DNA from: Terriglobales bacterium | GTDB lineage: Bacteria > Acidobacteriota > Terriglobia > Terriglobales > Acidobacteriaceae | DNA: 64,000 bases | Assembly (NCBI GenBank): GCA_035651655.1 | Contig: DASRFG010000002.1 | Span: 124,001 to 188,000 of the forward strand | Direction: 5' to 3' | In this document: piece after piece, positions 1 through 64,000 of the stretch | How the letters are laid out: each line of letters begins with the position of its first letter | Numbering within the stretch: position 1 is the first letter of the stretch | Translations under genes and position numbers: made by a program | The notes under the pieces: model-generated | Database searches by the model: none | Told to the model about the DNA's origin: nothing | The model's input: only the letters and a program-made list of their open reading frames with translations

Positions 1-177
1 GCGAGAATCGTGATGGTGTCGTCTGTCGGTTACCAGGAAAATATCGTGGCTGCCCTGCAGCGCGGCGCCCGTCACTTTGTGCAAAAGCCGGTCAAGCCCG
101 AAGTCCTCTACGAGGTAATTAAGTACGTAATGGGAGAAGAATGTGTGGTTGCCAGTGCCGCGACGGGAGGAGCCTAG
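1..177 (+). CDS. Response regulator receiver domain, C-terminal part (partial)
   Basis: The frame is open from the first base and stops at 175-177, so the 5' part of the gene lies outside the window. The visible 58 residues fit the end of a CheY-like receiver domain: a beta strand (RIVMVSS), an alpha-4 helix, then GARHFVQKPVKPEVL, which holds the conserved Lys-Pro pair after beta-5. The phospho-acceptor Asp would lie upstream and cannot be checked. The stop is 3 bases before the start of a CheX-like gene, so the two are probably co-transcribed as a phosphorelay pair. The short tail leaves no room for a DNA-binding output domain, so this is probably a single-domain receiver. Confidence 0.8.
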   Translation, partial: ARIVMVSSVGYQENIVAALQRGARHFVQKPVKPEVLYEVIKYVMGEECVVASAATGGA

Positions 178-180
178 GCC

Positions 181-681
181 ATGAGGATGGAGCTCATACA
201 GCCGTTCATCAACGCCGCCGATGCGGTGCTCGCCTCCACTCTCGAGTGCCGCAGCACTCGCCTGGGCAATTTCAGCATGGACCAGGAGGCCTACCGCAGT
301 AAGGGGATTGCCGCCATAGTTACCGTCACTGGCGACATTGAAGGACGGATTATTTTCGATGCCGAGGTTGAGACTGCCCGGCGTATGGCTGGTCAGACGA
401 TGGGCGGAGAGAAACCGGATTCTGACGAGACGGTCCGAGAGGCTATCTGCGAGCTAGCGAACCAAGTGATCGGGAATGCTATTAGCTCTCTCAATGACCA
501 GGGTTTTCATTTCAAGATTCACCCTCCGGAAGTTCACCAGGGAGAAGGCCTGAAGAGTACTGAAGATACCGAGGCGTTGGTCATGTGTTTCGAGACCAGC
601 AGCGGCAATGTTTTTATGAACATTGCCATGCGGTATAACCGCCGCCGTCCAAAGGCACGGGCCATAGCGGCGGGCGATTAG
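181..681 (+). CDS. CheX-like chemotaxis phosphatase
   Basis: A 166-residue protein of the CheC/CheX/FliY phosphatase type. These enzymes dephosphorylate CheY-P; CheX is the free cytoplasmic form. The diagnostic E-x-x-N motif is present once, at Glu91 and Asn94 in the helix REAICELANQVIGNAIS. The strand pattern GIAAIVTVTGDIEGRIIF near residues 42-59 is also typical. One phosphatase motif and this length favour CheX over CheC. The ATG is 3 bases after the stop of the receiver gene, which suggests the receiver is its substrate. Seen: motif and operon spacing. Inferred: action on the neighbouring receiver. Confidence 0.8.
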   Translation: MRMELIQPFINAADAVLASTLECRSTRLGNFSMDQEAYRSKGIAAIVTVTGDIEGRIIFDAEVETARRMAGQTMGGEKPDSDETVREAICELANQVIGNAISSLNDQGFHFKIHPPEVHQGEGLKSTEDTEALVMCFETSSGNVFMNIAMRYNRRRPKARAIAAGD

Positions 682-730
682 CAGCGGCCCGCGCATACCC
701 GCTTGTCACCAAGGGTCAGAACATCTGGCA

Positions 731-2023
731 TTACGGTCCGGCCACAATGAAGACCGGATTCTGCGGAGGGGATTGCGCCTTCGGTGCAGGCGGTGGAAAT
801 GCGCTCCGCGGAGACGGCATAGCGGCGACTTTTAAGTTGCTGGACGTTTTTAGAATCGTAGTTGTACCGGCGTCGCAGCTGGAGACGTAAACTTTGGTAC
901 TGTCGGCCGCGGCCGCGACGAACGCCCGGAAGCGCACTCCGGTAAGGATGCTGGTATCAGAGCCGCAATTTGTGGCAACCGGCTGCGTGAGGTCAATCGT
1001 CTTGGACACGGTGTTGCTGAAGGCATTGATTACGGTCAGGGCAAGAACCACGTTGTTTCCTGAAATTCCCTGGAAGCTCACGGCATAGGCCCGGCTTCCA
1101 TTTCCAAGTGCGGTGACTGCTGTGAGACCCGCTGTGGGGATGGCGATCGGCGGCAAGTTCGTGGGTATGGTTTTAGAGACGTCGAGCACGCTGATCGTAT
1201 TGTCGCCGGTATTGGAAACGAAGAGCCGGTTCGTCTTCGAGTTCAAGAACATGTAATTGGGCGAAGCGCCAACTGGAACGGTCGCGATCACCGTGTCAGT
1301 CGTCGTATCAACGACGGAAATGTCGTTTGAACCCTGGTTCAATATATAAACCGCCAACCCGTCCGGGCTGAGCTGTCCCCAGACCGGCGACGTACCCACA
1401 GCGAATGTTGTGAGGACCGTGCCACTCGCAACGTCAATGGCAGAGAGATCATTGCTGGCCTGGTTGATGGAATAGATCTTCTTGCCATCTGCTGTCCCTA
1501 CCAAAGCCACGGGCGTGGTTCCCACTGCAATCTCCGAGAGCAGGGTATGCACGCCGGATGAAATCATGCCAATCGAGTTCGTCGCAGCCTCAGCTACAAA
1601 CATCTTGGAGCTATTTGTGCTAGCCACATATACGGGGGCGTGATGTACGCCGGGAGACAGCTTGATCGTGGTTGGCGGAATGCTGCCAACCGAAGGAAAG
1701 TAACTGGTGACCGTGTCGTCGTCGCGATTGGCGACAAAGACCTGCGACTGCCCGGGGGGCGAAAATCCCGCATGAACCGGGCCCACACTGGCACGTATGG
1801 CGCCTACATTGCTGTCTCCGGAGACATCCACCTGGGAAACACTGCCCGCGGCGGCGGGAGCATTGGCGCTCACTACAAACATGGAATGAGTGAGACTAGG
1901 GTCCCCTGAGGGCGCGGTTATGGGAGCGGCTACGGGGCGGAAAGTATCGCCGCAGCTTGTGGCAATCACGGCTGACGCGAGAACTGCCGCCAGCCCAAAC
2001 TTCTCTAAGAATCCTGTATGCAC
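731..2023 (-). CDS. YVTN/YncE-type beta-propeller lipoprotein
   Basis: A 430-residue exported protein starting at GTG. The N-terminus is a lipoprotein signal with lipobox ATSC at about residues 21-24, so it is probably anchored in the envelope. The body consists of repeats of about 42 residues of the YVTN propeller type, with phrases such as LFVSNTGDNTISVLDV, VYILNQGSNDISVVDT and IYSINQASNDLSAIDV. Such propellers usually serve in binding or scaffolding, and the ligand cannot be predicted. It is transcribed away from the RHS array and shares no obvious operon. Function unknown. Confidence 0.75.
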   Translation of the reverse strand: MHTGFLEKFGLAAVLASAVIATSCGDTFRPVAAPITAPSGDPSLTHSMFVVSANAPAAAGSVSQVDVSGDSNVGAIRASVGPVHAGFSPPGQSQVFVANRDDDTVTSYFPSVGSIPPTTIKLSPGVHHAPVYVASTNSSKMFVAEAATNSIGMISSGVHTLLSEIAVGTTPVALVGTADGKKIYSINQASNDLSAIDVASGTVLTTFAVGTSPVWGQLSPDGLAVYILNQGSNDISVVDTTTDTVIATVPVGASPNYMFLNSKTNRLFVSNTGDNTISVLDVSKTIPTNLPPIAIPTAGLTAVTALGNGSRAYAVSFQGISGNNVVLALTVINAFSNTVSKTIDLTQPVATNCGSDTSILTGVRFRAFVAAAADSTKVYVSSCDAGTTTILKTSSNLKVAAMPSPRSAFPPPAPKAQSPPQNPVFIVAGP

Positions 2024-2218
2024 TGCTGAGAGAACCCGCCTTGATTCAGAGTCACTGGGAATCAGTTCATTCTAGCGGGAAGCACGATTTCGCGCCAATT
2101 CCCTCGAGGAGCACCTGCAAGCCCTCACACACAAGCAGGTCATTCAGAATGCGAAGTTGAGTCTGATTATCATCAGTGCACAGGATGTTCAAGCATGGCG
2201 AGTCCAGCCGGGATAAAC

Positions 2219-2247
2219 CTGACAATGTTCGACAATCAGAACATAAT
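2219..2247 (+). promoter_or_regulatory. Candidate sigma70 promoter upstream of the first RHS gene
   Basis: CTGACA at 2219-2224 is followed by a 17-base spacer and CATAAT at 2242-2247, each one base from consensus. It lies 38 bases before the ATG at 2286. No strong ribosome binding site follows. This would let the truncated RHS tip be expressed without its original N-terminal part. Prediction from sequence only. Confidence 0.35.
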
Positions 2248-2285
2248 AACCATTCTTGTTCTAAAATCCGGAATGATTTCCACAG

Positions 2286-4286
2286 ATGAAACAGGTCTCG
2301 TACGACTCGCGCGGCCGCCGGACCTCTGCTACCGATGGCAATAGCAAGGTGACCCAATACACGTATGATGACGCCGACCGCCTCACTCAAGTAACGGATG
2401 CCAGCCAGCATTCCACCGGCTATGCATACGATACCGAAGGTAACCTTAGCAGCATTACGGATGCCTTGGGCAGGCAGACGAGTTTCAACTACGATACTTT
2501 CAGGCGGGTTACCAAAACGACGTTCCCATCTACTCTCATCGAAACCTACACGTACGACGCCGTGGGCAACCTGCTGAGCAAAACTGACCGCAAGGGAAAC
2601 ACTATCAGCTATGCTTATGACGCCCTTAACCGGCTCACTACCAAAACTTATCCCGGCAGCGCGACTGTCAACTACACGTATGACCTCGATGGTCGGCTAA
2701 CCCAGGTCTCAGATTCGACTGGCACGTATCAGTTCTCCTATGACCACATGGGACGGCTGACTGGAACCACAACCAGCTATTCGTTTCTGACCGCTCGAAC
2801 ATTTACCAACAGCTACTCGTACGACGCCGCGTCGAACCGGGTGTCATTTACCGATCCCGAGAACGGCCAGAACACCTATAGCTACGACACTGTAAACCGT
2901 CTGACCAATCTAACCAATTTCCAATCGCAGAGCTTCGGCTTCAGCTACGACAATCTGAGCAGACGTACCCAGCTCACCCGCCCCAACGGGGTCAACACTA
3001 ATTACGCTTACGATTCTTTGTCACGGTTGCTGTCGGTGTTGCATCAGGTGGGTTCGACCACACTCGATGGCGCCAGCTACACCTACGACAACGCCGGCAA
3101 CCGTACCTCAAAAACCGACGTCGCGACCAGTGTGACCTCAAATTACGGATACGACAACATTTATCAGCTACTGAGCGTGATGCAGGGCGGACAGACCGCC
3201 GAGAGTTACACATACGACGCGACTGGAAACCGGTTAAGCACAATGAGCGCATCTCCGTACGCCTACAACAGCTCTAACCAGCTGAGTTCGACTCCGAGTG
3301 CTAGCTATACCTATGACAACAATGGCAACACACTGACCAAAGTGGCTTCCTCGGCCACCACCAGCTATGTCTGGGACTTCGAGAACCGGCTGACATCAGT
3401 CACCTTGCCGGGAACGGGCGGCACGGTGAGCTTCAAATATGACCCAATGGGAAGGCGCATCCAGAAGAGCAGTTCGAATGGAACCACAAATTACCTCTAT
3501 GACGGGAGAAATCTTCTGGAGGAGCTGGACGCCTCGGGGAACGTGCTGGCCAGGTACAACCAAGGCCCCAGCATTGATGAGCCGATATCGGAGCTGCGCG
3601 GCTCAACCACAAGCTACTATCAGGTAGATTTTCTTGGCAGTGTCACTTCCCTGAGCAACTCGGCTGGGGCGCTGGCGAACACCTACACCTACGACTCGTT
3701 TGGCAAGCTGATCGGTTCCACGGGTACACTCACCAACCCATTCCAGTTCACTGGGCGCGAGTTCGATCCTGAGACCGGAATCTACAACTACCGCTTCCGG
3801 TACTACGACCAGAACGTCGGCAGGTTCCTCAGCGAGGATCCGATAATGTTTGGTGGTGGGGTCAACTTCTGTCGCTATGCCGATGGGAACCCAGTGTCAG
3901 AAGCTGATCCGTTAGGTCTCGACACTAAGGTCTGTTACTACTCGGACGCGGCGGCGGGCTTTGGTCACGTGGGTTTCGGCCTCCCTCAGGAAGGAGAGCA
4001 AGGCACACAGGGCTTTTATCCCACTGGCAATCCAATCGACAGCCCTGGCAAGGTCAAGCCCGACGAGCAGAAAAAGCCACAGTGCAAAACGATTCCGGCA
4101 CCGAAGGATAAAGACCAGTGCATGTTTCAATGTCGGCTTCGGCGGGTCAACAATCCCGGAAACTACAAAGTCACGAGTCGCCAGTGCACGAGCTTTGTAC
4201 GCGAGTGCTTGCGGGAGTATGGCGAACCTGCCGGTGATTACAACGGCCCACGACCTTGGCCGTTCTTCGATGGATTGCCAAAGTAG
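2286..4286 (+). CDS. RHS tip 1: RHS/YD-repeat core with papain-like C-terminal domain
   Basis: 666 residues. About residues 1-545 are YD/RHS repeats ending in the RHS-associated core signature (FTGREFDPETGIYNYRFRYYDQNVGRFLSEDP and DPLGL, around residues 500-545). The usual N-terminal delivery part is absent, and an in-frame TGA at 2274 shows the frame does not continue upstream. The 120-residue tip is unrelated to the core. It contains GHVGFGL with His561 and RQCTSFVRECL with Cys634. His before Cys in these contexts resembles circularly permuted papain-like (NlpC/P60-type) amidases, so peptidoglycan or peptide-bond cleavage is a guess. A small membrane protein gene follows after 13 bases and is the likely immunity gene. 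No PAAR, VgrG or secretion signal is visible. Confidence 0.8.
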   Translation: MKQVSYDSRGRRTSATDGNSKVTQYTYDDADRLTQVTDASQHSTGYAYDTEGNLSSITDALGRQTSFNYDTFRRVTKTTFPSTLIETYTYDAVGNLLSKTDRKGNTISYAYDALNRLTTKTYPGSATVNYTYDLDGRLTQVSDSTGTYQFSYDHMGRLTGTTTSYSFLTARTFTNSYSYDAASNRVSFTDPENGQNTYSYDTVNRLTNLTNFQSQSFGFSYDNLSRRTQLTRPNGVNTNYAYDSLSRLLSVLHQVGSTTLDGASYTYDNAGNRTSKTDVATSVTSNYGYDNIYQLLSVMQGGQTAESYTYDATGNRLSTMSASPYAYNSSNQLSSTPSASYTYDNNGNTLTKVASSATTSYVWDFENRLTSVTLPGTGGTVSFKYDPMGRRIQKSSSNGTTNYLYDGRNLLEELDASGNVLARYNQGPSIDEPISELRGSTTSYYQVDFLGSVTSLSNSAGALANTYTYDSFGKLIGSTGTLTNPFQFTGREFDPETGIYNYRFRYYDQNVGRFLSEDPIMFGGGVNFCRYADGNPVSEADPLGLDTKVCYYSDAAAGFGHVGFGLPQEGEQGTQGFYPTGNPIDSPGKVKPDEQKKPQCKTIPAPKDKDQCMFQCRLRRVNNPGNYKVTSRQCTSFVRECLREYGEPAGDYNGPRPWPFFDGLPK

Positions 4287-4299
4287 GAGGTATGAGCGA

Positions 4300-4734
4300 A
4301 TGAGCAGAATCCTGAAATCACTTCTCGTGTTTGCTGGAGCCGGTCTTCTCGGGCCGCTAGTCTGGAACGTTGTGCGGCATCCATCCCGCATGGAAGGGTT
4401 CATTAGTGATCTTGTGTTCTTGCTCTGGCCTGCTCAACCGATGGGGGTTATCGAGACTAACGTCGGAGCACCGGCTGCCCTTGCTGTCGCGATTGGTGCG
4501 AACCTCATCCTCTTCGCGATCATGGGTGTAATCGTGGGATTGGTGGCCAAGACCCGTGTCCGACTTGCCGTTGCCTATGGCGTGGTCTGCTTGCTTCTCT
4601 TCGTTTGGGCGTTCTGGGGAGCGGGCTTCAGTTTTGCACACTTGGGAGTCCTTGCCCTGGCAGTTGGCTTGCTTGTGTATGCGATTCCGTTCTGGGTGGT
4701 CATGCCCAGCTCAGCCATGCTGAGGTCAGCTTAA
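4300..4734 (+). CDS. Small polytopic membrane protein, candidate immunity protein for RHS tip 1
   Basis: 144 residues from the ATG at 4300, which has AGGAGG at 4285-4290 nine bases upstream. The longer open frame to 3961 overlaps the RHS gene and is not used. About four hydrophobic segments are visible: near residues 5-22, around 55-80 (ALAVAIGANLILFAIMGVIV), 88-108 (LAVAYGVVCLLLFVWAFW) and 112-135. No family was recognised. Position right after a toxin-like RHS tip, small size and membrane location fit an immunity role against an envelope-acting effector. That is inference from gene order. Confidence 0.55.
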   Translation: MSRILKSLLVFAGAGLLGPLVWNVVRHPSRMEGFISDLVFLLWPAQPMGVIETNVGAPAALAVAIGANLILFAIMGVIVGLVAKTRVRLAVAYGVVCLLLFVWAFWGAGFSFAHLGVLALAVGLLVYAIPFWVVMPSSAMLRSA

Positions 4735-4767
4735 GGGTGTCCCCGAAGCCGTCCTAGCCGCCGGAAG

Positions 4768-4789
4768 TGAACTGCTAAAGACCAGTTCA
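4768..4789. other. Inverted repeat after the membrane protein gene
   Basis: TGAACTG (4768-4774) and CAGTTCA (4783-4789) form a perfect 7-bp stem with an 8-base loop, 33 bases after the stop at 4734. No U-run follows on either strand, so it may be a weak terminator or just a stem-loop. The rest of 4735-4957 shows no gene; GGTGAC-AC-GTCACC at about 4832-4845 is another small palindrome. Confidence 0.3.
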
Positions 4790-4957
4790 AAACCTGCGCT
4801 GCCTGCGGCGTCGGGTGTGGGGTGGTGACACGTCACCCCTGGGAGGGTTGCTGCGCAGTACCGCGCGGCGAGCGCGCGGTAACTCCCTGTTCCAGCGACA
4901 GGCGAGTTACGGATGTGGCGGCCAAAATGGATCACCCAAATCAGTAGAACTTGAGAA

Positions 4958-5959
4958 ATGGGTGCACTGCTTATCGGTGACGCATCCGAGACGATTGCTC
5001 GGTACAAGCGTTTGGGCATTTCCGTCGTATTCCAGGTAAACGGTGCCCCGGTGATTGTTGTGCCACGGCGTGACAAGCTGGACGAAAACGCCAACGGCGG
5101 CCGAGGCCAAAAGGCCATTGGGCCATATCACCTGGGGTCGGGCGCCGCAGTGGCCCGCTATTCGCAAGGACTGAACATCGATCAGCCGCTAGCGCAGCTT
5201 CGCTCTGGTGCGACAAGTTACTACGAGCAGGACGGAATTGGCTCAGTCTCTGCGCTCAGCAACTCCGCCGGAGTAATGGCTGGCACTTACACGTATGACT
5301 CGTTCGGCAAGTTGACTGCTTCAAGTGGCACGCTCGCAAATCCTTTCCAATACACTGGGCGTGAGTTCGATCAGGAAACGGGTTTGTATTACTACCGCGC
5401 CCGTTATTATGACGAGAGCGCCGGGCGTTTCCTCAGTGAAGACCCAATGAGGTTTGGAGCTGGCCCGAACTTCTATCCGTACGCAAACAACTCTCCAACC
5501 AATGCAATCGATCCGACCGGGACAAGTGCAGTGCCCGTACCGATTCCGGGACTGGAACCTGTTCCTGTGCCATGGGCGTGGTGTTATGAAAGCCCGGTTA
5601 CATGGTTGGCTTGCTTAGACGCTGGACTGGTCATTTACGACGCCTATCAACTCTATGGTCTGGGTCAAGCGTACGGGTGGTGGAACGACTTTTTGAGCTC
5701 CGGCAACATGCAGCAAGTCCACAATCCTAACCGCGCGAAGTGTCAGAGGGATTGCCAGCCATGCGTCCCTCCAGTTGGGAGCTTGCGCTACCGCTTGGAT
5801 CAAGTACCGCCTAGCAGGCCGCATAAACCCTGGCCGGGAACTCACTGGGACATCGAGCAGATGCAACAACGACCTGCTCCTGACTGCGGGTGTCTCTGGA
5901 AAGAAATCGCGAACGGACAGGGCGATATTCCTCCGGGAGTTCCGCCAGTGACGCCATAG
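4958..5959 (+). CDS. RHS tip 2: short RHS core with Cys/His-rich C-terminal domain, chimeric N-terminus
   Basis: 333 residues. Residues 1 to about 60 (MGALLIGDASETIARYKRLG onward) are not RHS-like. RHS core starts abruptly near residue 62 (AVARYSQGLNIDQPLAQLRS) and runs through YTGREFDQETGLYYYRARYY and GRFLSEDP to DPTG near residue 188. Only the last one-fifth of the core seen in tip 1 is kept. The tip begins with a hydrophobic stretch (VTWLACLDAGLVIYDAYQLY) and ends in a compact Cys/His-rich region: CQRDCQPCVPPVGSLRYR, then PPSRPHKPWPGTHWDIEQ, then CGCLW. The clustered Cys and His suggest metal binding. Activity unknown. A junction of two unrelated coding segments near 5140 suggests recombination, so the gene may be a displaced cassette or pseudogene. 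Confidence 0.6.
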   Translation: MGALLIGDASETIARYKRLGISVVFQVNGAPVIVVPRRDKLDENANGGRGQKAIGPYHLGSGAAVARYSQGLNIDQPLAQLRSGATSYYEQDGIGSVSALSNSAGVMAGTYTYDSFGKLTASSGTLANPFQYTGREFDQETGLYYYRARYYDESAGRFLSEDPMRFGAGPNFYPYANNSPTNAIDPTGTSAVPVPIPGLEPVPVPWAWCYESPVTWLACLDAGLVIYDAYQLYGLGQAYGWWNDFLSSGNMQQVHNPNRAKCQRDCQPCVPPVGSLRYRLDQVPPSRPHKPWPGTHWDIEQMQQRPAPDCGCLWKEIANGQGDIPPGVPPVTP

Positions 5960-6007
5960 AAAACGCGGAGGTCCTTCTCACTGGAATGTGTAGACTCATA
6001 AACTCTA

Positions 6008-6625
6008 ATGATGGAAACTCTATCTCTGGGATTCGATCTTCGATTGCGTGCGGAGGACTATGCCAAGGAGGTGTGGTCCAGAGAACACCGAAACTCGTAC
6101 TTGCTCCGTAAGGATCTTGACTGGCCTCTGTCTGTGGACCGCACAGTGTGGCCCTCGTTCCTCCAGTCTCACTACTTCGATGCAAAGGCACGCCGCATCT
6201 CTAACCCGCGATTCGTGAACCAGGACACCTCGGCCCTGGAAAACGACTTCGGAATGATTCGCGATGTGAAATCTTTGGTGCGATTGCCAGGAGCAAAGCT
6301 TGGCGTGGGAATCGCTGCGCAGGTGATCTACCGCAAACGCAAGGGGATGGAACCCTTGCTCGGTGTCGAGGCCGATGCGATCCCCCCCGGAGCAGTCGCG
6401 CTTGGATTCGATGTGGCAACGGCAACTCCGATCAGCGGGTTATCCAACTGTGGGTACAGCCCGGCGGAATTACCTCGGCTCCGTTCCGCATGGGGCGGCA
6501 GACTAAATAAGCACGGCCTTCTGGAGAGTCTTGATGATGCAATGCAGTTCCGAGAAATGACAAACCGCCGCGTTCCGGAACACGCCCCCTTCCATGTTTA
6601 CAAGCTCTTCCGGATCACTTTGTAG
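6008..6625 (+). CDS. Hypothetical protein, candidate immunity protein for RHS tip 2
   Basis: 205 residues starting MMETLSLGFDLRLRAEDYAK. No signal peptide or membrane segment is visible, so it is probably cytoplasmic. No family was recognised. Codon use looks coding, and the gene starts 48 bases after the stop of RHS tip 2. The ribosome binding site is weak and the start could be 6008 or 6011. Its position directly after a toxin-like RHS tip suggests an immunity protein. If so, its cytoplasmic location would argue that tip 2 acts inside the cell. Both points are inference. Confidence 0.5.
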   Translation: MMETLSLGFDLRLRAEDYAKEVWSREHRNSYLLRKDLDWPLSVDRTVWPSFLQSHYFDAKARRISNPRFVNQDTSALENDFGMIRDVKSLVRLPGAKLGVGIAAQVIYRKRKGMEPLLGVEADAIPPGAVALGFDVATATPISGLSNCGYSPAELPRLRSAWGGRLNKHGLLESLDDAMQFREMTNRRVPEHAPFHVYKLFRITL

Positions 6626-6702
6626 AATGGAAATCGGTAGGGAATCGGGTACTCGGGATCGTCCGCTGGGCTGCCTTCCCCACCGATTACCTCTATGACG
6701 GG

Positions 6703-6999
6703 ATGAGTCTCCTGGAAGAGGTCGATCAGAATGGAAATGTGCTCGCCAGGTCTTACGCTAACAATGATCCCCTCAACCTAACGACATGGTCGAAAGCAGG
6801 CGCAGTCGTCAACTGTGCTTACTACCTCGTTGCTTTCGGAGCAGGCGTTTGGGGCATCTGGAAGGACAAGGGTCTAGTGCCCTCTGAACACATCACGGCG
6901 GGACTCGTGCTTTATCTGTTGCCGGTCTTCGTCATCGCCCTCGTGGATGTGTGGCTGTATCGGAAGGATCTGCCTGGTTTGACGCCAGCGACCCAGTGA
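6703..6999 (+). CDS. RHS core scrap fused in frame to a small membrane protein
   Basis: The frame from 6682 reads TDYLYDGMSLLEEVDQNGNV, which matches the RHS core motif LYDGRNLLEELDASGNVLAR of tip 1. After LAR (about 6756) the sequence switches to an unrelated protein with two long hydrophobic segments, VVNCAYYLVAFGAGVWGIW and ITAGLVLYLLPVFVIALVDV. From the ATG at 6703 it gives 98 residues. The likely origin is recombination that removed an RHS tip and joined core sequence to a leftover membrane protein, perhaps an orphan immunity gene. Whether it is translated is unknown; no strong ribosome binding site is seen. Confidence 0.4.
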   Translation: MSLLEEVDQNGNVLARSYANNDPLNLTTWSKAGAVVNCAYYLVAFGAGVWGIWKDKGLVPSEHITAGLVLYLLPVFVIALVDVWLYRKDLPGLTPATQ

Positions 7000-7061
7000 C
7001 GCGAACCGTGGTCGCAACTGCCAATGAGCCGAACTTTAGATCGCGAGCGGCGTCGACACTG

Positions 7062-7508
7062 ATGCCAAGAAGGGAAACCAGTTTGAACATTCTTAGATCA
7101 GGAATAGCCACGGGTTTGATGTTCATGGTAGTAACAATGGCGGTCTCAGCTTTGGACCAATCCTTTCCGAAGCCGATTGGTTCTGTGTTGCCCACGTATC
7201 CGGAGCGAGCCCGCGCAGCTCGTGTTGCAGGTATCGTAAAGCTATGGTTTATCCTAAACGGCAGGGGGAAGGTGACTGAAGCGGGGGTTGTTTCTGGGAA
7301 TCCGCTTTTGCGCGACGCAGCGGTAAGCACTGTCAAGAGTTGGAGATTTGACCCAAAGGTCCTCCCGGCGAACGTTCGTTTCGAAACAGACTTCGTTTAT
7401 GTACTAAATGTTCAGGCGAACGAAGGTGAACCAAAGCTCACAGTTTCCATGAGAGACTGTCGGCGCGTAGAAATCGTATCTGAACGCTACGTCAAGCCCA
7501 TTGAATAA
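7062..7508 (+). CDS. Secreted TonB C-terminal-domain protein
   Basis: About 148 residues. The frame is open further upstream, but the ATG at 7062 or the TTG at 7083 (preceded by AAGGGAAA) gives a sensible N-terminal signal sequence, SGIATGLMFMVVTMAVSA. Residues about 45-110 match the TonB C-terminal fold: PTYPERARAARVAGIVKLWF, then ILNGRGKVTEAGVVSGNPLL and AAVSTVKSWRF. In full TonB this domain contacts the TonB box of outer-membrane receptors. Here the membrane anchor is cleavable or very short and there is no Pro-rich spacer, so energy transduction is doubtful. It lies inside the RHS array, between tips 2 and 3, and may be cargo or an immunity-type gene. Confidence 0.55.
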   Translation: MPRRETSLNILRSGIATGLMFMVVTMAVSALDQSFPKPIGSVLPTYPERARAARVAGIVKLWFILNGRGKVTEAGVVSGNPLLRDAAVSTVKSWRFDPKVLPANVRFETDFVYVLNVQANEGEPKLTVSMRDCRRVEIVSERYVKPIE

Positions 7509-7738
7509 GCGGAAGATTCCAAGTAACTCTACGGCTGGCGTTTGCCGCCCGTAAGAGCAATCTCCGACAGCGCTCGAATCAGGTAGCGCTCTAGCCCAGA
7601 CAACTTCTTGGGATTTGCTATCTGGATGGGAGACGTGAAAGTGAACTGTCAGGAGGCATTGCACAAAACCCAAGCCAAATGGACTTAAGGGAATTAATCC
7701 TGCGGGACCGTCTGGCGTGTATTAGTGAGGTGTTGGGT

Positions 7739-7903
7739 ATGAGAGTACGGGCACTGGCTTTGATTTTTTTTATTGTGATTGCGCTTCTGGGAGGTGGCGG
7801 CTACGTTGAGGTAATCACAATAGGCGCAGCGGGTCCGCTTCAAGGATGGCGCGCGTTAGCTTGGGCGTTTGTTGGAATTATTGGCCTGATCGGGCCCTCG
7901 TAA
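7739..7903 (+). CDS. Possible very small membrane protein
   Basis: 54 residues from the ATG at 7739, beginning MRVRALALIFFIVIALLGGG, with a second hydrophobic stretch near the C-terminus (ALAWAFVGIIGLIG). GAGG lies about 10 bases upstream, inside TTAGTGAGGTGTTGGGT. It sits 80 bases before RHS tip 3 and could be an immunity gene of a lost tip. No homologue is recognised and the ORF is short enough to be chance. The stretch 7509-7738 has no convincing gene. Confidence 0.3.
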   Translation: MRVRALALIFFIVIALLGGGGYVEVITIGAAGPLQGWRALAWAFVGIIGLIGPS

Positions 7904-7981
7904 CCACGGTTGCACTGATTCGCGCAAAACCTACTATTTCGCCCTAACAGTAAATCGGGTCCCAACCCTGCACGCCCGGTA

Positions 7982-9475
7982 ATGCGTTCCTTCACGACTG
8001 CCGACTCGTATGATGCCGCTTCCAACCGGATATCATTAACCGACCCCGAAAACGGACAGACCACCTACAGCTACGATACCTTGAACCGGCTGACCAATCT
8101 CACCAATTTCCAATCCCAAAGCTTCGGCTTCAGCTACGACAATCTGAGCCGCCGCACTCAACTCACTCGCCCAAATGGAGTGAACACGAACTACACCTAC
8201 GATTCACTCTCGCGGCTGCTCTCGGTCCTGCACCAGGCGGGCTCGAGCACCCTCGATGGAAGCAGCTATACGTACGACAACGCGGGCAACCGCACCTCAA
8301 AGACCAATGCCATCGGTGGCGTGACTTCGAATTATGGCTACGACAACATTTACCAATTGCTGACGGTGATGCAAGGCGGGCAGACGACGGAGAGCTACAC
8401 CTACGACACGGTCGGCAACCGGCTGAGCTCGCTAAATCTTTCGCCATACTCCTACAACAGCTCCAACCAGCTGACCTCGACCCCAAATGCCACCTACACC
8501 TACGACAATAACGGCAACACATTGAGCAAGGTGGCGTCTTCGGCAACGACTAGCTACGCGTGGGACTTCGAGAACCGGCTGACGTCGGTCACACTGCCGG
8601 GCACGGGCGGCACAGTGACTTTCAAATATGATCCCTTAGGTCGCCGCATCCAGAAGAGCAGTGCGGGCGGGACCACGAATTACCTCTATGATGGTCCCAA
8701 ACTCTTGGAGGAGGTCGACAATAGCGGAACCGTGCTTGCGCGGTATAACCAGGGGTCTTGGATAGACGAAGTTCTGTCCGAGCTACGTTCGTCAACCGCT
8801 AACTATTATGAGCAGGATGGCCTCGGTTCCGTAACTTCTCTCAGCGATGCGTCAGGCACGTTGTCGAACACGTACACCTATGACTCGTTCGGCAAGATGA
8901 CCGCTTCCACCAGCACCATTGCCAATCCATTCCAGTACACCGGACGCGAGTTCGATGCAGAGACGGGACTTCGATTTTACCGGCTCCGGTATTTTGATCC
9001 GAGCATTGGCCGGTTCATTTCCGAAGACCCGATTGGGTTCGATGCAGGAATCGACTTTTACAGGTACGTGCAGAATAACCCGGGGCTACTGATCGATCCG
9101 TTTGGGTTGTCCTCGATGATTTTCAACCGTGCGAACGGATCGCTGACCCTGCTCGACAAAGATGGTAACGTCGTCACCATTTGCACTGCGGCGAACAACA
9201 CGACTCGAAGCAGCAACGGTCCCTGGCCGAATGGGAATTATCCCTTCCAGAGTCACACCAATCACCCACCTGATCCTAACGGGCCATATGGGTCTTACGG
9301 AGTCGACGTGTTCGATGTGCCCGGGCGGACCGGTATGGGCGTTCACTCAGGGAGGGAGAACAGCGGCGGTCCCAATCACCCGACGTTGGGTTGCGTCCGA
9401 ACGACGGACGATTGCATGAAAACAATCACGGATTGGCAGTCGCACGATCCAATGACCGAAATCACTATTCAATAA
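7982..9475 (+). CDS. RHS tip 3: RHS core with L,D-transpeptidase-like (Tlde1/DUF2778-like) C-terminal domain
   Basis: 497 residues. RHS homology begins almost at the first codon (RSFTTADSYDAASNRISLTD), so the gene starts in mid-core relative to tip 1, and the core shared with tip 1 is closely similar. The core ends with YTGREFDAETGLRFYRLRYF and IDPFGL near residue 375. The tip starts SSMIFNRANGSLTLLDKDGN and contains VDVFDVPGRTGMGVHSGREN with His455, then NHPTLGCVRTTDDC with His466 and Cys471. A strand beginning with a short linear substrate motif, followed by His and a GC-[VI] catalytic Cys, is characteristic of YkuD/DUF2778 folds. Members of the Tlde1 group are antibacterial effectors that cut or exchange peptidoglycan cross-links in the periplasm. 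The assignment rests on motif reading. The next gene encodes a secreted small protein. Confidence 0.8.
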   Translation: MRSFTTADSYDAASNRISLTDPENGQTTYSYDTLNRLTNLTNFQSQSFGFSYDNLSRRTQLTRPNGVNTNYTYDSLSRLLSVLHQAGSSTLDGSSYTYDNAGNRTSKTNAIGGVTSNYGYDNIYQLLTVMQGGQTTESYTYDTVGNRLSSLNLSPYSYNSSNQLTSTPNATYTYDNNGNTLSKVASSATTSYAWDFENRLTSVTLPGTGGTVTFKYDPLGRRIQKSSAGGTTNYLYDGPKLLEEVDNSGTVLARYNQGSWIDEVLSELRSSTANYYEQDGLGSVTSLSDASGTLSNTYTYDSFGKMTASTSTIANPFQYTGREFDAETGLRFYRLRYFDPSIGRFISEDPIGFDAGIDFYRYVQNNPGLLIDPFGLSSMIFNRANGSLTLLDKDGNVVTICTAANNTTRSSNGPWPNGNYPFQSHTNHPPDPNGPYGSYGVDVFDVPGRTGMGVHSGRENSGGPNHPTLGCVRTTDDCMKTITDWQSHDPMTEITIQ

Positions 9476-9518
9476 ATAATTAAGGCTCTCAGGTCGGAGC
9501 CTGTGGGAGAGAATTCGA

Positions 9519-9938
9519 ATGCGCCTAATCTCGCTTGTTCTCATTCTGTTCTTCATGACCAGTGCTTTCGCAGACCATGCAGCGATCAAAAAATGCACCC
9601 AAGCAGAGGCAACACAGGCCGAAAAGGAAGCGGATTCGCTCAAGGACTGGGATCAGGTTTATCGCGCATACAAGCGATTCTCGCACTGCGATGATGGCGC
9701 GATTGCGGAGGGATACAGCGACTCAGTCACGAAGTTACTCGCGGACGATTGGAAGAGTTTTAACCGGCTGCTGGTGCTCACGAATCGAAACAGAGGTTTT
9801 AGGAGCTTCGTGTTGAAGCATGTCGACGAAAGCGCGCCTGGAGATAGTCTGGCAAAGATTGCGAATAATGCCCGCTCCGAGTGCCCCGCAGGAGGCCGGA
9901 ATCTCTGCCTCTCAATTGCGAAGGCCACGGGGAAGTGA
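9519..9938 (+). CDS. Small secreted protein, candidate periplasmic immunity protein for RHS tip 3
   Basis: 139 residues with a clear Sec signal peptide, MRLISLVLILFFMTSAFA, and then a mature, mostly helical domain of about 120 residues with four Cys (KKCTQAE, SHCDDG, SECPAG, NLCLSI) that could form disulfides. It starts 43 bases after tip 3. Immunity proteins against peptidoglycan-acting effectors are normally exported to the periplasm, so location and order fit the L,D-transpeptidase-like tip. No named family was recognised. The immunity role is inference. Confidence 0.6.
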   Translation: MRLISLVLILFFMTSAFADHAAIKKCTQAEATQAEKEADSLKDWDQVYRAYKRFSHCDDGAIAEGYSDSVTKLLADDWKSFNRLLVLTNRNRGFRSFVLKHVDESAPGDSLAKIANNARSECPAGGRNLCLSIAKATGK

Positions 9939-10050
9939 TGGCCGTGCAGAGTGTCTGTTGTTTGCGTTTCTTGGCCCGCTGGTGCGTGAGTTTTCTGATC
10001 GGAAGAGGCCCCAGCTCAAACGTGAACCTTGCACGTATTCAGGCATGAGA

Positions 10051-10097
10051 ACACTTTCAGGCGGGTTACCAAAACAACGTTCCCATCTACTCTCATC
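10051..10097 (+). repeat. 47-bp scrap of RHS core (recombination scar)
   Basis: This segment matches 2494-2540 inside RHS tip 1 at 45 of 47 positions, beginning ACACTTTCAGGCGGGTTACC here and ATACTTTCAGGCGGGTTACC there. Flanking bases are unrelated. It lies between the candidate immunity gene of tip 3 and the Ku gene, marks the right edge of the RHS array, and implies that another RHS core once ended or started here. No gene is seen in 9939-10124. Confidence 0.85.
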
Positions 10098-10124
10098 CTG
10101 GAGAACACGCGAATCAAGGGTGAG

Positions 10125-10988
10125 TTAAGATACGCGCCGCTTTGAGGACTTCCGCGGCCGGGCCACTTCCACCTCTGAGGCCCGCTGCGCTTCGGCAACC
10201 CGAGCCGCCGGTTTCTTCTTGCCTTCCATCTGGGCCAGGCTTTCCTTGAGGGCAGACATCAGGTCAACCACAGGCGCCAGCTTGCGTGGTTTTTCTACCT
10301 CCGCGACCTCGCCACCCTCCAGCTTGGCCTGTATCAGCTTCTTCAGATTTTCTTGGAAGGTATCGTGATATTTCTTGGGGTCAAACTCATCAGCAAGCGC
10401 TTCGATCAACTGGTGCGCTACCTTGAGTTCCGCTTCTTTCAGTTCCACATCCGGACGGCCAAAGTTCTCCACCTGGCGGACCTCGTCGTAGTAATACATG
10501 GTGTAAAGCAGCATCCCGCCCTTGTGAGGCCGAAGCAGCACCGTGTATTCGCGGTTGTGCATGGTGAGCTTGGCAACGGCGACGTATTTGGTCTCTTCCA
10601 GCGCTTTACTGAGCAGCGCGTATGGACGTCGCCCGGCCTCTTCGGGAACTAGATAATAAGAGGTCTCAAAGTAAATGGGATCCACTTCTTCATCTTTTAC
10701 GAATTCGAGGATTTCCATCGCCTTCGCGGTTTTGGGCTCGATCTTCTTGATCTCTTCGGGTTCGATCACCACATATTCGCCCTTGCGATATTCATATCCC
10801 TTCACGATCTCGTTGCGTTCCACCACTTTGTTTTCGGCGGGACAAATGAGCTGTTGCTTCACCCGCACTTTGTCATCGCGATGAAGCATGTTAAAGGAGA
10901 CGCTGGAGCTGCGCGCTCCAGAAAAGAGTCGTACCGGCATGGATATGAGACCAAACGTCAGGTATCCCGACCACACGGAAGCAGCCAT
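10125..10988 (-). CDS. ku: Ku protein, non-homologous end joining
   Basis: 287 residues, the usual size of bacterial Ku. It begins MAASVWSGYLTFGLISMPVR, the family hallmark, followed by the Ku core (YYLVPEEAGRRPYALLSKAL near 110-130, RPHKGGMLLYTMYYYDEVR near 150-170). Bacterial Ku forms a homodimeric ring on double-strand break ends and recruits LigD. The C-terminus is Lys/Arg-rich (KKKPAARVAEAQRASEVEVA), as in Ku tails that help DNA sliding or LigD contact. No ligD lies in this window. The stop is 28 bases from the RHS scar. Confidence 0.95.
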   Translation of the reverse strand: MAASVWSGYLTFGLISMPVRLFSGARSSSVSFNMLHRDDKVRVKQQLICPAENKVVERNEIVKGYEYRKGEYVVIEPEEIKKIEPKTAKAMEILEFVKDEEVDPIYFETSYYLVPEEAGRRPYALLSKALEETKYVAVAKLTMHNREYTVLLRPHKGGMLLYTMYYYDEVRQVENFGRPDVELKEAELKVAHQLIEALADEFDPKKYHDTFQENLKKLIQAKLEGGEVAEVEKPRKLAPVVDLMSALKESLAQMEGKKKPAARVAEAQRASEVEVARPRKSSKRRVS

Positions 10989-11170
10989 TTTTCTTGTTCC
11001 TCTTTTTCGCCCAGAGCTTGGGTGCGGGTCTGCAGTTTACACCGCCCTATTTACAGTGCAAAGTTACTGCTGTCTAACCCCGCCTGACTCTCTGATACGA
11101 TGCGCAGCGTCGTGTTAATGCCGCAATTGCAAGTGCGGTGATTAGCCCGCGAGCTTCATACGCTCCTTCT

Positions 11171-11950
11171 ATGTCGCTGATTTCACTAGACTTGTTGGTT
11201 GTCACCGTAAGTTGGGCCGGGATTTCGAAGCCGGAGTTCTTGCACCGAATCTGGCCGGCGGCGGTTCTTGTTCTGGCGTTTACTATCTTGGCTCGCCTGC
11301 TGCGCGCGGTGGATGTTTCAGGCGCGCTCGGGGGCGCCCTTCTAAGTTTTGTTCTTTACATTACTGTCGGGCCCGGCGCATTCGCAGGGGTTGTGACCGT
11401 TTTCGTTTTGGCGTGGGTAGCCACCCGTATCGGATATTCTCGAAAGCAGCTTCTGGGTACAGCAGAAAAGCGCAGCGGCCGTACCGCGTCCCAGATCTTC
11501 GCCAATCTGTTTGTCGCAGCGCTCTGTGGTTTAGCTTCCAGCTTCAATAATTGGCGTAGTGTTCTCCTCCTCGCAACCGTCGCTGCGCTAGCCGAGGCCG
11601 CTGCCGACACGGTTTCGAGTGAGCTTGGCCAGGCCAGTACGGAACACGCTTATTTGATTACCACTTGGGACCCGGTGCCGGTGGGCACCGATGGGGGCGT
11701 CAGTTTAGCTGGGACGCTGGCGGGAACTTTTGCAGCTTCACTGGTAGCCTTGGTCTGCGCAGTCACGGGTGTAATCAACTACCGCGGGATTCTATTCGCT
11801 ACCTTTGCGGCCGTGCTTGGGATGTTTGCGGACAGCTACCTGGGCGCCTGGCTGGAACGTCGGAACCGTATCGGCAATGACACAGTAAATTTTCTTAGCA
11901 CGCTCACAGCCGCTTTGCTTGCGATTCTTTTCGTGCGCTTTGTGAAGTAA
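11171..11950 (+). CDS. DUF92 / TIGR00297-type integral membrane protein
   Basis: About 259 residues from the ATG at 11171; a GTG at 11138 would add 11 residues. At least six hydrophobic segments are visible. Family signatures are AEAAADTVSSELGQ near residue 145, VPVGTDGGVSLAGTLAGT near 180 and DSYLGAWLERR..GNDTVNFLSTL near 230. The family includes plant VTE6, a phytyl-phosphate kinase, and CTP-dependent prenol-phosphate kinases are proposed for others; bacterial function is not settled. Divergent from Ku, with no operon partner. Confidence 0.8.
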   Translation: MSLISLDLLVVTVSWAGISKPEFLHRIWPAAVLVLAFTILARLLRAVDVSGALGGALLSFVLYITVGPGAFAGVVTVFVLAWVATRIGYSRKQLLGTAEKRSGRTASQIFANLFVAALCGLASSFNNWRSVLLLATVAALAEAAADTVSSELGQASTEHAYLITTWDPVPVGTDGGVSLAGTLAGTFAASLVALVCAVTGVINYRGILFATFAAVLGMFADSYLGAWLERRNRIGNDTVNFLSTLTAALLAILFVRFVK

Positions 11951-12110
11951 CCGTTAATTTCAAATCGGCACGAAATTGATTTTGGGCATGATGGTACCTG
12001 TTCGTCTGGCCATGTCCAATTGTTCCTTGTCGGTTATCCCCTGCGGCACGCAAAATGAATCAAACTTAAATTAGTCCACGGCATCTTATAAGAAGCAGGT
12101 TTGTGAATCT

Positions 12111-12806
12111 ATGCAGTTGCCCGCTATGAAGTGGAAGACGTTTGTTGTGGCATACGCGTTCGCGATTGCCTTGTTGCTGTTCGCGCAGCGCCGTCCCCAG
12201 CCGACTCAGCCCGGAGGGTTTACCGGGGTTGTGGATCTTACTCGGCGTACTGGTGCTAATGCCCAACTGGCGCAACATGGGGCCACTCATATTGACGCTC
12301 CAGCCGGCTACGCGAAGGATCTTTGGGCGGTTGATCAAATTCCTCCCGAGCGACTGCTCGGGCCACTGGTGGTAATTGACGTCAGCAGGCGAGTTCGCAG
12401 TAATTCCGATTATCAAATCGGGGTTAATGATATTGCGGATTGGGAGCAGACCCATGGTCAGATTCCGCAGGGCGCAATCGTTCTGGCCCGGACCGCTTCG
12501 GATGCCAGTGTTTGTTCCTTCAATAAAGCTGAAGCAACACTCTGCCCCGGATATTCGAGTGAAGCGGCACGCTTCCTTGCTGAAGGCCGAAATATTTTTG
12601 GGCTTGGGATTGACAGTCAAAATATTGGCGTCGCGCAGGAGGTGGACTCCGTCGGGCAGTTCACTCTAAGACGGAGCGTCTACCAAATCGAAAATGTCGC
12701 CAATTTGCACAAAGTGCCTCCGACCGGAGCGTGGGTCGAGGTAATTCCAACCAAGCTTAAGGGTGGTCGTGGCGCACCAGCGCGGGTCGTAGCGCTTCTG
12801 AAGTAG
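12111..12806 (+). CDS. Cyclase / kynurenine formamidase-like protein, membrane-anchored
   Basis: 231 residues. A signal-anchor or signal peptide (FVVAYAFAIALLLFAQ) precedes a domain of the cyclase family, which includes Mn/Zn-dependent arylformamidases. The metal-binding motif H-G-T-H-x-D-x-P-x-H appears here as HGATHIDAPAG, so the last His ligand is replaced by Gly. Later parts fit the family (GPLVVIDVSRRV, GAIVLARTAS, FLAEGRNIFGLGIDSQNIG). The substrate is unknown and the changed ligand makes activity uncertain. It stands alone, with 160 bases of apparently empty DNA before it. Confidence 0.65.
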   Translation: MQLPAMKWKTFVVAYAFAIALLLFAQRRPQPTQPGGFTGVVDLTRRTGANAQLAQHGATHIDAPAGYAKDLWAVDQIPPERLLGPLVVIDVSRRVRSNSDYQIGVNDIADWEQTHGQIPQGAIVLARTASDASVCSFNKAEATLCPGYSSEAARFLAEGRNIFGLGIDSQNIGVAQEVDSVGQFTLRRSVYQIENVANLHKVPPTGAWVEVIPTKLKGGRGAPARVVALLK

Positions 12807-12851
12807 TTCCTCTACCGAATATCCGCCGTTACCACAAACAAGAGCAGCGGG

Positions 12852-13469
12852 CTATGTCAGGTGTAATTTCCAAAGCATAAAGCTGATAGCCTCGCGCGTA
12901 ACCGACGTGGCTCGCTGCCAGGCGGACCGCAAACCTGAATCAGGGCGAGGCGCGGCATAAACCGTCACTCCTTCGCTCTCCAGCATCTTCTTTACTCGAA
13001 AAACATGATAGGCATCACTCACCGCCAGGCAGCTTTGCATTCCATTGGTCCGCATGATAACTCCCACCCGGTGGGCGGACTCGGCAGTATCCGAGCTTTG
13101 GGTTTCAGCGATCAGATTGTGCTCAGGAACGCCGCGCGCGATCAAGTAATCGCGTCCCACTCCTCCTTCGCTATAGGTGGGGTCATAACCTGAGCCGCCG
13201 GTGGTAATCACCACCGGGGCTACGCCTTGCTGATAAAGCTGGTAGGCGTGTTCCAGACGGGCGCGAAATACAGGAGATGGTCGACCGGAATATTCCGCCG
13301 CGCCGAATACGACGATGGCAGACGCAGGCCGGACTTCGTCATGCCCTGCCTGTTCAATGATCCGCCAGCAGGTGGCGGAGAACCAACCCAGCAGCGTTGC
13401 CGCAACCACCGCCAGTATTCCCAGAGCAACGTGTCGGCGTTGGCCACGGCTAGGCGAAGAATCCATCAT
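12852..13469 (-). CDS. DUF218 / YdcF-SanA-ElyC family protein
   Basis: 205 residues. One N-terminal membrane segment (VALGILAVVAATLLGWF) is followed by a DUF218 domain: SAIVVFGAAEYSGRPSPVFR, then APVVITTGGSGYDPTYSEGG, then ARGVPEHNLIAETQSSDTAE. ElyC and SanA relatives act in envelope maintenance, probably on polyprenyl-linked precursors; the exact reaction is unproven. The start ATG overlaps the stop of the TsaC-like gene by 4 bases (ATGA), so the two are translationally coupled. Confidence 0.85.
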   Translation of the reverse strand: MMDSSPSRGQRRHVALGILAVVAATLLGWFSATCWRIIEQAGHDEVRPASAIVVFGAAEYSGRPSPVFRARLEHAYQLYQQGVAPVVITTGGSGYDPTYSEGGVGRDYLIARGVPEHNLIAETQSSDTAESAHRVGVIMRTNGMQSCLAVSDAYHVFRVKKMLESEGVTVYAAPRPDSGLRSAWQRATSVTREAISFMLWKLHLT

Positions 13470-14113
13470 CCTTCGGCAAAAAACTCAGAGATCTCCTGGC
13501 CGGCGATGGCGCCCTCGCGCATCACTGTCCAACGGGCTTCCTGGTCAGTGAGATCAACGATCGTGGAAGGAATATCGCGCGGCGATGTGCCCCCATCGAC
13601 AATTACGGAAATGCGTCCCTGGAGCTGATCGCGGACCTCTTCCGCAGTGGTGCATTCGCTGGCCCCGCTGAGATTCGCGGATGTAGCGGTGATCGGAATG
13701 CCCGCCGACTTGATGACCGCCAGCGGAATCTTTGCCGAAGGAACGCGCAGGGCGACATTGCCGGTATTGGCGGTCACTTTCAGGGGAAGCTTCGAGGCCG
13801 CGCGCACAATGATGGTAAGAGGACCGGGCCAGAAGCGGCGGGCAAGCGCGTAAAATTCCGGCGGGAGCGGTCGCGCTAACTCTTCCGCCTGCTCAACACT
13901 CTCGATGAGCAGTGATAGTGGTTTGTGCCGCGAGCGTGTCTTAATGTCATAGACCCGGTCTACGGCGCGCAGGTTGAAGGGATCGGCGGCCAAGCCGTAG
14001 AAGGTGTCGGTGGGCATGCCCAGCACCAGGCCGGAACGGATTTGCTGCGCCGCATAGCTCACCAACGAGGGCTCGGGCTTCTCACTGCTAATTTTGATAA
14101 TTTCTGCGTGCAC
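13466..14113 (-). CDS. tsaC: L-threonylcarbamoyladenylate synthase (TsaC/Sua5/YrdC family)
   Basis: 215 residues made of the YrdC domain only, so the short TsaC type rather than full Sua5. It makes threonylcarbamoyl-AMP from Thr, bicarbonate and ATP for the t6A37 modification of ANN-decoding tRNAs. Family signatures seen: GLVLGMPTDTFYGLAADPFN, then KTRSRHKPLSLLI (the K-x-R...K-P motif), RRFWPGPLTIIV, and ITATSANLSGASECTTA. It overlaps the DUF218 gene by 4 bases and is first in this two-gene unit. Confidence 0.93.
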   Translation of the reverse strand: MHAEIIKISSEKPEPSLVSYAAQQIRSGLVLGMPTDTFYGLAADPFNLRAVDRVYDIKTRSRHKPLSLLIESVEQAEELARPLPPEFYALARRFWPGPLTIIVRAASKLPLKVTANTGNVALRVPSAKIPLAVIKSAGIPITATSANLSGASECTTAEEVRDQLQGRISVIVDGGTSPRDIPSTIVDLTDQEARWTVMREGAIAGQEISEFFAEG

Positions 14114-14247
14114 TCTGGCTGTTTCCCGATGTTAGGTTAAAACCGCGAACGCTAGCATAACATCCCGCGCTCCGCAAGCCACTCACGGCCAAAAGCGTAT
14201 CATGCTGATTTCGAGCCTGGATTCAATCTCCCAGGCCGAGCGCCTTT

Positions 14248-15090
14248 ATGATCAGTTCCGATCGCGAGCGGCTGCGGCGAATTACCGGGCGCCACAACCC
14301 ACTCCTCAAGGAATTGCGCCGTGCCTTTGACCGCGGAGAACTCACTGCGGAAGGCTACTGCGCCATCGAGGGTGTGCGGGTGGTGGAAGAGGCGGTCCGC
14401 AGCGGGCTGCGCTTTCAGGCGGTGTTCTTCAGCGAGTCTGCGGCCAACCGAGCCGAGCGTCTGCTGCCCCAGATGGGCGCACAGGTAGAAACACTCCTGG
14501 TTCCCGATAAGCTATTCGCCGGAGTGGTTGCCAGCGAGACTCCGCAAGGCGTGGCCGCGCTGGTCCGGATGAAGACCTTTGAGATGGACGATGTGCTTGG
14601 GTCGAGCCCTGGCAAGCCGCCAAGAACACCTCCGCTGGTTTTGGTGGTCGCCGGGCTTCAGGATCCCGGAAATCTGGGCACAATTCTGCGGTCCGCTGAG
14701 GCGTTTAGCGCGACTGGAGCGCTGTTAAGCGAGAACACGGTCAGCCCCTATAACTCGAAGGCAATTCGGGCATCAGCGGGATCTATCTTTCGTTTGCCTG
14801 TGGCGCGGGTAGCGTCCCCAGCGACAGTCGCGGCCCTTCGCGAACGAGGCATTCGCCTGCTGGCTACGTCGTCACACAGCGGTACGCCGCTAGACCAAGC
14901 GCAGTTCGCCGGGCCAATTGCCATTTTTGTCGGCGGTGAGGGAGCTGGACTGCCGCGGGAGATCGTCTCCGCAGTGGACGAAGTGATCGCAGTGCCTCAC
15001 TCGCCTAAGGTTGAATCGCTGAATGCGGCGGTCGCTACATCTATTGTGCTTTACGAGGCTGCCCGACAGCGCCGAAAAGAGGGTGCGTGA
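14248..15090 (+). CDS. SpoU/TrmH-family RNA 2'-O-methyltransferase
   Basis: 280 residues. The N-terminal substrate-binding domain ([20 protein letters not shown], residues 10-100) precedes a SPOUT domain. The three SPOUT motifs are visible: motif 1 [20 protein letters not shown] near 135-155 (with the catalytic Asn-x-Gly-x-x-x-Arg), motif 2 [15 protein letters not shown] near 230, and motif 3 [20 protein letters not shown] near 250. It uses SAM to 2'-O-methylate rRNA or tRNA; the precise nucleotide cannot be told. Its stop overlaps the GTG start of rarA by 4 bases. Confidence 0.9.
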
Positions 15091-16466
15091 GCTTGTTTCA
15101 ATCAATCCCCGGAGGAGAGCGCTCCACCGACCGCACGCGCCCGCTCGCCGACCGTATGCGGCCACGAACCCTCGATGAATTCGTCGGTCAGGAGCACCTG
15201 GTCGGGCCGGGGAAGCCACTGCGCACGCAAATCGAGCGCGACGACACCGGCTCCATTATTTTTTGGGGGCCACCCGGCGTAGGTAAAACGACGCTCGCCA
15301 AAGTCATCGCGGGCATGACCCAGGCGGAGTTCATCCAGTTCTCGGCGGTGCTCTCCGGCATAAAAGAAATCAAACAGGTGATGGCGGATGCGGAAAAGGC
15401 GCGACAGTTTGGGACCCGCACTATAGTTTTCATAGACGAAATCCATCGCTTCAACAAGGCCCAGCAGGATGCATTCCTTCCCTACGTGGAATCCGGCAGC
15501 ATTCGGCTGATCGGCGCTACCACCGAGAACCCCTCATTTGAAATCATCTCGGCGCTGCTTTCTCGCACTCGTGTGTATGTGCTGAATCCTCTAACCGAAG
15601 TGCAGATCGTCGAACTGCTCAGGCGCGCGCTGGCCGACAAAGAACGGGGGCTCGGCCAAATGGCACTGCGGGCCTCGGATGAAGGCTTGGCCAAAATCGC
15701 AGCCTACTCAAGTGGTGACGCCCGCAGCGCCTACAACGTGCTCGAGGTGGCTGCCGGTCTCGCCATGGAGGCAGCGGGCAATAAACCAGGAGCAGAGATC
15801 AGTGACCAATTCGTGCAGGATGCGCTGCAAAAGCGCGTTTTGCTGTACGACAAAGCCGGCGAGGAACACTACAACTTGATTTCGGCGCTTCACAAATCTG
15901 TCCGCAATAGTGATCCCGACGCTTCGCTCTACTGGCTGGGGCGGATGCTGGAAGCGGGCGAAGATCCTCTCTACATCGCACGCCGCGTGGTGCGCATGGC
16001 AGTCGAAGACATTGGCCTCGCCGATCCGCAGGCCCTCTCTGTCACCATTGCGGCACGCGACGCGGTGGATTTTCTCGGAATGCCGGAAGGAAAGCTGGCG
16101 CTTGCCCAAGCTGTGGTTTATCTGGCGGCAGCTCCCAAATCAAACGCCTTGTATGAAGCCTATGGGGCCGTGCAGCAGGATGTGGAGCGCACTGTCGCCG
16201 AGCCCGTTCCCCTGCACCTTCGCAATGCCCCAACCGGTCTGATGAAGGGGCTGGGGTATGGCAAAGGGTACCAGTATGCCCACGACCTGGAGTCCAAAGT
16301 CGCGGACATGCAATGCCTTCCTGACAACCTGCGCAGCCGTGTTTACTATCGCCCAACCGACGAAGGAACAGAACGACGGATACGCGAGCGCCTGGAAGAC
16401 ATTAAACGCCGGCGAACATCTTCCAAGTCAACGCCCGAGCCGAAAAAATCGGAATCGGGCAGCTAG
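15087..16466 (+). CDS. rarA: Replication-associated recombination protein A (RarA/MgsA), AAA+ ATPase
   Basis: 459 residues starting at GTG. It begins with the family phrase [20 protein letters not shown], then Walker [10 protein letters not shown] near residue 55, Walker [21 protein letters not shown] near 115, sensor 1 [14 protein letters not shown] near 142 and the C-terminal tetramerisation region [15 protein letters not shown]-like (here [20 protein letters not shown]). RarA acts at stalled forks and single-strand gaps together with SSB. Translationally coupled to the SpoU gene. Confidence 0.95.
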
Positions 16467-16519
16467 GCCAGCACATCCAAACCGACAGTTCTGCCCTATA
16501 GTCCACAGGGAGTAGAGTC

Positions 16520-17788
16520 ATGGCCGCCAGCCCCGCAACTAATATCCGTTCCCTGCCGCGACGGCAATTCCAGCGCAATCATATTCAAAATCTTTTCACG
16601 TTGCAGAAAGCCGCACAGAAAATCAACTCGATTCTCGATCTTGATTTGCTAATCGCACGGATCGTTGACGATATTGCAGGTTGGTTCGGCTGCCTAGAAG
16701 CCAACATTTATCTACGTGGCGAGGGCGCCGATGAGATGGTACTGGCAGCGGTCCACGGTTGCACCCTCCACACGAAGGGACATCGGCTCAAGGTCGGAGT
16801 AGAGGGCATGGTTGGACATGCCGCGGGAACCGGACGGATGCATTATGCCCCCGACGTCGAGAAGGACCCGTATTACGTTGGGTGTGAACAAAACACCCGG
16901 TCAGAGGTCGCAATCCCGCTGAAGGTAGAGGACCGAGTGATTGGCGTGTTCACGGCCTCTCACCCGGAAATTGACGGTTTTCCGCCAGAACAGTTGCGTT
17001 TATTACAGGCGTTCGCCATACACATCTCGGGTGCGATCCAGAATGCGCAGCTTTTCCGGCAGGAGCGGCTGGCGAATGAGCGCATGAACCGTGAGGCGGA
17101 AGAGGCGCGCTACATACAAGAAGCCCTTTTCCCAAGAAGCTCGCCTTATGTTCCCGGATTTGTCATCACCGGCCGCTGCATTCCCGCAGGCGCGGTCGGT
17201 GGTGACTGGTACGACTACATTCCCTTAAGTAACGGCCGCTGGATGCTGGTGCTGGCAGACGTAGCGGGAAAGGGCATGGCCGCCGCACTGCTTATGGCAG
17301 CGGCGCGAGGCATGATTCGTTCACTGGCCGAGACCTCCCCTGGACCCGGCGAGGTGCTGACCCGCCTGAACCGGCTTCTGCTGGAGGATTTTCCAAGTGG
17401 CCGTTTTGTGACCATGCTTTGCGCAGTTTTCGATCCGGCAACTCGTAGTTTGACACTCGCGAACGCAGGCCATCACTGGCCCTTGCTGGGCGATGCAAGC
17501 GGTGTTCGCACCGTCCAGGGCGACGGCGGGTTGCCCATCGGCTTTGCACAGGAGACTTTTGCCGAAACCAGAGTGTCATTGCCCGCCGGTTCACGTGTGG
17601 TTTTTTACAGCGACGGAATCACCGAGTCGGAAAATGAAAGCGGCGAAGAGTACGGCAGCCAGCGTCTGGGACAGCTGCTCTCCATGCCGGATTTGTCGGT
17701 AGAAACCATCCTGGAAGATGCGTGCGCCTTCACCGCTCCGTCTGGCGCGAGAGATGACCGTACTGTAATTCTGATCAAAGCAGATTAA
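16520..17788 (+). CDS. GAF domain - SpoIIE/PP2C serine phosphatase
   Basis: 422 residues. A GAF domain (about residues 35-175, LDLDLLIARIVDDIAGWFGC ... RLLQAFAIHISGAIQNAQLF) and a short coiled linker lead to a PP2C-type SpoIIE domain. Metal-binding acidic positions are visible in GGDWYDYIPL, VLADVAGKGMAAALLMAAAR, FYSDGITESEN and GARDDRTVILI. Such RsbU-like proteins dephosphorylate anti-sigma-factor antagonists in partner-switching cascades, here gated by a GAF sensor of unknown ligand. No antagonist or anti-sigma gene is adjacent, so the target is unknown. Confidence 0.9.
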   Translation: MAASPATNIRSLPRRQFQRNHIQNLFTLQKAAQKINSILDLDLLIARIVDDIAGWFGCLEANIYLRGEGADEMVLAAVHGCTLHTKGHRLKVGVEGMVGHAAGTGRMHYAPDVEKDPYYVGCEQNTRSEVAIPLKVEDRVIGVFTASHPEIDGFPPEQLRLLQAFAIHISGAIQNAQLFRQERLANERMNREAEEARYIQEALFPRSSPYVPGFVITGRCIPAGAVGGDWYDYIPLSNGRWMLVLADVAGKGMAAALLMAAARGMIRSLAETSPGPGEVLTRLNRLLLEDFPSGRFVTMLCAVFDPATRSLTLANAGHHWPLLGDASGVRTVQGDGGLPIGFAQETFAETRVSLPAGSRVVFYSDGITESENESGEEYGSQRLGQLLSMPDLSVETILEDACAFTAPSGARDDRTVILIKAD

Positions 17789-17795
17789 CTGCGCA

Positions 17796-18206
17796 TTACC
17801 TGAACCGCGCCCGATGTTCCTTCAGGATGCAGTGATCCATAACCACGAAGATGCCGGCCTGGCGTGCTTTAGCGGCGGCCGACTCATGGACCACCGTCTC
17901 TTGCATCCAGATGGCCGGCACCTTGAGCTGAATCGCCTGGTCCACAATTTCCGGTACAAATTCTGGACGGCGAAAGATATCCACGATGTCAATCTTCTCG
18001 GTGACGTCGAGCAAGGTGGGGTATGACTTTTCACCCAGCACAACCTTGACCTCGGGATTCACCGGAATAATGCGATAGCCGTGGCTTTGAAGGTAGGCGG
18101 CAACCCCATGGCTGGCGCGCAACGGACTGGATGAAAGCCCCACCACGGCGATGGTTTTGGCTTTCTTTAGAACCTCTGATATCTGATCGGTCTGGATGCC
18201 GGGCAT
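17796..18206 (-). CDS. CoA-binding protein (YccU family)
   Basis: 136 residues from the ATG at 18206, chosen because CCGGAGAT precedes it; an ATG at 18224 would add six residues. It is a single Rossmann-like CoA-binding domain: TIAVVGLSSSPLRASHGVAA, YRIIPVNPEV, GEKSYPTLLDV, IDIVDIFRRPEFVPEIVDQA, IWMQETVVHESAAAKAR and FVVMDHCILKEH. It resembles the nucleotide-binding domain of succinyl-CoA synthetase without the catalytic parts. Role unknown. Convergent with the phosphatase gene, with seven bases between stops. Confidence 0.88.
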   Translation of the reverse strand: MPGIQTDQISEVLKKAKTIAVVGLSSSPLRASHGVAAYLQSHGYRIIPVNPEVKVVLGEKSYPTLLDVTEKIDIVDIFRRPEFVPEIVDQAIQLKVPAIWMQETVVHESAAAKARQAGIFVVMDHCILKEHRARFR

Positions 18207-18301
18207 AGTATCTCCGGCCAACATTCTACAAAAAGCCGCCAGAGACGTCAGATCGCCGCTAAAGAGTGGTTGCCAAAGAGAGTGAGTTGCGGAGAGAAGG
18301 C

Positions 18302-19429
18302 TTAATCGCGTTTGCGACTGTCGTTCTTCTGCACGAACATTCGGAGACCCATCTTGCGGACCGTGTCTGAAACTTCCTTGTTGCCAGAGATGTTTTTAAG
18401 ATCGCTAATCATCAAGTGCTTCATCAGATCGAGCGAAACATCAATAGGGCATTTGGGGTTAAATACCAGGTTGCGGATAATCGAGTAGTTTTTCAGGAAC
18501 TTCTTCTTGCTTGCCATCGCCCGCAGAACCACGTCCTGCACGTTCTTCATTTTGGCGAACATCTCGGCTTCGCTGTCGGTAACTTTGGGCGATTCCAGCA
18601 CCGCCAGGGCGACTACCTTGGCACCGTCGCGGATAAGAAGAAATCGTTCGTCCTTGTTCCCCTTCATAGCAAGCTGCACGCGACCGCCCACGTTCAGGCG
18701 CGAGATCTTTAAGAGGGTGCTGACTTTCTCTTTCTCTCCGGGAGCGAGCGCCTGTTTGGCTGCAGCCGCTGCCCCAGCGCCTGTGGCCGCAGTCGCCGTC
18801 TGTGTACTTGGAACGGTTTCGTCCAAACGCAGCTCGTCTGCACCGCCAATCAGATTGAACGGGCGGTCTTCTTCCGCCGCAATCTCGTCGGCGTGCTCAG
18901 CCATGTAGGCCGCTACCTCCTCGTCACCCAGGAGTTCACCTTCCGCGGCGGCGGGCAGTTTCGTTTCGAGACCAGAAAGTAATTCTTTGGCCTTATTGAT
19001 CTGAGAATCTTCCAGTTGCGAGTTAGAAACCAACGCTTCCAAAACAAGCTGCGATTTCCGAACCCGAGCACTGGCCAGCATAGTTTCAGCAGCTTCGATA
19101 GTCGCTTCCCTCGCGTGGTTCGCCAGGTGAGATTCCGGCACGGCAGGGTTCTCCAGCAAGGCCGGAAACAAAGAACGCCGCAGGTTCTGCACCAGGTACT
19201 TCAGCACCTCAGCGGGCGTGCTCGGATCCGATGCAACTGCCAAGGATGCATCTTCGTCCCACCCCGCCAGCGTCAACCGTGCCTGCTCAGCAAAAATCGG
19301 GTTCTTAGTCAGAAACACCAGGATCTCGATCATCTCCGCCGGTGGAACCGATAGCGCTCCCTTGGCGGCTGAGCGGAGTAGTTGCGGAGGCACCGCCGAC
19401 TGGCGGATCAGGTCAATCATTCGCGACAT
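18302..19429 (-). CDS. Conserved hypothetical protein, helical-repeat type
   Basis: 375 residues, no signal or membrane segment. The N-terminal half has short helical units resembling HEAT or leucine-rich-variant repeats (DPSTPAEVLKYLVQN, LLENPAVPESHLANHAR, ALVSNSQLEDSQINKA). An Ala-rich linker (around 225-240) leads to a C-terminal half with MKGNKDERFLLIRDGAKVVA, NVQDVVLRAMASKKKFLKNY and NLVFNPKCPIDVSLDLMKHL. This C-terminal pattern recurs in hypothetical proteins of Deltaproteobacteria and Acidobacteria, to my knowledge without assigned function. Possibly a scaffold. Monocistronic by spacing. Confidence 0.6.
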   Translation of the reverse strand: MSRMIDLIRQSAVPPQLLRSAAKGALSVPPAEMIEILVFLTKNPIFAEQARLTLAGWDEDASLAVASDPSTPAEVLKYLVQNLRRSLFPALLENPAVPESHLANHAREATIEAAETMLASARVRKSQLVLEALVSNSQLEDSQINKAKELLSGLETKLPAAAEGELLGDEEVAAYMAEHADEIAAEEDRPFNLIGGADELRLDETVPSTQTATAATGAGAAAAAKQALAPGEKEKVSTLLKISRLNVGGRVQLAMKGNKDERFLLIRDGAKVVALAVLESPKVTDSEAEMFAKMKNVQDVVLRAMASKKKFLKNYSIIRNLVFNPKCPIDVSLDLMKHLMISDLKNISGNKEVSDTVRKMGLRMFVQKNDSRKRD

Positions 19430-19514
19430 AGGTTTGCGAAGACAACTACTGACACTAGGTTAGTACGGTTGGTCGATTTTCCGGTGATTACTAATGTAAT
19501 AGGGAGGAAGGAGA

Positions 19515-20616
19515 TTATTTCTGTTCGCCGCGCCGCATCCGCAAGTAGGCGCCGATGAACGGTTGCAAATCACCGTCGAGCACGCGGTCCACATCGCCGA
19601 CTTCGGTCTTTGTGCGATGGTCCTTCACCATCCGATACGGGGCCAGCACGTAGGAGCGTATCTGCGATCCAAAATCTATGTCCAGCTTGGAATCCTCTAT
19701 TTTCTTCGTAACCGCGCGTTTCTTCTCCAACTCATACTCGTAAAGTTTGGAGCGTAAAATACTCATCGCGCGTTCACGGTTTTTGTGCTGAGAACGTTCG
19801 TTCTGGCAACTGACTACGATTCCTGTAGGAATATGCGTAATACGCACCGCTGAGTCGGTGGTATTCACGTGTTGCCCGCCCCGCCCACCCGAGCGATAGG
19901 TATCCACCCGCAGATCTTCCGGCTTAATCACCACTTCAATGCTCTCGTCAATCTCCGGCGAGACGTACACGCTGGCGAAGGAAGTATGCCGCCGCTTGGC
20001 TTGGTCGAAGGGTGAAATGCGCACCAGCCGGTGCACACCGATTTCGCTGGTCAATAGTCCGTAAGCGTATTGCCCATTGACGCTGAAGGTCGCCGATTTG
20101 AGGCCCGCTTCTTCGCCCGGCTGATAGTCGTTCAAAACCGTGGCAAAGCCCTGGCGCTCGGCCCATCGCAGGTACATGCGCAGCAGCATGTCCGCCCAGT
20201 CCTGCGACTCTGTGCCTCCCGCACCGGGATGAATCGTGACAATCGCATTGAGCGAATCGTTATCGCCGGAGAGCAGGGTTTCGGTTTCTAAGCGATCCAC
20301 CAGCTCGCGCAATCCTCCGATTTCTTTTTGCAGGTCGCCACCGACCTGTTCACCTTCGTGCGCCAACTCGAAGTATGCAGCGATATCCTGGCTGCGACGC
20401 TCCAGCTCGGATTCCGTGGACAGCACGTTTTCCAGGCGCTTGCGCTCGCGCATCACTTTTTGCGATTCCTGAGGGTTGGACCAGAGATTGGGGTCGGAGA
20501 CTTTCTTTTCAATCTCGGTCAGCTGCTGGCGAAGCTTGCCCGCGTCAAAGATACTCCCGCAGATCGCGCACCCGGTCTTTGAGGGCTGTATATTCCTGTT
20601 CCAGTTCTTCGACCAT
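19515..20616 (-). CDS. prfB: Peptide chain release factor 2, with programmed +1 frameshift
   Basis: RF2 reads UGA and UAA and releases the peptide. The real start is the ATG at 20616: 23 codons (MVEELEQEYTALKDRVRDLR then EYL) end at an in-frame TGA (20547-20545). A +1 shift at CTT-TGA-C continues as DAGKLRQQLTEIEKKVSDPN. Together this gives about 366 residues, the normal RF2 length. Domain marks include SPF (VRISPFDQAKRRH), the stop-codon tripeptide of RF2, and GGQ (RSGGRGGQHVNTTDSAVRI), the hydrolysis motif. The extra upstream open frame to 20684 lies inside lnt and is not coding. The gene starts one base after the lnt stop. Confidence 0.96.
20544..20559 (-). promoter_or_regulatory. prfB autoregulatory frameshift site
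   Basis: Read on the minus strand this is CGGGAGTATCTTTGAC. It holds an internal Shine-Dalgarno-like CGGGAG (20559-20554), a three-base spacer, the slippery CTT and the UGA-C stop context. The layout is the same as the classic E. coli prfB site (AGGGGGTATCTTTGAC). When RF2 is scarce the ribosome pauses at UGA and slips +1, restoring RF2 synthesis. Confidence 0.95.
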
Positions 20617-20617
20617 G

Positions 20618-22234
20618 CTATCGCACCATCCCGGCGGGAGATCGGAAGCGCCAGAGAAGCGCTCCCATAGAAATTATCGCACACGCATAGGCGAACCAGT
20701 CGCCATGGCGGGTGTAGAACGTGGTCCCGGTGAGCAGCCTGTAAGGCGCTTCCAGCGTAGTACGCAGGTTTCGCGGGGCACGGGCGACCACCTGTCCATA
20801 AGGATCAATTGCGGCAGTGATGCCCGTATTTGTAGAACGCAGCAGCCAGCGATGGCTCTCCACCGCCCGCATGCGGGCCTGATTGAAATGCTGCCCAATT
20901 GCGCCGGTGTCGCCATACCAGCCGTCGTTAGAAATGTTTACAAATACCTGGGCCCCATTGCGGGCGAACTCACGGACCTCGTCGGGGAAGACGGACTCAT
21001 AACAGATGAATAGGCCCAGCTTCGTAGTGCCGGCCTGAAGCGGCTCACGCCCGGCGCCCCGCTCGAATTCGCCGACCCCACGGGTGAGCTTACCGGCGAA
21101 GCTCAGCAGCGACTTGAAAGGCACAAACTCGCCGAAAGGAACCAGATGAATTTTGTCGTAGCGCGCACTCCATTTTCCGTCCGGGGACATCAGGGCGGCG
21201 GAGTTGTAAACCTCATTGCTCTCGGAAGTGTCGCCTGCAGTACGGCCTCCAATGCTGCCCGCGATCACGTAAGCATGGTCGCCGCGCGCGACCGCTGCAA
21301 CCGCCGCCTGAAACTGCAGCTCGTCCATATAGAACGGGGCTGGCGATTCCGGCCAGATCACCAGTTCGGGCTTTCTTGAAGAACGCTCGGCTGCTGAAAC
21401 GCTGATCCGCACCAGGTCGTGGAGCGTTCCCTGAAAATATTCCGGAGTCCATTGCGAGGGCTGCAGTATGGGAATGTTCGCCTGCACTAATAAGGCAGTG
21501 TGGTCGGCGGGAGGAGCGGGCAACCTGATCAATGCCATTAGCTGCAGCAACAACGCCACGGCAATGGCTTCGATGAGAATCAGCTTGCGCTTGGAGCGTG
21601 CCACCACCCAGGCCGCCGCAAACACCGTGTTGACCAGAGCAATTTCAAATGACAGTCCGTAGACCCCGGTGAAGGTGGCGATCCGGTTCATCGCAACGTT
21701 GTTGACTTGTGCGGTGCCCAATACGTCCCACGGGAAACCGCTGATCTGCGCCCGAGCCAGCTCCAAACCGACCCACAGGAAAGGCGCCACGAACAGCGCG
21801 CGTCGAGTGCCGGATCTCTTGTCGCCAGCCGCCAACAGTGCGATCAGCAGTCCGAAAGCCCCGAAGTAGATGGCTAGATAAAGACAAAAAAGTACCAGGA
21901 TGCCTAGCGCCACCGGAGCACTTAAACCGCCGTACAAATGCATGGTGTCGTACACCCAATAGCAGGTGCCGGCCCACCAGATCACGCCAGCTACATATCC
22001 CAGGGCAAACCCTTGCACAGGAGAGGCCGGCTGCAGTTGCGCTTGCATTTCGTCCGGCAGGTGAATCGCATCAGATTGCTGCGTTCTCAACAACGCTACG
22101 AGCAAGGGCGCTAGCGCAATCCAGCAAAGCCAGTAGAGATTAGGATTGGGGAAAACCAGGACCTGAAGCACACCAGAGGCGATCGCCAGCATCCAGGCGC
22201 TTCTGTGAATTCGCCGCACAAATAAGGATAGCAA
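20618..22234 (-). CDS. lnt: Apolipoprotein N-acyltransferase
   Basis: About 538 residues. It N-acylates the lipidated Cys of lipoproteins at the inner membrane. The N-terminal half has about six membrane segments; the C-terminal nitrilase-like domain shows the catalytic triad Glu (VIWPESPAPF), Lys (YDKIHLVPFGEFVPF) and Cys (FICYESVFPDEVREF), and ends with NISNDGWYGDT and RSTNTGITAAIDPYGQVV. The start is uncertain: TTG 22234, GTG 22219 or ATG 22192. The longer open frame to 22309 runs into lpxD. It ends one base before prfB. Confidence 0.92.
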   Translation of the reverse strand: MLSLFVRRIHRSAWMLAIASGVLQVLVFPNPNLYWLCWIALAPLLVALLRTQQSDAIHLPDEMQAQLQPASPVQGFALGYVAGVIWWAGTCYWVYDTMHLYGGLSAPVALGILVLFCLYLAIYFGAFGLLIALLAAGDKRSGTRRALFVAPFLWVGLELARAQISGFPWDVLGTAQVNNVAMNRIATFTGVYGLSFEIALVNTVFAAAWVVARSKRKLILIEAIAVALLLQLMALIRLPAPPADHTALLVQANIPILQPSQWTPEYFQGTLHDLVRISVSAAERSSRKPELVIWPESPAPFYMDELQFQAAVAAVARGDHAYVIAGSIGGRTAGDTSESNEVYNSAALMSPDGKWSARYDKIHLVPFGEFVPFKSLLSFAGKLTRGVGEFERGAGREPLQAGTTKLGLFICYESVFPDEVREFARNGAQVFVNISNDGWYGDTGAIGQHFNQARMRAVESHRWLLRSTNTGITAAIDPYGQVVARAPRNLRTTLEAPYRLLTGTTFYTRHGDWFAYACAIISMGALLWRFRSPAGMVR

Positions 22235-22268
22235 ATTGATGTTCGAACTTAGACATGAACCCTCGCTC

Positions 22269-23279
22269 TTATTCCGTCTCGGTTTGGTCTTTCTTGGCCA
22301 GCCGCGCAAGAACGGCCAGCTCTTTTAAATACTGCCGAATAGGGCGCGCTGGCGTTCCCCAGAACACGACTCCGGCGCCACGAATCACCTTCCTGGAGGG
22401 GATGCCGGACTGCGCTCCCAGAATCGCGCCCTTTTCTATGCGAACGTGGTCTGCAATACCAACCTGTCCGCCGATTATGGCGCCATCTTCGACGACGGCA
22501 CTGCCGGAAAGTCCCGTCTGGGCGGCAATCACAACGTTTTCTCCTACACGGACGTTGTGGCCGACGTGCACCAGATTGTCCAGCTTGGCGCCACGGGCGA
22601 TGACGGTTACATCCAGTGCGCCGCGATCGATGGTGGTGTTCGCGCCAATTTCGACGTCGTCCCCGATTTCGAGCCCGCCAATCTGCGGGAACTTCACGTA
22701 CTCACCGCTTTTGGAGTCGCGCACAAATCCGAAACCGTCGCTACCCAGCACCGCTCCTGCATGCACGGTCACGCGATTGCCCAAGCGCACTCCGGGATAG
22801 ACGGTTACGTTGGCAGCGATGTTGCAGTGCGTGCCAATCACCGTCCGGCGTCCGATTACGCTGCCTGCCCCGATAGAGCTGGCTTCGCCGATCGTGACGT
22901 CCTCGCCTACAACGGCATGCGCTGCAATGGAGACATCCTTGGAGAGGCGGGCTGAGTTTGCTACTACCGCGGTGGCGTGAACTGCGGATTTTTTCGCTTC
23001 CGGCTCGCAGAGCAGCGCTCCCGCGCGTGCAAATGCCAGACGCGGTTCGGGAACGATGAGCAGCGGTTTGCTTGATTTAACTTTGGTAGCAGATTCACCC
23101 GCGATCACAGCACTCGCGCCGGAGGACAGCGCCGCGTCAAGAAATTTTGCCTCCTCCACAAAGACCAGATCACCGGGTTTCGCAGACTTGATGCTTGCAA
23201 CCCCCCAAACCTGTGTCTTGCCATCGCCGATTAGCTGTGCGTGAATGAATTCGGCAACGCTCTTCAGCGAACGCTTCAT
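22269..23279 (-). CDS. lpxD: UDP-3-O-acylglucosamine N-acyltransferase
   Basis: About 336 residues from the ATG at 23279 (MKRSLKSVAEFIHAQLIGDG); the frame is open to 23315. It catalyses the third step of lipid A synthesis. The N-terminal uridine-binding domain (residues 1-100) is followed by a long left-handed beta-helix of hexapeptide repeats (VVGEDVTIGEASSIGAGSVI and onward). The catalytic His lies in KLDNLVHVGHNVRVGENVVI. The C-terminus (RQYLKELAVLARLAKK) is the usual helical end. The next gene, lnt, starts about 35 bases on. Confidence 0.95.
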   Translation of the reverse strand: MKRSLKSVAEFIHAQLIGDGKTQVWGVASIKSAKPGDLVFVEEAKFLDAALSSGASAVIAGESATKVKSSKPLLIVPEPRLAFARAGALLCEPEAKKSAVHATAVVANSARLSKDVSIAAHAVVGEDVTIGEASSIGAGSVIGRRTVIGTHCNIAANVTVYPGVRLGNRVTVHAGAVLGSDGFGFVRDSKSGEYVKFPQIGGLEIGDDVEIGANTTIDRGALDVTVIARGAKLDNLVHVGHNVRVGENVVIAAQTGLSGSAVVEDGAIIGGQVGIADHVRIEKGAILGAQSGIPSRKVIRGAGVVFWGTPARPIRQYLKELAVLARLAKKDQTETE

Positions 23280-23327
23280 GGCAATGGTTCTATACGGGAG
23301 AGCGGCAGAACGCAACTTGCTCCAGAA

Positions 23328-24227
23328 TCAATAAATACTGGCTTCGCCCTCCGGTCGTGTCTTCCAGCGCCTATGCACCCAAAGCCACTGGTCAGGATAA
23401 CGGCGCACGTAGTCCTCGATCACCTTCGTAAAGAGCGCGGTATTGGCCGTCACATCGGCAGCATCATCTCCGGTACGCGCCAGCGTGAGCGCGGGATCGA
23501 ATCGGATTCGGTACTTTCCTGCCTCCCTATCCCAGATCGTAAACGCCGGCACCACTGCAGCGTCGGTTCGCAACGCCACACGCGCCACCCCGCTGGCAGT
23601 GCAAGCTGGGTGTCCAAAAAAATCTACGAACACACCTTGGGGCGGGGTCATGTTTGTGTCCATTAGAATACCGACTGTCTTCGCACCTTTCATTGCTGAA
23701 AGCAATCCGCGGGCAAAGTCCTCTTTGCCGAACGTGCTGTTTCCATGCAGGGTGCGGTAACGGCGCACCAGGTCGTCAAGATATGGATTGTCGAGCGGGC
23801 GCACCACAATCTGCAGCGGATGGCCATGCAGCGAATGCACAAAAGAACCGATTTCCCAGCCCCCTAAGTGCGCCGTAAGGAACAATACCCCCTTGCCACG
23901 CTGATTAGCTTGCTCGAAGTTCTCGTAGCCGTCATAGACGGCCACTTCGTCCACATTTTCTAGTGTGTAGCGGGGAAAGTGGCACGCCTCGGCGAGGAGC
24001 CGTCCTAACGATGTGAATACGCCTCGGACGATCCTGCGGCGCTGGTTGGAGGTTTTCTCCGGGAACGCGAGCGCCAGATTACGCATGCCTACCGCACGCA
24101 GTCGTGCATGCAGCAGATAGACCGTCCATGCCACCGCGATCGCGGCAGCGCGGCTGAGTGAACGCGGTAAGGCGCCGAGCACCCGGACCAGCAGCCATAC
24201 CGGTGCGTACTCCAGACGATGGCGCAT
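23328..24227 (-). CDS. Lipid A biosynthesis lauroyl-type acyltransferase (LpxL/HtrB family)
   Basis: 299 residues. It begins with a membrane-proximal helix region (LEYAPVWLLVRVLGALPRSL) and carries the acyltransferase H-x4-E motif in LFLTAHLGGWEIGSFVHS near residue 118, plus FGKEDFARGLLSAMKGAKTV and GILMDTNMTPPQGVFVDFFG around 170-200, and the C-terminal RYPDQWLWVHRRWKTRP. These are hallmarks of LpxL/LpxM enzymes that add secondary acyl chains to Kdo2-lipid IVA. It is upstream of lpxD on the same strand, 48 bases apart, consistent with a lipid A-lipoprotein operon through lnt and prfB. Confidence 0.9.
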   Translation of the reverse strand: MRHRLEYAPVWLLVRVLGALPRSLSRAAAIAVAWTVYLLHARLRAVGMRNLALAFPEKTSNQRRRIVRGVFTSLGRLLAEACHFPRYTLENVDEVAVYDGYENFEQANQRGKGVLFLTAHLGGWEIGSFVHSLHGHPLQIVVRPLDNPYLDDLVRRYRTLHGNSTFGKEDFARGLLSAMKGAKTVGILMDTNMTPPQGVFVDFFGHPACTASGVARVALRTDAAVVPAFTIWDREAGKYRIRFDPALTLARTGDDAADVTANTALFTKVIEDYVRRYPDQWLWVHRRWKTRPEGEASIY

Positions 24228-24393
24228 CGAGAAAGAAACGTGACGGTAGCATTCCGCTCAGGTTTTTTCAAACTGCCGACGGCGCTCTAGGCTGTAACCT
24301 GCGACAACCCGGGGCGCTCTTTTGCCGTAGCTCCTGATTGGAGACAGCTCACAATTCTTTGCTGCATAATGGATCTTCCACAGAGGAGAGAGC

Positions 24394-24951
24394 ATGCATC
24401 GCGTTTCGCATACAAGTTTCACTACGGTCGCCTTGGTGATTGCCGGCACCATTGCGCTGATTGCTTGTTCCGCCAATCGGCCCAGTGACATTGAAACTCT
24501 GGTGGCACAAGAGGCCAAGAAGATGGCCATCTCCGGCAAAGACCTGCCGAACCCGATTCCCGATACGCCGGAGAACGTCAAAGAGGGTGCAGAGCACTTC
24601 CAGCATCATTGCCAGATCTGCCACGGCCTCGACGGACACAACACGGGTGTCCCGTTCGCCGACAAAATGTCTCCGGAGGTTGCTGACCTCGGCGCAAACA
24701 ACGTTCAGAACTACAGCAATGGTCAACTCAAGATGATCATCGAGAAAGGTATTCGCTTCAGTGGTATGCCCGGGTGGAAAGGCATTTTGACCGACGACGA
24801 AATGTGGCGCATGGTTCGCTATATCCGCCACCTGCCGCCGAAGGGCAGCCTGGGTGCTCCCGCCCTCTTTAGGGAAGCAGAATCAGAACATCATCACATG
24901 GAGAAAACCGGGCAGCCCCAACACACTCACACCCACAGCCATCACGAGTGA
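24394..24951 (+). CDS. Lipoprotein c-type cytochrome with His-rich tail
   Basis: 185 residues. A lipoprotein signal ends at Cys25 (LIAC). One heme c site, Cys73-Q-I-Cys76-His77, and a likely axial Met in FSGMPGWKG define a mono-heme class I cytochrome domain (about residues 58-150; ERMVRYIRHLP-type helix at the end). The tail contains EHHHMEK-like and HTHTHSHH segments that could bind metal ions. AGGAGAG precedes the start. It should sit on the periplasmic membrane face as an electron carrier; its partners are not in the window. Convergent with the SYLF gene, three bases between stops. Confidence 0.85.
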   Translation: MHRVSHTSFTTVALVIAGTIALIACSANRPSDIETLVAQEAKKMAISGKDLPNPIPDTPENVKEGAEHFQHHCQICHGLDGHNTGVPFADKMSPEVADLGANNVQNYSNGQLKMIIEKGIRFSGMPGWKGILTDDEMWRMVRYIRHLPPKGSLGAPALFREAESEHHHMEKTGQPQHTHTHSHHE

Positions 24952-24954
24952 CGG

Positions 24955-25905
24955 TTATCTAGCAGCGGCTTCTTTAGCCAGCTTGGAGAGCGCATCCAGG
25001 AACGGAAAAGCGGTACCTGGCGCTTGAATCTGTCCGGTTAAAGACGTGCGAAACGGCACCATCCGACCATAGAACTCGCGGGTGCTCTGCTTGTCTTGCG
25101 TGACAGCAGCGCCGTTTAATGTCAGCCCGGCAAAGACGCCACGCGCTCGCGAATAGGTGAGTATCTGGGCGCGCATCTTCCAGTCGGTCTCGCCTTCAGC
25201 ATGCCGGCCCACGGGGCCCGCCGCCGCCGAGGCATCCGCGCCAATTTGAAACTTGCTCGACAGCAGGTTTCTCATCCCTTGCTCGTTCATGACGAGCATG
25301 ACCAGGTCCACGGCCTGGCCGCCGATCTGCAGTCCGAAGCTTCCGCCCTTGACTGTGAAGAATGCCGGAGCACTCCAACCTTTGGGGGTGCGACAACTGG
25401 CCACTCCGCGTCCGTAACGGCCGCCGAATACGAATCCACCTTTAAGCAGTGAAGGAACTACGGCAACACATTCCGCCGATCCCAGCACTTCTTCGGGAAT
25501 GCCCCTGTCCGGCGCAGACATGATGTCCTTCAGAACGTCCGCGGCGGCTTGCACTCGCTGCCCCGGTTTGGTCTCCGCCAAGGCCTCGCTCTCAGCCGCG
25601 GAAGGCTGTGCAGGGGCGCTGCTGGTGCTCTGAGCCGGTGTTGCCGGGGGTTGGGTAGCCGTGGCCGGACTCGCTGGCGCCGTCGGCGTGGTCTGGGTCG
25701 CCGGAGCCGCCTGATTCGGCGCAGCGTCAGTCGGAGTCTTGTCAGCCGGCGGGATATCAGTTTCAGTTGCCGGCTCGTCCACCGGAGCGTTTTGCACTTC
25801 GGCTGGAGGCTTGGCCTGGTCCGCTGAGGTGCTGGTCTGGCTCTGGGCAAAACTCATGGCCACAAGGCCAGCAAACATTGCAAATACAACAAAGGATTTC
25901 GTCAT
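24955..25905 (-). CDS. SYLF (Ysc84-type) domain exported protein
   Basis: 316 residues. A signal peptide (SFVVFAMFAGLVAMSFAQSQ) is followed by about 90 residues rich in Pro, Ala, Thr and Gln, probably a flexible linker, then a SYLF domain from about residue 125: SAECVAVVPSLLKGGFVFGG, RYGRGVASCRTPKGWSAPAF, GGSFGLQIGGQAVDLVMLVM and YSRARGVFAGLTLNGAAVTQ. SYLF domains bind lipids or, in eukaryotes, actin and phosphoinositides; in bacteria the role is unknown and envelope lipid binding is a guess. Confidence 0.85.
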   Translation of the reverse strand: MTKSFVVFAMFAGLVAMSFAQSQTSTSADQAKPPAEVQNAPVDEPATETDIPPADKTPTDAAPNQAAPATQTTPTAPASPATATQPPATPAQSTSSAPAQPSAAESEALAETKPGQRVQAAADVLKDIMSAPDRGIPEEVLGSAECVAVVPSLLKGGFVFGGRYGRGVASCRTPKGWSAPAFFTVKGGSFGLQIGGQAVDLVMLVMNEQGMRNLLSSKFQIGADASAAAGPVGRHAEGETDWKMRAQILTYSRARGVFAGLTLNGAAVTQDKQSTREFYGRMVPFRTSLTGQIQAPGTAFPFLDALSKLAKEAAAR

Positions 25906-26048
25906 CGCTCTTCAACCTCGGAGGAAGTCACAGCAATCATGAGTAGTTTTCTTTGAACGCCATCCTAAACCCAAGGACGAAGCTGGAGTGCTGTGAATTG
26001 CGTGATGGGTTGGCAGATGAGGTGCGGGCTCGGGGGTACTTTTCTGCC

Positions 26049-26095
26049 AAAAAAAAAGGGGGCCGGAACTGACCCTTATTCCCAGTTCCAACCCC
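26049..26095 (-). terminator. Rho-independent terminator of the response regulator gene
   Basis: On the minus strand GGGGTTGGAACTG (26095-26083) pairs with CAGTTCCGGCCCC (26071-26059) over 13 bp including two G-U pairs, with an 11-base loop, and a run of nine T follows (26057-26049). It ends transcription of the gene stopping at 26187. The surrounding 25906-26186 has no other gene. Confidence 0.85.
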
Positions 26096-26186
26096 TCTCC
26101 CAGGTTCTGTGGTAGGTGAGCGCAGTATGCCGTCAGGGAGCATGGCCGACAAGGTTACCGAAGGCCGATGCCGAAAGTAACTTCCC

Positions 26187-26855
26187 CTACTTTGCTGTAA
26201 CTAGCGAGTGCGTAATGGCGTGGACGGAAAGGGCTATACGGTTCTGTACCCCAACCTTACGCATCAGTTTGGCGACGTGGGCCTTCACCGTGCGCTCCTC
26301 AATCCCCAGGGCAGCCCCAATTTCCTTGTTGGAGCGTCCGGCCACCAACATTTCCAGAACTTCCTTTTCCCGGTCCGTAAAAGTGACCCTGCCGGCGGGA
26401 AAGATTCGTCCCGGCGAGGTTGAAACCCGCTCGATGAACGTGGAGAGCACGTGCCGTGGCGCCCACACTGAGCCTTGGTTGACCACCCGGATGGCTTGAA
26501 TAAATTCGGTCGGGGTAGCTGCCTCGTCAACATAGCCCTTGGCGCCCGCAGCGATGGCCTTCAGGATAGTTTCTTCGTCAGCACCGGAACCGGTTACGAT
26601 GATCCGTAGGTCAGGACGAGCGGCCTTCAGGCTGGCCATCATATCGAACAGGTTCTGGCCGCCACGGCTGCCAAGTAGTACCAAATCAACGTTTTCCCGA
26701 GCGGCCAGTTCCGGGACGGTAGAAGAGAGCAGTTCAAGATCGGCCTCAGAATCAAACAACGCCCTAAAGCCGACAAAACGAAGTGGGTCGCTCTCTACCA
26801 CAGCAATCCGAATACTCGGTTTTTTCGACAAAGCTGGTTTTACGGCCGCTTTCAT
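26187..26855 (-). CDS. LuxR/NarL-type response regulator with degenerate receiver
   Basis: 222 residues. A receiver-like domain (residues 15-125) is joined to a LuxR-type helix-turn-helix (VTFTDREKEVLEMLVAGRSN, then KEIGAALGIEERTVKAHVAK, residues 155-215). The acidic pair is partly kept (Glu21, Asp23), but the phospho-acceptor position is Gly62 (VDLVLLGSRGG) instead of Asp, and the conserved Lys is Glu111 (GYVDEAATP). It is therefore likely to work without Asp phosphorylation, through ligand, protein contact or constitutive binding. No histidine kinase is adjacent. AGAGGA precedes the ATG. Confidence 0.88.
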   Translation of the reverse strand: MKAAVKPALSKKPSIRIAVVESDPLRFVGFRALFDSEADLELLSSTVPELAARENVDLVLLGSRGGQNLFDMMASLKAARPDLRIIVTGSGADEETILKAIAAGAKGYVDEAATPTEFIQAIRVVNQGSVWAPRHVLSTFIERVSTSPGRIFPAGRVTFTDREKEVLEMLVAGRSNKEIGAALGIEERTVKAHVAKLMRKVGVQNRIALSVHAITHSLVTAK

Positions 26856-26948
26856 AATTTATCCTCTTTGGGGGGTGGCTTAGGATAGCCATAACCGGGC
26901 GTATGGTAAAGAGTAGAAAACCCTTTAGTGCAAACGGAGGTAACTGGG

Positions 26949-27605
26949 ATGAGGCAGGTGGTTAGAGTACAAATGCTGGTCTTTCTAGTAGGACTCTCTC
27001 TGACGGCTAGTGCCGCGACAGCAATGAGGCCCCGGGCAGACCAAAACCAAAATCCGACCGGTGCCCAGAGTGAGCAGCAACCCACCTCTCAGCAACCACC
27101 GGAGGCCAGTGCTCCTCAACAGACCCCACCGGTGGCCGAAGCTCCAAGCGCGCGTGCGCCAATCAACCAGCCGCCGTACGAACCGAAGTTTGCAGGAGAT
27201 CCGTCGCGCTCGGAATCTGAATCTCAGGCACTCGGCTATATGCGCACCGTGCTGCGCGCTCAAAAGGTCTACAAGCAGAAACACGATCATTACGCTGCGT
27301 CATTAATGGACTTGGCTACTCACGGTGGAATGGTTACCAAGCGCATGGCCCGCACGACCGACCGCGGCGATTACGTTGTCGGTTTTAAGCACACCGACCA
27401 ATCTCACAAAACTGCGACCCCTACTCGACGTGCAAAGGCTGCAAAGAAGCCGTCGAGTCCTACTGCCGAAAATGATGGCTACATCCTGGCGCTCACCCCT
27501 AAGAACCTGGACGCCACTCATCGTTCGTTTTATGCAGAGGAAGACGGCAAGATCCACGCTGACGAAACCAAGCCCGCCGGGCCGGATTCGCCGGTGTTGC
27601 GATAA
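26949..27605 (+). CDS. Exported protein with pilin-like segment, function unknown
   Basis: 218 residues from the ATG at 26949, which has GGAGG about eight bases upstream. A signal peptide (VRVQMLVFLVGLSLTASAAT) is followed by a Gln/Pro-rich linker (residues 25-75). The segment SESESQALGYMRTVLRAQKV and YKQKHDHYAASLMDLATHGG resembles the start of the globular domain of type IV pilin-like or pseudopilin proteins, but the conserved pilin N-terminus is absent. DGYILALTPKNLDATHRSFY fits the same kind of beta sheet. A Lys-rich insert is near residue 160. Divergent from the response regulator. Function not known. Confidence 0.6.
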   Translation: MRQVVRVQMLVFLVGLSLTASAATAMRPRADQNQNPTGAQSEQQPTSQQPPEASAPQQTPPVAEAPSARAPINQPPYEPKFAGDPSRSESESQALGYMRTVLRAQKVYKQKHDHYAASLMDLATHGGMVTKRMARTTDRGDYVVGFKHTDQSHKTATPTRRAKAAKKPSSPTAENDGYILALTPKNLDATHRSFYAEEDGKIHADETKPAGPDSPVLR

Positions 27606-27610
27606 CCGTA

Positions 27611-27635
27611 GTTCAGAGATCCTTGGGGACTGAAC
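27611..27635. other. Hairpin between convergent genes
   Basis: GTTCAG (27611-27616) and CTGAAC (27630-27635) form a 6-bp stem with a 13-base loop in the gap between two converging genes. Directly after it is the perfect palindrome ATCACGTGAT (27639-27648). No U-run is present on the plus strand, so a terminator role is only possible. Confidence 0.3.
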
Positions 27636-27665
27636 GCGATCACGTGATTCCGTAGAGCGGATTTT

Positions 27666-28382
27666 CTATGTTGCGGCTCCGGGTTTTATTTCGATTGCCT
27701 TTCCGCCACGATAGGTCACCTCGAGCGGCTTGCCGCCGTTGGGATAGTTCACGGTTTTGATCGCGGGATCTTCCTGCCGCTGCGGCACTCCCATTCCGAG
27801 CGCGAAGCTTGCCTGAATTTCATCCATGCCGGGCTTCACTTCGTGCTTTTCGATCGAGTCCCAAACCTCCTTGGGCCATACCTTGTAGAGCTGGCGGGGA
27901 TCGTCAATGAAAAACATCTCGTCGGAATAAATCTGATAATCGCTCCCCTTCATCGCGCCAATGGGAACTGAATAGCTCTTAGCCTCCTTCTCGAAAATTG
28001 CGATGACTTGCTTCTGCTTGCGCGATCCAGGAGCAACATCCGTGGTCACATCTTTGATCTGGAGTTTTTCGATGGGGCCCAGCAGACCCGCCTCGTGACT
28101 GAAATCGGTGAGGTGGCGCGCCGGATCGTATGCGTAATAAAAGTACCTGTAGCCCTCCTTCACCCACACGGGTTGTCGGGTGAGCTGGCGAGCCGATTTC
28201 AAGTCATAGGGATAGAGTTTTTTCGGCACCACGTAATACGTAGGGTTGAGCGGCGGCGCTTGCTGGGCCGCGGGTGCTGCCGATTGATGGCGCGAACGAT
28301 AGATGTAAATCAGGCGTGCTGCAGCCACTACCAGGCCGATGGCCAAAATCACCTGCAACGTTTTGCGGGTATCTGCTTTCAT
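27666..28382 (-). CDS. Membrane-anchored periplasmic protein, unknown function
   Basis: About 238 residues from the ATG at 28382 (MKADTRKTLQVILAIGLVVA). One N-terminal membrane anchor is followed by a Pro/Ala/Gln linker and a soluble domain. The C-terminal part (EVKPGMDEIQASFALGMGVP ... GKPLEVTYRGGKAIEI) loosely recalls BamE/SmpA-like folds (G-M-x-x-x-Q helix then short strands), but the match is weak. No family assigned. Likely faces the periplasm. Confidence 0.55.
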   Translation of the reverse strand: MKADTRKTLQVILAIGLVVAAARLIYIYRSRHQSAAPAAQQAPPLNPTYYVVPKKLYPYDLKSARQLTRQPVWVKEGYRYFYYAYDPARHLTDFSHEAGLLGPIEKLQIKDVTTDVAPGSRKQKQVIAIFEKEAKSYSVPIGAMKGSDYQIYSDEMFFIDDPRQLYKVWPKEVWDSIEKHEVKPGMDEIQASFALGMGVPQRQEDPAIKTVNYPNGGKPLEVTYRGGKAIEIKPGAAT

Positions 28383-28655
28383 CCGCGTCTCCAACTTGCC
28401 ACTGGGCACCTCAGGTTGCTCGAACTTCGTAAGGTTTATTTCCTAACGCATTAAGATTTTTCCCGAATTCCAGCCTTTGCCTTTCGCTCCCTATACTGGG
28501 ATCACTTTTTACCAAAAAAGGACCAATGGTCCGCTGGCTCTCGGGCACGAATATCCTGGGGGAAACGGTGCAAGGGAGGGAGCGGACAATTGGGAATGCT
28601 CCCCGCCAGCTTCGGCTGCCGCGGGGAGTGTGTATTTTTTGGCTGAGTCGTACGG

Positions 28656-28949
28656 TTACTCGGCAACCATCTCGCGCCAGCTTCTGCTGCCCCGCCGCGC
28701 CGCTTCCTCAGCAAAGCGCTCGCCCATGGTTGTGAGTGCAGAGAAGATGCGCACTCCGCGGTCAATGTAGGCCGGCGCGTCTTCCCAGAAGTTTTCGAAT
28801 TTCTCCGGATACTCCGAGGCAAGCGCTGCTAGGCCAGCCGCCGCAATAACTGTTCCCGGAACCTTACGACCTGAAATCAGGAGCAACGCACCTGCTCCCA
28901 GTGAACCAAACACCACCGCCCGCTTCCAGCCTTCCATCTTCTCCTCCAT
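28656..28949 (-). CDS. Small membrane-associated hypothetical protein
   Basis: 97 residues from the ATG at 28949 (MEEKMEGWKRAVVFGSLGAG); a second ATG at 28937 is equally possible. Two weak hydrophobic stretches (AVVFGSLGAGALLLISG and GTVIAAAGLAALASEY) precede an acidic and then basic helical tail (PEKFENFWEDAPAYIDRGVR, EEAARRGSRSWREMVAE). Codon use and length look real but no family was recognised. The stretch 28383-28655 between this gene and its neighbour shows no gene. Confidence 0.5.
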   Translation of the reverse strand: MEEKMEGWKRAVVFGSLGAGALLLISGRKVPGTVIAAAGLAALASEYPEKFENFWEDAPAYIDRGVRIFSALTTMGERFAEEAARRGSRSWREMVAE

Positions 28950-29140
28950 CTTCCCGATGCCTCGCCGTAACCGATTTTCGTTTCGTCGAGAGGATAACAC
29001 TGCCCAATGACGCCGCCCGCTAACGCTCATAACTGATTAGAGCGATATCCAGGCAGCACTGTTGCTTAGGCTGCTAATGGATGCAACGACCTAAAATTCC
29101 TTGTTCGGGTACACTGTTCCGTCCAATTCAGGAGAGAGAG

Positions 29141-30316
29141 TTGAGATTAAATCTGCCCTGCATCTGCCTGGTTGCCTGCATCCTGTGCTGCCAATGTGCT
29201 TTCGCCGAAACCAAGCCCCGGGCACGCGACTTGGGCGTGCCATTCGAGGGCACAGCGGGGCCGCTGAATGCCATCACGGACGTACAAGGGGTTGAGGTAG
29301 GGCATACGACCCTTATTTCAGGCGAAGGCCCCCTAAAAGTTGGCGTCGGTCCGGTACGCACAGGAGTAACGGCTGTGCTGCCGCGCGGCACGACCAACAG
29401 CGATCCCGTATTCGCCGCCTGGTTCACCGAGAACGGCAATGGCGAGATGACGGGCACGACCTGGGTGGAAGAATCGGGATTCCTCGAGGGCCCGGTCATG
29501 ATCACCAATACCCACAGCGTGGGGGTGGTCCGAGATGCCGTGATTCAGTGGCGGGTGAAGCATGGGCAGCCTAAGGAAAGCGAGTACTGGTGGTCGCTTC
29601 CGGTAGTGGCGGAAACCTGGGACGGCTACCTGAATGACACCAACGGTTTCCACGTGCGTCCAGAAGACGCATTTCATGCTTTGGAGACCGCGCGCGGCGG
29701 TCCCGTTCCCGAAGGCAATGTTGGTGGCGGTACCGGCATGATCTGCTACGAATTTAAAGGCGGCATAGGAACGGCCTCGCGAAAGCTCACGGAAAAGCAG
29801 GGCGGCTACACCGTGGGCGTGCTGGTGCAGTGCAACCATGGCCGGCGCGGGCAGTTGCGGATCGCAGGCGTCCCCGTGGGCAGCGAGATTACGGACTATC
29901 CCGTCTGGTCACAAATGGGGATGGCGAGGCCGAGGGACGTTGGCTCGATCATTGTTGTGGTCGCGACTGACGCGCCGCTCCTGCCGCACCAACTTAAGCG
30001 CATCGCCAGGCGCGTCACCCTCGGCCTGGGCCGCAATGGCGCCACCGCGGGAAACGGGTCAGGCGACATTTTTATTGCTTTCTCCACCGCGAATCCGGGC
30101 GCATTCAGCTACAAGCACGTAACCCATCCGGCGATGATGGCCAACGATCAGTTGGATCCGCTATTTGATGCGACCGTTCAGGCTGTTGAAGAAGCTGAGG
30201 TAAACGCCCTGGTTGCGGCTGAAACCATGGTTGGAGCGGACAACCATAAGGCGACGGCAATTCCGCACGATCGTCTGCGCGAAATTTTAAAGAAGTATAA
30301 CCGTCTGGGCAGATAA
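29141..30316 (+). CDS. P1-family peptidase (DmpA/BapA-like aminopeptidase), exported
   Basis: About 391 residues from the TTG at 29141, preferred because AGGAGAGAGAG precedes it and a signal peptide follows (LPCICLVACILCCQCAFAE); the frame is open to 29081. The fold is that of Ntn-like P1 hydrolases, which self-cleave before a nucleophilic Ser. The cleavage motif is seen as AGNGSGDIFIAFSTAN, with Asn-Gly-Ser-Gly-Asp. Other marks: ITDVQGVEVGHTTL, TGVTAVLPRGTT, MITNTHSVGVV and EGNVGGGTGMICYEFKGGIG. Relatives cleave N-terminal D- or beta-amino acids from peptides. Probably periplasmic. Confidence 0.9.
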   Translation: MRLNLPCICLVACILCCQCAFAETKPRARDLGVPFEGTAGPLNAITDVQGVEVGHTTLISGEGPLKVGVGPVRTGVTAVLPRGTTNSDPVFAAWFTENGNGEMTGTTWVEESGFLEGPVMITNTHSVGVVRDAVIQWRVKHGQPKESEYWWSLPVVAETWDGYLNDTNGFHVRPEDAFHALETARGGPVPEGNVGGGTGMICYEFKGGIGTASRKLTEKQGGYTVGVLVQCNHGRRGQLRIAGVPVGSEITDYPVWSQMGMARPRDVGSIIVVVATDAPLLPHQLKRIARRVTLGLGRNGATAGNGSGDIFIAFSTANPGAFSYKHVTHPAMMANDQLDPLFDATVQAVEEAEVNALVAAETMVGADNHKATAIPHDRLREILKKYNRLGR

Positions 30317-30339
30317 GATTGCTTGCCCCGGTTTCGGTT

Positions 30340-30359
30340 CACACGGCTAAAGCCGTGTG
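30340..30359. repeat. REP-like palindrome at the left edge of the repeat island
   Basis: CACACGGCT-AA-AGCCGTGTG is a perfect palindrome with 9-bp arms, 23 bases after the stop of the peptidase gene. The island contains related palindromes at 30734-30753 (CGCACGGCT-TT-AGCCGTGCG), 30774-30785, 31229-31244, 31262-31281, 31765-31780, 31798-31817, 32100-32119 and 32139-32150. They come in head-to-head pairs flanking the RAYT gene, as REP/BIME elements do. Confidence 0.8.
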
Positions 30360-30390
30360 CTTCCACGGTCAGCCACCCGAGGGTTAGGAA

Positions 30391-30514
30391 AGGGAAGACC
30401 TCAGGGAAGACGTCAGGAAAAGTCGTCAGGGAAGACGTCAAGAAAGCCGTCAGGCAAGGCAGGGAAGACGTCAGGAAAGACCTCAGGAAAGACGTCAGGA
30501 AAGCCGTCAGGCAG
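30391..30514. repeat. Degenerate 12-bp tandem repeat (GTCAGGAAAGAC type)
   Basis: About ten imperfect copies of a 12-base unit close to GTCAGGAAAGAC, several containing the palindrome GACGTC. Frames through it give only low-complexity Lys/Arg-rich peptide and no start signal was seen, so it is taken as non-coding. It fills much of the gene-free stretch 30317-30771. Confidence 0.8.
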
Positions 30515-30565
30515 CCGTGCTTCCACCCTGGTTCAAAACGTTTCTCCACATTTCCCAATTGAAAC

Positions 30566-30795
30566 CTCAGATTGGCAGAAGAGAACGACCCATTTTGGAA
30601 CGACCCAATTGCGTGATCACGGCCGGTCACTGCTCGCCCCGGGGTCCCTGCCTCACAATCAGAGATAGCTCCAGAGAAGTGACGCATTCGGCTGCAATGC
30701 ATCACCTACGACAGGGTTGAATAACCGTGGAAGCGCACGGCTTTAGCCGTGCGAAAAGGGGCAGAAGAGTCATGGGCTTTAGCCCCTGTGAATTC
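30566..30795 (+). repeat. Direct repeat A, left copy (230 bp)
   Basis: Nearly the same sequence recurs at 31931-32160, including CGACCCAATTGCGTGATCAC, CAGAGATAGCTCCAGAGAAG and two palindromes. The left copy includes the start of the RAYT gene. A few single-base changes and small indels separate the copies. Confidence 0.9.
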
Positions 30796-31272
30796 GACGG
30801 CAAACGAACATTCTTCGTAACTGCTGTCACATGGCAACGCATGCCATTGTTGCAAAGCGATCGAATGGCAGAGTTACTTTGCGAAACCATGTTCCGATAT
30901 CGTGAACATGGACGCTACCTTCTGCACGAATTCGTTCTGATGCCTGACCATGTCCATCTCCTGCTCACCCCCGCTCAGAGCATAGCTCTGGAACGTGCGA
31001 TGCAATTCATCAAAGGCGGTTTCTCACATGAAGCGGGGGAATTGCTGAACTCAAGAAAACCTATCTGGGAGAAGAGCTTCACAAATCATAGGATCCGTGA
31101 CCCCAACGATTGCGAGTCGCATCGCAGATATATTCACCTCAATCCGGTTCGGAAGTTGCTGTGTTCGACCGCGGAAAAGTATGCGTTCTCCTCAGCGAAT
31201 CCGAGGTTCCGATTGGATCCCGTTCCACAGGGGCTGAAGCCCCTATCTTTGGCAACTGGATCGCACGGCTGA
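30772..31272 (+). CDS. REP-associated tyrosine transposase (RAYT), Y1/IS200-like
   Basis: 166 residues from the ATG at 30772; the open frame reaches the GTG at 30727, but that lies inside a palindrome. Typical RAYT marks: RTFFVTAVTWQRMPLLQ at the start, the HUH motif PDHVHLLL near residue 60, ERAMQFIKGGFSHEAGELLN, and HRRYIHLNPVRKLLC near 125. RAYTs are single-copy, non-autonomously mobile relatives of IS200/IS605 transposases that cut and spread REP palindromes. Here the gene is directly flanked by REP-like palindromes on both sides, the diagnostic arrangement. The start ATG overlaps the stem GGGCTTTAGCCC, so the hairpin could limit translation. Confidence 0.88.
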   Translation: MGFSPCEFDGKRTFFVTAVTWQRMPLLQSDRMAELLCETMFRYREHGRYLLHEFVLMPDHVHLLLTPAQSIALERAMQFIKGGFSHEAGELLNSRKPIWEKSFTNHRIRDPNDCESHRRYIHLNPVRKLLCSTAEKYAFSSANPRFRLDPVPQGLKPLSLATGSHG

Positions 31273-31321
31273 AGCCGTGCGCTTCCACGGTAGTCCGCCA
31301 GTCGATATGAGGAAACAACGG
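31166..31321 (+). repeat. Direct repeat B, left copy (156 bp, includes RAYT 3' end)
   Basis: The last about 35 codons of the RAYT gene and the palindromes behind it recur at 31702-31857 with the same length and two mismatches noted. The copy ends within the first unit of the 62-bp array. Confidence 0.9.
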
Positions 31322-31701
31322 GAACATATTAGGAACCGGTGCGCTTCCACGTAGTCCGCCAGTCGATATGAGGAAACAACGGGAACATATTAGGAACTGG
31401 TGCGCTTCCACGGTAGTCCGCCAGTCAATATGAGGAAACAACGGGAACATATTAGGAACTGGTGCGCTTCAACGATAATCTGCCAGTCGATGTGAGGAAA
31501 CAACGAGAACATATTAGGAACCGATGCGCTTCCACGGTAGTCCCCCAGTCGATATGAGGAAACAACGGGAACATATTAGGAGCCCGTGCCCTTCCACCTT
31601 GTCCTCCAGTCGATATGAGGAAACAACGGGAACATATTAGGAACCGGTGCGCTTCAACGATAATCTGCCAGTCGATGTGAGGAAATAACGGGAACATATT
31701 A
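31283..31701. repeat. 62-bp tandem repeat array
   Basis: Seven copies of a 61-62 base unit, anchored on GGAAACAACG at 31311, 31372, 31434, 31496, 31558, 31619 and 31681 (the last reads GGAAATAACG); an eighth is in repeat B' at 31847. The unit contains GCTTCCACGGTAGTCCGCCA, CAGTCGATATGAG and GGGAACATATTAGGAAC. Units abut without spacers. Reverse-strand frames give a repeated MFPLFPHIDW peptide, but no start signal or non-repeat part supports coding. Confidence 0.92.
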
Positions 31702-31857
31702 CGACCGCGGAAAAGTATGCGTTCTCCTCAGCGAATCCGAGGTTCCGATTGGATCCCGTTCCACAGGGGCTGAAGCCCCTATCTTTGGCGACTGGATCGC
31801 ACGGCTGAAGCCGTGCGCTTCCACGGTAGTCCGCCAGTCGATGTGAGGAAACAACGG
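31702..31857 (+). repeat. Direct repeat B', right copy, with dead RAYT 3' fragment
   Basis: Second copy of 31166-31321. It carries a 3' fragment of the RAYT gene with no 5' part, followed by the palindromes at 31765-31780 and 31798-31817 and one more 62-bp-type unit. The DNA between here and repeat A' (31858-31930) holds no gene. Confidence 0.88.
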
Positions 31858-31930
31858 ACTAAATATTAGGAGCACGTGCGCTCCACGATTATCTGCAGGC
31901 GCTGGCTCCGTGGAATTGAATCCATTCAAA

Positions 31931-32160
31931 TCTCATATTGGCAGAAAAGAACGACATTTTGGAACGACCCAATTGCGTGATCACGCCCTAGTCACTGCTC
32001 GCCCCGGGGGTCCCTGCCACACAATCAGAGATAGCTCCAGAGAAGTGACGCATACGGCTGCAATGCATCACCAACGACAGTGTTGAATAACCGTGGAAGC
32101 GCACGGCTTTAGCCGTGCGAAAAGGGCAGAAAAGTCATGGGCTTTAGCCCCTGTGAATTC
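31931..32160 (+). repeat. Direct repeat A', right copy (230 bp)
   Basis: Second copy of 30566-30795. Its last bases overlap the stop codon of the MmsA-like gene (minus strand, stop at 32161-32159), so the repeat sits exactly at the 3' end of that operon. The palindrome pair 32100-32119 and 32139-32150 may act as the operon's 3' stem-loop. Confidence 0.88.
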
Positions 32161-33646
32161 AGAACTTCCGGCTGTGCTCGCGGCCCCAGCGCTCGATAAC
32201 AACTTTCTTGTCGGTGTAGAACTCAATGGCGTCACGTCCCTGGCCGTGCACGGTCCCGAAGAAGCTTTCCTTCCAGCCACTGAAGGGAAAATAGGCCATA
32301 GGGGCGGCCACACCGATGTTGATGCCGATGTTTCCCGCCGGCGCCTCATAGCGGAATTTGCGCGCCGCCGCGCCGCTGGTGGTGAAGATCGAAGCTTGAT
32401 TTCCGTACGGGCTGCTGGCCAGGAACGCGATTGCCTCATCTACGTCGTTCGCTGGAACCAGGCTGAGAACGGGGCCGAAAATTTCGGTGGCCGCGAGCTT
32501 GCTGCCGGGAGGTACTTGGTCCAGTACAGTGGGGCGCACAAAATTTCCGGATTCATATTTCGAAATTTTGGTATGGCGGCCATCCACCAGCACTTTGGCG
32601 CCTTCGCTCGCGCCTTGCCCGATCAGACTCTCAACCCGAGCTTTGCTTTCGGGCGTAATCACCGGCCCCATCTGGACATCGGGATCGAGGCCAAAGCCCA
32701 CGCGCATAGAAGAAGCAGTTTCTGCAATGGTATCGCGAAAAGTTTTCTGCGCCTGGCCCACTGCGACAGCAACTGACACCGCCAGGCAGCGTTGGCCGGC
32801 GCATCCGAATGCGCTCTCGCCGATGATCTGTGCGGCCTGCTGCATGTCGGCATCGGGCAATACGACAACGTGGTTCTTAGCTCCGCCCTGGCACTGTAGC
32901 CGTTTGCCATTTTGCGCTCCACGCGCATACAGGTATTTGGCCACTGGCGTGGAGCCGACAAAACTGACGGCGCGCACGGTAGGATGATCCAAAATTGCGT
33001 CCACCGCGGCTTTGCCGCCATTCACCAGGTTCAACACTCCGGGCGGAAGCCCGAGGGTCTCCATCAGTTGAAACGCCAACTGCATAGTAAGTGGGACGCG
33101 CTCTGAGGGTTTCAGCACAAACGTGTTGCCGCAGGCAATGGCGTAAGGCAGAAACCAGAACGGAATCATCGCCGGAAAATTGAAAGCTGTAACCGCTGCG
33201 ACTACACCCAGCGGCTGGCGGATCATCGTCTCATCAATACCGCGGGCAACGTCTTCCAGGTTGTAACCCTGCATCAGGGTGGGAATGCCGCACGCCACTT
33301 CAACGTTTTCGATGGCCCGGCGCAGCTCCGCTTTTGCCTCGGTGAGAGTTTTCCCGTTCTCGAGCGTAATCGTCCGCGCCAGATCGTCGATGTGGTCTTC
33401 GAGCAGTTGCTTCAGCTTGAACAGATACTGAATGCGCTCTTCGGGCGGAGTGCGGCGCCAGGCAGGAAACGCGGCCGCAGCGGCATCCACTACCGCTCCA
33501 ACTTCTGCGGCGCTCGACATCGGCACCTGCGCCAGCACTTCTCCAGTCGCGGGGTTCGTGACATCGCGGTGCTCGCCTGCGCCAGACTGCCATTTACCGT
33601 TGAAGTAATTGCGGACGGCGGTTTGAGTAGGAGCTGCGATGCTCAT
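32159..33646 (-). CDS. Methylmalonate/malonate-semialdehyde dehydrogenase (CoA-acylating), MmsA-like
   Basis: 495 residues from the ATG at 33646 ([20 protein letters not shown]), preceded by AGGAG; the open frame to 33859 is not used. It is an aldehyde dehydrogenase of the MmsA/IolA group that yields acetyl- or propionyl-CoA plus CO2 with NAD and CoA. Group marks are [39 protein letters not shown], the catalytic Cys in [15 protein letters not shown] near residue 285, and [19 protein letters not shown] at the end. It is the last gene of the minus-strand catabolic group, 130 bases after the GabT-like gene. In beta-alanine breakdown it would convert malonate semialdehyde; the true substrate here is inferred. 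Confidence 0.92.
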
Positions 33647-33776
33647 GGTTATTCTCCTGTAAGAATGCTGGGCTCGCGCTTTTGTTGCCGTCGCTGCGCT
33701 CGCCGGCGCCTGGCGCCGCGCGCAGGTCCTTCGACTCACGCAAAATCGGCGCTCGCTCAGGATGACCATCGAACAG

Positions 33777-35141
33777 CTAGACAGTCTGTGCGGCGACTTC
33801 GCCTTTGGGTTGCAATACCGATCGCAGCGCCGATTCCAAGACCGCCATTCCCTCGTCAAATTGCTCGTCGGTAATAACCAGCGGTGTCAGCCATCGCACG
33901 ACGTTGCCGTAGGTCCCAGCGGAGAGCACGATCACGCCATGCTCGTAGCAATAGCGTATCACTTGTTTGGCATAGTCTTCCGCGGGCTCGCGGGACTCAG
34001 GTGAACGTACCAGCTCCATCGCCTGCATACCGCCCAAGCCTCGTACGTCGCCGATTTCAGGCCACTGCCGCTGCCATTCTCGCGCACGTTTGGCGAAGCG
34101 GCTGCCCAACTCATTCGCGCGATCGAGAAGATCTTCGCGCTCGAAAGTATCCAAAACGGCAAGCGCTGCTTCACAGCACACCGGATTGCCGCCGAAAGTT
34201 CCACCCAGGCCGCCTGCGCCGGGGGCGTCCATCACCTCGGAACGGCCGGTAATGGCCCCTATCGGCAGGCCGCCCCCCAGCGACTTCGCAGTCGCTAGGA
34301 TGTCCGGCTCAATGCCGTAGTGTTCGCACGCGAAGAGTCTGCCGGTGCGGCCGAATCCACTCTGCACTTCGTCGGCGATGAAAAGAATGCCGTGTTTCCT
34401 GCAGATCTCGACGATGATGCGAAAAAATTCAGGGGGCGGCGCGACGAAGCCACCCTCCCCCAAAACCGGCTCAGCGATCACCGCAGCGACTGACTCCGCG
34501 GCCACCACACGCCGGAACGTGTCTTCCAAATGCTGAGCGCAGTAAACGCCACACTCGGGGTACTTAAGCGAATACGAGCAGCGATAGCAGTAAGCAAACG
34601 GAATGCGATAAACATCTCCGGGAAACGGTTCGAACCCTTCTTTGTAGGGATGCGTCTTGCTGGTAAGCGACAGGGTCATCATGGTGCGGCCGTGAAACGC
34701 ATCTTCGAAACAAATGATTGCCGGCCGCTTAGTGTAGGAGCGCGCGATTTTTACCGCGTTCTCTATGGCCTCCGCGCCACTGTTCACGAAAAAAGTCTTC
34801 TTGGGAAAATTTCCCGGCGCCAGCTGGTTCAGCCGCTCCGCCAAACGGACGTAGCCTTCGTACGGCAGGACCTGAAAACAGGTATGCATGTAGCGGTCGA
34901 GCTGCGCGCGCACGGCTTCCAGCACTCCCGGAGAGCGATGGCCGATGTTCTGGCAGCCAATGCCGCCCGCAAAGTCAATGTAGCGGTTTCCGTCCACGTC
35001 TTCTAATACGGCTCCTTCCGCGCGCGCCATGTAAAGAGGCGTGCCCTGGTAGATGCCGCGTGGGACGGCATCGGCACGCCGTCGCATCAACGCTTGCGAG
35101 CGGGGTCCGGGAACAGGCGTACGCAGGCGAATGGTCGGCAT
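33777..35141 (-). CDS. Class III aminotransferase, 4-aminobutyrate aminotransferase-like
   Basis: 454 residues from the ATG at 35141 ([20 protein letters not shown]); upstream open frame lies in the ALDH gene. A PLP enzyme of the GabT/omega-transaminase type: [69 protein letters not shown] and the PLP Lys in [16 protein letters not shown] near residue 285. Substrate may be GABA, beta-alanine or 5-aminovalerate. An insert with four Cys and [20 protein letters not shown] is notable. Its start is one base after the stop of the upstream aldehyde dehydrogenase. Confidence 0.9.
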
Positions 35142-35142
35142 C

Positions 35143-36627
35143 TCAGTCGTACCAGCCGATCGGTTGCTCGTTGAGGTTGATGTGGACCTGCTTGGTCTCC
35201 AGATATTCTTCGATGCCCCACGGTCCCAGCTCGCGTCCAAACCCGGACTGCTTATAGCCTCCCCACGGCGCCTCGACATATGTGGGCTGCATATGGTTCA
35301 CCCAGACTATGCCGGCGCGCAGCGCCTTCACCGCGCGCATGGCTTTAAAGATGTCACGCGTCCAAACCGCTGCAGCCAAGCCATAAGGCGTGTCATTGGC
35401 GATGCGCAGTGCGTCTTTTTCGTCTTTAAAGGGGATTATGCTGGCCACTGGGCCGAAGATCTCCTCGCGCGCGATCCGGGCGTGATTATCAACGTCGTAG
35501 AAGATTGTGGGCTCGATATAATAACCGCGCTTCTGGCCTGAGGGGCTCCCGCCGCCGGTGGCGAGCTTGGCCTCTTTTTTGCCAACCTCCTGATATGAGC
35601 GAACGCGGTCGAATTGCTCCTTGCTGACCACGGGCCCCATCTTCGTGCTGCGCTCCAACGGCGGCCCGAGTTTGATCTTCTTGGCCTTCTCCGCCATGGC
35701 CTCGACGAACTTCGAATAGATCGGCTTCTCGACCAGAATGCGGCTGCCGGCGGAGCAGACTTCGCCCTGGTTAACGAAGACCCCGAAGAGGGCGCCGTCG
35801 ATCGCGGCTTCAAAATCGGCGTCGGCAAAAAAGATGTTGGGAGACTTGCCGCCGAGTTCGAGCGTCACCCGCTTTACGCTGTCGGCGGCCATCTTCACGA
35901 TCTGCTTCCCGACCGCGGCGCTGCCGGTAAAGGCAACTTTGTCCACGCCCGCGTGCTGCACCAGAGGCGCTCCGGCGCTCTCGCCAAAGCCGGTGATGAT
36001 GTTTACTGCTCCGGCGGGCAGCCCGATATCGGCAAACCAGTTTGCCATCTCAAGCACCGTGATGGGAGTTTGTTCCGCCGGCTTGAGCACGCAACTACAG
36101 CCGGCAGCTAATGCCGGCGCCAACTTCCATGCAGCCATAAGAAGTGGATAGTTCCAGGGGATAATCTGTCCCGCCACGCCCACCGGCTCTTTCATCGAGA
36201 GGCTCAGGGCATTGTCGGGCACCGGATTCACGTATCCGAGCACCTTCGTGGCAAGTCCACCATAGTATTCAAAGCAGGTGGCGACATCAGCGATATCGTA
36301 TTCGGCTTCGACTATGGGCTTGCCGGAGTTGCGGCATTCGAGTTCGGCGAGCCTGGCCGATTCCTGACGGATGCGTTCCGCCAACTTGAACAGAACACGG
36401 CCGCGCTCTTGCGCCGTGGTCTTGCCCCAGGGACCGGAGTCGAATACTTCGCGCGCAGCCTTCACCGCGCGGTCCACGTCCTCGGCATTGGCGTCGGGGA
36501 CGTAGGCGATCACCTCTTCGGTCGAGGGATCGTAAACCGGAAAGGTCTTGCCACTGGCGCTATCCACCCATTCGCCATTGATGTACATCTGGTAAGTACG
36601 AACATTAGGTTTGATTGCGGTTGCCAT
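35143..36627 (-). CDS. NAD-dependent aldehyde dehydrogenase, betaine/aminoaldehyde type
   Basis: 494 residues, preceded by GAGGAG. Catalytic Glu in RVTLELGGKSPNIFF and Cys in FVNQGEVCSAGSRILVE are present, with the NAD-site motif VAFTGSAAVGKQIV. Sequence style (FEYYGGLATKVLGYVNPVPD, AWKLAPALAAGCSCVLKPAE, GGYKQSGFGRELGPWGIEEY) is that of betaine-aldehyde and gamma-aminobutyraldehyde dehydrogenases. In this operon it would oxidise the aminoaldehyde formed by an aminotransferase. Exact substrate inferred from context. Confidence 0.92.
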   Translation of the reverse strand: MATAIKPNVRTYQMYINGEWVDSASGKTFPVYDPSTEEVIAYVPDANAEDVDRAVKAAREVFDSGPWGKTTAQERGRVLFKLAERIRQESARLAELECRNSGKPIVEAEYDIADVATCFEYYGGLATKVLGYVNPVPDNALSLSMKEPVGVAGQIIPWNYPLLMAAWKLAPALAAGCSCVLKPAEQTPITVLEMANWFADIGLPAGAVNIITGFGESAGAPLVQHAGVDKVAFTGSAAVGKQIVKMAADSVKRVTLELGGKSPNIFFADADFEAAIDGALFGVFVNQGEVCSAGSRILVEKPIYSKFVEAMAEKAKKIKLGPPLERSTKMGPVVSKEQFDRVRSYQEVGKKEAKLATGGGSPSGQKRGYYIEPTIFYDVDNHARIAREEIFGPVASIIPFKDEKDALRIANDTPYGLAAAVWTRDIFKAMRAVKALRAGIVWVNHMQPTYVEAPWGGYKQSGFGRELGPWGIEEYLETKQVHINLNEQPIGWYD

Positions 36628-36676
36628 AAGTGCTCCTCACAAATAAGGAAGCTCATGTCGCGCGTTCAGGATGACA

Positions 36677-38101
36677 TCAAACTCTGAGCAGCGCGTTGGC
36701 GGCAGTTTTGCGCCGCCCGTAAACAAAAAAGAAAAATCCTGCGAGGCCGACGAAGAACAGCGTGCCCACCGCCATCTTCACTTCGAATAGCCAAATCGAA
36801 GTGATCTGGTGCGAAGGCACAAAAGCCACGCACATGGCCAGAGCGGTCGTGGTCAGGCCACTGATCCCCGCCAGCTTGAGCGTCGCCGGACTGTAATGGC
36901 CAGCCGTGCTCGTTCGCTTCATACCCAATTTAATCACCGCCGCGTACATATAAAGGAACGGCAGCAATTGCAGAACGACGGCCAGATCCAACATGGTCAC
37001 GAACGCTTCCTTCACTTGTGCGCCGACGAAGCTCATGCTCAAAAACGCCGCCGAAAGCCCGCCATGTACCAGCAACGCCATATGTGGGGTCGCGAACCGC
37101 GGATGCAATCGCCCAAGCGCCTCAGGCAGATAAGCGTCGAGCCCGGCCACAAACGGAATGCGCGCCGAACCCGAGAGCCACGCCGACGCAATTCCCGCGA
37201 TCGAAATGCTCAGCACAAAAGCAAAAGGCGACACAATCCACGCGACTCCCACCTCTTGCGCCATTTTGGCAACCGCTTGCACTACGCCCTGCAAAACGCC
37301 GATCTCGTTCTTAGGCACTGCCAGCAAGAGCGTCAGCGTTGCGCCAATGTAAAGCAGTCCTGAAAATACGCCGCCTAACGCCACCGCCCCAGGCAGGGTA
37401 CGTTGCGGATCACGAATCTCGTCCCCCATGATCGACGCCAGTTCCAGCCCAACCAGGCCGAAGCAGATCACCCCAAACGCCGAAAGCAGGCGAAAGTCGC
37501 TGGGGATGCGGAAATCAGACGCCTTCACGCTGACGCCATGAGTCCACGTGACCCAAATGCCCAAGCCAAGCAGCACCAGCGCAGAAGTTGCCGTACCGAT
37601 GCCGCCCAGATTATTTATCCACTTCCCGACGCCCAGGCCTACCACGTTCAAAGCCACCAGCAGCGCCAGCAATGCCAGAGAAGCGCCCAGGGCGAACCAT
37701 CGATTGTCCGCCAGCGAGGCAGCCCCCGCACCGGCTACAAAAACCGAGATGCCCACGAAGTAGAGCAACACAGTGGGCACGTAGAAAATGTTATTCGTCC
37801 AATAGCACCAGCCCGACAGGAAGCCGTGAAAGTCGCCGAATACCTCTTTGGTCCAGAGATAGACTCCGCCCTCTCCCGGAAAGCGGTGCGCCAGCTCAAT
37901 CACCGCGATCCCTTGCGGCCAGAAGAACAAGACCAAAGCCAGCAGCCACAGCCAAACCGTGACCGGACCATTGGCCGCGATCGTGGGTACAACGTTGAGG
38001 TTGACGATCGCAACTACGAACAGCAGAACCAGGTCCCACCGGCCGAGGACACGCTTGAGATGCGGCGCGCTGACCTCCTCGGCATGGGTCGCGGATGGCA
38101 T
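36677..38101 (-). CDS. APC-superfamily amino acid/polyamine permease
   Basis: 474 residues with about twelve membrane segments. Family marks: LVLLFVVAIVNLNVVPTIAA in segment 1, ELAHRFPGEGGVYLWTKEVF, GFLSGWCYWTNNIFYVPTVL and GLVGLELASIMGDEIRDPQR. These point to the glutamate/GABA or putrescine importers and antiporters of the APC group. Located between the class III aminotransferase (nine bases upstream) and the aldehyde dehydrogenase (49 bases downstream), so it likely imports their substrate. Confidence 0.9.
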   Translation of the reverse strand: MPSATHAEEVSAPHLKRVLGRWDLVLLFVVAIVNLNVVPTIAANGPVTVWLWLLALVLFFWPQGIAVIELAHRFPGEGGVYLWTKEVFGDFHGFLSGWCYWTNNIFYVPTVLLYFVGISVFVAGAGAASLADNRWFALGASLALLALLVALNVVGLGVGKWINNLGGIGTATSALVLLGLGIWVTWTHGVSVKASDFRIPSDFRLLSAFGVICFGLVGLELASIMGDEIRDPQRTLPGAVALGGVFSGLLYIGATLTLLLAVPKNEIGVLQGVVQAVAKMAQEVGVAWIVSPFAFVLSISIAGIASAWLSGSARIPFVAGLDAYLPEALGRLHPRFATPHMALLVHGGLSAAFLSMSFVGAQVKEAFVTMLDLAVVLQLLPFLYMYAAVIKLGMKRTSTAGHYSPATLKLAGISGLTTTALAMCVAFVPSHQITSIWLFEVKMAVGTLFFVGLAGFFFFVYGRRKTAANALLRV

Positions 38102-38110
38102 CGAACTCCG

Positions 38111-39481
38111 CTACTGCGCAACCGCTGCAAACCGCTCCTGCTGGGCTTTGGCCAGCCCCGGCGCAACATCGGAGAACGCCTGCAGGTGCTTGTCAATGTC
38201 CGCCTCGGTATGCGCCACGCTGATGGTCCACTGCTCGTCCCACCAGTAGGGCTGCGCCATCACTCCGCGGTTGACCATGCCGAACCAGTAATGCCGCCAC
38301 AGGTCAATATCAACAGTCGTCCAGTCGCGGTAATTGCGGATCTCCTGCGGATACAGCATCAACGCGCCATTGGCGCCGGCTTGTGCGACGTAGCCCTGCA
38401 ATCCTACCTTGGCCACCGTCTTGCGATAGCCTTCCGTCAATTTCTTGCTGAGCTTGTCCACGTGCGCGTAATTCTCACGCGTGAGCACTTCGCGGAAGGT
38501 CGCCAGCCCCGCCGCCATCGATACCGGATTGGTGTTGTACGTTCCACCATGAAAGACCTTGTGCTGCGAGATCAGGTCCATCACCGATTTGTGCGCGCCG
38601 AAGGCCGCCAGAGGCAATCCGCCGCCAATCGACTTTGCAAGGCAGATCATGTCTGGCCGCACGCCAAAATATTCCGAGGCGCCACCCCATCCCAGCTTTG
38701 CACCGGTTTTTACTTCGTCGAAGATGAGCAAGGCGCCATACCTATCGCACAGGTCCCTCAAACCCTGCAGGAACCCCGGCTGCGGCATACACATCCCGAC
38801 GTTCATCAGAATTGGCTCCAGAATCACCGCGGCAATCTGGTCCGGGTTCTCCTTGAACCGTCGCTCCACGCTATTCAGGTCATTGAAGGTAGCCACGGGA
38901 ACGTTGGCAATACTGGCCTTGGGCACGCCCAGGCCGCCAGGCACTGACGTAGGCGCATGAATATCACCAAAATCCGGTGCGTGCGGCTTCACGCTCACTA
39001 GCGCCGTGTCATGCAGTCCGTGGTACGCGCCTTCGAATTTGATCACCTTGTCTCGACCAGTTGCGGCGCGTGCCAGGCGTATTGCGTGCATCGTAGCTTC
39101 GGTTCCGCTGGAGCCAAACCGCACCATCTCTACCGGGAAACGCTGGCAAATTTCTTCCGCCAGTTGCCATTCCATGTCATGTGGCATGCCGAACATGGTG
39201 CCCAGCTTAAGCCGGGGCTCAACCGCCTTCATCACCGCGGGATGGCAATGCCCCGCCATCAGCGCGCCAAAGCACAGATTGTGATCAATGTAATCATTGC
39301 CATCGAGATCGCGAAAATGCGAACCCTGCGCCTCCTTGACGAAAATCGGGTGGGGATCATAAGCGCGGTAGTTGCTTGCGACACCCAACGGGATGCGCTT
39401 CAGGTTCTTCTTGTAGGCTTCCGCCGACTTGGGCGTCCGCTTCACGAATACATCGAGTTCGTGCTGTAAATCTGCGTGCAT
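38111..39481 (-). CDS. Class III aminotransferase, glutamate-1-semialdehyde aminomutase-like
   Basis: 456 residues from the ATG at 39481, preceded by GGAGAAAGTG. PLP Lys in ICLAKSIGGGLPLAAFGAHK near residue 270; other marks are FGSSGTEATMHAIRLARAAT, KFEGAYHGLHDTALVSVKP and LLIFDEVKTGAKLGWGGASE. It resembles HemL in sequence, but its place in a catabolic cluster and long N-terminus favour an omega-aminotransferase role rather than heme synthesis. First gene of the permease-dehydrogenase-aminotransferase group. Confidence 0.88.
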   Translation of the reverse strand: MHADLQHELDVFVKRTPKSAEAYKKNLKRIPLGVASNYRAYDPHPIFVKEAQGSHFRDLDGNDYIDHNLCFGALMAGHCHPAVMKAVEPRLKLGTMFGMPHDMEWQLAEEICQRFPVEMVRFGSSGTEATMHAIRLARAATGRDKVIKFEGAYHGLHDTALVSVKPHAPDFGDIHAPTSVPGGLGVPKASIANVPVATFNDLNSVERRFKENPDQIAAVILEPILMNVGMCMPQPGFLQGLRDLCDRYGALLIFDEVKTGAKLGWGGASEYFGVRPDMICLAKSIGGGLPLAAFGAHKSVMDLISQHKVFHGGTYNTNPVSMAAGLATFREVLTRENYAHVDKLSKKLTEGYRKTVAKVGLQGYVAQAGANGALMLYPQEIRNYRDWTTVDIDLWRHYWFGMVNRGVMAQPYWWDEQWTISVAHTEADIDKHLQAFSDVAPGLAKAQQERFAAVAQ

Positions 39482-39560
39482 CACTTTCTCCAAATAACTC
39501 AAGCCGCACTGCGGCCATTAGATTGCCTGAGGCTGAACGAAGCCCTGGCGTTTTGCGAAA

Positions 39561-42500
39561 TTAGAAAACGTATTTAAGTGCAAATTGCAGCAGCCGCGGG
39601 TCGCGAGCACGCGTGACCCGTCCGAAATCAACTCCGTTGCTGCTGTTGCCGCTCGGGTTCAGGAACTGCGTGTGATTGAGAGCATTGAAGAACTCAGCCC
39701 GGAACTCAATATGGGTGTTCTCGGTAATGCCGGTATTTTTGTGCAACGCGATGTCCCAATTGTTGATCCCCGGCCCACAACAAATGGTTCGCGGAGCGTT
39801 GCCGATTCGGCCAAACAGCGATGGATCGAGCGTTGTGTCCTCGGTAAAGGTGGTGGGATCGAACCAGTAGCCACCATGCGTCCGCGGATCCTGGGTACGA
39901 AATGGTTTCAGTTGGTCGGGCTCTCCGGGCAATTCGAAATCGAAGCTGTTCATCAGCTCGTTATCGGCCGAGGAGAGAATGCGAATCGGAAATCCGCTCT
40001 GGAAACTAGTAATCCCGGAGAGTGCCCAGCCATTGATCAACTTTCCAGCGGCACCCTGATACTTGGGCAACGGCGGCTCCCAGTAATAACTGAGAACGAA
40101 GCGATGCCGGGCGTCAAACTGCGAGAGCCCCCGGCTGCGTCGCGGATCGACCGGATTCAAAATGCCCTCGAAGCTGGAAGCCTGGTCGATGGACTTGCTC
40201 CAGGTATAAGCCGCCTGGAACTGAAGCCCGCCGGCGAATCGCTTGTCCAGGCTGGCCTGCAGTGAGTTGTAGTTGGAGTTAGCGATCGTGTCCTGGGCAA
40301 AGATGCTTGAGAAGACGGGAACGCTATCGGCAGGGCAGCCTACTCCGGTTGTGGGCTGGCATTGCGGGGACGAAAAGGGCCGGAGGCCCACCAACGTGAT
40401 ATCTGTGGGATTCGGGCCTGTAACTGCGGGAACCGACCCATATGGCAGATGCAAGGTCATCCCCTGAGGGATCGTGTTGGCCGGAATGAAATAAGACGAC
40501 TCAGAAAAGAACTGGCCGCAATCCAAACTTGTGTCTCCGGTAACACCCGAGATGGCATGCAGGTCAAGGCAGGTTTGCGGATTGGCGAAGTTAATGTCAT
40601 GGGTGGCCAGCAGACGATGACCCTGCGATCCCACGTAGCCCACCTGCAATACCAGGTCTTTGGTCAGCTCACGCTGGATGTTCAGGTTGTACTGTGACGA
40701 GTACTGGGTGCGCATCTTGGGTTGAAACTCGCCGAACAACAGGATGGGCCGGAACACTGACCAATCAATCGCCTTGCCGGGTGGTGGATTAAGAACACCG
40801 TTGAACGGATTGGGGACGACAGTCGAGTCCTGCAGCACGAATGGGGTATTGAACATGACGTTAGAAATCCCGGTGCTGCCTCCGAAGGGTGGCTCGGCGC
40901 TGAACTGCTCGAGAACGAGTTGTTCCATTGGGTTGTAGAACAAGCCCCAGCCCGCACGAATGCTGGTCTTACCTGAACTGCCCGGACTCCAGGCTATTCC
41001 GATGCGTGGCGCAAAAGCTTTGTAGTAAGTTTGGGTGAGGCCATTTTGCACTCCCTTGTCACCCGGAACCACCAGCCCGGTTGGAAAAACAGAACTGCAG
41101 TTGCCTAAGGTAGCGGCAGTTGCTGGCGAGAGTTGGCAAGGATAAACGGCGGTCTGCTGCCCCGGCCGGAACGTTTGCACCCGGTGACCGATATCAGTAA
41201 GCGGCGTCTGCAACTCCCAGCGCAGTCCATAATTCAGAGTGATGTTGGGTTTCACCTTCCAGCTATCCTGCGCGAACAGGGCCACGATGGTGCTGCGGAC
41301 GTTTTCAGTTTGCGCCGAACCTTGCAAATAGAAATCAGGGAGGCCTAGCAGATAGTTGGGAAACAGATTTTGGTTCCCGGCCGCATCAGTAGCTATGGGG
41401 TCGTTCACCCCGCCGCCAAAGTAGTTGTATTGGCCGTTTACATCAAAGAATAGCGTCTGGTCGAAGCGCATACGGCGCAAATCGCCGCCAAACTTCATGG
41501 TATGCGAACCCTTGACTTTAGTTACGTTATCGGTCCACTGGAAGGTATTTCCGATCTGCGGAATTTCACCTTCAAAGTTGTTGCCAATACCAAAGCCGCC
41601 GGAAATTGAAATGAACGGCACACCTTCGTGATTCGTGCCCAGATTCGGCGTGATACCCAGCTTCGGATTCGTCGGGTCGCTAAAACACTGGGAAGCCGGC
41701 ACCGTAGCGCATGAATTGTGCACGGATGCGGTCCGCTGCGGATGCAGAAAATCGCCCTGTGCCTGCCGGAAATATGTAAAGCGGAACTCGTTGACCGTGC
41801 TGTTGCTCAGCGTCCAATTGTGAGTAAGGTTCCATTGCTGATAACGCTCATTTGTGATCGCCCCGAACCCAGGCAGGTTGGCGCCACCCGCCTGAAAGCG
41901 CGCAAACGGTGACAATAGGTGAGTATCCGTGAAGTAGTAATAAGCGTTCAGGTTCTGCTTGTCGTTGAGGCGATGGTCAACCCGCATGGTGAACTGATCG
42001 GTACGGTCGCGCTGGTCTGGCGCAGCCTGGAAAAAGCCGTCGGGAGTGTTGGCCAGAGGCACGAATTGGTTCATCAGATCGACCGCTGTGGGATCCATGC
42101 ACGGCAGCGGAATCACGCTATTCGCAAAGATGTCAGCATAATTCGCTCCGGGAACAATCGGCGCCGCAGCTGCCGCTGTACAACCTGGCCTCAAATTGAA
42201 GACATCCGCCACATGTTGGTCCGTTATTGCTCCGGAAAACGGACTCCCGGAGAAATCACCCGCGCGTTCTGCAGCAGTGGGCACGGTGACCGAATCCGAG
42301 GGAATGCCCTTTACCAGGCGACGTCCTTCATAAGAACCGAAGAAGAAGGTCTGGTCTTTCTTAATCGGGCCACCCAACGTCCCACCAAACTGGTTCTGCT
42401 TGAAATCTGGTTTTTGCGTATCGAAGAACCCGCGCGCGTTAAGCACTTTGTTGCGGAAAAATTCGTACGCGCTACCGTGCAACCGATTGGTACCGGACTT

Positions 42501-43244
42501 AGTCACCACGTTCACAATTGCGCCGGAATTGCGTCCGTACTCCGCGTCAAAAGTGTTAGTGATGACGCGGAACTCCTGAATGCTATCCGGACTCGGCTGG
42601 ATTGCGGGCAGATTCACAAACTGGTCGTTGGCGTCGCCACCGTTCACACTGAAATTGTTGGAGCGTCCCCGGCCGCCATTCACTGAAACGACGCCGGCGC
42701 GGTCACTACCGTAGAACAAATCCGAACCGACCGTTGACTGCACACCGGGTTGTAGCTGGAGAAACTGATATGTATCCCGCGAATTCAGCGGCAACTGCGA
42801 GACCGAGCGGTCATTGACCACCGCGCCCAACTGTGTGCTGGTGGTGTCAACCAGCGGAGCTTCGGAAGTTACTTCGACCGTCTCCTGTGCCCCACCCACC
42901 TGCATGATCATGTTCATGGTGAGGACCTGGTTGATCTCCAGGACAATGCTCTTCTTCACTGCTTTCTTGAAGCCGCTCTGGTCGAATTCCATGCGGTAGT
43001 TGCCCACCGCCACTTGGGGGAACTGGTAGTCGCCGCTCTGGCCGGTCTGGGCGGTTTGTGAGGTGCCGGTTTGCTCATTGATCAGCTTCACGTTCACGCC
43101 GGAAAGCACCGCGCCCGTGGGATCAGCCACACGGCCGAGAATGCGCCCGCCGGTGCCTTGGGCGAGAGCGGCAATGCTAAACCACGCCAATAGAGAAATG
43201 ATTACAACGCAGCGTAACGCGCGAAACGTCGCTGAGGGATGCAT
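39561..43244 (-). CDS. Oar-type TonB-dependent receptor with carboxypeptidase-regulatory domain
   Basis: 1227 residues from the ATG at 43244, preceded by CGGAGG. A signal peptide (CVVIISLLAWFSIAALAQ) leads to a carboxypeptidase-regulatory-like beta-sandwich (GRILGRVADPTGAVLSGVNV, about residues 35-115), a plug region (GAVVNDRSVSQLPLNSRD, NAFDAEYGRNSGAIVNVVTK-like segment) and a long beta-barrel that ends in aromatic residues (LQFALKYVF). This is the acidobacterial Oar/TonB family of outer-membrane transporters. It starts 153 bases from the divergent regulator and may take up the substrate of the nearby cluster, which is inferred. Confidence 0.9.
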   Translation of the reverse strand: MHPSATFRALRCVVIISLLAWFSIAALAQGTGGRILGRVADPTGAVLSGVNVKLINEQTGTSQTAQTGQSGDYQFPQVAVGNYRMEFDQSGFKKAVKKSIVLEINQVLTMNMIMQVGGAQETVEVTSEAPLVDTTSTQLGAVVNDRSVSQLPLNSRDTYQFLQLQPGVQSTVGSDLFYGSDRAGVVSVNGGRGRSNNFSVNGGDANDQFVNLPAIQPSPDSIQEFRVITNTFDAEYGRNSGAIVNVVTKSGTNRLHGSAYEFFRNKVLNARGFFDTQKPDFKQNQFGGTLGGPIKKDQTFFFGSYEGRRLVKGIPSDSVTVPTAAERAGDFSGSPFSGAITDQHVADVFNLRPGCTAAAAAPIVPGANYADIFANSVIPLPCMDPTAVDLMNQFVPLANTPDGFFQAAPDQRDRTDQFTMRVDHRLNDKQNLNAYYYFTDTHLLSPFARFQAGGANLPGFGAITNERYQQWNLTHNWTLSNSTVNEFRFTYFRQAQGDFLHPQRTASVHNSCATVPASQCFSDPTNPKLGITPNLGTNHEGVPFISISGGFGIGNNFEGEIPQIGNTFQWTDNVTKVKGSHTMKFGGDLRRMRFDQTLFFDVNGQYNYFGGGVNDPIATDAAGNQNLFPNYLLGLPDFYLQGSAQTENVRSTIVALFAQDSWKVKPNITLNYGLRWELQTPLTDIGHRVQTFRPGQQTAVYPCQLSPATAATLGNCSSVFPTGLVVPGDKGVQNGLTQTYYKAFAPRIGIAWSPGSSGKTSIRAGWGLFYNPMEQLVLEQFSAEPPFGGSTGISNVMFNTPFVLQDSTVVPNPFNGVLNPPPGKAIDWSVFRPILLFGEFQPKMRTQYSSQYNLNIQRELTKDLVLQVGYVGSQGHRLLATHDINFANPQTCLDLHAISGVTGDTSLDCGQFFSESSYFIPANTIPQGMTLHLPYGSVPAVTGPNPTDITLVGLRPFSSPQCQPTTGVGCPADSVPVFSSIFAQDTIANSNYNSLQASLDKRFAGGLQFQAAYTWSKSIDQASSFEGILNPVDPRRSRGLSQFDARHRFVLSYYWEPPLPKYQGAAGKLINGWALSGITSFQSGFPIRILSSADNELMNSFDFELPGEPDQLKPFRTQDPRTHGGYWFDPTTFTEDTTLDPSLFGRIGNAPRTICCGPGINNWDIALHKNTGITENTHIEFRAEFFNALNHTQFLNPSGNSSNGVDFGRVTRARDPRLLQFALKYVF

Positions 43245-43296
43245 GCAACCTCCGAAAAACTGTAGAAGACTTATGATCACGTCCCAAAACACGGGC

Positions 43297-43335
43297 TTGC
43301 GCAAACCACCAACCTTGCTATAATCCCGCAAGGTT
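43297..43335 (+). promoter_or_regulatory. Promoter with inverted-repeat operator before the MerR-XRE-cupin gene
   Basis: TTGCGC (43297-43302), a 16-base spacer and a perfect TATAAT (43319-43324) form a plus-strand promoter. The TATAAT lies in the loop of a perfect inverted repeat, AACCTTGC (43311-43318) and GCAAGGTT (43328-43335), with nine bases between arms. A protein bound here would cover the -10 element, so it is a strong candidate operator for autoregulation by the next gene and perhaps for control of the divergent receptor. Confidence 0.6.
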
Positions 43336-43398
43336 AGAGAACGTGCCCGCTGGCTGTCAAGGGAAAAACGCTGCCGCGTGGCCAGCCTGGCGAGTCGC

Positions 43399-44208
43399 AT
43401 GAACGAGTCCACTCACCCCAACAACAAGGGATATTTAAAGATAGGCGACGTGGCTCGCCAGGTCGGCGTGTCCCCGTCTGTAATCCGATCTTGGGAGAGT
43501 CTGGGACTGACGCGTCCGCAACGGACCGCCAGTCGCTACCGCCTGTACAGCAGCGAGGATGTGAAACTGCTCAAGCGCGCACGTTTCTTGCGCCGCGTTC
43601 GGGGCATGAACGCTCCTGCGATCGTGCAAATGCTCAAAAGCAAGGGACTGGTGCGCACCTCCCCGGACGGGGCGGGAGGGGGCATCGGCCTGCGCTTGCG
43701 CAGTCTGCGCACCCGCCGAGGACTCTCGTTGGCGGAGGTAGCTAAATCGGTGGGGGTTTCCGTAGGGTTTCTAAGCGCTCTGGAACGTTCGCAGATGAGC
43801 GCCTCCATCGGCACACTGCGCAAGCTCGCGCGCTTTTACAAAACCAACATTCTCGATTTCTTTGACGCGAAAACATCCAATTCGCACCTGGTACGGCCTG
43901 AGAAGCGTAAAGTGCTGGAAGCCGGGCCGGGTGTACGCATGGAACTGCTGGCTTGGGGAAACGCGGTGATGGAACCGCACCTGTTCCGCATCGCCCCAAA
44001 AGCAGGCAGTGGCGACTCCTATTCGCACGATGGCGAAGAATTCTTGTTCGTGTTGCGCGGAGAATTGAAGATTGCGCTGGATGGGCAAGAGTATCGTCTG
44101 AAGCGCGGCGACAGTTTTTATTTTGAGAGTCCCACGCCGCACACCTGGTTGAATCCCGGACCGAGTGAGGCCTGGGTGCTTTGGGTGAACACTCCGCCCA
44201 CGTTCTAA
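43399..44208 (+). CDS. Transcription regulator with MerR, XRE and cupin domains
   Basis: 269 residues from the ATG at 43399; a GTG at 43378 would add seven. Three parts: a MerR-type winged helix (GYLKIGDVARQVGVSPSVIR, SWESLGLTRPQRTASRYRLY; residues 12-85), an XRE helix-turn-helix (LRSLRTRRGLSLAEVAKSVG, VSVGFLSALERSQMSASIGT; about 98-150) and a cupin (SHDGEEFLFVLRGELKIALD, YRLKRGDSFYFESPTPHTW; about 200-265). XRE-cupin proteins such as PuuR control polyamine and GABA catabolism, matching the genes around it. The extra MerR domain gives two DNA-binding modules in one chain. It heads the plus-strand group including potDABC. Confidence 0.9.
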   Translation: MNESTHPNNKGYLKIGDVARQVGVSPSVIRSWESLGLTRPQRTASRYRLYSSEDVKLLKRARFLRRVRGMNAPAIVQMLKSKGLVRTSPDGAGGGIGLRLRSLRTRRGLSLAEVAKSVGVSVGFLSALERSQMSASIGTLRKLARFYKTNILDFFDAKTSNSHLVRPEKRKVLEAGPGVRMELLAWGNAVMEPHLFRIAPKAGSGDSYSHDGEEFLFVLRGELKIALDGQEYRLKRGDSFYFESPTPHTWLNPGPSEAWVLWVNTPPTF

Positions 44209-44221
44209 TGTCGGAGGATTG

Positions 44222-46012
44222 ATGGCAAGAAGATCTTCGCAAAGTTACAGCCGATTGCGCCGTGAGCTTTTAATTCGAGTCGGTATGGTGGGAATTTGCT
44301 CTGTCGCACTCTCCTTACTGTTTGCGAGTGCGGCAGTTGCCAAAGACTCTCCCGCTCCGGCCGACACCGTCCTGCTGAACGCTAGGATTTACACCGTCAA
44401 CTCGCGACAACCGTGGGCCGAAGCGCTCGCGATTCGCGGTGACAAGATCGTGGCGGTAGGCTCTGCCAAGCAAATTGCCGCCTATCGCGGTCCTTCGACC
44501 CGCGTTATAGATGCCAAGAACCACCTGGTTCTGCCCGGCTTCACCGATTGCCACATTCACTTCATGGATGGCTCGATTAGCCTGGGCCGGGTCAACGTGG
44601 AAGGCGCCAAGAACGTCGAAGAAATTCAGAAGAAAGTGAAGGACTACGCCGACGCGCATCCCAATGCGCCTTGGATTCTCGGCCGGGGCTGGTCGTATCC
44701 GGCATTCGGCGCCGCAGCATTGCCAGACAAAAAGTATTTGGATGCGGTGGTGGCGGACCGTCCGGTTTACCTTGAAGGTTTTGATGGGCACACCTATTGG
44801 GCCAACAGCAAAGCCCTGGTGGCCGCCGGAATCACTCGCGATACTCCCGATCCCCCCAACGGAAAGATTGTTCGCGATCCTAAAACCGGTGAGGCCACGG
44901 GAGCGCTAAAGGAAGCTGCCTTCAGCCTGGTGGACAAAGTCGTACCTAAGCCCAGCCGTGAAGAGCGCCGCGAAGCACTTCGTCAGGGAATTCGCGAGGC
45001 CAATAAAGCTGGTCTGGTTCGGGTCCACAGCGCCGGTCAGGACTTCGAATGGCTCGATCTTTATGATGAGTTGCGAAAGAAAGGCGAGCTTACACTGCGC
45101 TTCTATGTTGCGTATTTCCTCGACCCGCCGGAGCTGACCTCTGCCGAACTTCAAAAAATCGAGGAGGCCAGCAAGACCTATCATGATGAATGGATCTCAG
45201 GAAGTGTGGTTAAGACCATGCTCGATGGGGTCGTCGAGTCGCACACTGCGGCTATGCTTGAGCCTTACTCAGACGATCCCAGTCAGAGCGGAAAAATGTT
45301 CTGGGATCCCGCGAAATACAAGCAGGCGGTAACGGAATTGGACCGGCGTGGATATCAAATTTTTACTCACGCCATCGGGGATCGTGCAGTGCGCCTGGCG
45401 CTGGATGCTTACGAGGAGGCGCACAAAGCAAACCACACCACGGATTCTCGCGACCGCATCGAGCACATCGAAACCATTACCGCGGCTGATATCCCACGCT
45501 TTGGCAAGCTGGGCGTGATCGCCAGCATGCAGCCGCTCCACGCATATCCAGATGAAGACACACTCGGTGTATGGTCGCGCAATGCCGGACCGGAGCGGGC
45601 CACGCGAGCCTGGTCTTGGCGCAGCATCAATGCAAACGGCGGCCGGCTCGCGTTCGGGAGCGATTGGCCGGTGGTGACCTTGAACCCATGGCAAGGGGTG
45701 CAGAACGCCCTCACCAGGCAGAGTCGGGAGGGGACGCCGCCGGGTGGATTCGTCCCTCGCGAACGACTCTCTCTTGCGAAGACAATCGAGGCATATACCT
45801 TGAGCGCCGCCTATGCCGGGAAATTCGAGAAAACGGAAGGCTCCCTGGAGCCTGGCAAAGTGGCTGACTTGATTGTGCTTTCGCAGGACTTATTCAAGGT
45901 GGATCCTCACAAGACGGCAGACACCAAAGTTCTGTTGACCTTGGTGGCTGGCAAGACTGTGTACGAGTCGCCAGAATGGTCCGGCAAATCCGCAGCCGCC
46001 GGGGGAAGATGA
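44222..46012 (+). CDS. Exported amidohydrolase (YtcJ-like)
   Basis: 596 residues from the ATG at 44222; GGAGG is at 44213-44217 and a TTG at 44219 is an alternative. A signal peptide (VGICSVALSLLFASAAVAKD) precedes an amidohydrolase-3 domain. Metal ligands are visible: H-x-H in GFTDCHIHFMDGS, His in FTHAIGDRA and RIEHIETITA, and Asp in LAFGSDWPVVTLNP. Relatives include N-substituted formamide deformylase; the substrate is unknown. It overlaps potD by four bases, so it probably supplies or trims an amide whose amine product is imported. Confidence 0.9.
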   Translation: MARRSSQSYSRLRRELLIRVGMVGICSVALSLLFASAAVAKDSPAPADTVLLNARIYTVNSRQPWAEALAIRGDKIVAVGSAKQIAAYRGPSTRVIDAKNHLVLPGFTDCHIHFMDGSISLGRVNVEGAKNVEEIQKKVKDYADAHPNAPWILGRGWSYPAFGAAALPDKKYLDAVVADRPVYLEGFDGHTYWANSKALVAAGITRDTPDPPNGKIVRDPKTGEATGALKEAAFSLVDKVVPKPSREERREALRQGIREANKAGLVRVHSAGQDFEWLDLYDELRKKGELTLRFYVAYFLDPPELTSAELQKIEEASKTYHDEWISGSVVKTMLDGVVESHTAAMLEPYSDDPSQSGKMFWDPAKYKQAVTELDRRGYQIFTHAIGDRAVRLALDAYEEAHKANHTTDSRDRIEHIETITAADIPRFGKLGVIASMQPLHAYPDEDTLGVWSRNAGPERATRAWSWRSINANGGRLAFGSDWPVVTLNPWQGVQNALTRQSREGTPPGGFVPRERLSLAKTIEAYTLSAAYAGKFEKTEGSLEPGKVADLIVLSQDLFKVDPHKTADTKVLLTLVAGKTVYESPEWSGKSAAAGGR

Positions 46013-47076
46013 CGCTACTACGCCGTATCCTGATCGCGCTGGCGCTGCTGCTGGCTGGGCTGTTTGTTTCCTGTTCCAAAAAACAGCCCACTCTGAACCT
46101 GCTCGTGTGGGAAGGATATGCTGACCCTTCATTTGTGCGCGGATTCGAGGAGCAAAACCACTGCAAGGTGTCGGCCTCCTACATGGGCTCAAGCGACGAA
46201 TTGGTCGCCAAGCTGCGTGGCGGGAGCGCCAGCACCTACGACGTAATCTCTCCTTCGAGCGACGTGGCTACCATGATCGCAACTTCGGGATTGGCGGCCC
46301 CGCTTGACCTCTCGCGCATTCCGACCTACTCGCAGCTTTCGCAGCACCTGACCTCGATGCCGCTGGTCAAAACTGGCGGGCAGGTCTTCGGTGTGCCGTT
46401 CCTTTGGGGTCCGAATCCCCTGCTCTACGACACCACCGTATTTTCTAAAAGCCCGGAAAGCTGGAGCGTCTTCTGGGAACCCAAGTACCGCGGAAAAATT
46501 TCTGTTTGGGACGATCTCTCCACGGTGTATATGGCGGCGCAGCTTCTGGGTTATGACAAGCCCGATCCCAGCCATATGTACAACTTGAGCGATCAGGAGC
46601 TCGATGCCGTAAAAGCCAAGCTCCTGGCGCTGAAGCCGAACATCCGCAAAATCTGGTCAACCGGAGGCGAACTGACCAATCTTTTTCAGAACCACGAGGT
46701 CGTGGCCGCCATGGGATGGCCCCTGATGACCAACCAGCTTCGCAAGTCGAATTTCCCAATCGGCGAGACCATTCCCCGCGAAAATACTACCGGGTGGATT
46801 GATCAACTGATGATCACCAGTGCGAGCGAGAATAAAGACCTGGCCTATAAATTTTTGGAGTACATGACCAGCGCCCAAACCCAGAAGAAAGTCACCGACG
46901 TCACCGGATATACGCCGGCGAATCCGCAGGCGGCGCAGTTCATGACCGCAGAGGAGAAGAAGAACCTTCACCTCGACAATGTGGACGAATACCAAAAGCG
47001 TATTTACTTCTGGCAGAATGTCCCTCGACGCGCCAAGTACAACGAGATTTGGAACGAGGTCAAAGCCGCGCAATAG
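46009..47076 (+). CDS. potD: Polyamine ABC transporter substrate-binding lipoprotein (PotD-type)
   Basis: 355 residues. The ATG at 46009 overlaps the amidohydrolase stop as ATGA; an in-frame ATG at 45976 is less likely. Lipobox LFVSC near residue 20 anchors it. The body matches spermidine/putrescine-binding proteins: LNLLVWEGYADPSFVRGFEE, YDVISPSSDVATMI, VPFLWGPNPLLYD and DQLMITSASENKDLAYKFLE. Polyamine preference cannot be told apart from related substrates by sequence alone. Confidence 0.9.
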   Translation: MTLLRRILIALALLLAGLFVSCSKKQPTLNLLVWEGYADPSFVRGFEEQNHCKVSASYMGSSDELVAKLRGGSASTYDVISPSSDVATMIATSGLAAPLDLSRIPTYSQLSQHLTSMPLVKTGGQVFGVPFLWGPNPLLYDTTVFSKSPESWSVFWEPKYRGKISVWDDLSTVYMAAQLLGYDKPDPSHMYNLSDQELDAVKAKLLALKPNIRKIWSTGGELTNLFQNHEVVAAMGWPLMTNQLRKSNFPIGETIPRENTTGWIDQLMITSASENKDLAYKFLEYMTSAQTQKKVTDVTGYTPANPQAAQFMTAEEKKNLHLDNVDEYQKRIYFWQNVPRRAKYNEIWNEVKAAQ

Positions 47077-47091
47077 GCCTCGCGGGGAGCT

Positions 47092-47111
47092 CGCGGGCAG
47101 GAGTGCCCGCG
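47092..47111 (+). other. Intergenic hairpin with GGAG loop between potD and potA
   Basis: CGCGGGCA (47092-47099) and TGCCCGCG (47104-47111) form a perfect 8-bp stem with a GGAG loop, starting 15 bases after the potD stop and ending four bases before the potA ATG. No U-run follows. It could stabilise the potD mRNA end or display/mask the ribosome site of potA, giving more binding protein than transporter. Confidence 0.55.
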
Positions 47112-47115
47112 CTAC

Positions 47116-48264
47116 ATGATGGTATCAACGGAAACAGAATCTCTTCCTGGCGCTGCGGCTGTCTCCAAAACTCACCCGTTGCTCTCGATCCGTGCCATCG
47201 CTAAGAGCTTTGGTAAGACGCGCGTGCTGCGCGACATTTCCTTGCACGTGGATGAGGGTGAATTCCTCACCGTTCTGGGCGAGAGTGGATCAGGCAAGAC
47301 CACCCTCTTGCGCCTCATCGCCGGCTTCGAGCATGCCGATTCAGGGGAGATTTGGATGGGCGGCGAACGCCTCGATTCGCTGCCACCCTATCGGCGCCGC
47401 GTGAACACAGTCTTCCAGAGCTATGCGCTTTTTCCCCATCTTTCGGTCTGGAATAACGTGGCCTACGGTCTGCGGGTGCGGAAAATCGCTAAACAGGAAA
47501 TTGACGCGCGCGTCGAACAGGCGCTCACCATGGTGAAGATGAGAGCCTTGGCGCAGTCGAAACCCTCAAGGATCAGTGGCGGGCAGCAACAGCGGGTGGC
47601 ATTGGCCCGCGCCCTGGTGAATCGCCCGCGCCTCTTGCTGCTGGATGAGCCACTTTCCGCGCTGGACGCCAATCTCCGTCGCCAAATGCAATTGGAGCTG
47701 AAATCATTGCAGCGCGAGGTTGGCATCTCTTTCGTTTTCGTCACTCATGACCAGGAAGAAGCTATGGTCATGTCCGATCGCATTGCTTTACTCCGCAACG
47801 GCGAGCTTGAGCAGGTTGCCACACCGCGCGACATCTACGCTCGCCCAGCTACCACCTACACCGCCCAGTTCATCGGACATACCAATCTCTTGCGCTGCCA
47901 AGTAAGCGGTGGGATTGCCCGTTGTGGAAAGCTCGTGTTCGCCGTTACCACCGAGGATGGTCCGGCGATATTCTCCCTGCGACCTGAGCATATCCGCGTT
48001 GTCGGTTCCTCCGCAGGACCATCGAGTCCTGGCGCGGTCCGCTTCTGCGCCGCGGTCCGCAGCCAGTCATTCCATGGCGCGACGGAACTGCTGCAAGTTG
48101 AAGCCAGCGACGGGTTGAAGCTCTCTGTGCGCATTTCGGGGCAGAAATCTCAGCCAAAAGGTGTACCGGGCGTCGAACCTGAGTTTGAGTTTTCAGCAAA
48201 CGATGCGGTGCGAGTCCGCGATACCAGTCTCACATCGCCAGCTGAAAACCAGAAGAGCAGCTGA
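47116..48264 (+). CDS. potA: Polyamine ABC transporter ATPase (PotA-type)
   Basis: 382 residues. Walker A LGESGSGKTTLLRLIAGFEH near residue 55, Q-loop FQSYALFPHLSVWNNVA, signature RISGGQQQRVALARALVN near 155 and Walker B RLLLLDEPLSALDANLR, then the H-loop VFVTHDQEEAM. A C-terminal TOBE region (RPEHIRVVG ... SFHGATELLQVE) is typical of PotA/MalK-type importers. Two ATGs at 47116 and 47119. Couples ATP hydrolysis to polyamine uptake; the stop TGA is followed at once by the potB ATG. Confidence 0.93.
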   Translation: MMVSTETESLPGAAAVSKTHPLLSIRAIAKSFGKTRVLRDISLHVDEGEFLTVLGESGSGKTTLLRLIAGFEHADSGEIWMGGERLDSLPPYRRRVNTVFQSYALFPHLSVWNNVAYGLRVRKIAKQEIDARVEQALTMVKMRALAQSKPSRISGGQQQRVALARALVNRPRLLLLDEPLSALDANLRRQMQLELKSLQREVGISFVFVTHDQEEAMVMSDRIALLRNGELEQVATPRDIYARPATTYTAQFIGHTNLLRCQVSGGIARCGKLVFAVTTEDGPAIFSLRPEHIRVVGSSAGPSSPGAVRFCAAVRSQSFHGATELLQVEASDGLKLSVRISGQKSQPKGVPGVEPEFEFSANDAVRVRDTSLTSPAENQKSS

Positions 48265-49113
48265 ATGTTTTCACGCGCCTATAAACTGGCCATTACGGTG
48301 CCGCCCTTGTTGTGGGTGACGATCTTTCTTCTGGTGCCCTACGTTTTGCTTTTTTGTTACAGCTTTTGGACAGTCACACCGTCACAGACCATCGTCCACC
48401 AGTGGAACCTGAACAATTACCGCGAGCTGCTAGCGGTTCCCGTTTACCTGCAGGTATTGTTTCGTTCCATGCGGACCGCCGGTTCGGTGATGGTCCTGGC
48501 CCTTCTGCTCGGATATCCGATGGCCTATTATCTTTCGTTTTATGCGGGCAAGCGCAAAGATTTGCTCTATCAGCTGGTGATCATTCCCCTGTGGGTGAGC
48601 TATCTGGTGCGCGCATATGCCTGGAAGACAATTCTCGGCAGCGACGGTGTCTTGAACACCTTGTTGCAGTACGTTCACGTGACTCATCATCCGCTCGGTT
48701 TTCTTCTTTACAGCCCGTTCGCGGTGGTGCTCACCCTCACACATATCTACACACCATTCGCCTTTTTGCCAATTTATGCTGCGCTCGAGCACATCCCACG
48801 CAACCTGGTGGAGGCCTCGCATGATCTGGGCGCGTCGCCGCTGCAGACGTTTTGGCGAGTCGTCTTCCCGCTCTCTATTCCGGGGGTGCTGGCGGGCGCT
48901 ACCTTTGCCTTTGTGCTGAGTCTGGGAGATTTTTTGGCGCCTCTCCTCTTGGGTGGACCGAGCGGAATCATGATCTCCAACATTGTGGTCAGCCTGTTCG
49001 GGGCTGCTTATAACTGGCCCCTGGGCGCAGCGATTTCCTTATGCATGTTGGCGCTGGTTGTTGGCTTGCTATTTATTTCTGAACACCTGGAGAAGCGCTG
49101 GGCGTACCGATGA
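48265..49113 (+). CDS. potB: Polyamine ABC transporter permease (PotB-type)
   Basis: 282 residues with six membrane segments starting at VPPLLWVTIFLLVPYVLLFC. The ABC permease EAA loop is seen as EASHDLGASPLQTFWRVVFP around residue 190. SILMVPLWVSYLVRAYAWKT-type region (here IIPLWVSYLVRAYAWKTILG) is characteristic of PotB. The ATG directly abuts the potA stop, and the gene overlaps potC by four bases. Confidence 0.92.
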   Translation: MFSRAYKLAITVPPLLWVTIFLLVPYVLLFCYSFWTVTPSQTIVHQWNLNNYRELLAVPVYLQVLFRSMRTAGSVMVLALLLGYPMAYYLSFYAGKRKDLLYQLVIIPLWVSYLVRAYAWKTILGSDGVLNTLLQYVHVTHHPLGFLLYSPFAVVLTLTHIYTPFAFLPIYAALEHIPRNLVEASHDLGASPLQTFWRVVFPLSIPGVLAGATFAFVLSLGDFLAPLLLGGPSGIMISNIVVSLFGAAYNWPLGAAISLCMLALVVGLLFISEHLEKRWAYR

Positions 49114-49928
49114 GAAACACTGTCCCAAGATCGCGCTGGCTCTCAATCCATTCGTGGGTGGTGTTCGCTTTTCTTTACCTGCCAATTCTGGCGCTCATCG
49201 TTTACTCATTTAACGGCGCGGGCGTCGCTGGTTTTCCACCACACGACCTGACTTTCAGTTGGTACAAGATACTGCTTAAAGACGGCGCCATTTGGGAGTC
49301 GGTACTCAACAGCCTGAGGGTGGCGTTGGTTGCAATGGGGATCTCATTGCTAATTGGTATGCCCGCAGCATTGGCGCTCGATCGCGCATCGTTTCCCGGA
49401 AAAGCCGTCTTCCGCCGTCTGGTGCTGCTGCCCCTTATTCTTCCTGGCATTATCACCGGACTTTCTTTGCTGATGCTGTTCGTCATGCTGCACATGAAGC
49501 TCAGTCTGCTTACCATCACTCTCGGTCATGGCACGGCACTAATCTCGGTAGCTACTACTGAGATTTTTGCGGGACTGCAGAAATTAGATCGCGCGCAGGA
49601 GGAGGCCTCACTGGATCTGGGCGCCAATTATCTGCAAACCTTTTGGCGAGTGACACTCCCGAATCTGCGCTTGTCCATCATCGGGGCTGCGCTGCTCATC
49701 TTTACTCTTTCAATGGACGAGATCGCGGTAAGCTTCTTTTTGATCGGCAGAGACAATACCCTACCGCTGGAAATCTGGTCGCGTCTGCGGCGCGGCATCA
49801 CCCCTGAGATCAATGCCATCTCCACCATCATTTTCTTTTTCTCACTTGCCACAATTGTGCTGTGGTATCGGCTGAGAACTCGCGCCCACGGGCAACCCGA
49901 TATCGCCTCCGAGCTGGGCAATTTTTAA
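49110..49928 (+). CDS. potC: Polyamine ABC transporter permease (PotC-type)
   Basis: 272 residues, start ATG overlapping the potB stop (ATGA). Six membrane segments; first segment VVFAFLYLPILALIVYSFNG, EAA loop EEASLDLGANYLQTFWRVTL near residue 165 and the PotC-like phrase FTLSMDEIAVSFFLIGRDNT. Last gene of the six-gene plus-strand group. No clear terminator follows. Confidence 0.92.
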   Translation: MRNTVPRSRWLSIHSWVVFAFLYLPILALIVYSFNGAGVAGFPPHDLTFSWYKILLKDGAIWESVLNSLRVALVAMGISLLIGMPAALALDRASFPGKAVFRRLVLLPLILPGIITGLSLLMLFVMLHMKLSLLTITLGHGTALISVATTEIFAGLQKLDRAQEEASLDLGANYLQTFWRVTLPNLRLSIIGAALLIFTLSMDEIAVSFFLIGRDNTLPLEIWSRLRRGITPEINAISTIIFFFSLATIVLWYRLRTRAHGQPDIASELGNF

Positions 49929-50178
49929 CCAGTGGCGGGCAAAAATAATCCATCAGATCGGGAACGTTCACTGCTCTCCCCCACCAATGCTTTTTGTCCA
50001 AGAATTCTGAGTTCGGCAATTGCCAACTCTGCCAAAGTAACTAGGCCTCGCCAAAAAAACCTGTAATCGTCACATTTTCAGTAGTTTAGAAGGCCTACCA
50101 ATTGGCCGAACCAAGGTCCGCTTCGGATGAAGCGCACCTGCCAGGTCTCAAAAAAATGTTTCAAAAACTCTGGACGGA
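49929..50178. other. Gene-free stretch after potC
   Basis: No convincing gene, tRNA or terminator. AGGCCT occurs at about 50043 and again at about 50092 as an inverted pair around an AT-rich core (GTCACATTTTCAGTAGTTTA), which might hold a promoter for the following ORF, but no clear -35/-10 pair was found. Confidence 0.4.
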
Positions 50179-50598
50179 ATGCATCTTTTCTGGTGCAATA
50201 CTTGCTCGTTTAACGAAGCTCAGCTCTGGCCGGGTTGTGCGCCACAGAAAGGTTCGCACGTGTGGATCACTAAACTCCGTTGGGGCGTGTTGCGATTGTT
50301 AACTCCAGTGGGGCCCCGTTATCTTCTCCCCTCATTTCTCGAGCGGCTATATCTCATCTGGGTATTTCGGCACTTCGAAGTGCTACCGCAGCAGGTATTG
50401 AGCCGCCACACCCAATCGCTGATAGACAATTTGTGTGCGCGTAATCATCGCGGCTCGAATCACTTCTTGTATGCCATCACAGATCAGCCCTTGATTGGCA
50501 CGGTTGAGAGGTTGGCTACTCCGGGTGTCCGGCACGAGACCACCAGCATGGCGCGTGGCGTGGAACCGATAACGGTTTCCTTCCGGCACACGGAATAA
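50179..50598 (+). CDS. Doubtful ORF, possibly a remnant
   Basis: 139 codons, MHLFWCNTCSFNEAQLWPGC at the start. The middle, FLERLYLIWVFRHFEVLPQQ followed by VLSRHTQSLIDNLCARN, resembles a short segment I associate with small hypothetical proteins in Acidobacteria. The flanks look like random translation. A true start may be further in, and no ribosome binding site is clear. It may be a decayed gene. The following bases to 50659 hold nothing else. Confidence 0.3.
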   Translation: MHLFWCNTCSFNEAQLWPGCAPQKGSHVWITKLRWGVLRLLTPVGPRYLLPSFLERLYLIWVFRHFEVLPQQVLSRHTQSLIDNLCARNHRGSNHFLYAITDQPLIGTVERLATPGVRHETTSMARGVEPITVSFRHTE

Positions 50599-50659
50599 AG
50601 AACTACAGGCGATCATTCGACCAATTGAAATGAATTTTGGGAGGGTCGCTAAGGGCCTT

Positions 50660-50992
50660 CTAGATTTCGGGCAGGACATCGAAGCGCTTAATTACTGCCG
50701 CGACGCCAAAATTTCCGTCTTTGGCGTTTTCTTCCACCCGCACCACTGAAGCTTGGCAACATACCCATCTCTTCTGCGCAAAGGTGATTTCCGGTGGAAG
50801 GACCAAAACCAATTCCATTTCGCTGCCCGCCTGCATTCGGGAGTTGGTGTAAACGAACACTCCCGCAGTGCTCAAGTCGCGCGTCTGGGTGGATTCCTCG
50901 ATGGTCCCGTCTTCGGTTTTTACCGACACCGGGAGCTTCACCGGAAAGCGCTGTTTCGCGCGCCGCTCAGATTTAGTTTCTTTGGTCGCCAT
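50660..50992 (-). CDS. PilZ-domain protein
   Basis: 110 residues forming a single PilZ domain. Cyclic-di-GMP binding motifs are present: RRAKQR (R-x-x-x-R) near residue 10 and DLSTAGVFVYT (D-x-S-x-x-G) near residue 39. MELVLVLPPEITF and CCQASVVRVEE fit the barrel. A single-domain PilZ protein probably acts as a c-di-GMP adaptor on a partner protein; no partner is adjacent. Confidence 0.88.
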   Translation of the reverse strand: MATKETKSERRAKQRFPVKLPVSVKTEDGTIEESTQTRDLSTAGVFVYTNSRMQAGSEMELVLVLPPEITFAQKRWVCCQASVVRVEENAKDGNFGVAAVIKRFDVLPEI

Positions 50993-51154
50993 AGCTAGCT
51001 CGCGCGTTGATTGAAGGGAATTCGCGGAATTGTACCCTAAAGCTCCTGTGTGGAAATGGGTAGAAACAAATTTTCCGATGCGTGGCCCCCGGGGACAATT
51101 ATGCAGCGAAAACAGGGCTCCTTCTCGCCCTTCAAGTCAGCTTGGCGGTCGCGC

Positions 51155-52693
51155 TTAGTGAGAGTCCGCTGCCGCCGGCGGATTTGCCGCGAGTCTCTCG
51201 CGCGCTGCCGGAACCACCACTGCCTGATCAATGGTGGGTAAGTTCATGGTGGTCAGCTTCTTGTATTGTTCGTTGGCCTCGGCCATCGCGCCGGTGCGAG
51301 CATAGGCTTCAGCCAGTAGCTTCATGCTGAAAGCGTTCTCGTGGTCCTCTTCGAGGTGCGGGATAGCGGCAAAATAGCTCTCCTGCATCATGAGCACCGC
51401 GCCCACGGCTGCGTGATAGGCATGAGATATCTGGCGACTCCCGCTGGAGCTCTCCAAGGCTTGCAACTCTTCGAGGGCCTTGTTCGCGGTCTCGTTATCT
51501 CCAGCACGGGAAGCGCGGATTGCGCGCCAGCGCAGCACGCGGGCGCGTTCTTCATCGAGATCGGACTTGAGGAGGTTGGGGTTGGAAACCAGGATTTCCT
51601 CTGCCGTCTTAAGGTGGTTTAAAGCTACCGCATCGTCCGGTTGGTAGATAGCCATCATCCGGTGAATCTGGGCCTCGTGCAAGCCTAATTGTGCTCCGTG
51701 AGCTTCAGCCGCAACGGCCAAGAAGGCTGAATCCGCTTTCCCATACTTCTTTTCCCTCACCCACGTCATCGCGGACTGCATACCTAATTCAACGCGGTCC
51801 GATGCGCTGGTTGCCTGGTCAATGCCCTTGGCGTATTCGGCCCGTGCTCGCTCGCCGTCTCCCATCAGGGCGTACGTATCCGCCACCCCGAGCTGAGCGA
51901 ACAGCGGGTCAATCTTAAGCGCAGCATTGTAGTGCTGAAGAGCGCCCGCAAAATCCCCCGACATCCGAAGGATTTCGCCGTATGAATCATTGGGATTAGG
52001 CTCATGGGGCAACACAGCCACATACGTTTCCATAACATCGAAGGCCTTCTTGTATTCGCGCGTCGAGGCGTAGGCGTATCCAAGATTGTTCAATGCGGGA
52101 GGAAAGCCAGGATCTACGGCCAGGGCACGTTCCATCATCTTGCGGCATTGATCGTAGCTTTCCTGCAGGATGAGCCAATTTCCCACGATATAGATAAGGT
52201 GCTTGTCCCGCGGGTACTTCGCTACGACGTCATTCATGGCCTGGATGCCGGCCACGTAGTTGTTCTCCCGCACGCCTGCGACCCATCGGATGAACAACCG
52301 CTCGCCCGCCGTGACCTGGCGTGTCAAAGCCTTGGCCTGCTTGAGCTCCCTATTCTGCTCCGCAGGGTCCTTGCTGACCAGCGCGATTTCAATGTGCGCT
52401 AGCGCAAATTTTGGATCAAGTTTCGTGGCCTTTCGCCAGTTCTCGAGCGCTTTATCTGTTTTCAGGTTCTCGAAGTCGGCGCGCCCCGCCTCAAAAAGCT
52501 TGCGGGCTTTCATTGAACTGGTGGTGATGGGCAATGTAGTGGAGCGCTTGCGCCTCTTTTCCTGAAGTTCTCGAACCTTATCAATGGGCTTCTTCCAGTC
52601 GACTTTTTTAAGCGGCTTCTTCCAGTCGACCGCTTGGGCGGAAGCACTGACAGTAAGAGACAGGATCAGCAAAATTCTGACGGAACGGCGCAT
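51155..52693 (-). CDS. Exported TPR-repeat protein
   Basis: 512 residues with a signal peptide (SVRILLILSLTVSASAQA). Directly after it the phrase VDWKKP occurs twice, encoded by a short direct repeat near 52590-52632. The rest is helical, with recognisable TPR units such as ALAVDPGFPPALNNLGYAYA, KKAFDVMETYVAVLPHEPNP and AGALQHYNAALKIDPLFAQL. TPRs mediate protein contacts; function unknown. Upstream DNA carries palindromes that may be control sites. Confidence 0.8.
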   Translation of the reverse strand: MRRSVRILLILSLTVSASAQAVDWKKPLKKVDWKKPIDKVRELQEKRRKRSTTLPITTSSMKARKLFEAGRADFENLKTDKALENWRKATKLDPKFALAHIEIALVSKDPAEQNRELKQAKALTRQVTAGERLFIRWVAGVRENNYVAGIQAMNDVVAKYPRDKHLIYIVGNWLILQESYDQCRKMMERALAVDPGFPPALNNLGYAYASTREYKKAFDVMETYVAVLPHEPNPNDSYGEILRMSGDFAGALQHYNAALKIDPLFAQLGVADTYALMGDGERARAEYAKGIDQATSASDRVELGMQSAMTWVREKKYGKADSAFLAVAAEAHGAQLGLHEAQIHRMMAIYQPDDAVALNHLKTAEEILVSNPNLLKSDLDEERARVLRWRAIRASRAGDNETANKALEELQALESSSGSRQISHAYHAAVGAVLMMQESYFAAIPHLEEDHENAFSMKLLAEAYARTGAMAEANEQYKKLTTMNLPTIDQAVVVPAARERLAANPPAAADSH

Positions 52694-52779
52694 GTTCTTT
52701 TGTTCTCTGGAAATAGAGTGTTACTTCCGGGAGCGTAACATTCTGGATGGCGGTCGCCAACGTTACTTAACGGGTACGT

Positions 52780-52793
52780 TAGTACAAGTACTA
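52780..52793. promoter_or_regulatory. Palindrome TAGTAC-AA-GTACTA upstream of the TPR gene
   Basis: Six-base perfect arms around AA, 87 bases before the start of the minus-strand TPR gene. Nearby, GTAAC (about 52736) and GTTAC (about 52762) form another inverted pair and AACG/CGTT recurs several times between 52736 and 52779. It looks like a binding site for a dimeric regulator. No regulator is assigned. Confidence 0.35.
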
Positions 52794-52961
52794 TGGGAAC
52801 GGCGCGAGGCTGTTCTTGTGCAGGTAGATAGCTCCCGCCTCAACTGCCTGGTTCGGGGTGGCCGAGCGACGCATCAAATCAGCCGCTGCCCGCATCTCAA
52901 TAGGCAGGTCAGCCCGGACAAGGGGTAAGCCAAAAGGGGCAAGCCAAGCGGAGATTGAGCA

Positions 52962-53303
52962 ATGGTTCAATGTTACGCATTTGATGATCGAACCGAAGCA
53001 CTCTTATCGCAACATGGAACCACTCCCGTCAAACGGGCTTCAGCCTCGTCAACCGAGGCAATACTGGAGGCTGTTCTACAGAGCGAGGCGGGAAATGCAA
53101 TCGTGCTGCTTCCTTCCGGCAAACCAGGAAGGGTGATGTTAGCGAGATTTGACTCCAGGCTGCCAGGCACGGCGACACTGAACCCGGCATCTTTCACTCC
53201 CGAAAGATCAAACCCATCCACCGCTAGCGGTTTTCTTGGCCTGAGCGACGAGTTCTACGAACCCGAACCCCCAAAAAAGTGGTGGCAGAAAATTCTCGAT
53301 TGA
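52962..53303 (+). CDS. Hypothetical protein
   Basis: 113 residues starting MVQCYAFDDRTEALLSQHGT, with GGAG about nine bases upstream. No signal peptide or membrane segment. The centre is hydrophobic beta-like (AGNAIVLLPSGKPGRVMLAR) and the end is Pro and Trp/Lys-rich (EPEPPKKWWQKILD). No family recognised. Convergent with the following gene, 21 bases apart. Confidence 0.45.
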   Translation: MVQCYAFDDRTEALLSQHGTTPVKRASASSTEAILEAVLQSEAGNAIVLLPSGKPGRVMLARFDSRLPGTATLNPASFTPERSNPSTASGFLGLSDEFYEPEPPKKWWQKILD

Positions 53304-53324
53304 TAACCTGCAGAAAACAGCTAT

Positions 53325-55004
53325 TTAGAAGGTAAAGGCAACTCCGCCGCGCAGCGAGCGAGGAGCCTGGACGAGGTATAAGGTGTGACCGTCCTGTCCA
53401 AACACGGGCACATATCCTTCTGCGAGCAAGTTGCGGATTTCCAGCAATGCCTCCATGTGCCCTGAGTTAAAGATCGTCCCGGGAATGGGCTGACGTATGA
53501 AGATGCTCCAGTAAGGATCAGCCTGGCCCGCCGACGTATTAAACAGATCTACCGGCGTAAGCGCCTCACCGCTGGTCCATTTGTATGAAGTTATCCAGCG
53601 CGTCTTGCTAAGGGGAGCGGTGCCGCTCACCTTGGTAGTAACGGCATGGCGTCCCTCGGTATGCAGGGCGGTGGGCAGCGAATGCCACTGGCTCCCAGGA
53701 GCCGCAGACAAGACGCTGCCGTACGCGTAATCCAATGTACCGGTTATCCCCGAGGCGAGCTGCCGTTGCGCCACCAGACGCACTCCAGTGCTCCTCAGTT
53801 CTCTGCCCTTATAAGTGAAGGTCTGGGCATATACATCGGGCAGTACGTCTTCCAACTCAGCATTAGGATTGCCAATCCCGGTCAAGGCGGTGTTCAAGAT
53901 ACGGTCGGCAAAAACGGCTGCTTGCAAATTGGTCTCGCGGGAGCGATGAGAGATAGAAAGCTCATGGTGGTGGGCCCGCTCCAACGCAGGACTTCCGCCC
54001 GTGACTGAAACTCGCGGGCCAGATTCACTTAAGTCCGCTGGCGCAGAATCGAACCCCTTTTCCATGCGGGTATTGGGCTCGGTGGTGGCGTAGCGATATT
54101 CCAAAACCGTATTGGGTGAAAGATGCAGGTCGGCGGAGCCGAAGGGATGGGCAGCGCTTACACGTCCCATGAACTGGATGGTCTGCAGCTCGCTCCCGAA
54201 GTCCAGATCCAATACGTCTCCCAGCGTAAAGCCATCGGAAACCGATAAAGTCAAAGCCTGGAGCGCCGTATCGTGCAGCCCCGCGTCAGGCGCCGCGAGG
54301 CGGCGCATGGTGAACGACACCTGAGGCCGGGAACCAGTCGCCATTTGGTGCGAATAACTGGCCCTCCATACCGTTGTCGGTGAACCGACCCCATAGCCCA
54401 CGTTGCCATTGAAGGAAAGTTTGCCGTCGCTAAAAAGCGAGTGTTCCAGTGAAAAGACGGTTCGACCCGCATTGAAGCCGTCCGCACCGGACCCCGCAAC
54501 AAACGCCACACGGGCCTTCAGGTCGGCGTCGTTAACTTTTTCCGAAACCACCGTTAAGGGGCCGTTATCCAAAACCCGCAAGATGGGCCGGTTTGCCGCT
54601 GAACGCAGCGTCCATTTCCAGTCGTCTTCCTGAGTCGGCCCTGGGCGCAGCGGCAATGTCTGCATCGCTTCGAAAATCGTGTTGAGGGTCACATTGACAA
54701 CGCGGTTGGCCCCTGCCCGAAGACTTATATTTTCCCGTAACGAAGGCAGGAACGAGGGGGCTTTCACCTTGACGTGGTAAACACCAGGATTCAGTTGACC
54801 TGCGGAGTAAAATCCATTGTCGTCGGTAAAAACTGTGAGGACGTTCGCAGCAGTCGCACCCAATACCTGAACGATCGCGCCCAACTGGGCGGTTCCCTGA
54901 GAGTCGCGCACGTAACCGGAAATCGTAGCAGTCCTGGCCGTAGCGCCTGCTGGCACAGCCACCGCCAGCACGATTGCCAACCATCCAAGGTTTATGCTCT
55001 TCAA
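53325..55004 (-). CDS. Carboxypeptidase-regulatory-domain outer membrane-type protein
   Basis: 559 residues. A signal peptide (LGWLAIVLAVAVPAGATAR) is followed by a carboxypeptidase-regulatory-like domain (ATISGYVRDSQGTAQLGAIV, FTDDNGFYSAGQLNPGVYHV; residues 24-110). The remaining 400 residues have the alternating polar/hydrophobic pattern of outer-membrane beta strands and end RSLRGGVAFTF, with a terminal Phe as in barrel proteins. No plug domain was seen and it is much shorter than TonB-dependent receptors, so it may be a smaller barrel. It follows the GWxTD gene by 35 bases on the same strand and is probably co-transcribed. Confidence 0.7.
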   Translation of the reverse strand: MKSINLGWLAIVLAVAVPAGATARTATISGYVRDSQGTAQLGAIVQVLGATAANVLTVFTDDNGFYSAGQLNPGVYHVKVKAPSFLPSLRENISLRAGANRVVNVTLNTIFEAMQTLPLRPGPTQEDDWKWTLRSAANRPILRVLDNGPLTVVSEKVNDADLKARVAFVAGSGADGFNAGRTVFSLEHSLFSDGKLSFNGNVGYGVGSPTTVWRASYSHQMATGSRPQVSFTMRRLAAPDAGLHDTALQALTLSVSDGFTLGDVLDLDFGSELQTIQFMGRVSAAHPFGSADLHLSPNTVLEYRYATTEPNTRMEKGFDSAPADLSESGPRVSVTGGSPALERAHHHELSISHRSRETNLQAAVFADRILNTALTGIGNPNAELEDVLPDVYAQTFTYKGRELRSTGVRLVAQRQLASGITGTLDYAYGSVLSAAPGSQWHSLPTALHTEGRHAVTTKVSGTAPLSKTRWITSYKWTSGEALTPVDLFNTSAGQADPYWSIFIRQPIPGTIFNSGHMEALLEIRNLLAEGYVPVFGQDGHTLYLVQAPRSLRGGVAFTF

Positions 55005-55039
55005 CTCACCACCTCGCGGGGGACGTGAGTATTATCGAA

Positions 55040-56785
55040 CTACTCAACGGCAAAGGTCACCGAGGGGTCGACCGTCTGCTTCAAAACGGCGTCATCCACT
55101 TTAATGTTCAGCCGATACAGGCCAGGTGGAAGCGAGCTGGCCGCCATGCTCTTCTCCAACGTTAGCTGACCGCCTACATTACCCATCTGGTCTGTAGACT
55201 CAACCGTATGGATCACGGCCTTGTTCGTGGCCGCGTTCACCACATTATATTCTACTGTCGCCTTGGGTTTGTGGGTCTGCTGATCTACCCCAAGGTTGTA
55301 TACCTGCATCCAGAAGTTTACTCTTTGGTTACGTTTGAAGGTTGGCGGTTTACCGTCACCGCTGCCCAAACGAGGGCGAACCTTCGTAGAACCAATCACA
55401 AAATTCCCAGTACCCACATTCTTCGCCGGGACCTTTTCCATGGCGTCCGCCAGAATCAGGGTTGAAGTAGCGAGCTTGTCTTCATTGTATTCCGGGACCA
55501 TGATGCCGCGACTCCAGGTACCCACCCGGTCACCATTCACGTCTTTAGCGACAATGTCCAAGCGATAGCGTCCCGGACGCAGAGGCAACGCCTTCCAGTA
55601 AACCTGGACGGCATCCGTGGCCTTGGGCAGCAGTTCAGCTGGAATCCGCGCACTTACTGTATCTTCAAATGTCTGCGCTACTCGGCCGGTCAGCGTGCTG
55701 GCACGTCCAAAAATATTCACCACGCCGGTCGCAACCCCGTCCTTATTCTGAAATGTGATGTCCTTGTTCTTCATCTGGATGGTCACCGGCACCAGCACGG
55801 TATCCGAAGTGACTTTGATGAAATCGGTTTGCACATCAAAGGGCATCAAGTTAACGCTGATTTTGTGGGAAACGACCTCTGCCAGATCTTTGAACTTCAC
55901 CACCGGCGCGCGATTCAGTTTGGCGTATTGCTCGAGCACATCAAACTGCTTGGATTGGTTACTCGAGGCGAAGGGACCCCCGTTGTTCAATCCGAAGGGA
56001 TTGTTCGCAACCCGCTGCGATTTGTTCGCCAGACCCATTTGCTCATAGAAGGTCAGGCCGGCATTGGGCGTATACAAGAGCGCATCTTTCTCGTTCTTGT
56101 TCATCGTCATGTGGTAGTCGCCGCACATGCAGGGATCAACAAATTCGATGATGACTTCCTGCCCCACGCCCTCGAGATAACGATAACGCCAATCTTCAAA
56201 CGGGAAAGTTGAAGTCGTTCCCCCGCCTTCTTCCATTGGCCGATCGTAGCTTCCGCCAGAGGGATGCGACTCAATTTCGTCAGGCGGACCGTACATGATG
56301 TACATGCGACCGCGGTCCGTTTTCCAGCCAGGAATGCCCGCTGCGAAATGCTCATTGGCATACGCAATGCGGCGGTAGTGCTCTTCCTTGTATTCGTTTT
56401 CCACACTGTCAGGGTTCGGGCTACGGCGAAGCCAAAAGGTTTCGATGAACTGGTCGCGCTCCTCGTCGTTGCTCAGCTTGCGGAATGCCTCGCGCTCCTC
56501 GTCCGTGATGATCCAGCGAACATCTTCGTCCAGCCACTTCTTGTAGGTCTTGCTTAGCTCCTGCCGAAGAGCTTTTTCGTTCTTTTTGCGCTGCTGGTCA
56601 CTAAGAGGGCGCTTCAGCGGATCGCCCTGCTGGTCCTTTGCGGTAGGTTGGTCCTGAGAGGCACCTGGATCAGATTGCTTCCCTGAGGCAGGCTTTACCT
56701 CTTGAGCAACAGCAAAACTGCTTAACCACAAACCGGTAATGATTGACCCGGAGATAAGAACACGCCGAAAAACATCAACCGACAT
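55040..56785 (-). CDS. GWxTD-domain exported protein
   Basis: About 581 residues from the ATG at 56785 (MSVDVFRRVLISGSIITGLW), which gives a signal peptide; the frame is open to 56872. After a charged linker comes the GWxTD domain: YKKWLDEDVRWIITDEEREA, RDQFIETFWLRRSPNPDS, and PGWKTDRGRMYIMYGPPDEI containing G-W-x-T-D, about residues 75-200. The C-terminal part is beta-rich and extracytoplasmic. The family is common in Acidobacteria and Bacteroidetes but has no established function to my knowledge. Confidence 0.85.
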   Translation of the reverse strand: MSVDVFRRVLISGSIITGLWLSSFAVAQEVKPASGKQSDPGASQDQPTAKDQQGDPLKRPLSDQQRKKNEKALRQELSKTYKKWLDEDVRWIITDEEREAFRKLSNDEERDQFIETFWLRRSPNPDSVENEYKEEHYRRIAYANEHFAAGIPGWKTDRGRMYIMYGPPDEIESHPSGGSYDRPMEEGGGTTSTFPFEDWRYRYLEGVGQEVIIEFVDPCMCGDYHMTMNKNEKDALLYTPNAGLTFYEQMGLANKSQRVANNPFGLNNGGPFASSNQSKQFDVLEQYAKLNRAPVVKFKDLAEVVSHKISVNLMPFDVQTDFIKVTSDTVLVPVTIQMKNKDITFQNKDGVATGVVNIFGRASTLTGRVAQTFEDTVSARIPAELLPKATDAVQVYWKALPLRPGRYRLDIVAKDVNGDRVGTWSRGIMVPEYNEDKLATSTLILADAMEKVPAKNVGTGNFVIGSTKVRPRLGSGDGKPPTFKRNQRVNFWMQVYNLGVDQQTHKPKATVEYNVVNAATNKAVIHTVESTDQMGNVGGQLTLEKSMAASSLPPGLYRLNIKVDDAVLKQTVDPSVTFAVE

Positions 56786-57115
56786 GTAAGGGACACTCCC
56801 GCAGAGACTTCCGCTGGTAGCCATTGTAAGTATTTGACCACTGCAAGGCAAGGCTGGGGTACGTCCTTCCATAGCTGGCCGAATGCCCTGAGAACTGGTT
56901 AACGCGGCCTTCTAACCGATGTTTCTTCGGTACCGGAGGGTCCAAAGGTTATAATTCTTCTGCTCTCGAGTTGACGACGTGGGTCCTCCCTGTCCAGAGC
57001 GGGCTGGCGGTTCGCAGGAGTACCTCCTAAAGACTGGCAAACGGAACTTTTCGCACCCTCAGGCCGTAAGTGAAGGTGTGCACCCCGTCCGGTAGGACAG
57101 ACAACAAAGGGTGTA
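56786..57115. other. Intergenic region between divergent GWxTD and membrane fusion protein genes
   Basis: No gene seen in 330 bases. A perfect TATAAT lies at 56950-56955 on the plus strand without a good -35. A short inverted repeat AGGAG-TAC-CTCCT is at 57016-57028. Promoters for both divergent genes are expected here. Confidence 0.4.
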
Positions 57116-58498
57116 ATGAAGACGTGGAAGAAAATTGCGATCGGCATCGGGGCAGCGTTGCTGCTGGCCGCCATGGTTGCGATCGCGATCCACCAAAGCC
57201 GCAAGAATGTAGCTACAGTTCAAAGTGGCAGAGTACAGGTACAGAACCTTGTCTCCATTGTCTCCGGGTCAGGGGAAGTAAAGCCAAAGACCTACGTAAA
57301 TGTCAGCGCGAACGCTTTCGGGAAAATCGTGAAGCTGTACGTCAAAGAAGGCGATCGCGTAAAGAAGGGGCAACTTTTGGCCCAGTTGGAAAATGTGCAG
57401 TCTTCCGCCGACGTAGCCGCCTCGCGCGCGTCGCTCGAAGTGGCGCGTACTGACGCGCAGGCTGCTGATGCCGGATTGAAAACCGATCTCGCCGATCTGA
57501 AGCGGGCCAATGCCGACGCTGAGCGGGCCAAGTTGGACTACGACCGGGCGCAGGGACTCTACAAAGCAGCGCTGATTGCGAAATCAGAATTCGATGCCAA
57601 GAAGAACGCTTGGGAGACATCCGAAGCCGGTGTGGCCCAGGCGCACGCACGGATCGCTCAAGCCAGGGCTCAGCTTGACTCTTCTCAACGCCACATCATC
57701 CAGAATGAAGCCAATCTTCGTCGTGTAGCCGACGTTCTGCAAAAGACCACTTATGCCGCCCCTTTTGACGGAATTGTGACTAACTTGCCGGTCCGCGAGG
57801 GTGAAACTGTGGTCATCGGTATCCAGAACGCACCCGGCAGCACCCTGATGACAATCGCGGACATGTCTGTGATTACCGCCGAACTGAAAGTGGATGAAAC
57901 TGACATTGTGAACGTCAAGCTCGATCAGCCGGCTGAGGTCACGATAGATGCGATTCCGAACCAGACTTTCAAAGCGGTAGTAAGCGAAATCGGCAACAAC
58001 GCAGTCGTACGCTCCACGGGAGTGTCCACTTCGCAGGAGACCATCGCCGGTCAGGAAGCCAAGGATTTCAAGGTGGTGGTTAGGTTGCAGAATCCACCTG
58101 AAAATCTGCGGCCGGGCCTCTCGGCAACCGCGAAAATAACCACTGCTACCCGCAACAATGCCCTCAGCATTCCCATCCAGGCGCTGACGGTGCGACGCAA
58201 GTCTGAGTTGGAAGAAAACAACCAGGGATCGGTGAAAGCTGCTCCTCCTCCCGACACCGCGAATCCAGACGAGAAGAAAGAAATCCAGGGCGTGTTCGTG
58301 ATTCGCAACCGTAAGGCAGTGTTCGTGCCAGTCGAAACTGGCATCAGTGGGACAACCGACATTGAAGTCATCAAGGGATTACAAAAAGGTGACGAGATCG
58401 TTACCGGCAGTTACAAGATCTTGCGCACCTTGCGGAATGGTGCGAGCGTAAAGGTGGACAATTCGGCTCCCAAGAAAGAAGAAGAGGGGTCCACATAA
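57116..58498 (+). CDS. Membrane fusion protein (HlyD/MacA family)
   Basis: 460 residues. One N-terminal membrane anchor (IAIGIGAALLLAAMVAIAIH), a biotinyl/lipoyl-like half (VKKGQLLAQLENVQ), a long coiled-coil hairpin (residues about 95-200: ARTDAQAADAGLKTDLADLK, KSEFDAKKNAWETSEAGVAQ), the second lipoyl half (TYAAPFDGIVTNLPVREGET) and beta-barrel domains. This is the MacA-type adaptor that links an inner-membrane ABC transporter to an outer-membrane channel. The ABC ATPase gene follows 69 bases later. Confidence 0.92.
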   Translation: MKTWKKIAIGIGAALLLAAMVAIAIHQSRKNVATVQSGRVQVQNLVSIVSGSGEVKPKTYVNVSANAFGKIVKLYVKEGDRVKKGQLLAQLENVQSSADVAASRASLEVARTDAQAADAGLKTDLADLKRANADAERAKLDYDRAQGLYKAALIAKSEFDAKKNAWETSEAGVAQAHARIAQARAQLDSSQRHIIQNEANLRRVADVLQKTTYAAPFDGIVTNLPVREGETVVIGIQNAPGSTLMTIADMSVITAELKVDETDIVNVKLDQPAEVTIDAIPNQTFKAVVSEIGNNAVVRSTGVSTSQETIAGQEAKDFKVVVRLQNPPENLRPGLSATAKITTATRNNALSIPIQALTVRRKSELEENNQGSVKAAPPPDTANPDEKKEIQGVFVIRNRKAVFVPVETGISGTTDIEVIKGLQKGDEIVTGSYKILRTLRNGASVKVDNSAPKKEEEGST

Positions 58499-58567
58499 CG
58501 TTTTTGCGGCGCAGCCGTCCAAAACGGCAGTGCCATGAGGCAGTCGGACGGCATTGAGGAGAGCAGC

Positions 58568-59308
58568 ATGGCAACGCAAGTTGCGGGTACGAGCGAACGC
58601 ATAGCAGTGGCGCCCCCAGCTTCCTGCATGATCTGTACTGAGGATCTGTGGAAGACCTACGACATGGGCTCGGAACAGCAGGTACATGCGCTGCGAGGCG
58701 TTAACCTTCGCATCGAGCGCAATGAGTACGTCGCCATCATGGGACCCTCGGGATCGGGCAAATCTACATTGATGAATCTGATCGGCTGCCTGGATACCCC
58801 CTCGCGAGGCAACTATTGGTTGAACGGCCACCTGGTGAGTGAGTTGGACGATGACGAGTTGGCACGCATCCGCAATAAAGAAATCGGCTTTGTTTTTCAG
58901 ACTTTCAACCTGCTGGCGCGCGCTACCGCGCTACACAACGTGGAGCTTCCCCTGATCTATGCAGGCGTGCCCACCGAAGAACGCATTGCGCGTGCCAAGG
59001 CTGCCCTGGCATCCGTGGGAATGGAACCGCGCGTTATGCACAAGCCGAACGAGCTTTCCGGAGGACAACGTCAGCGCGTAGCTGTGGCGCGTGCGCTGGT
59101 GAATAATCCCTCGATTATTCTTGCTGACGAACCTACCGGAAACCTCGACTCCCAGACGGGCAGGGAGATCATGGCTTTGTTCGACCGGCTGCATCAACAG
59201 GGCAACACCATCGTACTTGTCACCCACGAGCACGACATCTCCGAGTACGCGCACCGCGTGATTAACATCAAGGACGGCGTTATCGCCGGCGACGAGAGAA
59301 AAAAGTAA
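58568..59308 (+). CDS. ABC transporter ATPase, MacB/LolD type
   Basis: 246 residues from the ATG at 58568, preceded by GAGGAGAG; an earlier ATG at 58535 is less likely. Walker [21 protein letters not shown]-loop [17 protein letters not shown], signature [20 protein letters not shown], Walker [17 protein letters not shown] and H-loop [14 protein letters not shown] are all present. This ATPase group drives mechanotransmission (MacB) or lipoprotein release (LolD). The permease that should be fused or next is missing; a terminator follows within 20 bases. Confidence 0.93.
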
Positions 59309-59319
59309 GGTCCCGCAAG

Positions 59320-59349
59320 TAAAAAGGCCTCCCTGAGGAGGCCTTATTT
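59320..59349. terminator. Bidirectional terminator between the ABC ATPase and PBP genes
   Basis: AAGGCCTCC (59324-59332), CTGA loop, GGAGGCCTT (59337-59345): a perfect 9-bp stem. On the plus strand ATTTAT follows; on the minus strand a run of T follows, from the A-run at 59321-59325. It lies between two converging genes and can serve both. Confidence 0.9.
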
Positions 59350-59363
59350 ATCAATTGAGAAAT

Positions 59364-60602
59364 CTATTGGGTAACGCCGACCACTTCCGGCGTGGGCGTG
59401 TGCTCTGCTGTGGCAGGTTGTTTCACTACAAAGAAACTGTGATCGTACAGGTCGCGGTACATATGGCCTGCGATTTCGGCGGCTTTGGGACCGAAGGTGG
59501 GACGTCCCCCCTGAAGAAATACCACCACAACGATCCTGCCTACGTCGGTGTTGGCGTAAGAGGCGAACCAGCCAAAGCGGGTTCCATCTTTTGAGCAGGT
59601 GCCGGTCTTGCCCATGATCATCTCTTCGTTGAAATTCATCCGTACGGTGCGAGCAGTACCGTACCGAACCGCGTCAACCAAGCCATCGGAAATTTCGGGA
59701 ATCAAAGGCGCGATGTCGAGGTGCCGTTTCACCCTCGGCTGGAAGCCGGCAACTTCGTCGGGTGATGTAGGGTGCTGCAAATAATAAAGAGTTCCGCCAT
59801 TGGCAATGGCGGAGACCAGTCCGCCCAGTTGCAGCGGCGTCATGGAAATGCCTTCGCCGAACGAGCACATCTTGCCAACGCCGCCTTGTTTGGCGGAGAT
59901 TTCTTCTTCGGGATACGAGCCCAGTTGCTCGCCCGGAATGTTGTAGCCGGCAAGCTCTCCCAGTCCAAACTGATGCGCGTAATAACTGACCTTCTCAAAC
60001 CCCAGACGCCGCCCAATCGCCTCGAAGTAGGCGTTATTGGAACGCGCAAGTGCCTGGGTTAGGTTCAGCCGGTAACGCCGGCTCAACGGAACGGGTGTCT
60101 CTTTGGTGATCAGGTTTTCGCTGAGAGCAGCCAAAGCCACCGAAAGCTTTATCGTCGAGCAGGGTTGCGCACCGCTCGAGAGCGCCAGCTTCTGGTTCAC
60201 CATTGCCAGGATGCGTCCGCTGGTCGGCTCAATTGCGACGACCGTTCCATTCATGTTGCCCAGCGCGTCCACCGCTGCAGCGCGAACCACCGGGTCTTCA
60301 CCGGCTGTGACGTCGCCATCGGCAACATCATCCGTAAAAGAACTTGTGTAGAATCGCTCGTAAAAACGATGCCGGCGACGCGCATAGCGCCCACGTCCGC
60401 GCCGACCGCGCGCATACAAGCCACGGCTATGCCGCAAGCGACTCATGCGTCGTCTGGCACGCGCGCTTTCATTGATTTGTGATTTTGATTTGTTACTGCG
60501 AGTGAGCGGACGAGTATTAACCGTCGCAGCAATGGCAGCCAGCGAGAAAAAAGCCAGCGCAAGGACTAGAGCGAGCCGGACAACTACAGAGCCCTTTTTC
60601 AT
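59364..60602 (-). CDS. Penicillin-binding transpeptidase-domain protein with Arg-rich segment
   Basis: 412 residues from the ATG at 60602 (MKKGSVVVRLALVLALAFFS), which opens with a membrane anchor. The transpeptidase motifs are S149-T-I-K152 (QPCSTIKLSV), S188-N-N190 (ARSNNAYFEA) and K-T-G (IMGKTGTCSKDG). A very basic segment at about residues 48-83 (ARRRMSRLRHSRGLYARGRR and RGRYARRRHR) precedes the domain. There is no glycosyltransferase or dimerisation domain, so it is a compact DD-transpeptidase or related acyl-serine enzyme in the periplasm. It sits downstream of ftsZ on the same strand but with a 328-base gap. Confidence 0.88.
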   Translation of the reverse strand: MKKGSVVVRLALVLALAFFSLAAIAATVNTRPLTRSNKSKSQINESARARRRMSRLRHSRGLYARGRRGRGRYARRRHRFYERFYTSSFTDDVADGDVTAGEDPVVRAAAVDALGNMNGTVVAIEPTSGRILAMVNQKLALSSGAQPCSTIKLSVALAALSENLITKETPVPLSRRYRLNLTQALARSNNAYFEAIGRRLGFEKVSYYAHQFGLGELAGYNIPGEQLGSYPEEEISAKQGGVGKMCSFGEGISMTPLQLGGLVSAIANGGTLYYLQHPTSPDEVAGFQPRVKRHLDIAPLIPEISDGLVDAVRYGTARTVRMNFNEEMIMGKTGTCSKDGTRFGWFASYANTDVGRIVVVVFLQGGRPTFGPKAAEIAGHMYRDLYDHSFFVVKQPATAEHTPTPEVVGVTQ

Positions 60603-60930
60603 GAATCCCGTTACCATCCCCGAAGACCTGCCAACCAGACTAGTTGCACGACGCATGCCAATTTCTAATCATGGCAGCGCTATTTAGTCACGACATTGAT
60701 ATTAAGAGAGTTGCCGAATATACCGCAACATAAAAATCACGATCAGCAAAACCACGTACTCACAACTAAAGCTCTCAGATGCAGCTACTTACCTTCGAGT
60801 TACCGGAAGAACATAAACTTCGGTAACGAGCGCATGTTAACTTTCTCGATACTATCTTTCGTGTGGAAAAAGCCTGTCCTCCGTGGAAAATGCATTCCCT
60901 TGTCACTATGGGACAAAAAATTGCAATTGC
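60603..60930. other. Intergenic region between the PBP gene and ftsZ
   Basis: No gene seen. An inverted repeat pairs 60799-60809 (GTTACCGGAAG) with 60818-60827 (CTTCGGTAAC), ten base pairs with one bulged base and an 8-base loop. There is no U-run. It may end ftsZ transcription or bind a protein. The promoter of the PBP gene must lie here; no strong consensus was found. Confidence 0.4.
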
Positions 60931-62193
60931 TCAGTTCACCTCGCCACGTTTGCGCAGGAATGTGGGCACGTCGAGGTCTTCGGGCTCGAAATTTGGGATC
61001 ATCGGCGCTCGTGGCACCTCTGCTGCCATCGCCCGAGCGGGACTCGCTGGCCTGATTTCTTCTTCGTGGTCCATATCACTCAGCATCGGAGAAGGTTCCG
61101 ACACCGAAAAACTGGAAGTGACGCGTTGTCGTGAAATGGCGGACGCCGCTGAGGACAGTCCGCGTTCACGTCGTTGCGGAGCATCGGTCTTGAAACCTGT
61201 GGCGATCACCGTAATCTTGACCATGTCCTTCATCTTCTCGTCGAGGACCGCGCCGAAGATGATGTTCGCATCCTCGTGAGCCGCGCTCTGGATGATGGTT
61301 GAGGCTTCATTCACTTCGCTCAGCTTGAGCGAACTGGATCCGGTGATGTTGATCAGAATGCCGCGCGCGCCGTCAATTGCGCCGGCCTCAAGTAATGGCG
61401 AAGCGATCGCGCGTTGCGCCGCCTCTAACGCCCGCCGCTCGCCGCGAGCGCTGGCGGTACCCATGACGGCATAGCCCATTCCCGCCATGATTGCCTTCAC
61501 GTCCGCGAAGTCGCGATTAATGATCCCGGGAATGGTAATGATGTCCGAAATCCCCTGCACCGCCTGGCGCAGAATGTCATCCGCCACTTTGAACGATTCG
61601 AAAAATCCGGCATTGTCAGCCACCGCAAGCAGTTTCTCATTGGGAATCACAATGGTCGTGTCCACTGAGTCAATCAGTTCGGCGAGACCGTTCGCCGCTT
61701 GTGACATCCGCCGTTTGCCTTCGAAACCGAAAGGCTTGGTGACTACCGCAACCGTCAAAGCACCCATTTCACTGGCCAGCGAGGCAATTATCGGCGCGGC
61801 TCCGGTCCCGGTACCTCCGCCAAGACCGGTGGTGACGAAGACCATATCGGCGCCTTCGAGCGCCTCGATAATTTTGTCGGAATCTTCAAGAGCCGCTTTG
61901 CGCCCAACTTCCGGGTTAGCGCCCGCGCCCAGGCCGTTAGTCAGCTTCACCCCAAGCTGAATCTTCATCGCCGCGCGCGAGAGCCGCAGCGCTTGCAGGT
62001 CGGTGTTGGCAACAATGAACTCGATGCCTTCCACCCCGGCGTCAATCATGCGATTGACGGCGTTGCCGCCGCCACCACCGACGCCGATTACCTTGATGTT
62101 GGCATCGTTGCGCGCCTCCTCGTGGAAGCTGATCCGGATTCCACTCTTGGGCGTGTCCGACGGCGAAAGCGTGTTCTCTCTTTTTGGCGTCAT
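60931..62193 (-). CDS. ftsZ: Cell division protein FtsZ
   Basis: 420 residues, start preceded by GGAGAG. Tubulin-like GTPase of the Z ring. Seen: [20 protein letters not shown] near residue 35, the signature [19 protein letters not shown] near 125, the T7 loop region [18 protein letters not shown] near 230, a variable linker rich in Ser, Ala and Glu, and the C-terminal conserved peptide [11 protein letters not shown] that binds FtsA and ZipA-like partners. Third gene of the ftsQ-ftsA-ftsZ order. Confidence 0.98.
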
Positions 62194-62254
62194 GGTTTGC
62201 TCTCCGTTCCTCGCATAGATTGTTCTTGCTACGTCTCGATTCCGGTCTCTTCGC

Positions 62255-63472
62255 TCAGGACTTCGCGAACAAGGCCCGCAGTCGCGCTACTCCCCACTTC
62301 TCTTCTTCTTTGCCACGAACCAGCCGTGCCCGATGGCCATAAAAGATCATTCCGATCACGGTAGTGAACTCGGGCTCAGCCAGCAGAGCCGGCATTTTCG
62401 CCAGTGGAGCTGGCCATGCCATGCGCACCGGCTTTCGCAGGATTGAATCTGCGATTTCGAGCATGCCCGGTAGCCGGGCCCCGCCTCCGGTGAGCACTAC
62501 GCCCGCGCCGCACATCTCTAACATGCCGGAATGGCGAAGATTGTCGCGTAGCATCTCAAAAAGCTCGCGACTCCGCGGTTCAAGAATTTCCCCCAGTACG
62601 CGCTGTTGCACCATACGTGACGGCCGGTCGCCCACCGAGGGCACTTCCACTTCATGTCCTTCGGGAATGCGGGTAACCACCGCCGACCCGAAATTGCATT
62701 TCAGTCTTTCGGCCTCAATCAGCGCGGTGCGCAGCCCTACAGAGATATCGCCGGTGAAGTGGTCGCCTCCCACCGGGAGAACCGCCGTGTGCACCACGGC
62801 GCCTTCTACGAATGCGATCAATTGTGTAGATCCGGCGCCAATGTCCACCAGACATACGCCCAGTTCCCGTTCTTCGGATCGCAATGCCGCATCGGCACAG
62901 GCAAGGGGCTCGAATACCGTGTCATCTACGTGGATTCCGGCGCGGTTTATGGCAGTAACCACGTTCTGGGTGGCGCTTCCAGCGGCGGTCACCAGGTGGA
63001 CGCGCACTTCCAGCTTGCTCCCGATCATGCCCAGGGGATCGCGTATTCCAGGTTGATCGTCGAGTATGAACTCCTGCGGAAGCAGATGCAGCACATCTCG
63101 GTCTGCCGGAAGGGAAATCGCGCGCGCTTTCTCCACCGCGTGACGGATCTCTTCGCGGGTGATCTCCCGGGGGCGGGTTCCCAAACTGATTCCACCCAGG
63201 CTATTCACGCCGCGCACATGAGAGCCGGCTATTCCGACTATGGCGCGCTCGATCGGCGCTCCAATACCGTTCTCGGCTTCTTCCACTGCCCGTTGAATGG
63301 AACCAACCGCCCGTTCCAAATCAACGATCATGCCCTTGCGCGAGCCCAGCGAGTCAACGATGCCGTGACTGCGATAGCGCAGACCGGCGTCGGTGATCTC
63401 CGCCACCAGAGCGCAGGTCTTGGCGCTGCCTACATCAATTGCGGTCAGCAGATGCTCGTTCAGATTGCTCAT
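62255..63472 (-). CDS. ftsA: Cell division protein FtsA
   Basis: 405 residues. Actin-like ATPase that tethers FtsZ to the membrane. Nucleotide-binding motifs are [16 protein letters not shown] at the N-terminus, [19 protein letters not shown] near 210 and [18 protein letters not shown] near 335. The SHS2-type 1C insert is around residues 85-165. The C-terminal amphipathic helix ([16 protein letters not shown]) would insert in the membrane. It begins 24 bases after the ftsQ stop. Confidence 0.97.
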
Positions 63473-63496
63473 GCGCGGTGCTTCCTCATGTTCGGC

Positions 63497-64000
63497 CTAA
63501 TGTCTCCAGTCCTGACGGGTCTTGGTTAGCCTCACCGGCTTTTTCTTGTGCCAGCGATGCGCCGGACGGGTTGAAATAATGACCCGCTTCACTGGTTTTC
63601 TGGCGTTCGTCGCCGGGGCGCGCACTTCGGCTGCGATCAAAGCCGTAGGCTTTACCCCCGCCGCGATGGCGGCACGCGCTGCTGGCTTTGAAAGCGGCTT
63701 TTGAGCCACCAGCTTGCCGTCAGGATTGACTATGATCTGGTGGTCATAGCGCAGGTCTACCGAATCTACTTTTTGAAATTGCTGGCGCCACTCCGCCACG
63801 TGGGTCACGTAAATTTTGTAGCGGTCCAGGTAATTGGAAGCCCCCAGATGCACTAATACGGCACCTGAAGGATCATTGACCGTCACCTTCGCATCGTCAG
63901 GATCAGAGAGATCAACTTCGCTCAGGTCCTGAGAGTAATTGGCGCCCCCGGCATCAAGTTGCCGGACAAGCTCGCCGTAAATCTTCATGCGCGCGGCCCG
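63497..64000 (-). CDS. ftsQ: Cell division protein FtsQ, C-terminal part (partial)
   Basis: The frame is open to the end of the window (RAAR precedes the Met at 63988), so the gene continues beyond 64000 and only about 168 residues are seen. The segment LYGELVRQLDAG-like start, GAVLVHLGASNYLDRYKIYV and VDSVDLRYDHQIIVNPDGKL corresponds to the C-terminal beta domain of FtsQ/DivIB that contacts FtsB and FtsL. The tail is long, Ala/Pro then Lys/Arg-rich (RPAHRWHKKKPVRLTKTRQD). Position before ftsA and ftsZ supports the call. Confidence 0.9.
   Translation of the reverse strand, partial: RAARMKIYGELVRQLDAGGANYSQDLSEVDLSDPDDAKVTVNDPSGAVLVHLGASNYLDRYKIYVTHVAEWRQQFQKVDSVDLRYDHQIIVNPDGKLVAQKPLSKPAARAAIAAGVKPTALIAAEVRAPATNARKPVKRVIISTRPAHRWHKKKPVRLTKTRQDWRH

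Follow-up and report, generated by a model that had tools for sequence, protein, structure and literature searches.

The 64,000-nucleotide stretch of Terriglobales DNA analysed here (the window; contig DASRFG010000002.1, positions 124,001 to 188,000) holds a RAYT gene, a domesticated transposase, followed by a tandem array of 61–62-bp units, and the question raised by this locus is how such an array came to lie beside the gene and whether it has a role there.

Array structure and unit content

TRF run on the 64-kb window reported a period of 62 with 6.9 copies at 31277–31701 (score 675), and the same stretch was reported a second time with a 185-bp, three-unit period. Unit alignment resolved seven head-to-tail units of 61–62 bp each on the plus strand, starting at 31277 (U1), 31339 (U2), 31400 (U3), 31462 (U4), 31524 (U5), 31586 (U6) and 31647 (U7), of which U7 is cut at 31701 and retains 55 bp. 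BLAST of the unit against its own genome, followed by alignment, placed an eighth unit (U8, 31813–31875) and a ninth stub (U9, about 31876–31899) on the same strand beyond a second copy of the RAYT 3′ end (31813–31899 together). The first copy of that end, at 31166–31321 (plus strand), comprises the RAYT 3′ end, the downstream REP pair and the head of U1; the second, at 31702–31857 (plus strand), comprises the RAYT 3′ end, the REP pair and the head of U8, and is joined to the truncated U7. The two are identical at 154 of 156 bases (98.7%), and no clear shared bases were seen at the join between U7 and the second copy. The sequence-only reading had described an array between two RAYT 3′ ends, and both the array and its placement were confirmed. 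Its eight units were recovered, together with the partial ninth that it had overlooked; its bounds of 31283–31857 require correction, as the array begins at 31277 and stops at 31701, and position 31857 closes the duplicated segment. Elsewhere in the window, with the TRF threshold unchanged, a single further array was reported, with a 12-bp period (30391–30513), by which a chance origin was excluded.

An assembly artefact was considered most improbable. The genome is a draft of 39 contigs, and among 60 contigs of relatives 7 break off less than 1 kb from the RAYT, on its higher-coordinate side, but the longest exact repeat in 30300–32250 is 88 bp, up to 13 positions differ between units and similar arrays occur in other genomes. 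As no 91-mer is repeated, an assembly of short reads could traverse the array if k was large. Two other identities were rejected: a CRISPR array, which has short repeats and unique spacers, whereas these units repeat over their whole length, and a coding role, as units of 61–62 bp shift the reading frame. A minus-strand frame (31139–31450) overlaps the array.

Pairwise differences among U1–U7 ranged from 2 to 10. The AACGATAATCTG type was found in U4 and U7 only, with five differences common to both, and the head of the U9 stub is related to it; a one-base gap is common to U2 and U6, and a T near the unit end to U2 and U3. The variants had been read as alternating along the array; they recur instead at every third unit (U4/U7; 185-bp TRF period). 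Block duplication in addition to slippage, as suggested in the same reading, is visible in the three-unit period and in the sharing of variants, and from the three-unit recurrence it follows that both block and single-unit duplications took place. To judge from the variants, duplication of a three-unit block (U1 U2 U4 / U5 U6 U7) with single addition of U3 would fit this pattern, and the suggested recombination hot spot fits the nested duplications. A hypervariable unit head was tried and rejected: the scan for clustering of unit changes gave p 0.02–0.06 when events were listed by hand and p 0.996 when changes clustered on one branch were scored as a single event.

At the head of each unit stands GTGCGCTTCCAC, which corresponds to the outer arm and tail of the REP hairpin downstream of the RAYT. 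These first 12–15 bases, GTGCGCTTCCAC(GGT), are from the REP hairpin at 31261–31291 that closes the RAYT element; on the minus strand the unit head reads GTGG-AAG-CGCAC (tag, linker and five arm bases), and the left boundary of the array (31277) falls inside the outer arm. The unit matched the opposite REP/TIR over 15 bases, with a shuffle maximum of 12. When folded and compared with shuffles, units gave z of −0.3 to +1.4 and the REP pairs −4.7 and −3.4, and no stem of 6 or more was found in 31292–31701. The units are unable to form a hairpin and, given their arm and tail content and the lack of unit hairpin folding, are one-armed REPs plus flank. For the remaining ~46 bp, BLAST found no other good match in the 4.07-Mb genome: a single-unit search, proposed earlier as a check, returned 23 matches, of which 8 were the units themselves and the others were short, weak (E 0.06 or worse) and mostly in the REP part. 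The unique part was likewise without a match in relatives (61 genomes, in which matches lay only in the REP/TIR pair or RAYT end; all those listed for comparison were of other genera than the window's genome), and viral contigs gave 0 matches to the 26-base unit core.

A selected function, in which the array would bind a nucleoid protein, gyrase or the RAYT, or regulate the RAYT, was judged very unlikely. Bases 32–59 of the unit are nearly constant across U1–U7, which would suit such a function, but the unit is absent elsewhere in the genome and from relatives. The protein-binding array proposed from the sequence is also unsupported: no IHF consensus with up to one mismatch was found in the array, unit structure did not exceed that of shuffles, and the scores of all four Rfam matches fell far short of gathering scores. 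The analysis yielded no binding or cargo role for the array.

The RAYT gene, its REPs and the surrounding island

The gene at 30772–31272 (plus strand) was identified as a RAYT, as previously read, by its match to profile NF047646 (110 bits, cut-off 80), and it also matches Pfam Y1_Tnp. In a PDB sequence search the only match was 4er8 (TnpArep), and the HUH and tyrosine motifs are present as HVH at residue 60 and YIHLNP at 120. The frame is open from 30727; the likely start codon (30772) lies within the RAYT's own upstream hairpin/REP, which might affect RAYT translation. It is the sole full RAYT in the genome, with one weak partial match on contig C39. Nine named relatives were found, eight of them (48–59% identity) in MAGs titled Acidobacteria or Terriglobia and the ninth a weak Pseudanabaena match.

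The gene is bracketed by an inverted pair of two-hairpin REPs/TIRs, at 30724–30795 (plus strand; folding z −3.4) and 31226–31291 (minus strand; z −4.7), each with its tag, GTGG (form GT[AG]G), pointing outward. The REP pattern gave 21 matches dispersed in the genome and 0 in a reversed control, so that bracketing inverted REPs, catalytic motifs with family profile and dispersed REPs, three marks of a RAYT/REPtron, are all present. The long terminal inverted repeats, of the double-palindrome type, also give the locus the repeat structure of a TIRtron. TIRtrons are tyrosine transposase genes with an inverted repeat on either side, in some cases a double palindrome, and several are from Acidobacteria (PMC3733652, in the portion available); the locus shares this arrangement, whereas TIR dimers and groups, and no half-TIR minisatellites, are described in that portion.

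The RAYT and array are in turn bracketed by a 240-bp direct repeat, with a left copy at 30558–30795 that ends in the upstream REP pair and a right copy at 31924–32160, both on the plus strand; the REP pair ends both copies at GAATTC. The copies align with 224 matches, 11 mismatches and 5 gap columns (95.3% identical in ungapped columns), and, to judge from the 98.7% identity of the two RAYT 3′ copies, this repeat probably predates their duplication. A further REP copy marks the left end of the island (30336–30369, plus strand). The 12-bp array noted above (30391–30513, plus strand; TRF) consists of ~10 copies of AGGAAAGACGTC and lies upstream of the RAYT, flanked by the REP at 30336 and by a REP tail near 30510; among 60 genomes its motif was found in the window's genome and in one weak match elsewhere.

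Arrays at other RAYT loci and at REPs without a RAYT

RAYT loci of the same family were surveyed for comparable arrays. At least about 150 RAYT places were listed, and 100 were used, in E-value order, with a contig start above 11,000 and the window's own genome excluded; two places inside stretches already taken and the four last were left out. Arrays within 700 bp of the RAYT were counted as near, and sequence more than 2 kb away served as control, at least two control stretches (L145, L151) holding a second RAYT. In the discovery set of 60 loci, 8 near arrays of period 20 or more were found in 81.7 kb, versus 25 in 855 kb of control (p 0.003). All control arrays had periods of 39 or less and six near arrays, at six loci, had periods of 44 or more, so that at a period of 40 or more the count was 6 at 60 loci versus 0 in 855 kb, with the cut of 40 picked after the discovery set had been seen and with one array (L144, the same as L075) known before the test. 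The cut was then fixed before 40 further loci were searched. In this replication set, 7 near arrays (6 loci, 55.8 kb) were found versus 4 in 580 kb (Poisson 2e-7, binomial 1e-5, locus level 7e-5), and all four control arrays were in open frames. When only intergenic sequence, called by a crude open-frame rule, was counted at period 20, the enrichment was weaker and still present (6 in 30.8 kb versus 9 in 163.6 kb, p 0.008). In this family, RAYTs are accompanied by an excess of arrays with periods of at least 40. Long-period near arrays occur at 12 of the 100 loci, with no clear side preference (8 five-prime and 5 three-prime among the 13 such arrays); L079 and L090, which also carry arrays, are not among the 100.

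Two further observations were made at these loci. In a single-contig genome, one RAYT has long-period arrays on both sides, with units of 153 bp and 137 bp (L191, 9270–9678 and 10335–11080). The seven contigs that stop <1 kb from a RAYT include those at L115, L121, L128 and L138, and repeats beside the RAYT perhaps break assemblies there.

The enrichment bears on one candidate origin of the window's array, in which two copies of the REP tail present by chance would have undergone plain slippage and unequal exchange, with hairpin and RAYT uninvolved. The REP tail, an 11–15-bp direct repeat present in every unit, would suffice for this, but the gathering of long-period arrays beside RAYTs would be left unexplained, and this origin was considered improbable.

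REP/TIR content was examined in 15 arrays, namely the window's own, the 26-bp one at L166 and all 13 near arrays with periods of at least 40. The unit adjoining the RAYT was left out, and the array was compared with the reverse complement of the opposite flank and with 60 shuffles. The match to the opposite flank was longer than in any of the 60 shuffles for 10 of the 15 arrays; L188 tied, and L130, L191 (5′ side), L196 and L204 had no REP/TIR match above shuffles. One-armed units were seen by eye at L144, L150, L166 (26 bp) and L208, and the L196 array retains the outermost 6 bp of a 31-bp inverted repeat. In roughly half of the near arrays the hairpin is repeated in full. A hairpin was present in 9 of the 13 near arrays of period 40 or more, which proves little for long arrays since shuffles often give one (9–67% of cases).

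Ten REP places elsewhere in the window's own genome were examined, and arrays (period 20 or more, score 50 or more) were called at four RAYT-less REPs: on contig C35 near 88.7 kb and near 112.5 kb, on C3 near 29.1 kb and on C19 near 147.6 kb. The other six carried none. The 107-bp array on C3, with three copies, extends as far as the outer GTGG edge of a REP and stops there. Array formation therefore occurs without an adjacent RAYT gene, although a RAYT could act in trans on such REPs. On C19 (L061, 595–1061), a 79-bp array of ~6 copies adjoins a REP of the window's type, with two hairpins per unit, one of them unlike the window's REP; on C35 (L052, 1164–1549), 139-bp and 53-bp REP arrays are mixed, with five REP copies in one orientation.

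Origin of the array

Two studies have already described REP modules repeated in tandem next to RAYTs, together with flanking DNA and the rayt 3′ end (PMC2817692, PMC3116915). RAYT-adjacent BIMEs include four cases in which the array has taken up the rayt 3′ end along with the stretch leading to the downstream REP, and a rolling-circle origin by the RAYT was proposed for them (Nunvar et al., 2010; PMC2817692). The window agrees with these BIMEs in that a tandem array adjoins a RAYT with flanking inverted REPs, flanking DNA is part of the head-to-tail modules and the rayt 3′ end is captured, repeated with the downstream REP at 31702–31857; it differs in that the BIME modules hold whole REPs, often in alternating orientation, whereas a unit here has one arm and no complete REP hairpin. 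The tandem REPIN clusters of P. fluorescens SBW25 are similar in that tandem copies including flanking DNA lie beside RAYT genes, and different in that they consist of whole REPINs in fewer copies (at most four REPINs), with no one-armed units described in the text available (PMC3116915). No description of one-armed REP arrays was found in the literature searched (open-licence papers, no preprints).

The array may, as the sequence-only reading held possible, be a replication product of the RAYT, which would cut single-stranded DNA beside the REP and rejoin the ends or prime copying of the flank by a rolling circle, with the rayt 3′ end captured in the process. This origin is a doubtful one, although it has evidence in its favor: a rolling-circle model accounts for the enrichment of long-period arrays beside RAYTs and for rayt 3′ capture, seen here and in the four published cases (PMC2817692), and the E. 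coli RAYT cuts at CT 5′ or 3′ of a REP (PMC8266576). The rolling-circle model (PMC2817692) nevertheless expects whole REPs in the modules. Complete REPs, the expected module boundaries, are lacking in the units, and arrays are also present at REPs without an adjacent RAYT, subject to action in trans. The RAYTs studied require a hairpin, which these units do not have.

We lean, by a narrow measure, toward slippage at the REP hairpin, by which a BIME-like minisatellite would have arisen at the outer edge of the REP downstream of the RAYT. Synthesis from the flank toward the RAYT would proceed through the flank and the GTGG tail and into the hairpin arm for five bases; the hairpin would then stall it, and after a slip back of ~62 bp the flank would be copied anew, giving units of flank plus one arm without a hairpin. 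From two units on, slippage and unequal exchange would add single units and three-unit blocks. A separate rearrangement would have duplicated the RAYT 3′ end and REP and joined them to the truncated U7, so that U8 and U9 would be the remnant of the original right edge. Stalling a few bases into the arm, followed by back-slip, accounts for one-armed units and for boundaries inside hairpins. In favor of this origin are the REP arm and tail at each unit head, folding above shuffles in the REP pairs and not in the units, the three-unit period with its shared variants, the enrichment beside RAYTs, the one-armed units at four other RAYT loci and the arrays at RAYT-less REPs. Against hairpin stalling, 88 of the 100 RAYT loci are without a long-period array; against stalling in the arm, the whole hairpins of about half of the near arrays are not predicted; and against a REP-seeded origin stand L196, which keeps 6 bp only, and the 4 of 15 arrays without a REP/TIR match above shuffles. 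The absence of clear shared bases where U7 joins the second RAYT 3′ copy also counts against this account.

Unstable hairpin DNA probably gave rise to the array as a passive by-product, a minor one when considered by itself. A wider reading, put forward tentatively, is that RAYT/REP ends are birth places of minisatellites that begin within the REP/TIR hairpin and have one arm per unit, distinct from whole-REP BIMEs, and that the arm would be the repeated footprint of stalled or nicked synthesis in several genera of the family. How BIMEs and REP clusters multiply, by slippage or by RAYT catalysis, is unsettled. One-armed arrays may record the first step, with the boundary marking where synthesis or cutting stopped, and the replicated enrichment in one acidobacterial family provides a set of loci for testing array origin.

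Follow-up and report, generated by a model that had tools for sequence, protein, structure and literature searches.

Gene content of the locus

The locus lies in a 64-kb stretch of DNA from an acidobacterial soil bacterium (the window) and consists of two sets of genes transcribed away from each other, with a transcriptional regulator at the head of the rightward set. The genes and the parts of the regulator are listed below.

32159..33859, minus strand: aldehyde dehydrogenase, methylmalonate-semialdehyde-dehydrogenase (MMSDH)-like (ORF, assigned by reading; order conserved in L108 and L110)
33777..35279, minus strand: second class-III aminotransferase, GabT-like by its relatives (ORF; conserved order)
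35143..36627, minus strand: aldehyde dehydrogenase, betaine/aminobutyraldehyde-like (profiles; conserved order)
36677..38101, minus strand: APC amino-acid/GABA-antiporter-like permease (profiles; conserved order)
38111..39502, minus strand: class-III aminotransferase, glutamate-1-semialdehyde aminomutase/GntE-like (profiles; conserved order)
39561..43244, minus strand: TonB-dependent receptor with a carboxypeptidase-regulatory-like domain, first leftward gene (Pfam; in nearly all orthologue loci)
43399..44208, plus strand: regulator gene, 269 aa (Pfam and NCBIfam matches, family alignment, AF2 model)
about 43438-43641, plus strand: MerR winged helix-turn-helix (wHTH) part of the regulator gene (Pfam/NCBIfam)
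about 43696-43854, plus strand: XRE/HTH_3 part of the regulator gene (Pfam/NCBIfam)
about 43981-44187, plus strand: cupin part of the regulator gene (Pfam/NCBIfam)
44222..46012, plus strand: Amidohydrolase_3 family hydrolase, after the regulator (Pfam; absent from many orthologue loci)
45976..47076, plus strand: PotD/YdcS-like substrate-binding protein (profiles; neighbourhood)
47116..48264, plus strand: PotA-like ABC transporter ATPase (NCBIfam; neighbourhood)
48265..49113, plus strand: PotB-like permease (NCBIfam; neighbourhood)
49110..49928, plus strand: PotC-like permease (NCBIfam; neighbourhood)

Nearly every orthologue locus has a divergent TonB-dependent receptor on one side and the regulator, an optional amidohydrolase and PotD/A/B/C-like genes on the other. 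The leftward order of GSA-type aminotransferase, APC permease, aldehyde dehydrogenase and second class-III aminotransferase recurs in three further genomes, and the MMSDH-like dehydrogenase continues this unit in two of the three genomes read more widely. A preliminary description of this DNA, made from the letters alone, had placed the regulatory site between two halves of an island, and the divergent genes are indeed halves of one functional island. The second aminotransferase has relatives of 48-52% identity beside distant regulators; these distant regulator homologues (38-47% identity) adjoin GabT-like aminotransferases and some also adjoin TonB receptors. Based on this gene content, and on PuuR being the nearest family for the XRE-cupin part of the regulator (see below), the pathway controlled is likely to be omega-amine or polyamine catabolism. 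Near the catabolic cluster, an ORF at 29081-30316 appears by eye to be DmpA-type aminopeptidase-like and may or may not belong to it. The ORF at 30727-31272 looks, also by eye, like a REP-associated tyrosine transposase, and the reading MEAHGFSRAKR occurs at two places (window 30727-31272 and 32093), perhaps as a REP-like repeat.

A regulator with two DNA-binding domains and a cupin

The preliminary description saw three domains within one protein, and Pfam agrees: MerR_1 at residues 14-81 (62 bits), HTH_3 at 100-152 (57 bits) and Cupin_2 at 195-263 (68 bits) all score above their curated cut-offs. The start codon is most likely the ATG at 43399. Among curated NCBIfam families the nearest for the XRE-cupin part is the putrescine-utilisation regulator PuuR (NF007408), at 76.8 bits against an equivalog cut-off of 211, and the second-best match, on the MerR part, is HspR, at 41.7 bits against a cut-off of 105. 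A fold search gave the Vibrio HTH_3-cupin protein 1y9q as the best PDB match; beside it ranks an enzyme whose layout is likewise HTH-cupin, the fosfomycin epoxidase HppE. This MerR-XRE-cupin architecture is already present in databases, as "MerR family", and we found no characterised protein of this kind in the open-access literature.

In the family alignment the C-terminal NTPPTF is invariant, as are, entirely or nearly so, the cupin residues H210, E213/E214 and H248, so that binding of a metal or ligand by the cupin is plausible. In the AF2 model (mean pLDDT 77, pTM 0.47) low-confidence linkers separate three parts: the MerR wHTH, the bundle of the XRE domain, and the cupin. One such linker, at about residues 82-92, follows the MerR domain, and the long dimerisation helix or coiled coil of MerR proteins was not seen after the wHTH in this model, a monomer prediction with a pTM of only 0.47. 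The regulator therefore probably dimerises through its cupin, as XRE-cupin proteins do.

A palindrome over the promoter region

The intergenic region upstream of the regulator carries the following elements.

43297..43302, plus strand: -35 box TTGCGC, rightward promoter (spacer of 16 bp; orthologues keep the TTG)
43311..43335, no strand: predicted operator dyad AACCTTGC-TATAATCCC-GCAAGGTT (25 bp, exact; family core TTGC-N9-GCAA)
43319..43324, plus strand: rightward (regulator) promoter, -10 box TATAAT (within the dyad; invariant in orthologues)
43331..43336, minus strand: predicted -10 box TAACCT of a leftward promoter (spacer of 18 bp; overlaps the right arm)
43355..43360, minus strand: predicted leftward -35 box TTGACA, TGTCAA on the other strand (within CTGTCAAG; 18 or 19 nt past the dyad in 57/59 rows)

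The palindromic operator over a -10 box that had been described earlier is borne out by the sequence. The TATAAT lies inside the dyad, but it abuts the left arm (43319-43324) and is not at the dead centre, as had been stated. Within the window the dyad is the sole match at ≤3 mismatches, with a chance expectation of 0.35. The search for further copies that had been suggested found no second full-length exact copy in the 4.07-Mb source genome. The inner 21 bp, CCTTGC-N9-GCAAGG, has one other exact copy there, and there are a number of one-mismatch copies; the former, and every one of the latter whose locus was retrieved, are in long open frames, leaving 43311-43335 as the only intergenic copy found. 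A wider regulon in the source genome was rejected on these grounds.

We searched genome contigs for orthologues and found 56 in Acidobacteriota (L046-L101; 63-88% identity over the match), one of them clipped by a contig end. The dyad alignment comprised 59 rows, or 58 distinct loci (L017 and L085 are on the same contig), with L076 left out at its contig end. The preliminary description had staked its reading on conservation of the repeat upstream of orthologues, and AACCTT[G/A]C-TATAAT with the right arm is kept in each of the 58 distinct loci whose upstream DNA could be read. The G/C pair of the arms is kept in 53 of the 59 rows, the other changes being few and at single arm positions. The dyad lies anywhere from about 60 to 150 bp from the gene, and the majority of flanking columns hold less than 0.5 bit. 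A site kept at variable distance within low-information flanks argues for selection on the site itself, not general similarity, and on this sequence comparison we take the palindrome to be under selection and not a product of chance. In one genome alone the dyad would be weak evidence; its conservation makes the evidence strong. Some changes are coordinated between the two arms, as in L097 (CTTAC/GTAA) and in the second dyad copy of L095 (CCTTAC-N9-GTAAGG). In L095 the entire promoter-operator unit is duplicated in tandem, with the copies some 140 and 110 bp ahead of the regulator.

In 14 related genomes, a search at ≤3 mismatches gave one dyad in 10, located at the regulator, two in genome G655 and none in the remaining three, and the reversed control pattern had no match across these 14 genomes. 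The three genomes without a match carry a more diverged version upstream of the regulator. The form found in a second family is AACCTTAC-TATAATCCN-G[C/T]AAACTT.

The alignment also points to promoters on both strands. On the regulator side, counting from a TTG at dyad-relative positions -14 to -12, the promoter reads TTGnnn-N16-TATAAT in 51 of 59 rows, and five rows have an N17 spacer. Starting 17 or 18 nt past the dyad, the block CTGTCAAG is conserved in 57/59 rows and also in the second family; on the opposite strand it is CTTGACAG, which reads as a -35 box. With one further base, the right arm gives AGGTTA (TAACCT on the reverse strand), which falls at the corresponding leftward -10 position, at a spacing of 17 or 18 bp across rows. 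TAACCT is a weak match to a -10 box; its T, A and last T (TA---T) are conserved, and they persist in the second family with its altered middle bases. These elements would make up two interlocked divergent promoters, with starts about 7 bp apart and one dyad covering both.

The dyad beyond close orthologues

A plasmid collection held 123 records, mostly from rhizobia, that encode regulator homologues of ~40% identity, 121 of which match over at least 80% of the query; where annotated, these are named 'MerR family transcriptional regulator'. The rhizobial three-domain homologues (Sinorhizobium, Shinella, Agrobacterium) are full-length, at 38-42% identity over 95-100%, and the dyad core is present in most. 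Unlike the regulator studied here they face gabT or gabT-gabD and not a TonB operon: in annotated records the homologue is divergent from gabT-gabD in Sinorhizobium medicae and three Shinella strains, and from gabT in Agrobacterium/Allorhizobium. The intergenic regions read TTGC-ATTTTTTCT-GCAA in Sinorhizobium and Ensifer, CTTGC-ATTTTTTCT-GCAAG or CTTAC-ATTTTTTCT-GCAAG in Shinella (CTTGC-N9-GCAAG in strains H4-D48 and HZN7), and TCTAC-ATTTTTTCG-GTAGA in A. vitis. Arms and spacing agree between rhizobial and acidobacterial dyads, whereas the spacer sequence differs and the rhizobial dyads lack the central TATAAT. The Shinella regions have a further copy of similar sequence, 33 bp from the first. 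In four loci (L153, L155, L165 and L166) the dyad occurs twice in direct orientation in the gabT-regulator interval, at a distance of 33 bp, an arrangement that suggests cooperative same-face binding or looping.

Another acidobacterial class (G492, L125) has TTGC-AAAGGTACT-GCAA beside a three-domain protein, and Aminicenantia-like members have TTGT-N9-ACAA in place of TTGC-N9-GCAA. G655 (L179) carries three dyad copies, at 1710, 5608 and 6629, ahead of three genes (APC permease, regulator and GabT-like); together these would constitute a small multi-site local regulon. Its GabT operator comes after a TTGACA-N17-TATTCT promoter, and its regulator copy is without TATAAT. The tie between dyad and family is not universal among members: no recognisable dyad was found in the upstream regions examined for the G144, Paracoccus and Roseateles members, and no TTGC dyad for the second paralogues in G600, G620 and G644 (L180, L181, L182). 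These paralogues are diverged (43-45% identity), lie beside TonB-receptor-like genes and possibly use a different operator.

A perfect TATAAT inside a palindrome could also be expected if the palindrome served as a promoter or RNA hairpin and had nothing to do with the regulator next to it. We regard this as scarcely credible. Transcription starts would fall inside the palindrome, so that neither transcript would contain the full hairpin, the arms recur beside relatives without TATAAT, and single genome copies track the regulator.

A predicted ligand-relieved repressor

From the domains, the dyad and its conservation, the cross-phylum tie to the family, the conserved promoter blocks and the genes of the locus, all read from the sequence, we infer a mode of binding, repression and induction and a class of ligand: the regulator is probably a local, ligand-relieved repressor of omega-amine/polyamine catabolism that acts by promoter occlusion. 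A dimer would bind the 25-bp dyad at its core TTGC-N9-GCAA and, positioned on both -10 boxes, would bar RNA polymerase from both transcription units: on the left the TonB receptor, aminotransferase, permease and dehydrogenase genes, on the right the regulator's own gene with those for the amidohydrolase and the PotABC-type transporter. An omega-amine/polyamine (GABA/beta-alanine-type) metabolite bound to the cupin would lower the affinity for DNA and release both units.

This proposal resembles what is known of XRE-cupin repressors. Every one studied in P. aeruginosa inhibits the genes next to it, with promoter occlusion as the probable mechanism (PMC7901475), and the 20-bp palindrome protected by DbuR takes in the -10 (PMC12724383). 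PuuR, PauR, PsdR, ErfA and DbuR share with the regulator the order HTH_3 then Cupin_2, local action on amine or amino-acid catabolism neighbours (here predicted from sequence), a palindrome over the -10 and predicted binding of an inducer by the cupin. In contrast to these, the regulator adds an N-terminal MerR winged HTH, so that its XRE domain is not N-terminal and the protein not two-domain, and it has a predicted TTGC-N9-GCAA operator shared across phyla and, at this locus, one dyad over two predicted interlocked promoters. Since the MerR domain precedes the XRE domain, the regulator is not a plain XRE-cupin member.

The MerR domain is a genuine winged HTH (62 bits), a fold in common with the classical activators CueR, ZntR, SoxR and MerR, and the preliminary description had suggested that the fusion could act MerR-style on a promoter of altered spacing, which in its full form would mean an activator that bends or twists an over-long spacer. 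That suggestion did not hold up, and we consider such an activator very improbable. The spacer is 16 or 17 bp and not 19-20, the dyad is centred on the -10 and not between -35 and -10, and the G655 operators lie just downstream of the -10 or are without TATAAT. Nor was a dimerisation coiled coil or an effector loop like those of the classical activators seen in the AF2 monomer model (pTM 0.47). Ordinary spacing, a -10-centred dyad, the lack of this helix in the model and the G655 sites fit repression by occlusion. HspR, whose HAIR operator is CTTGAGT-N7-ACTCAAG, is a MerR-family repressor (PMC6102357). The regulator shares with it a MerR wHTH and a dyad with CTTG/CAAG outer bases, but the arms are 2 bp closer together (TTG-N11-CAA here, TTG-N13-CAA in HAIR), XRE and cupin domains are added, the predicted targets are metabolic and not heat-shock genes, and the score is far below the HspR cut-off.

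A switch, in which the bound protein blocks its own promoter and permits or activates the overlapping leftward catabolic promoter, also appears improbable. MerR-family proteins can activate, and the two predicted promoters share the same DNA, so that polymerase could occupy only one at a time. However, the dyad overlaps the predicted leftward -10 as well, and each G655 unit carries a separate dyad near or over the start.

The findings suggest an unnamed, widespread family of local repressors that would turn on amine-breakdown genes when food is present. A family filed in databases as plain MerR gains a predicted operator, predicted targets and a testable mechanism; it occurs in two distantly related bacterial phyla, and its rhizobial members face genes for GABA utilisation.

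Which domain reads the dyad

The architecture poses the question of why two complete DNA-binding domains are retained and which of them reads the dyad. We infer that TTGC is read mainly by the MerR domain, with the cupin (together with the XRE domain) serving dimerisation and sensing. Three observations indirectly favour MerR: absence of the dyad from XRE-cupin relatives without MerR, where TT[G/A]C-N9-G[C/T]AA was found within 320 bp upstream of 0/25; the likeness to the HspR half-site; and divergence of the XRE recognition helix, which is SVGFLSALER in Acidobacteriota and IAASVLSTLER in rhizobia with the dyad core unchanged. The first and last of these are not decisive against the XRE domain, as the operators of XRE-cupin proteins are diverse. 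An XRE domain that reads TTGC-N9-GCAA, with MerR contacting flanking DNA or being only structural, is somewhat unlikely to our minds, even though the XRE domain is intact and conserved in the family and characterised XRE-cupin proteins bind 15-25 bp palindromes near the -10; the logic of repression would be unchanged.

We also sought to assign the dyad to one HTH by covariation, an approach that was rejected. In the acidobacterial class, TTAC sites go with 'LR' in the MerR helix and TTGC sites with 'IR/MR', and the XRE helix is nearly constant. However, the two groups coincide with the two families, and TTGC occurs in rhizobia that have 'LR', which makes the pattern no more than suggestive.

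Alongside MerR as the main reader, both domains may contact DNA. In such a dual-reader dimer, which we hold to be unlikely, MerR would hold TTGC-N9-GCAA, XRE would contact other conserved bases such as the outer AA/TT, AGAGAA or CTGTCAAG, and the ligand would balance the two promoters. If true, the dual reader would be a distinct class of regulator common to Acidobacteriota and rhizobia.
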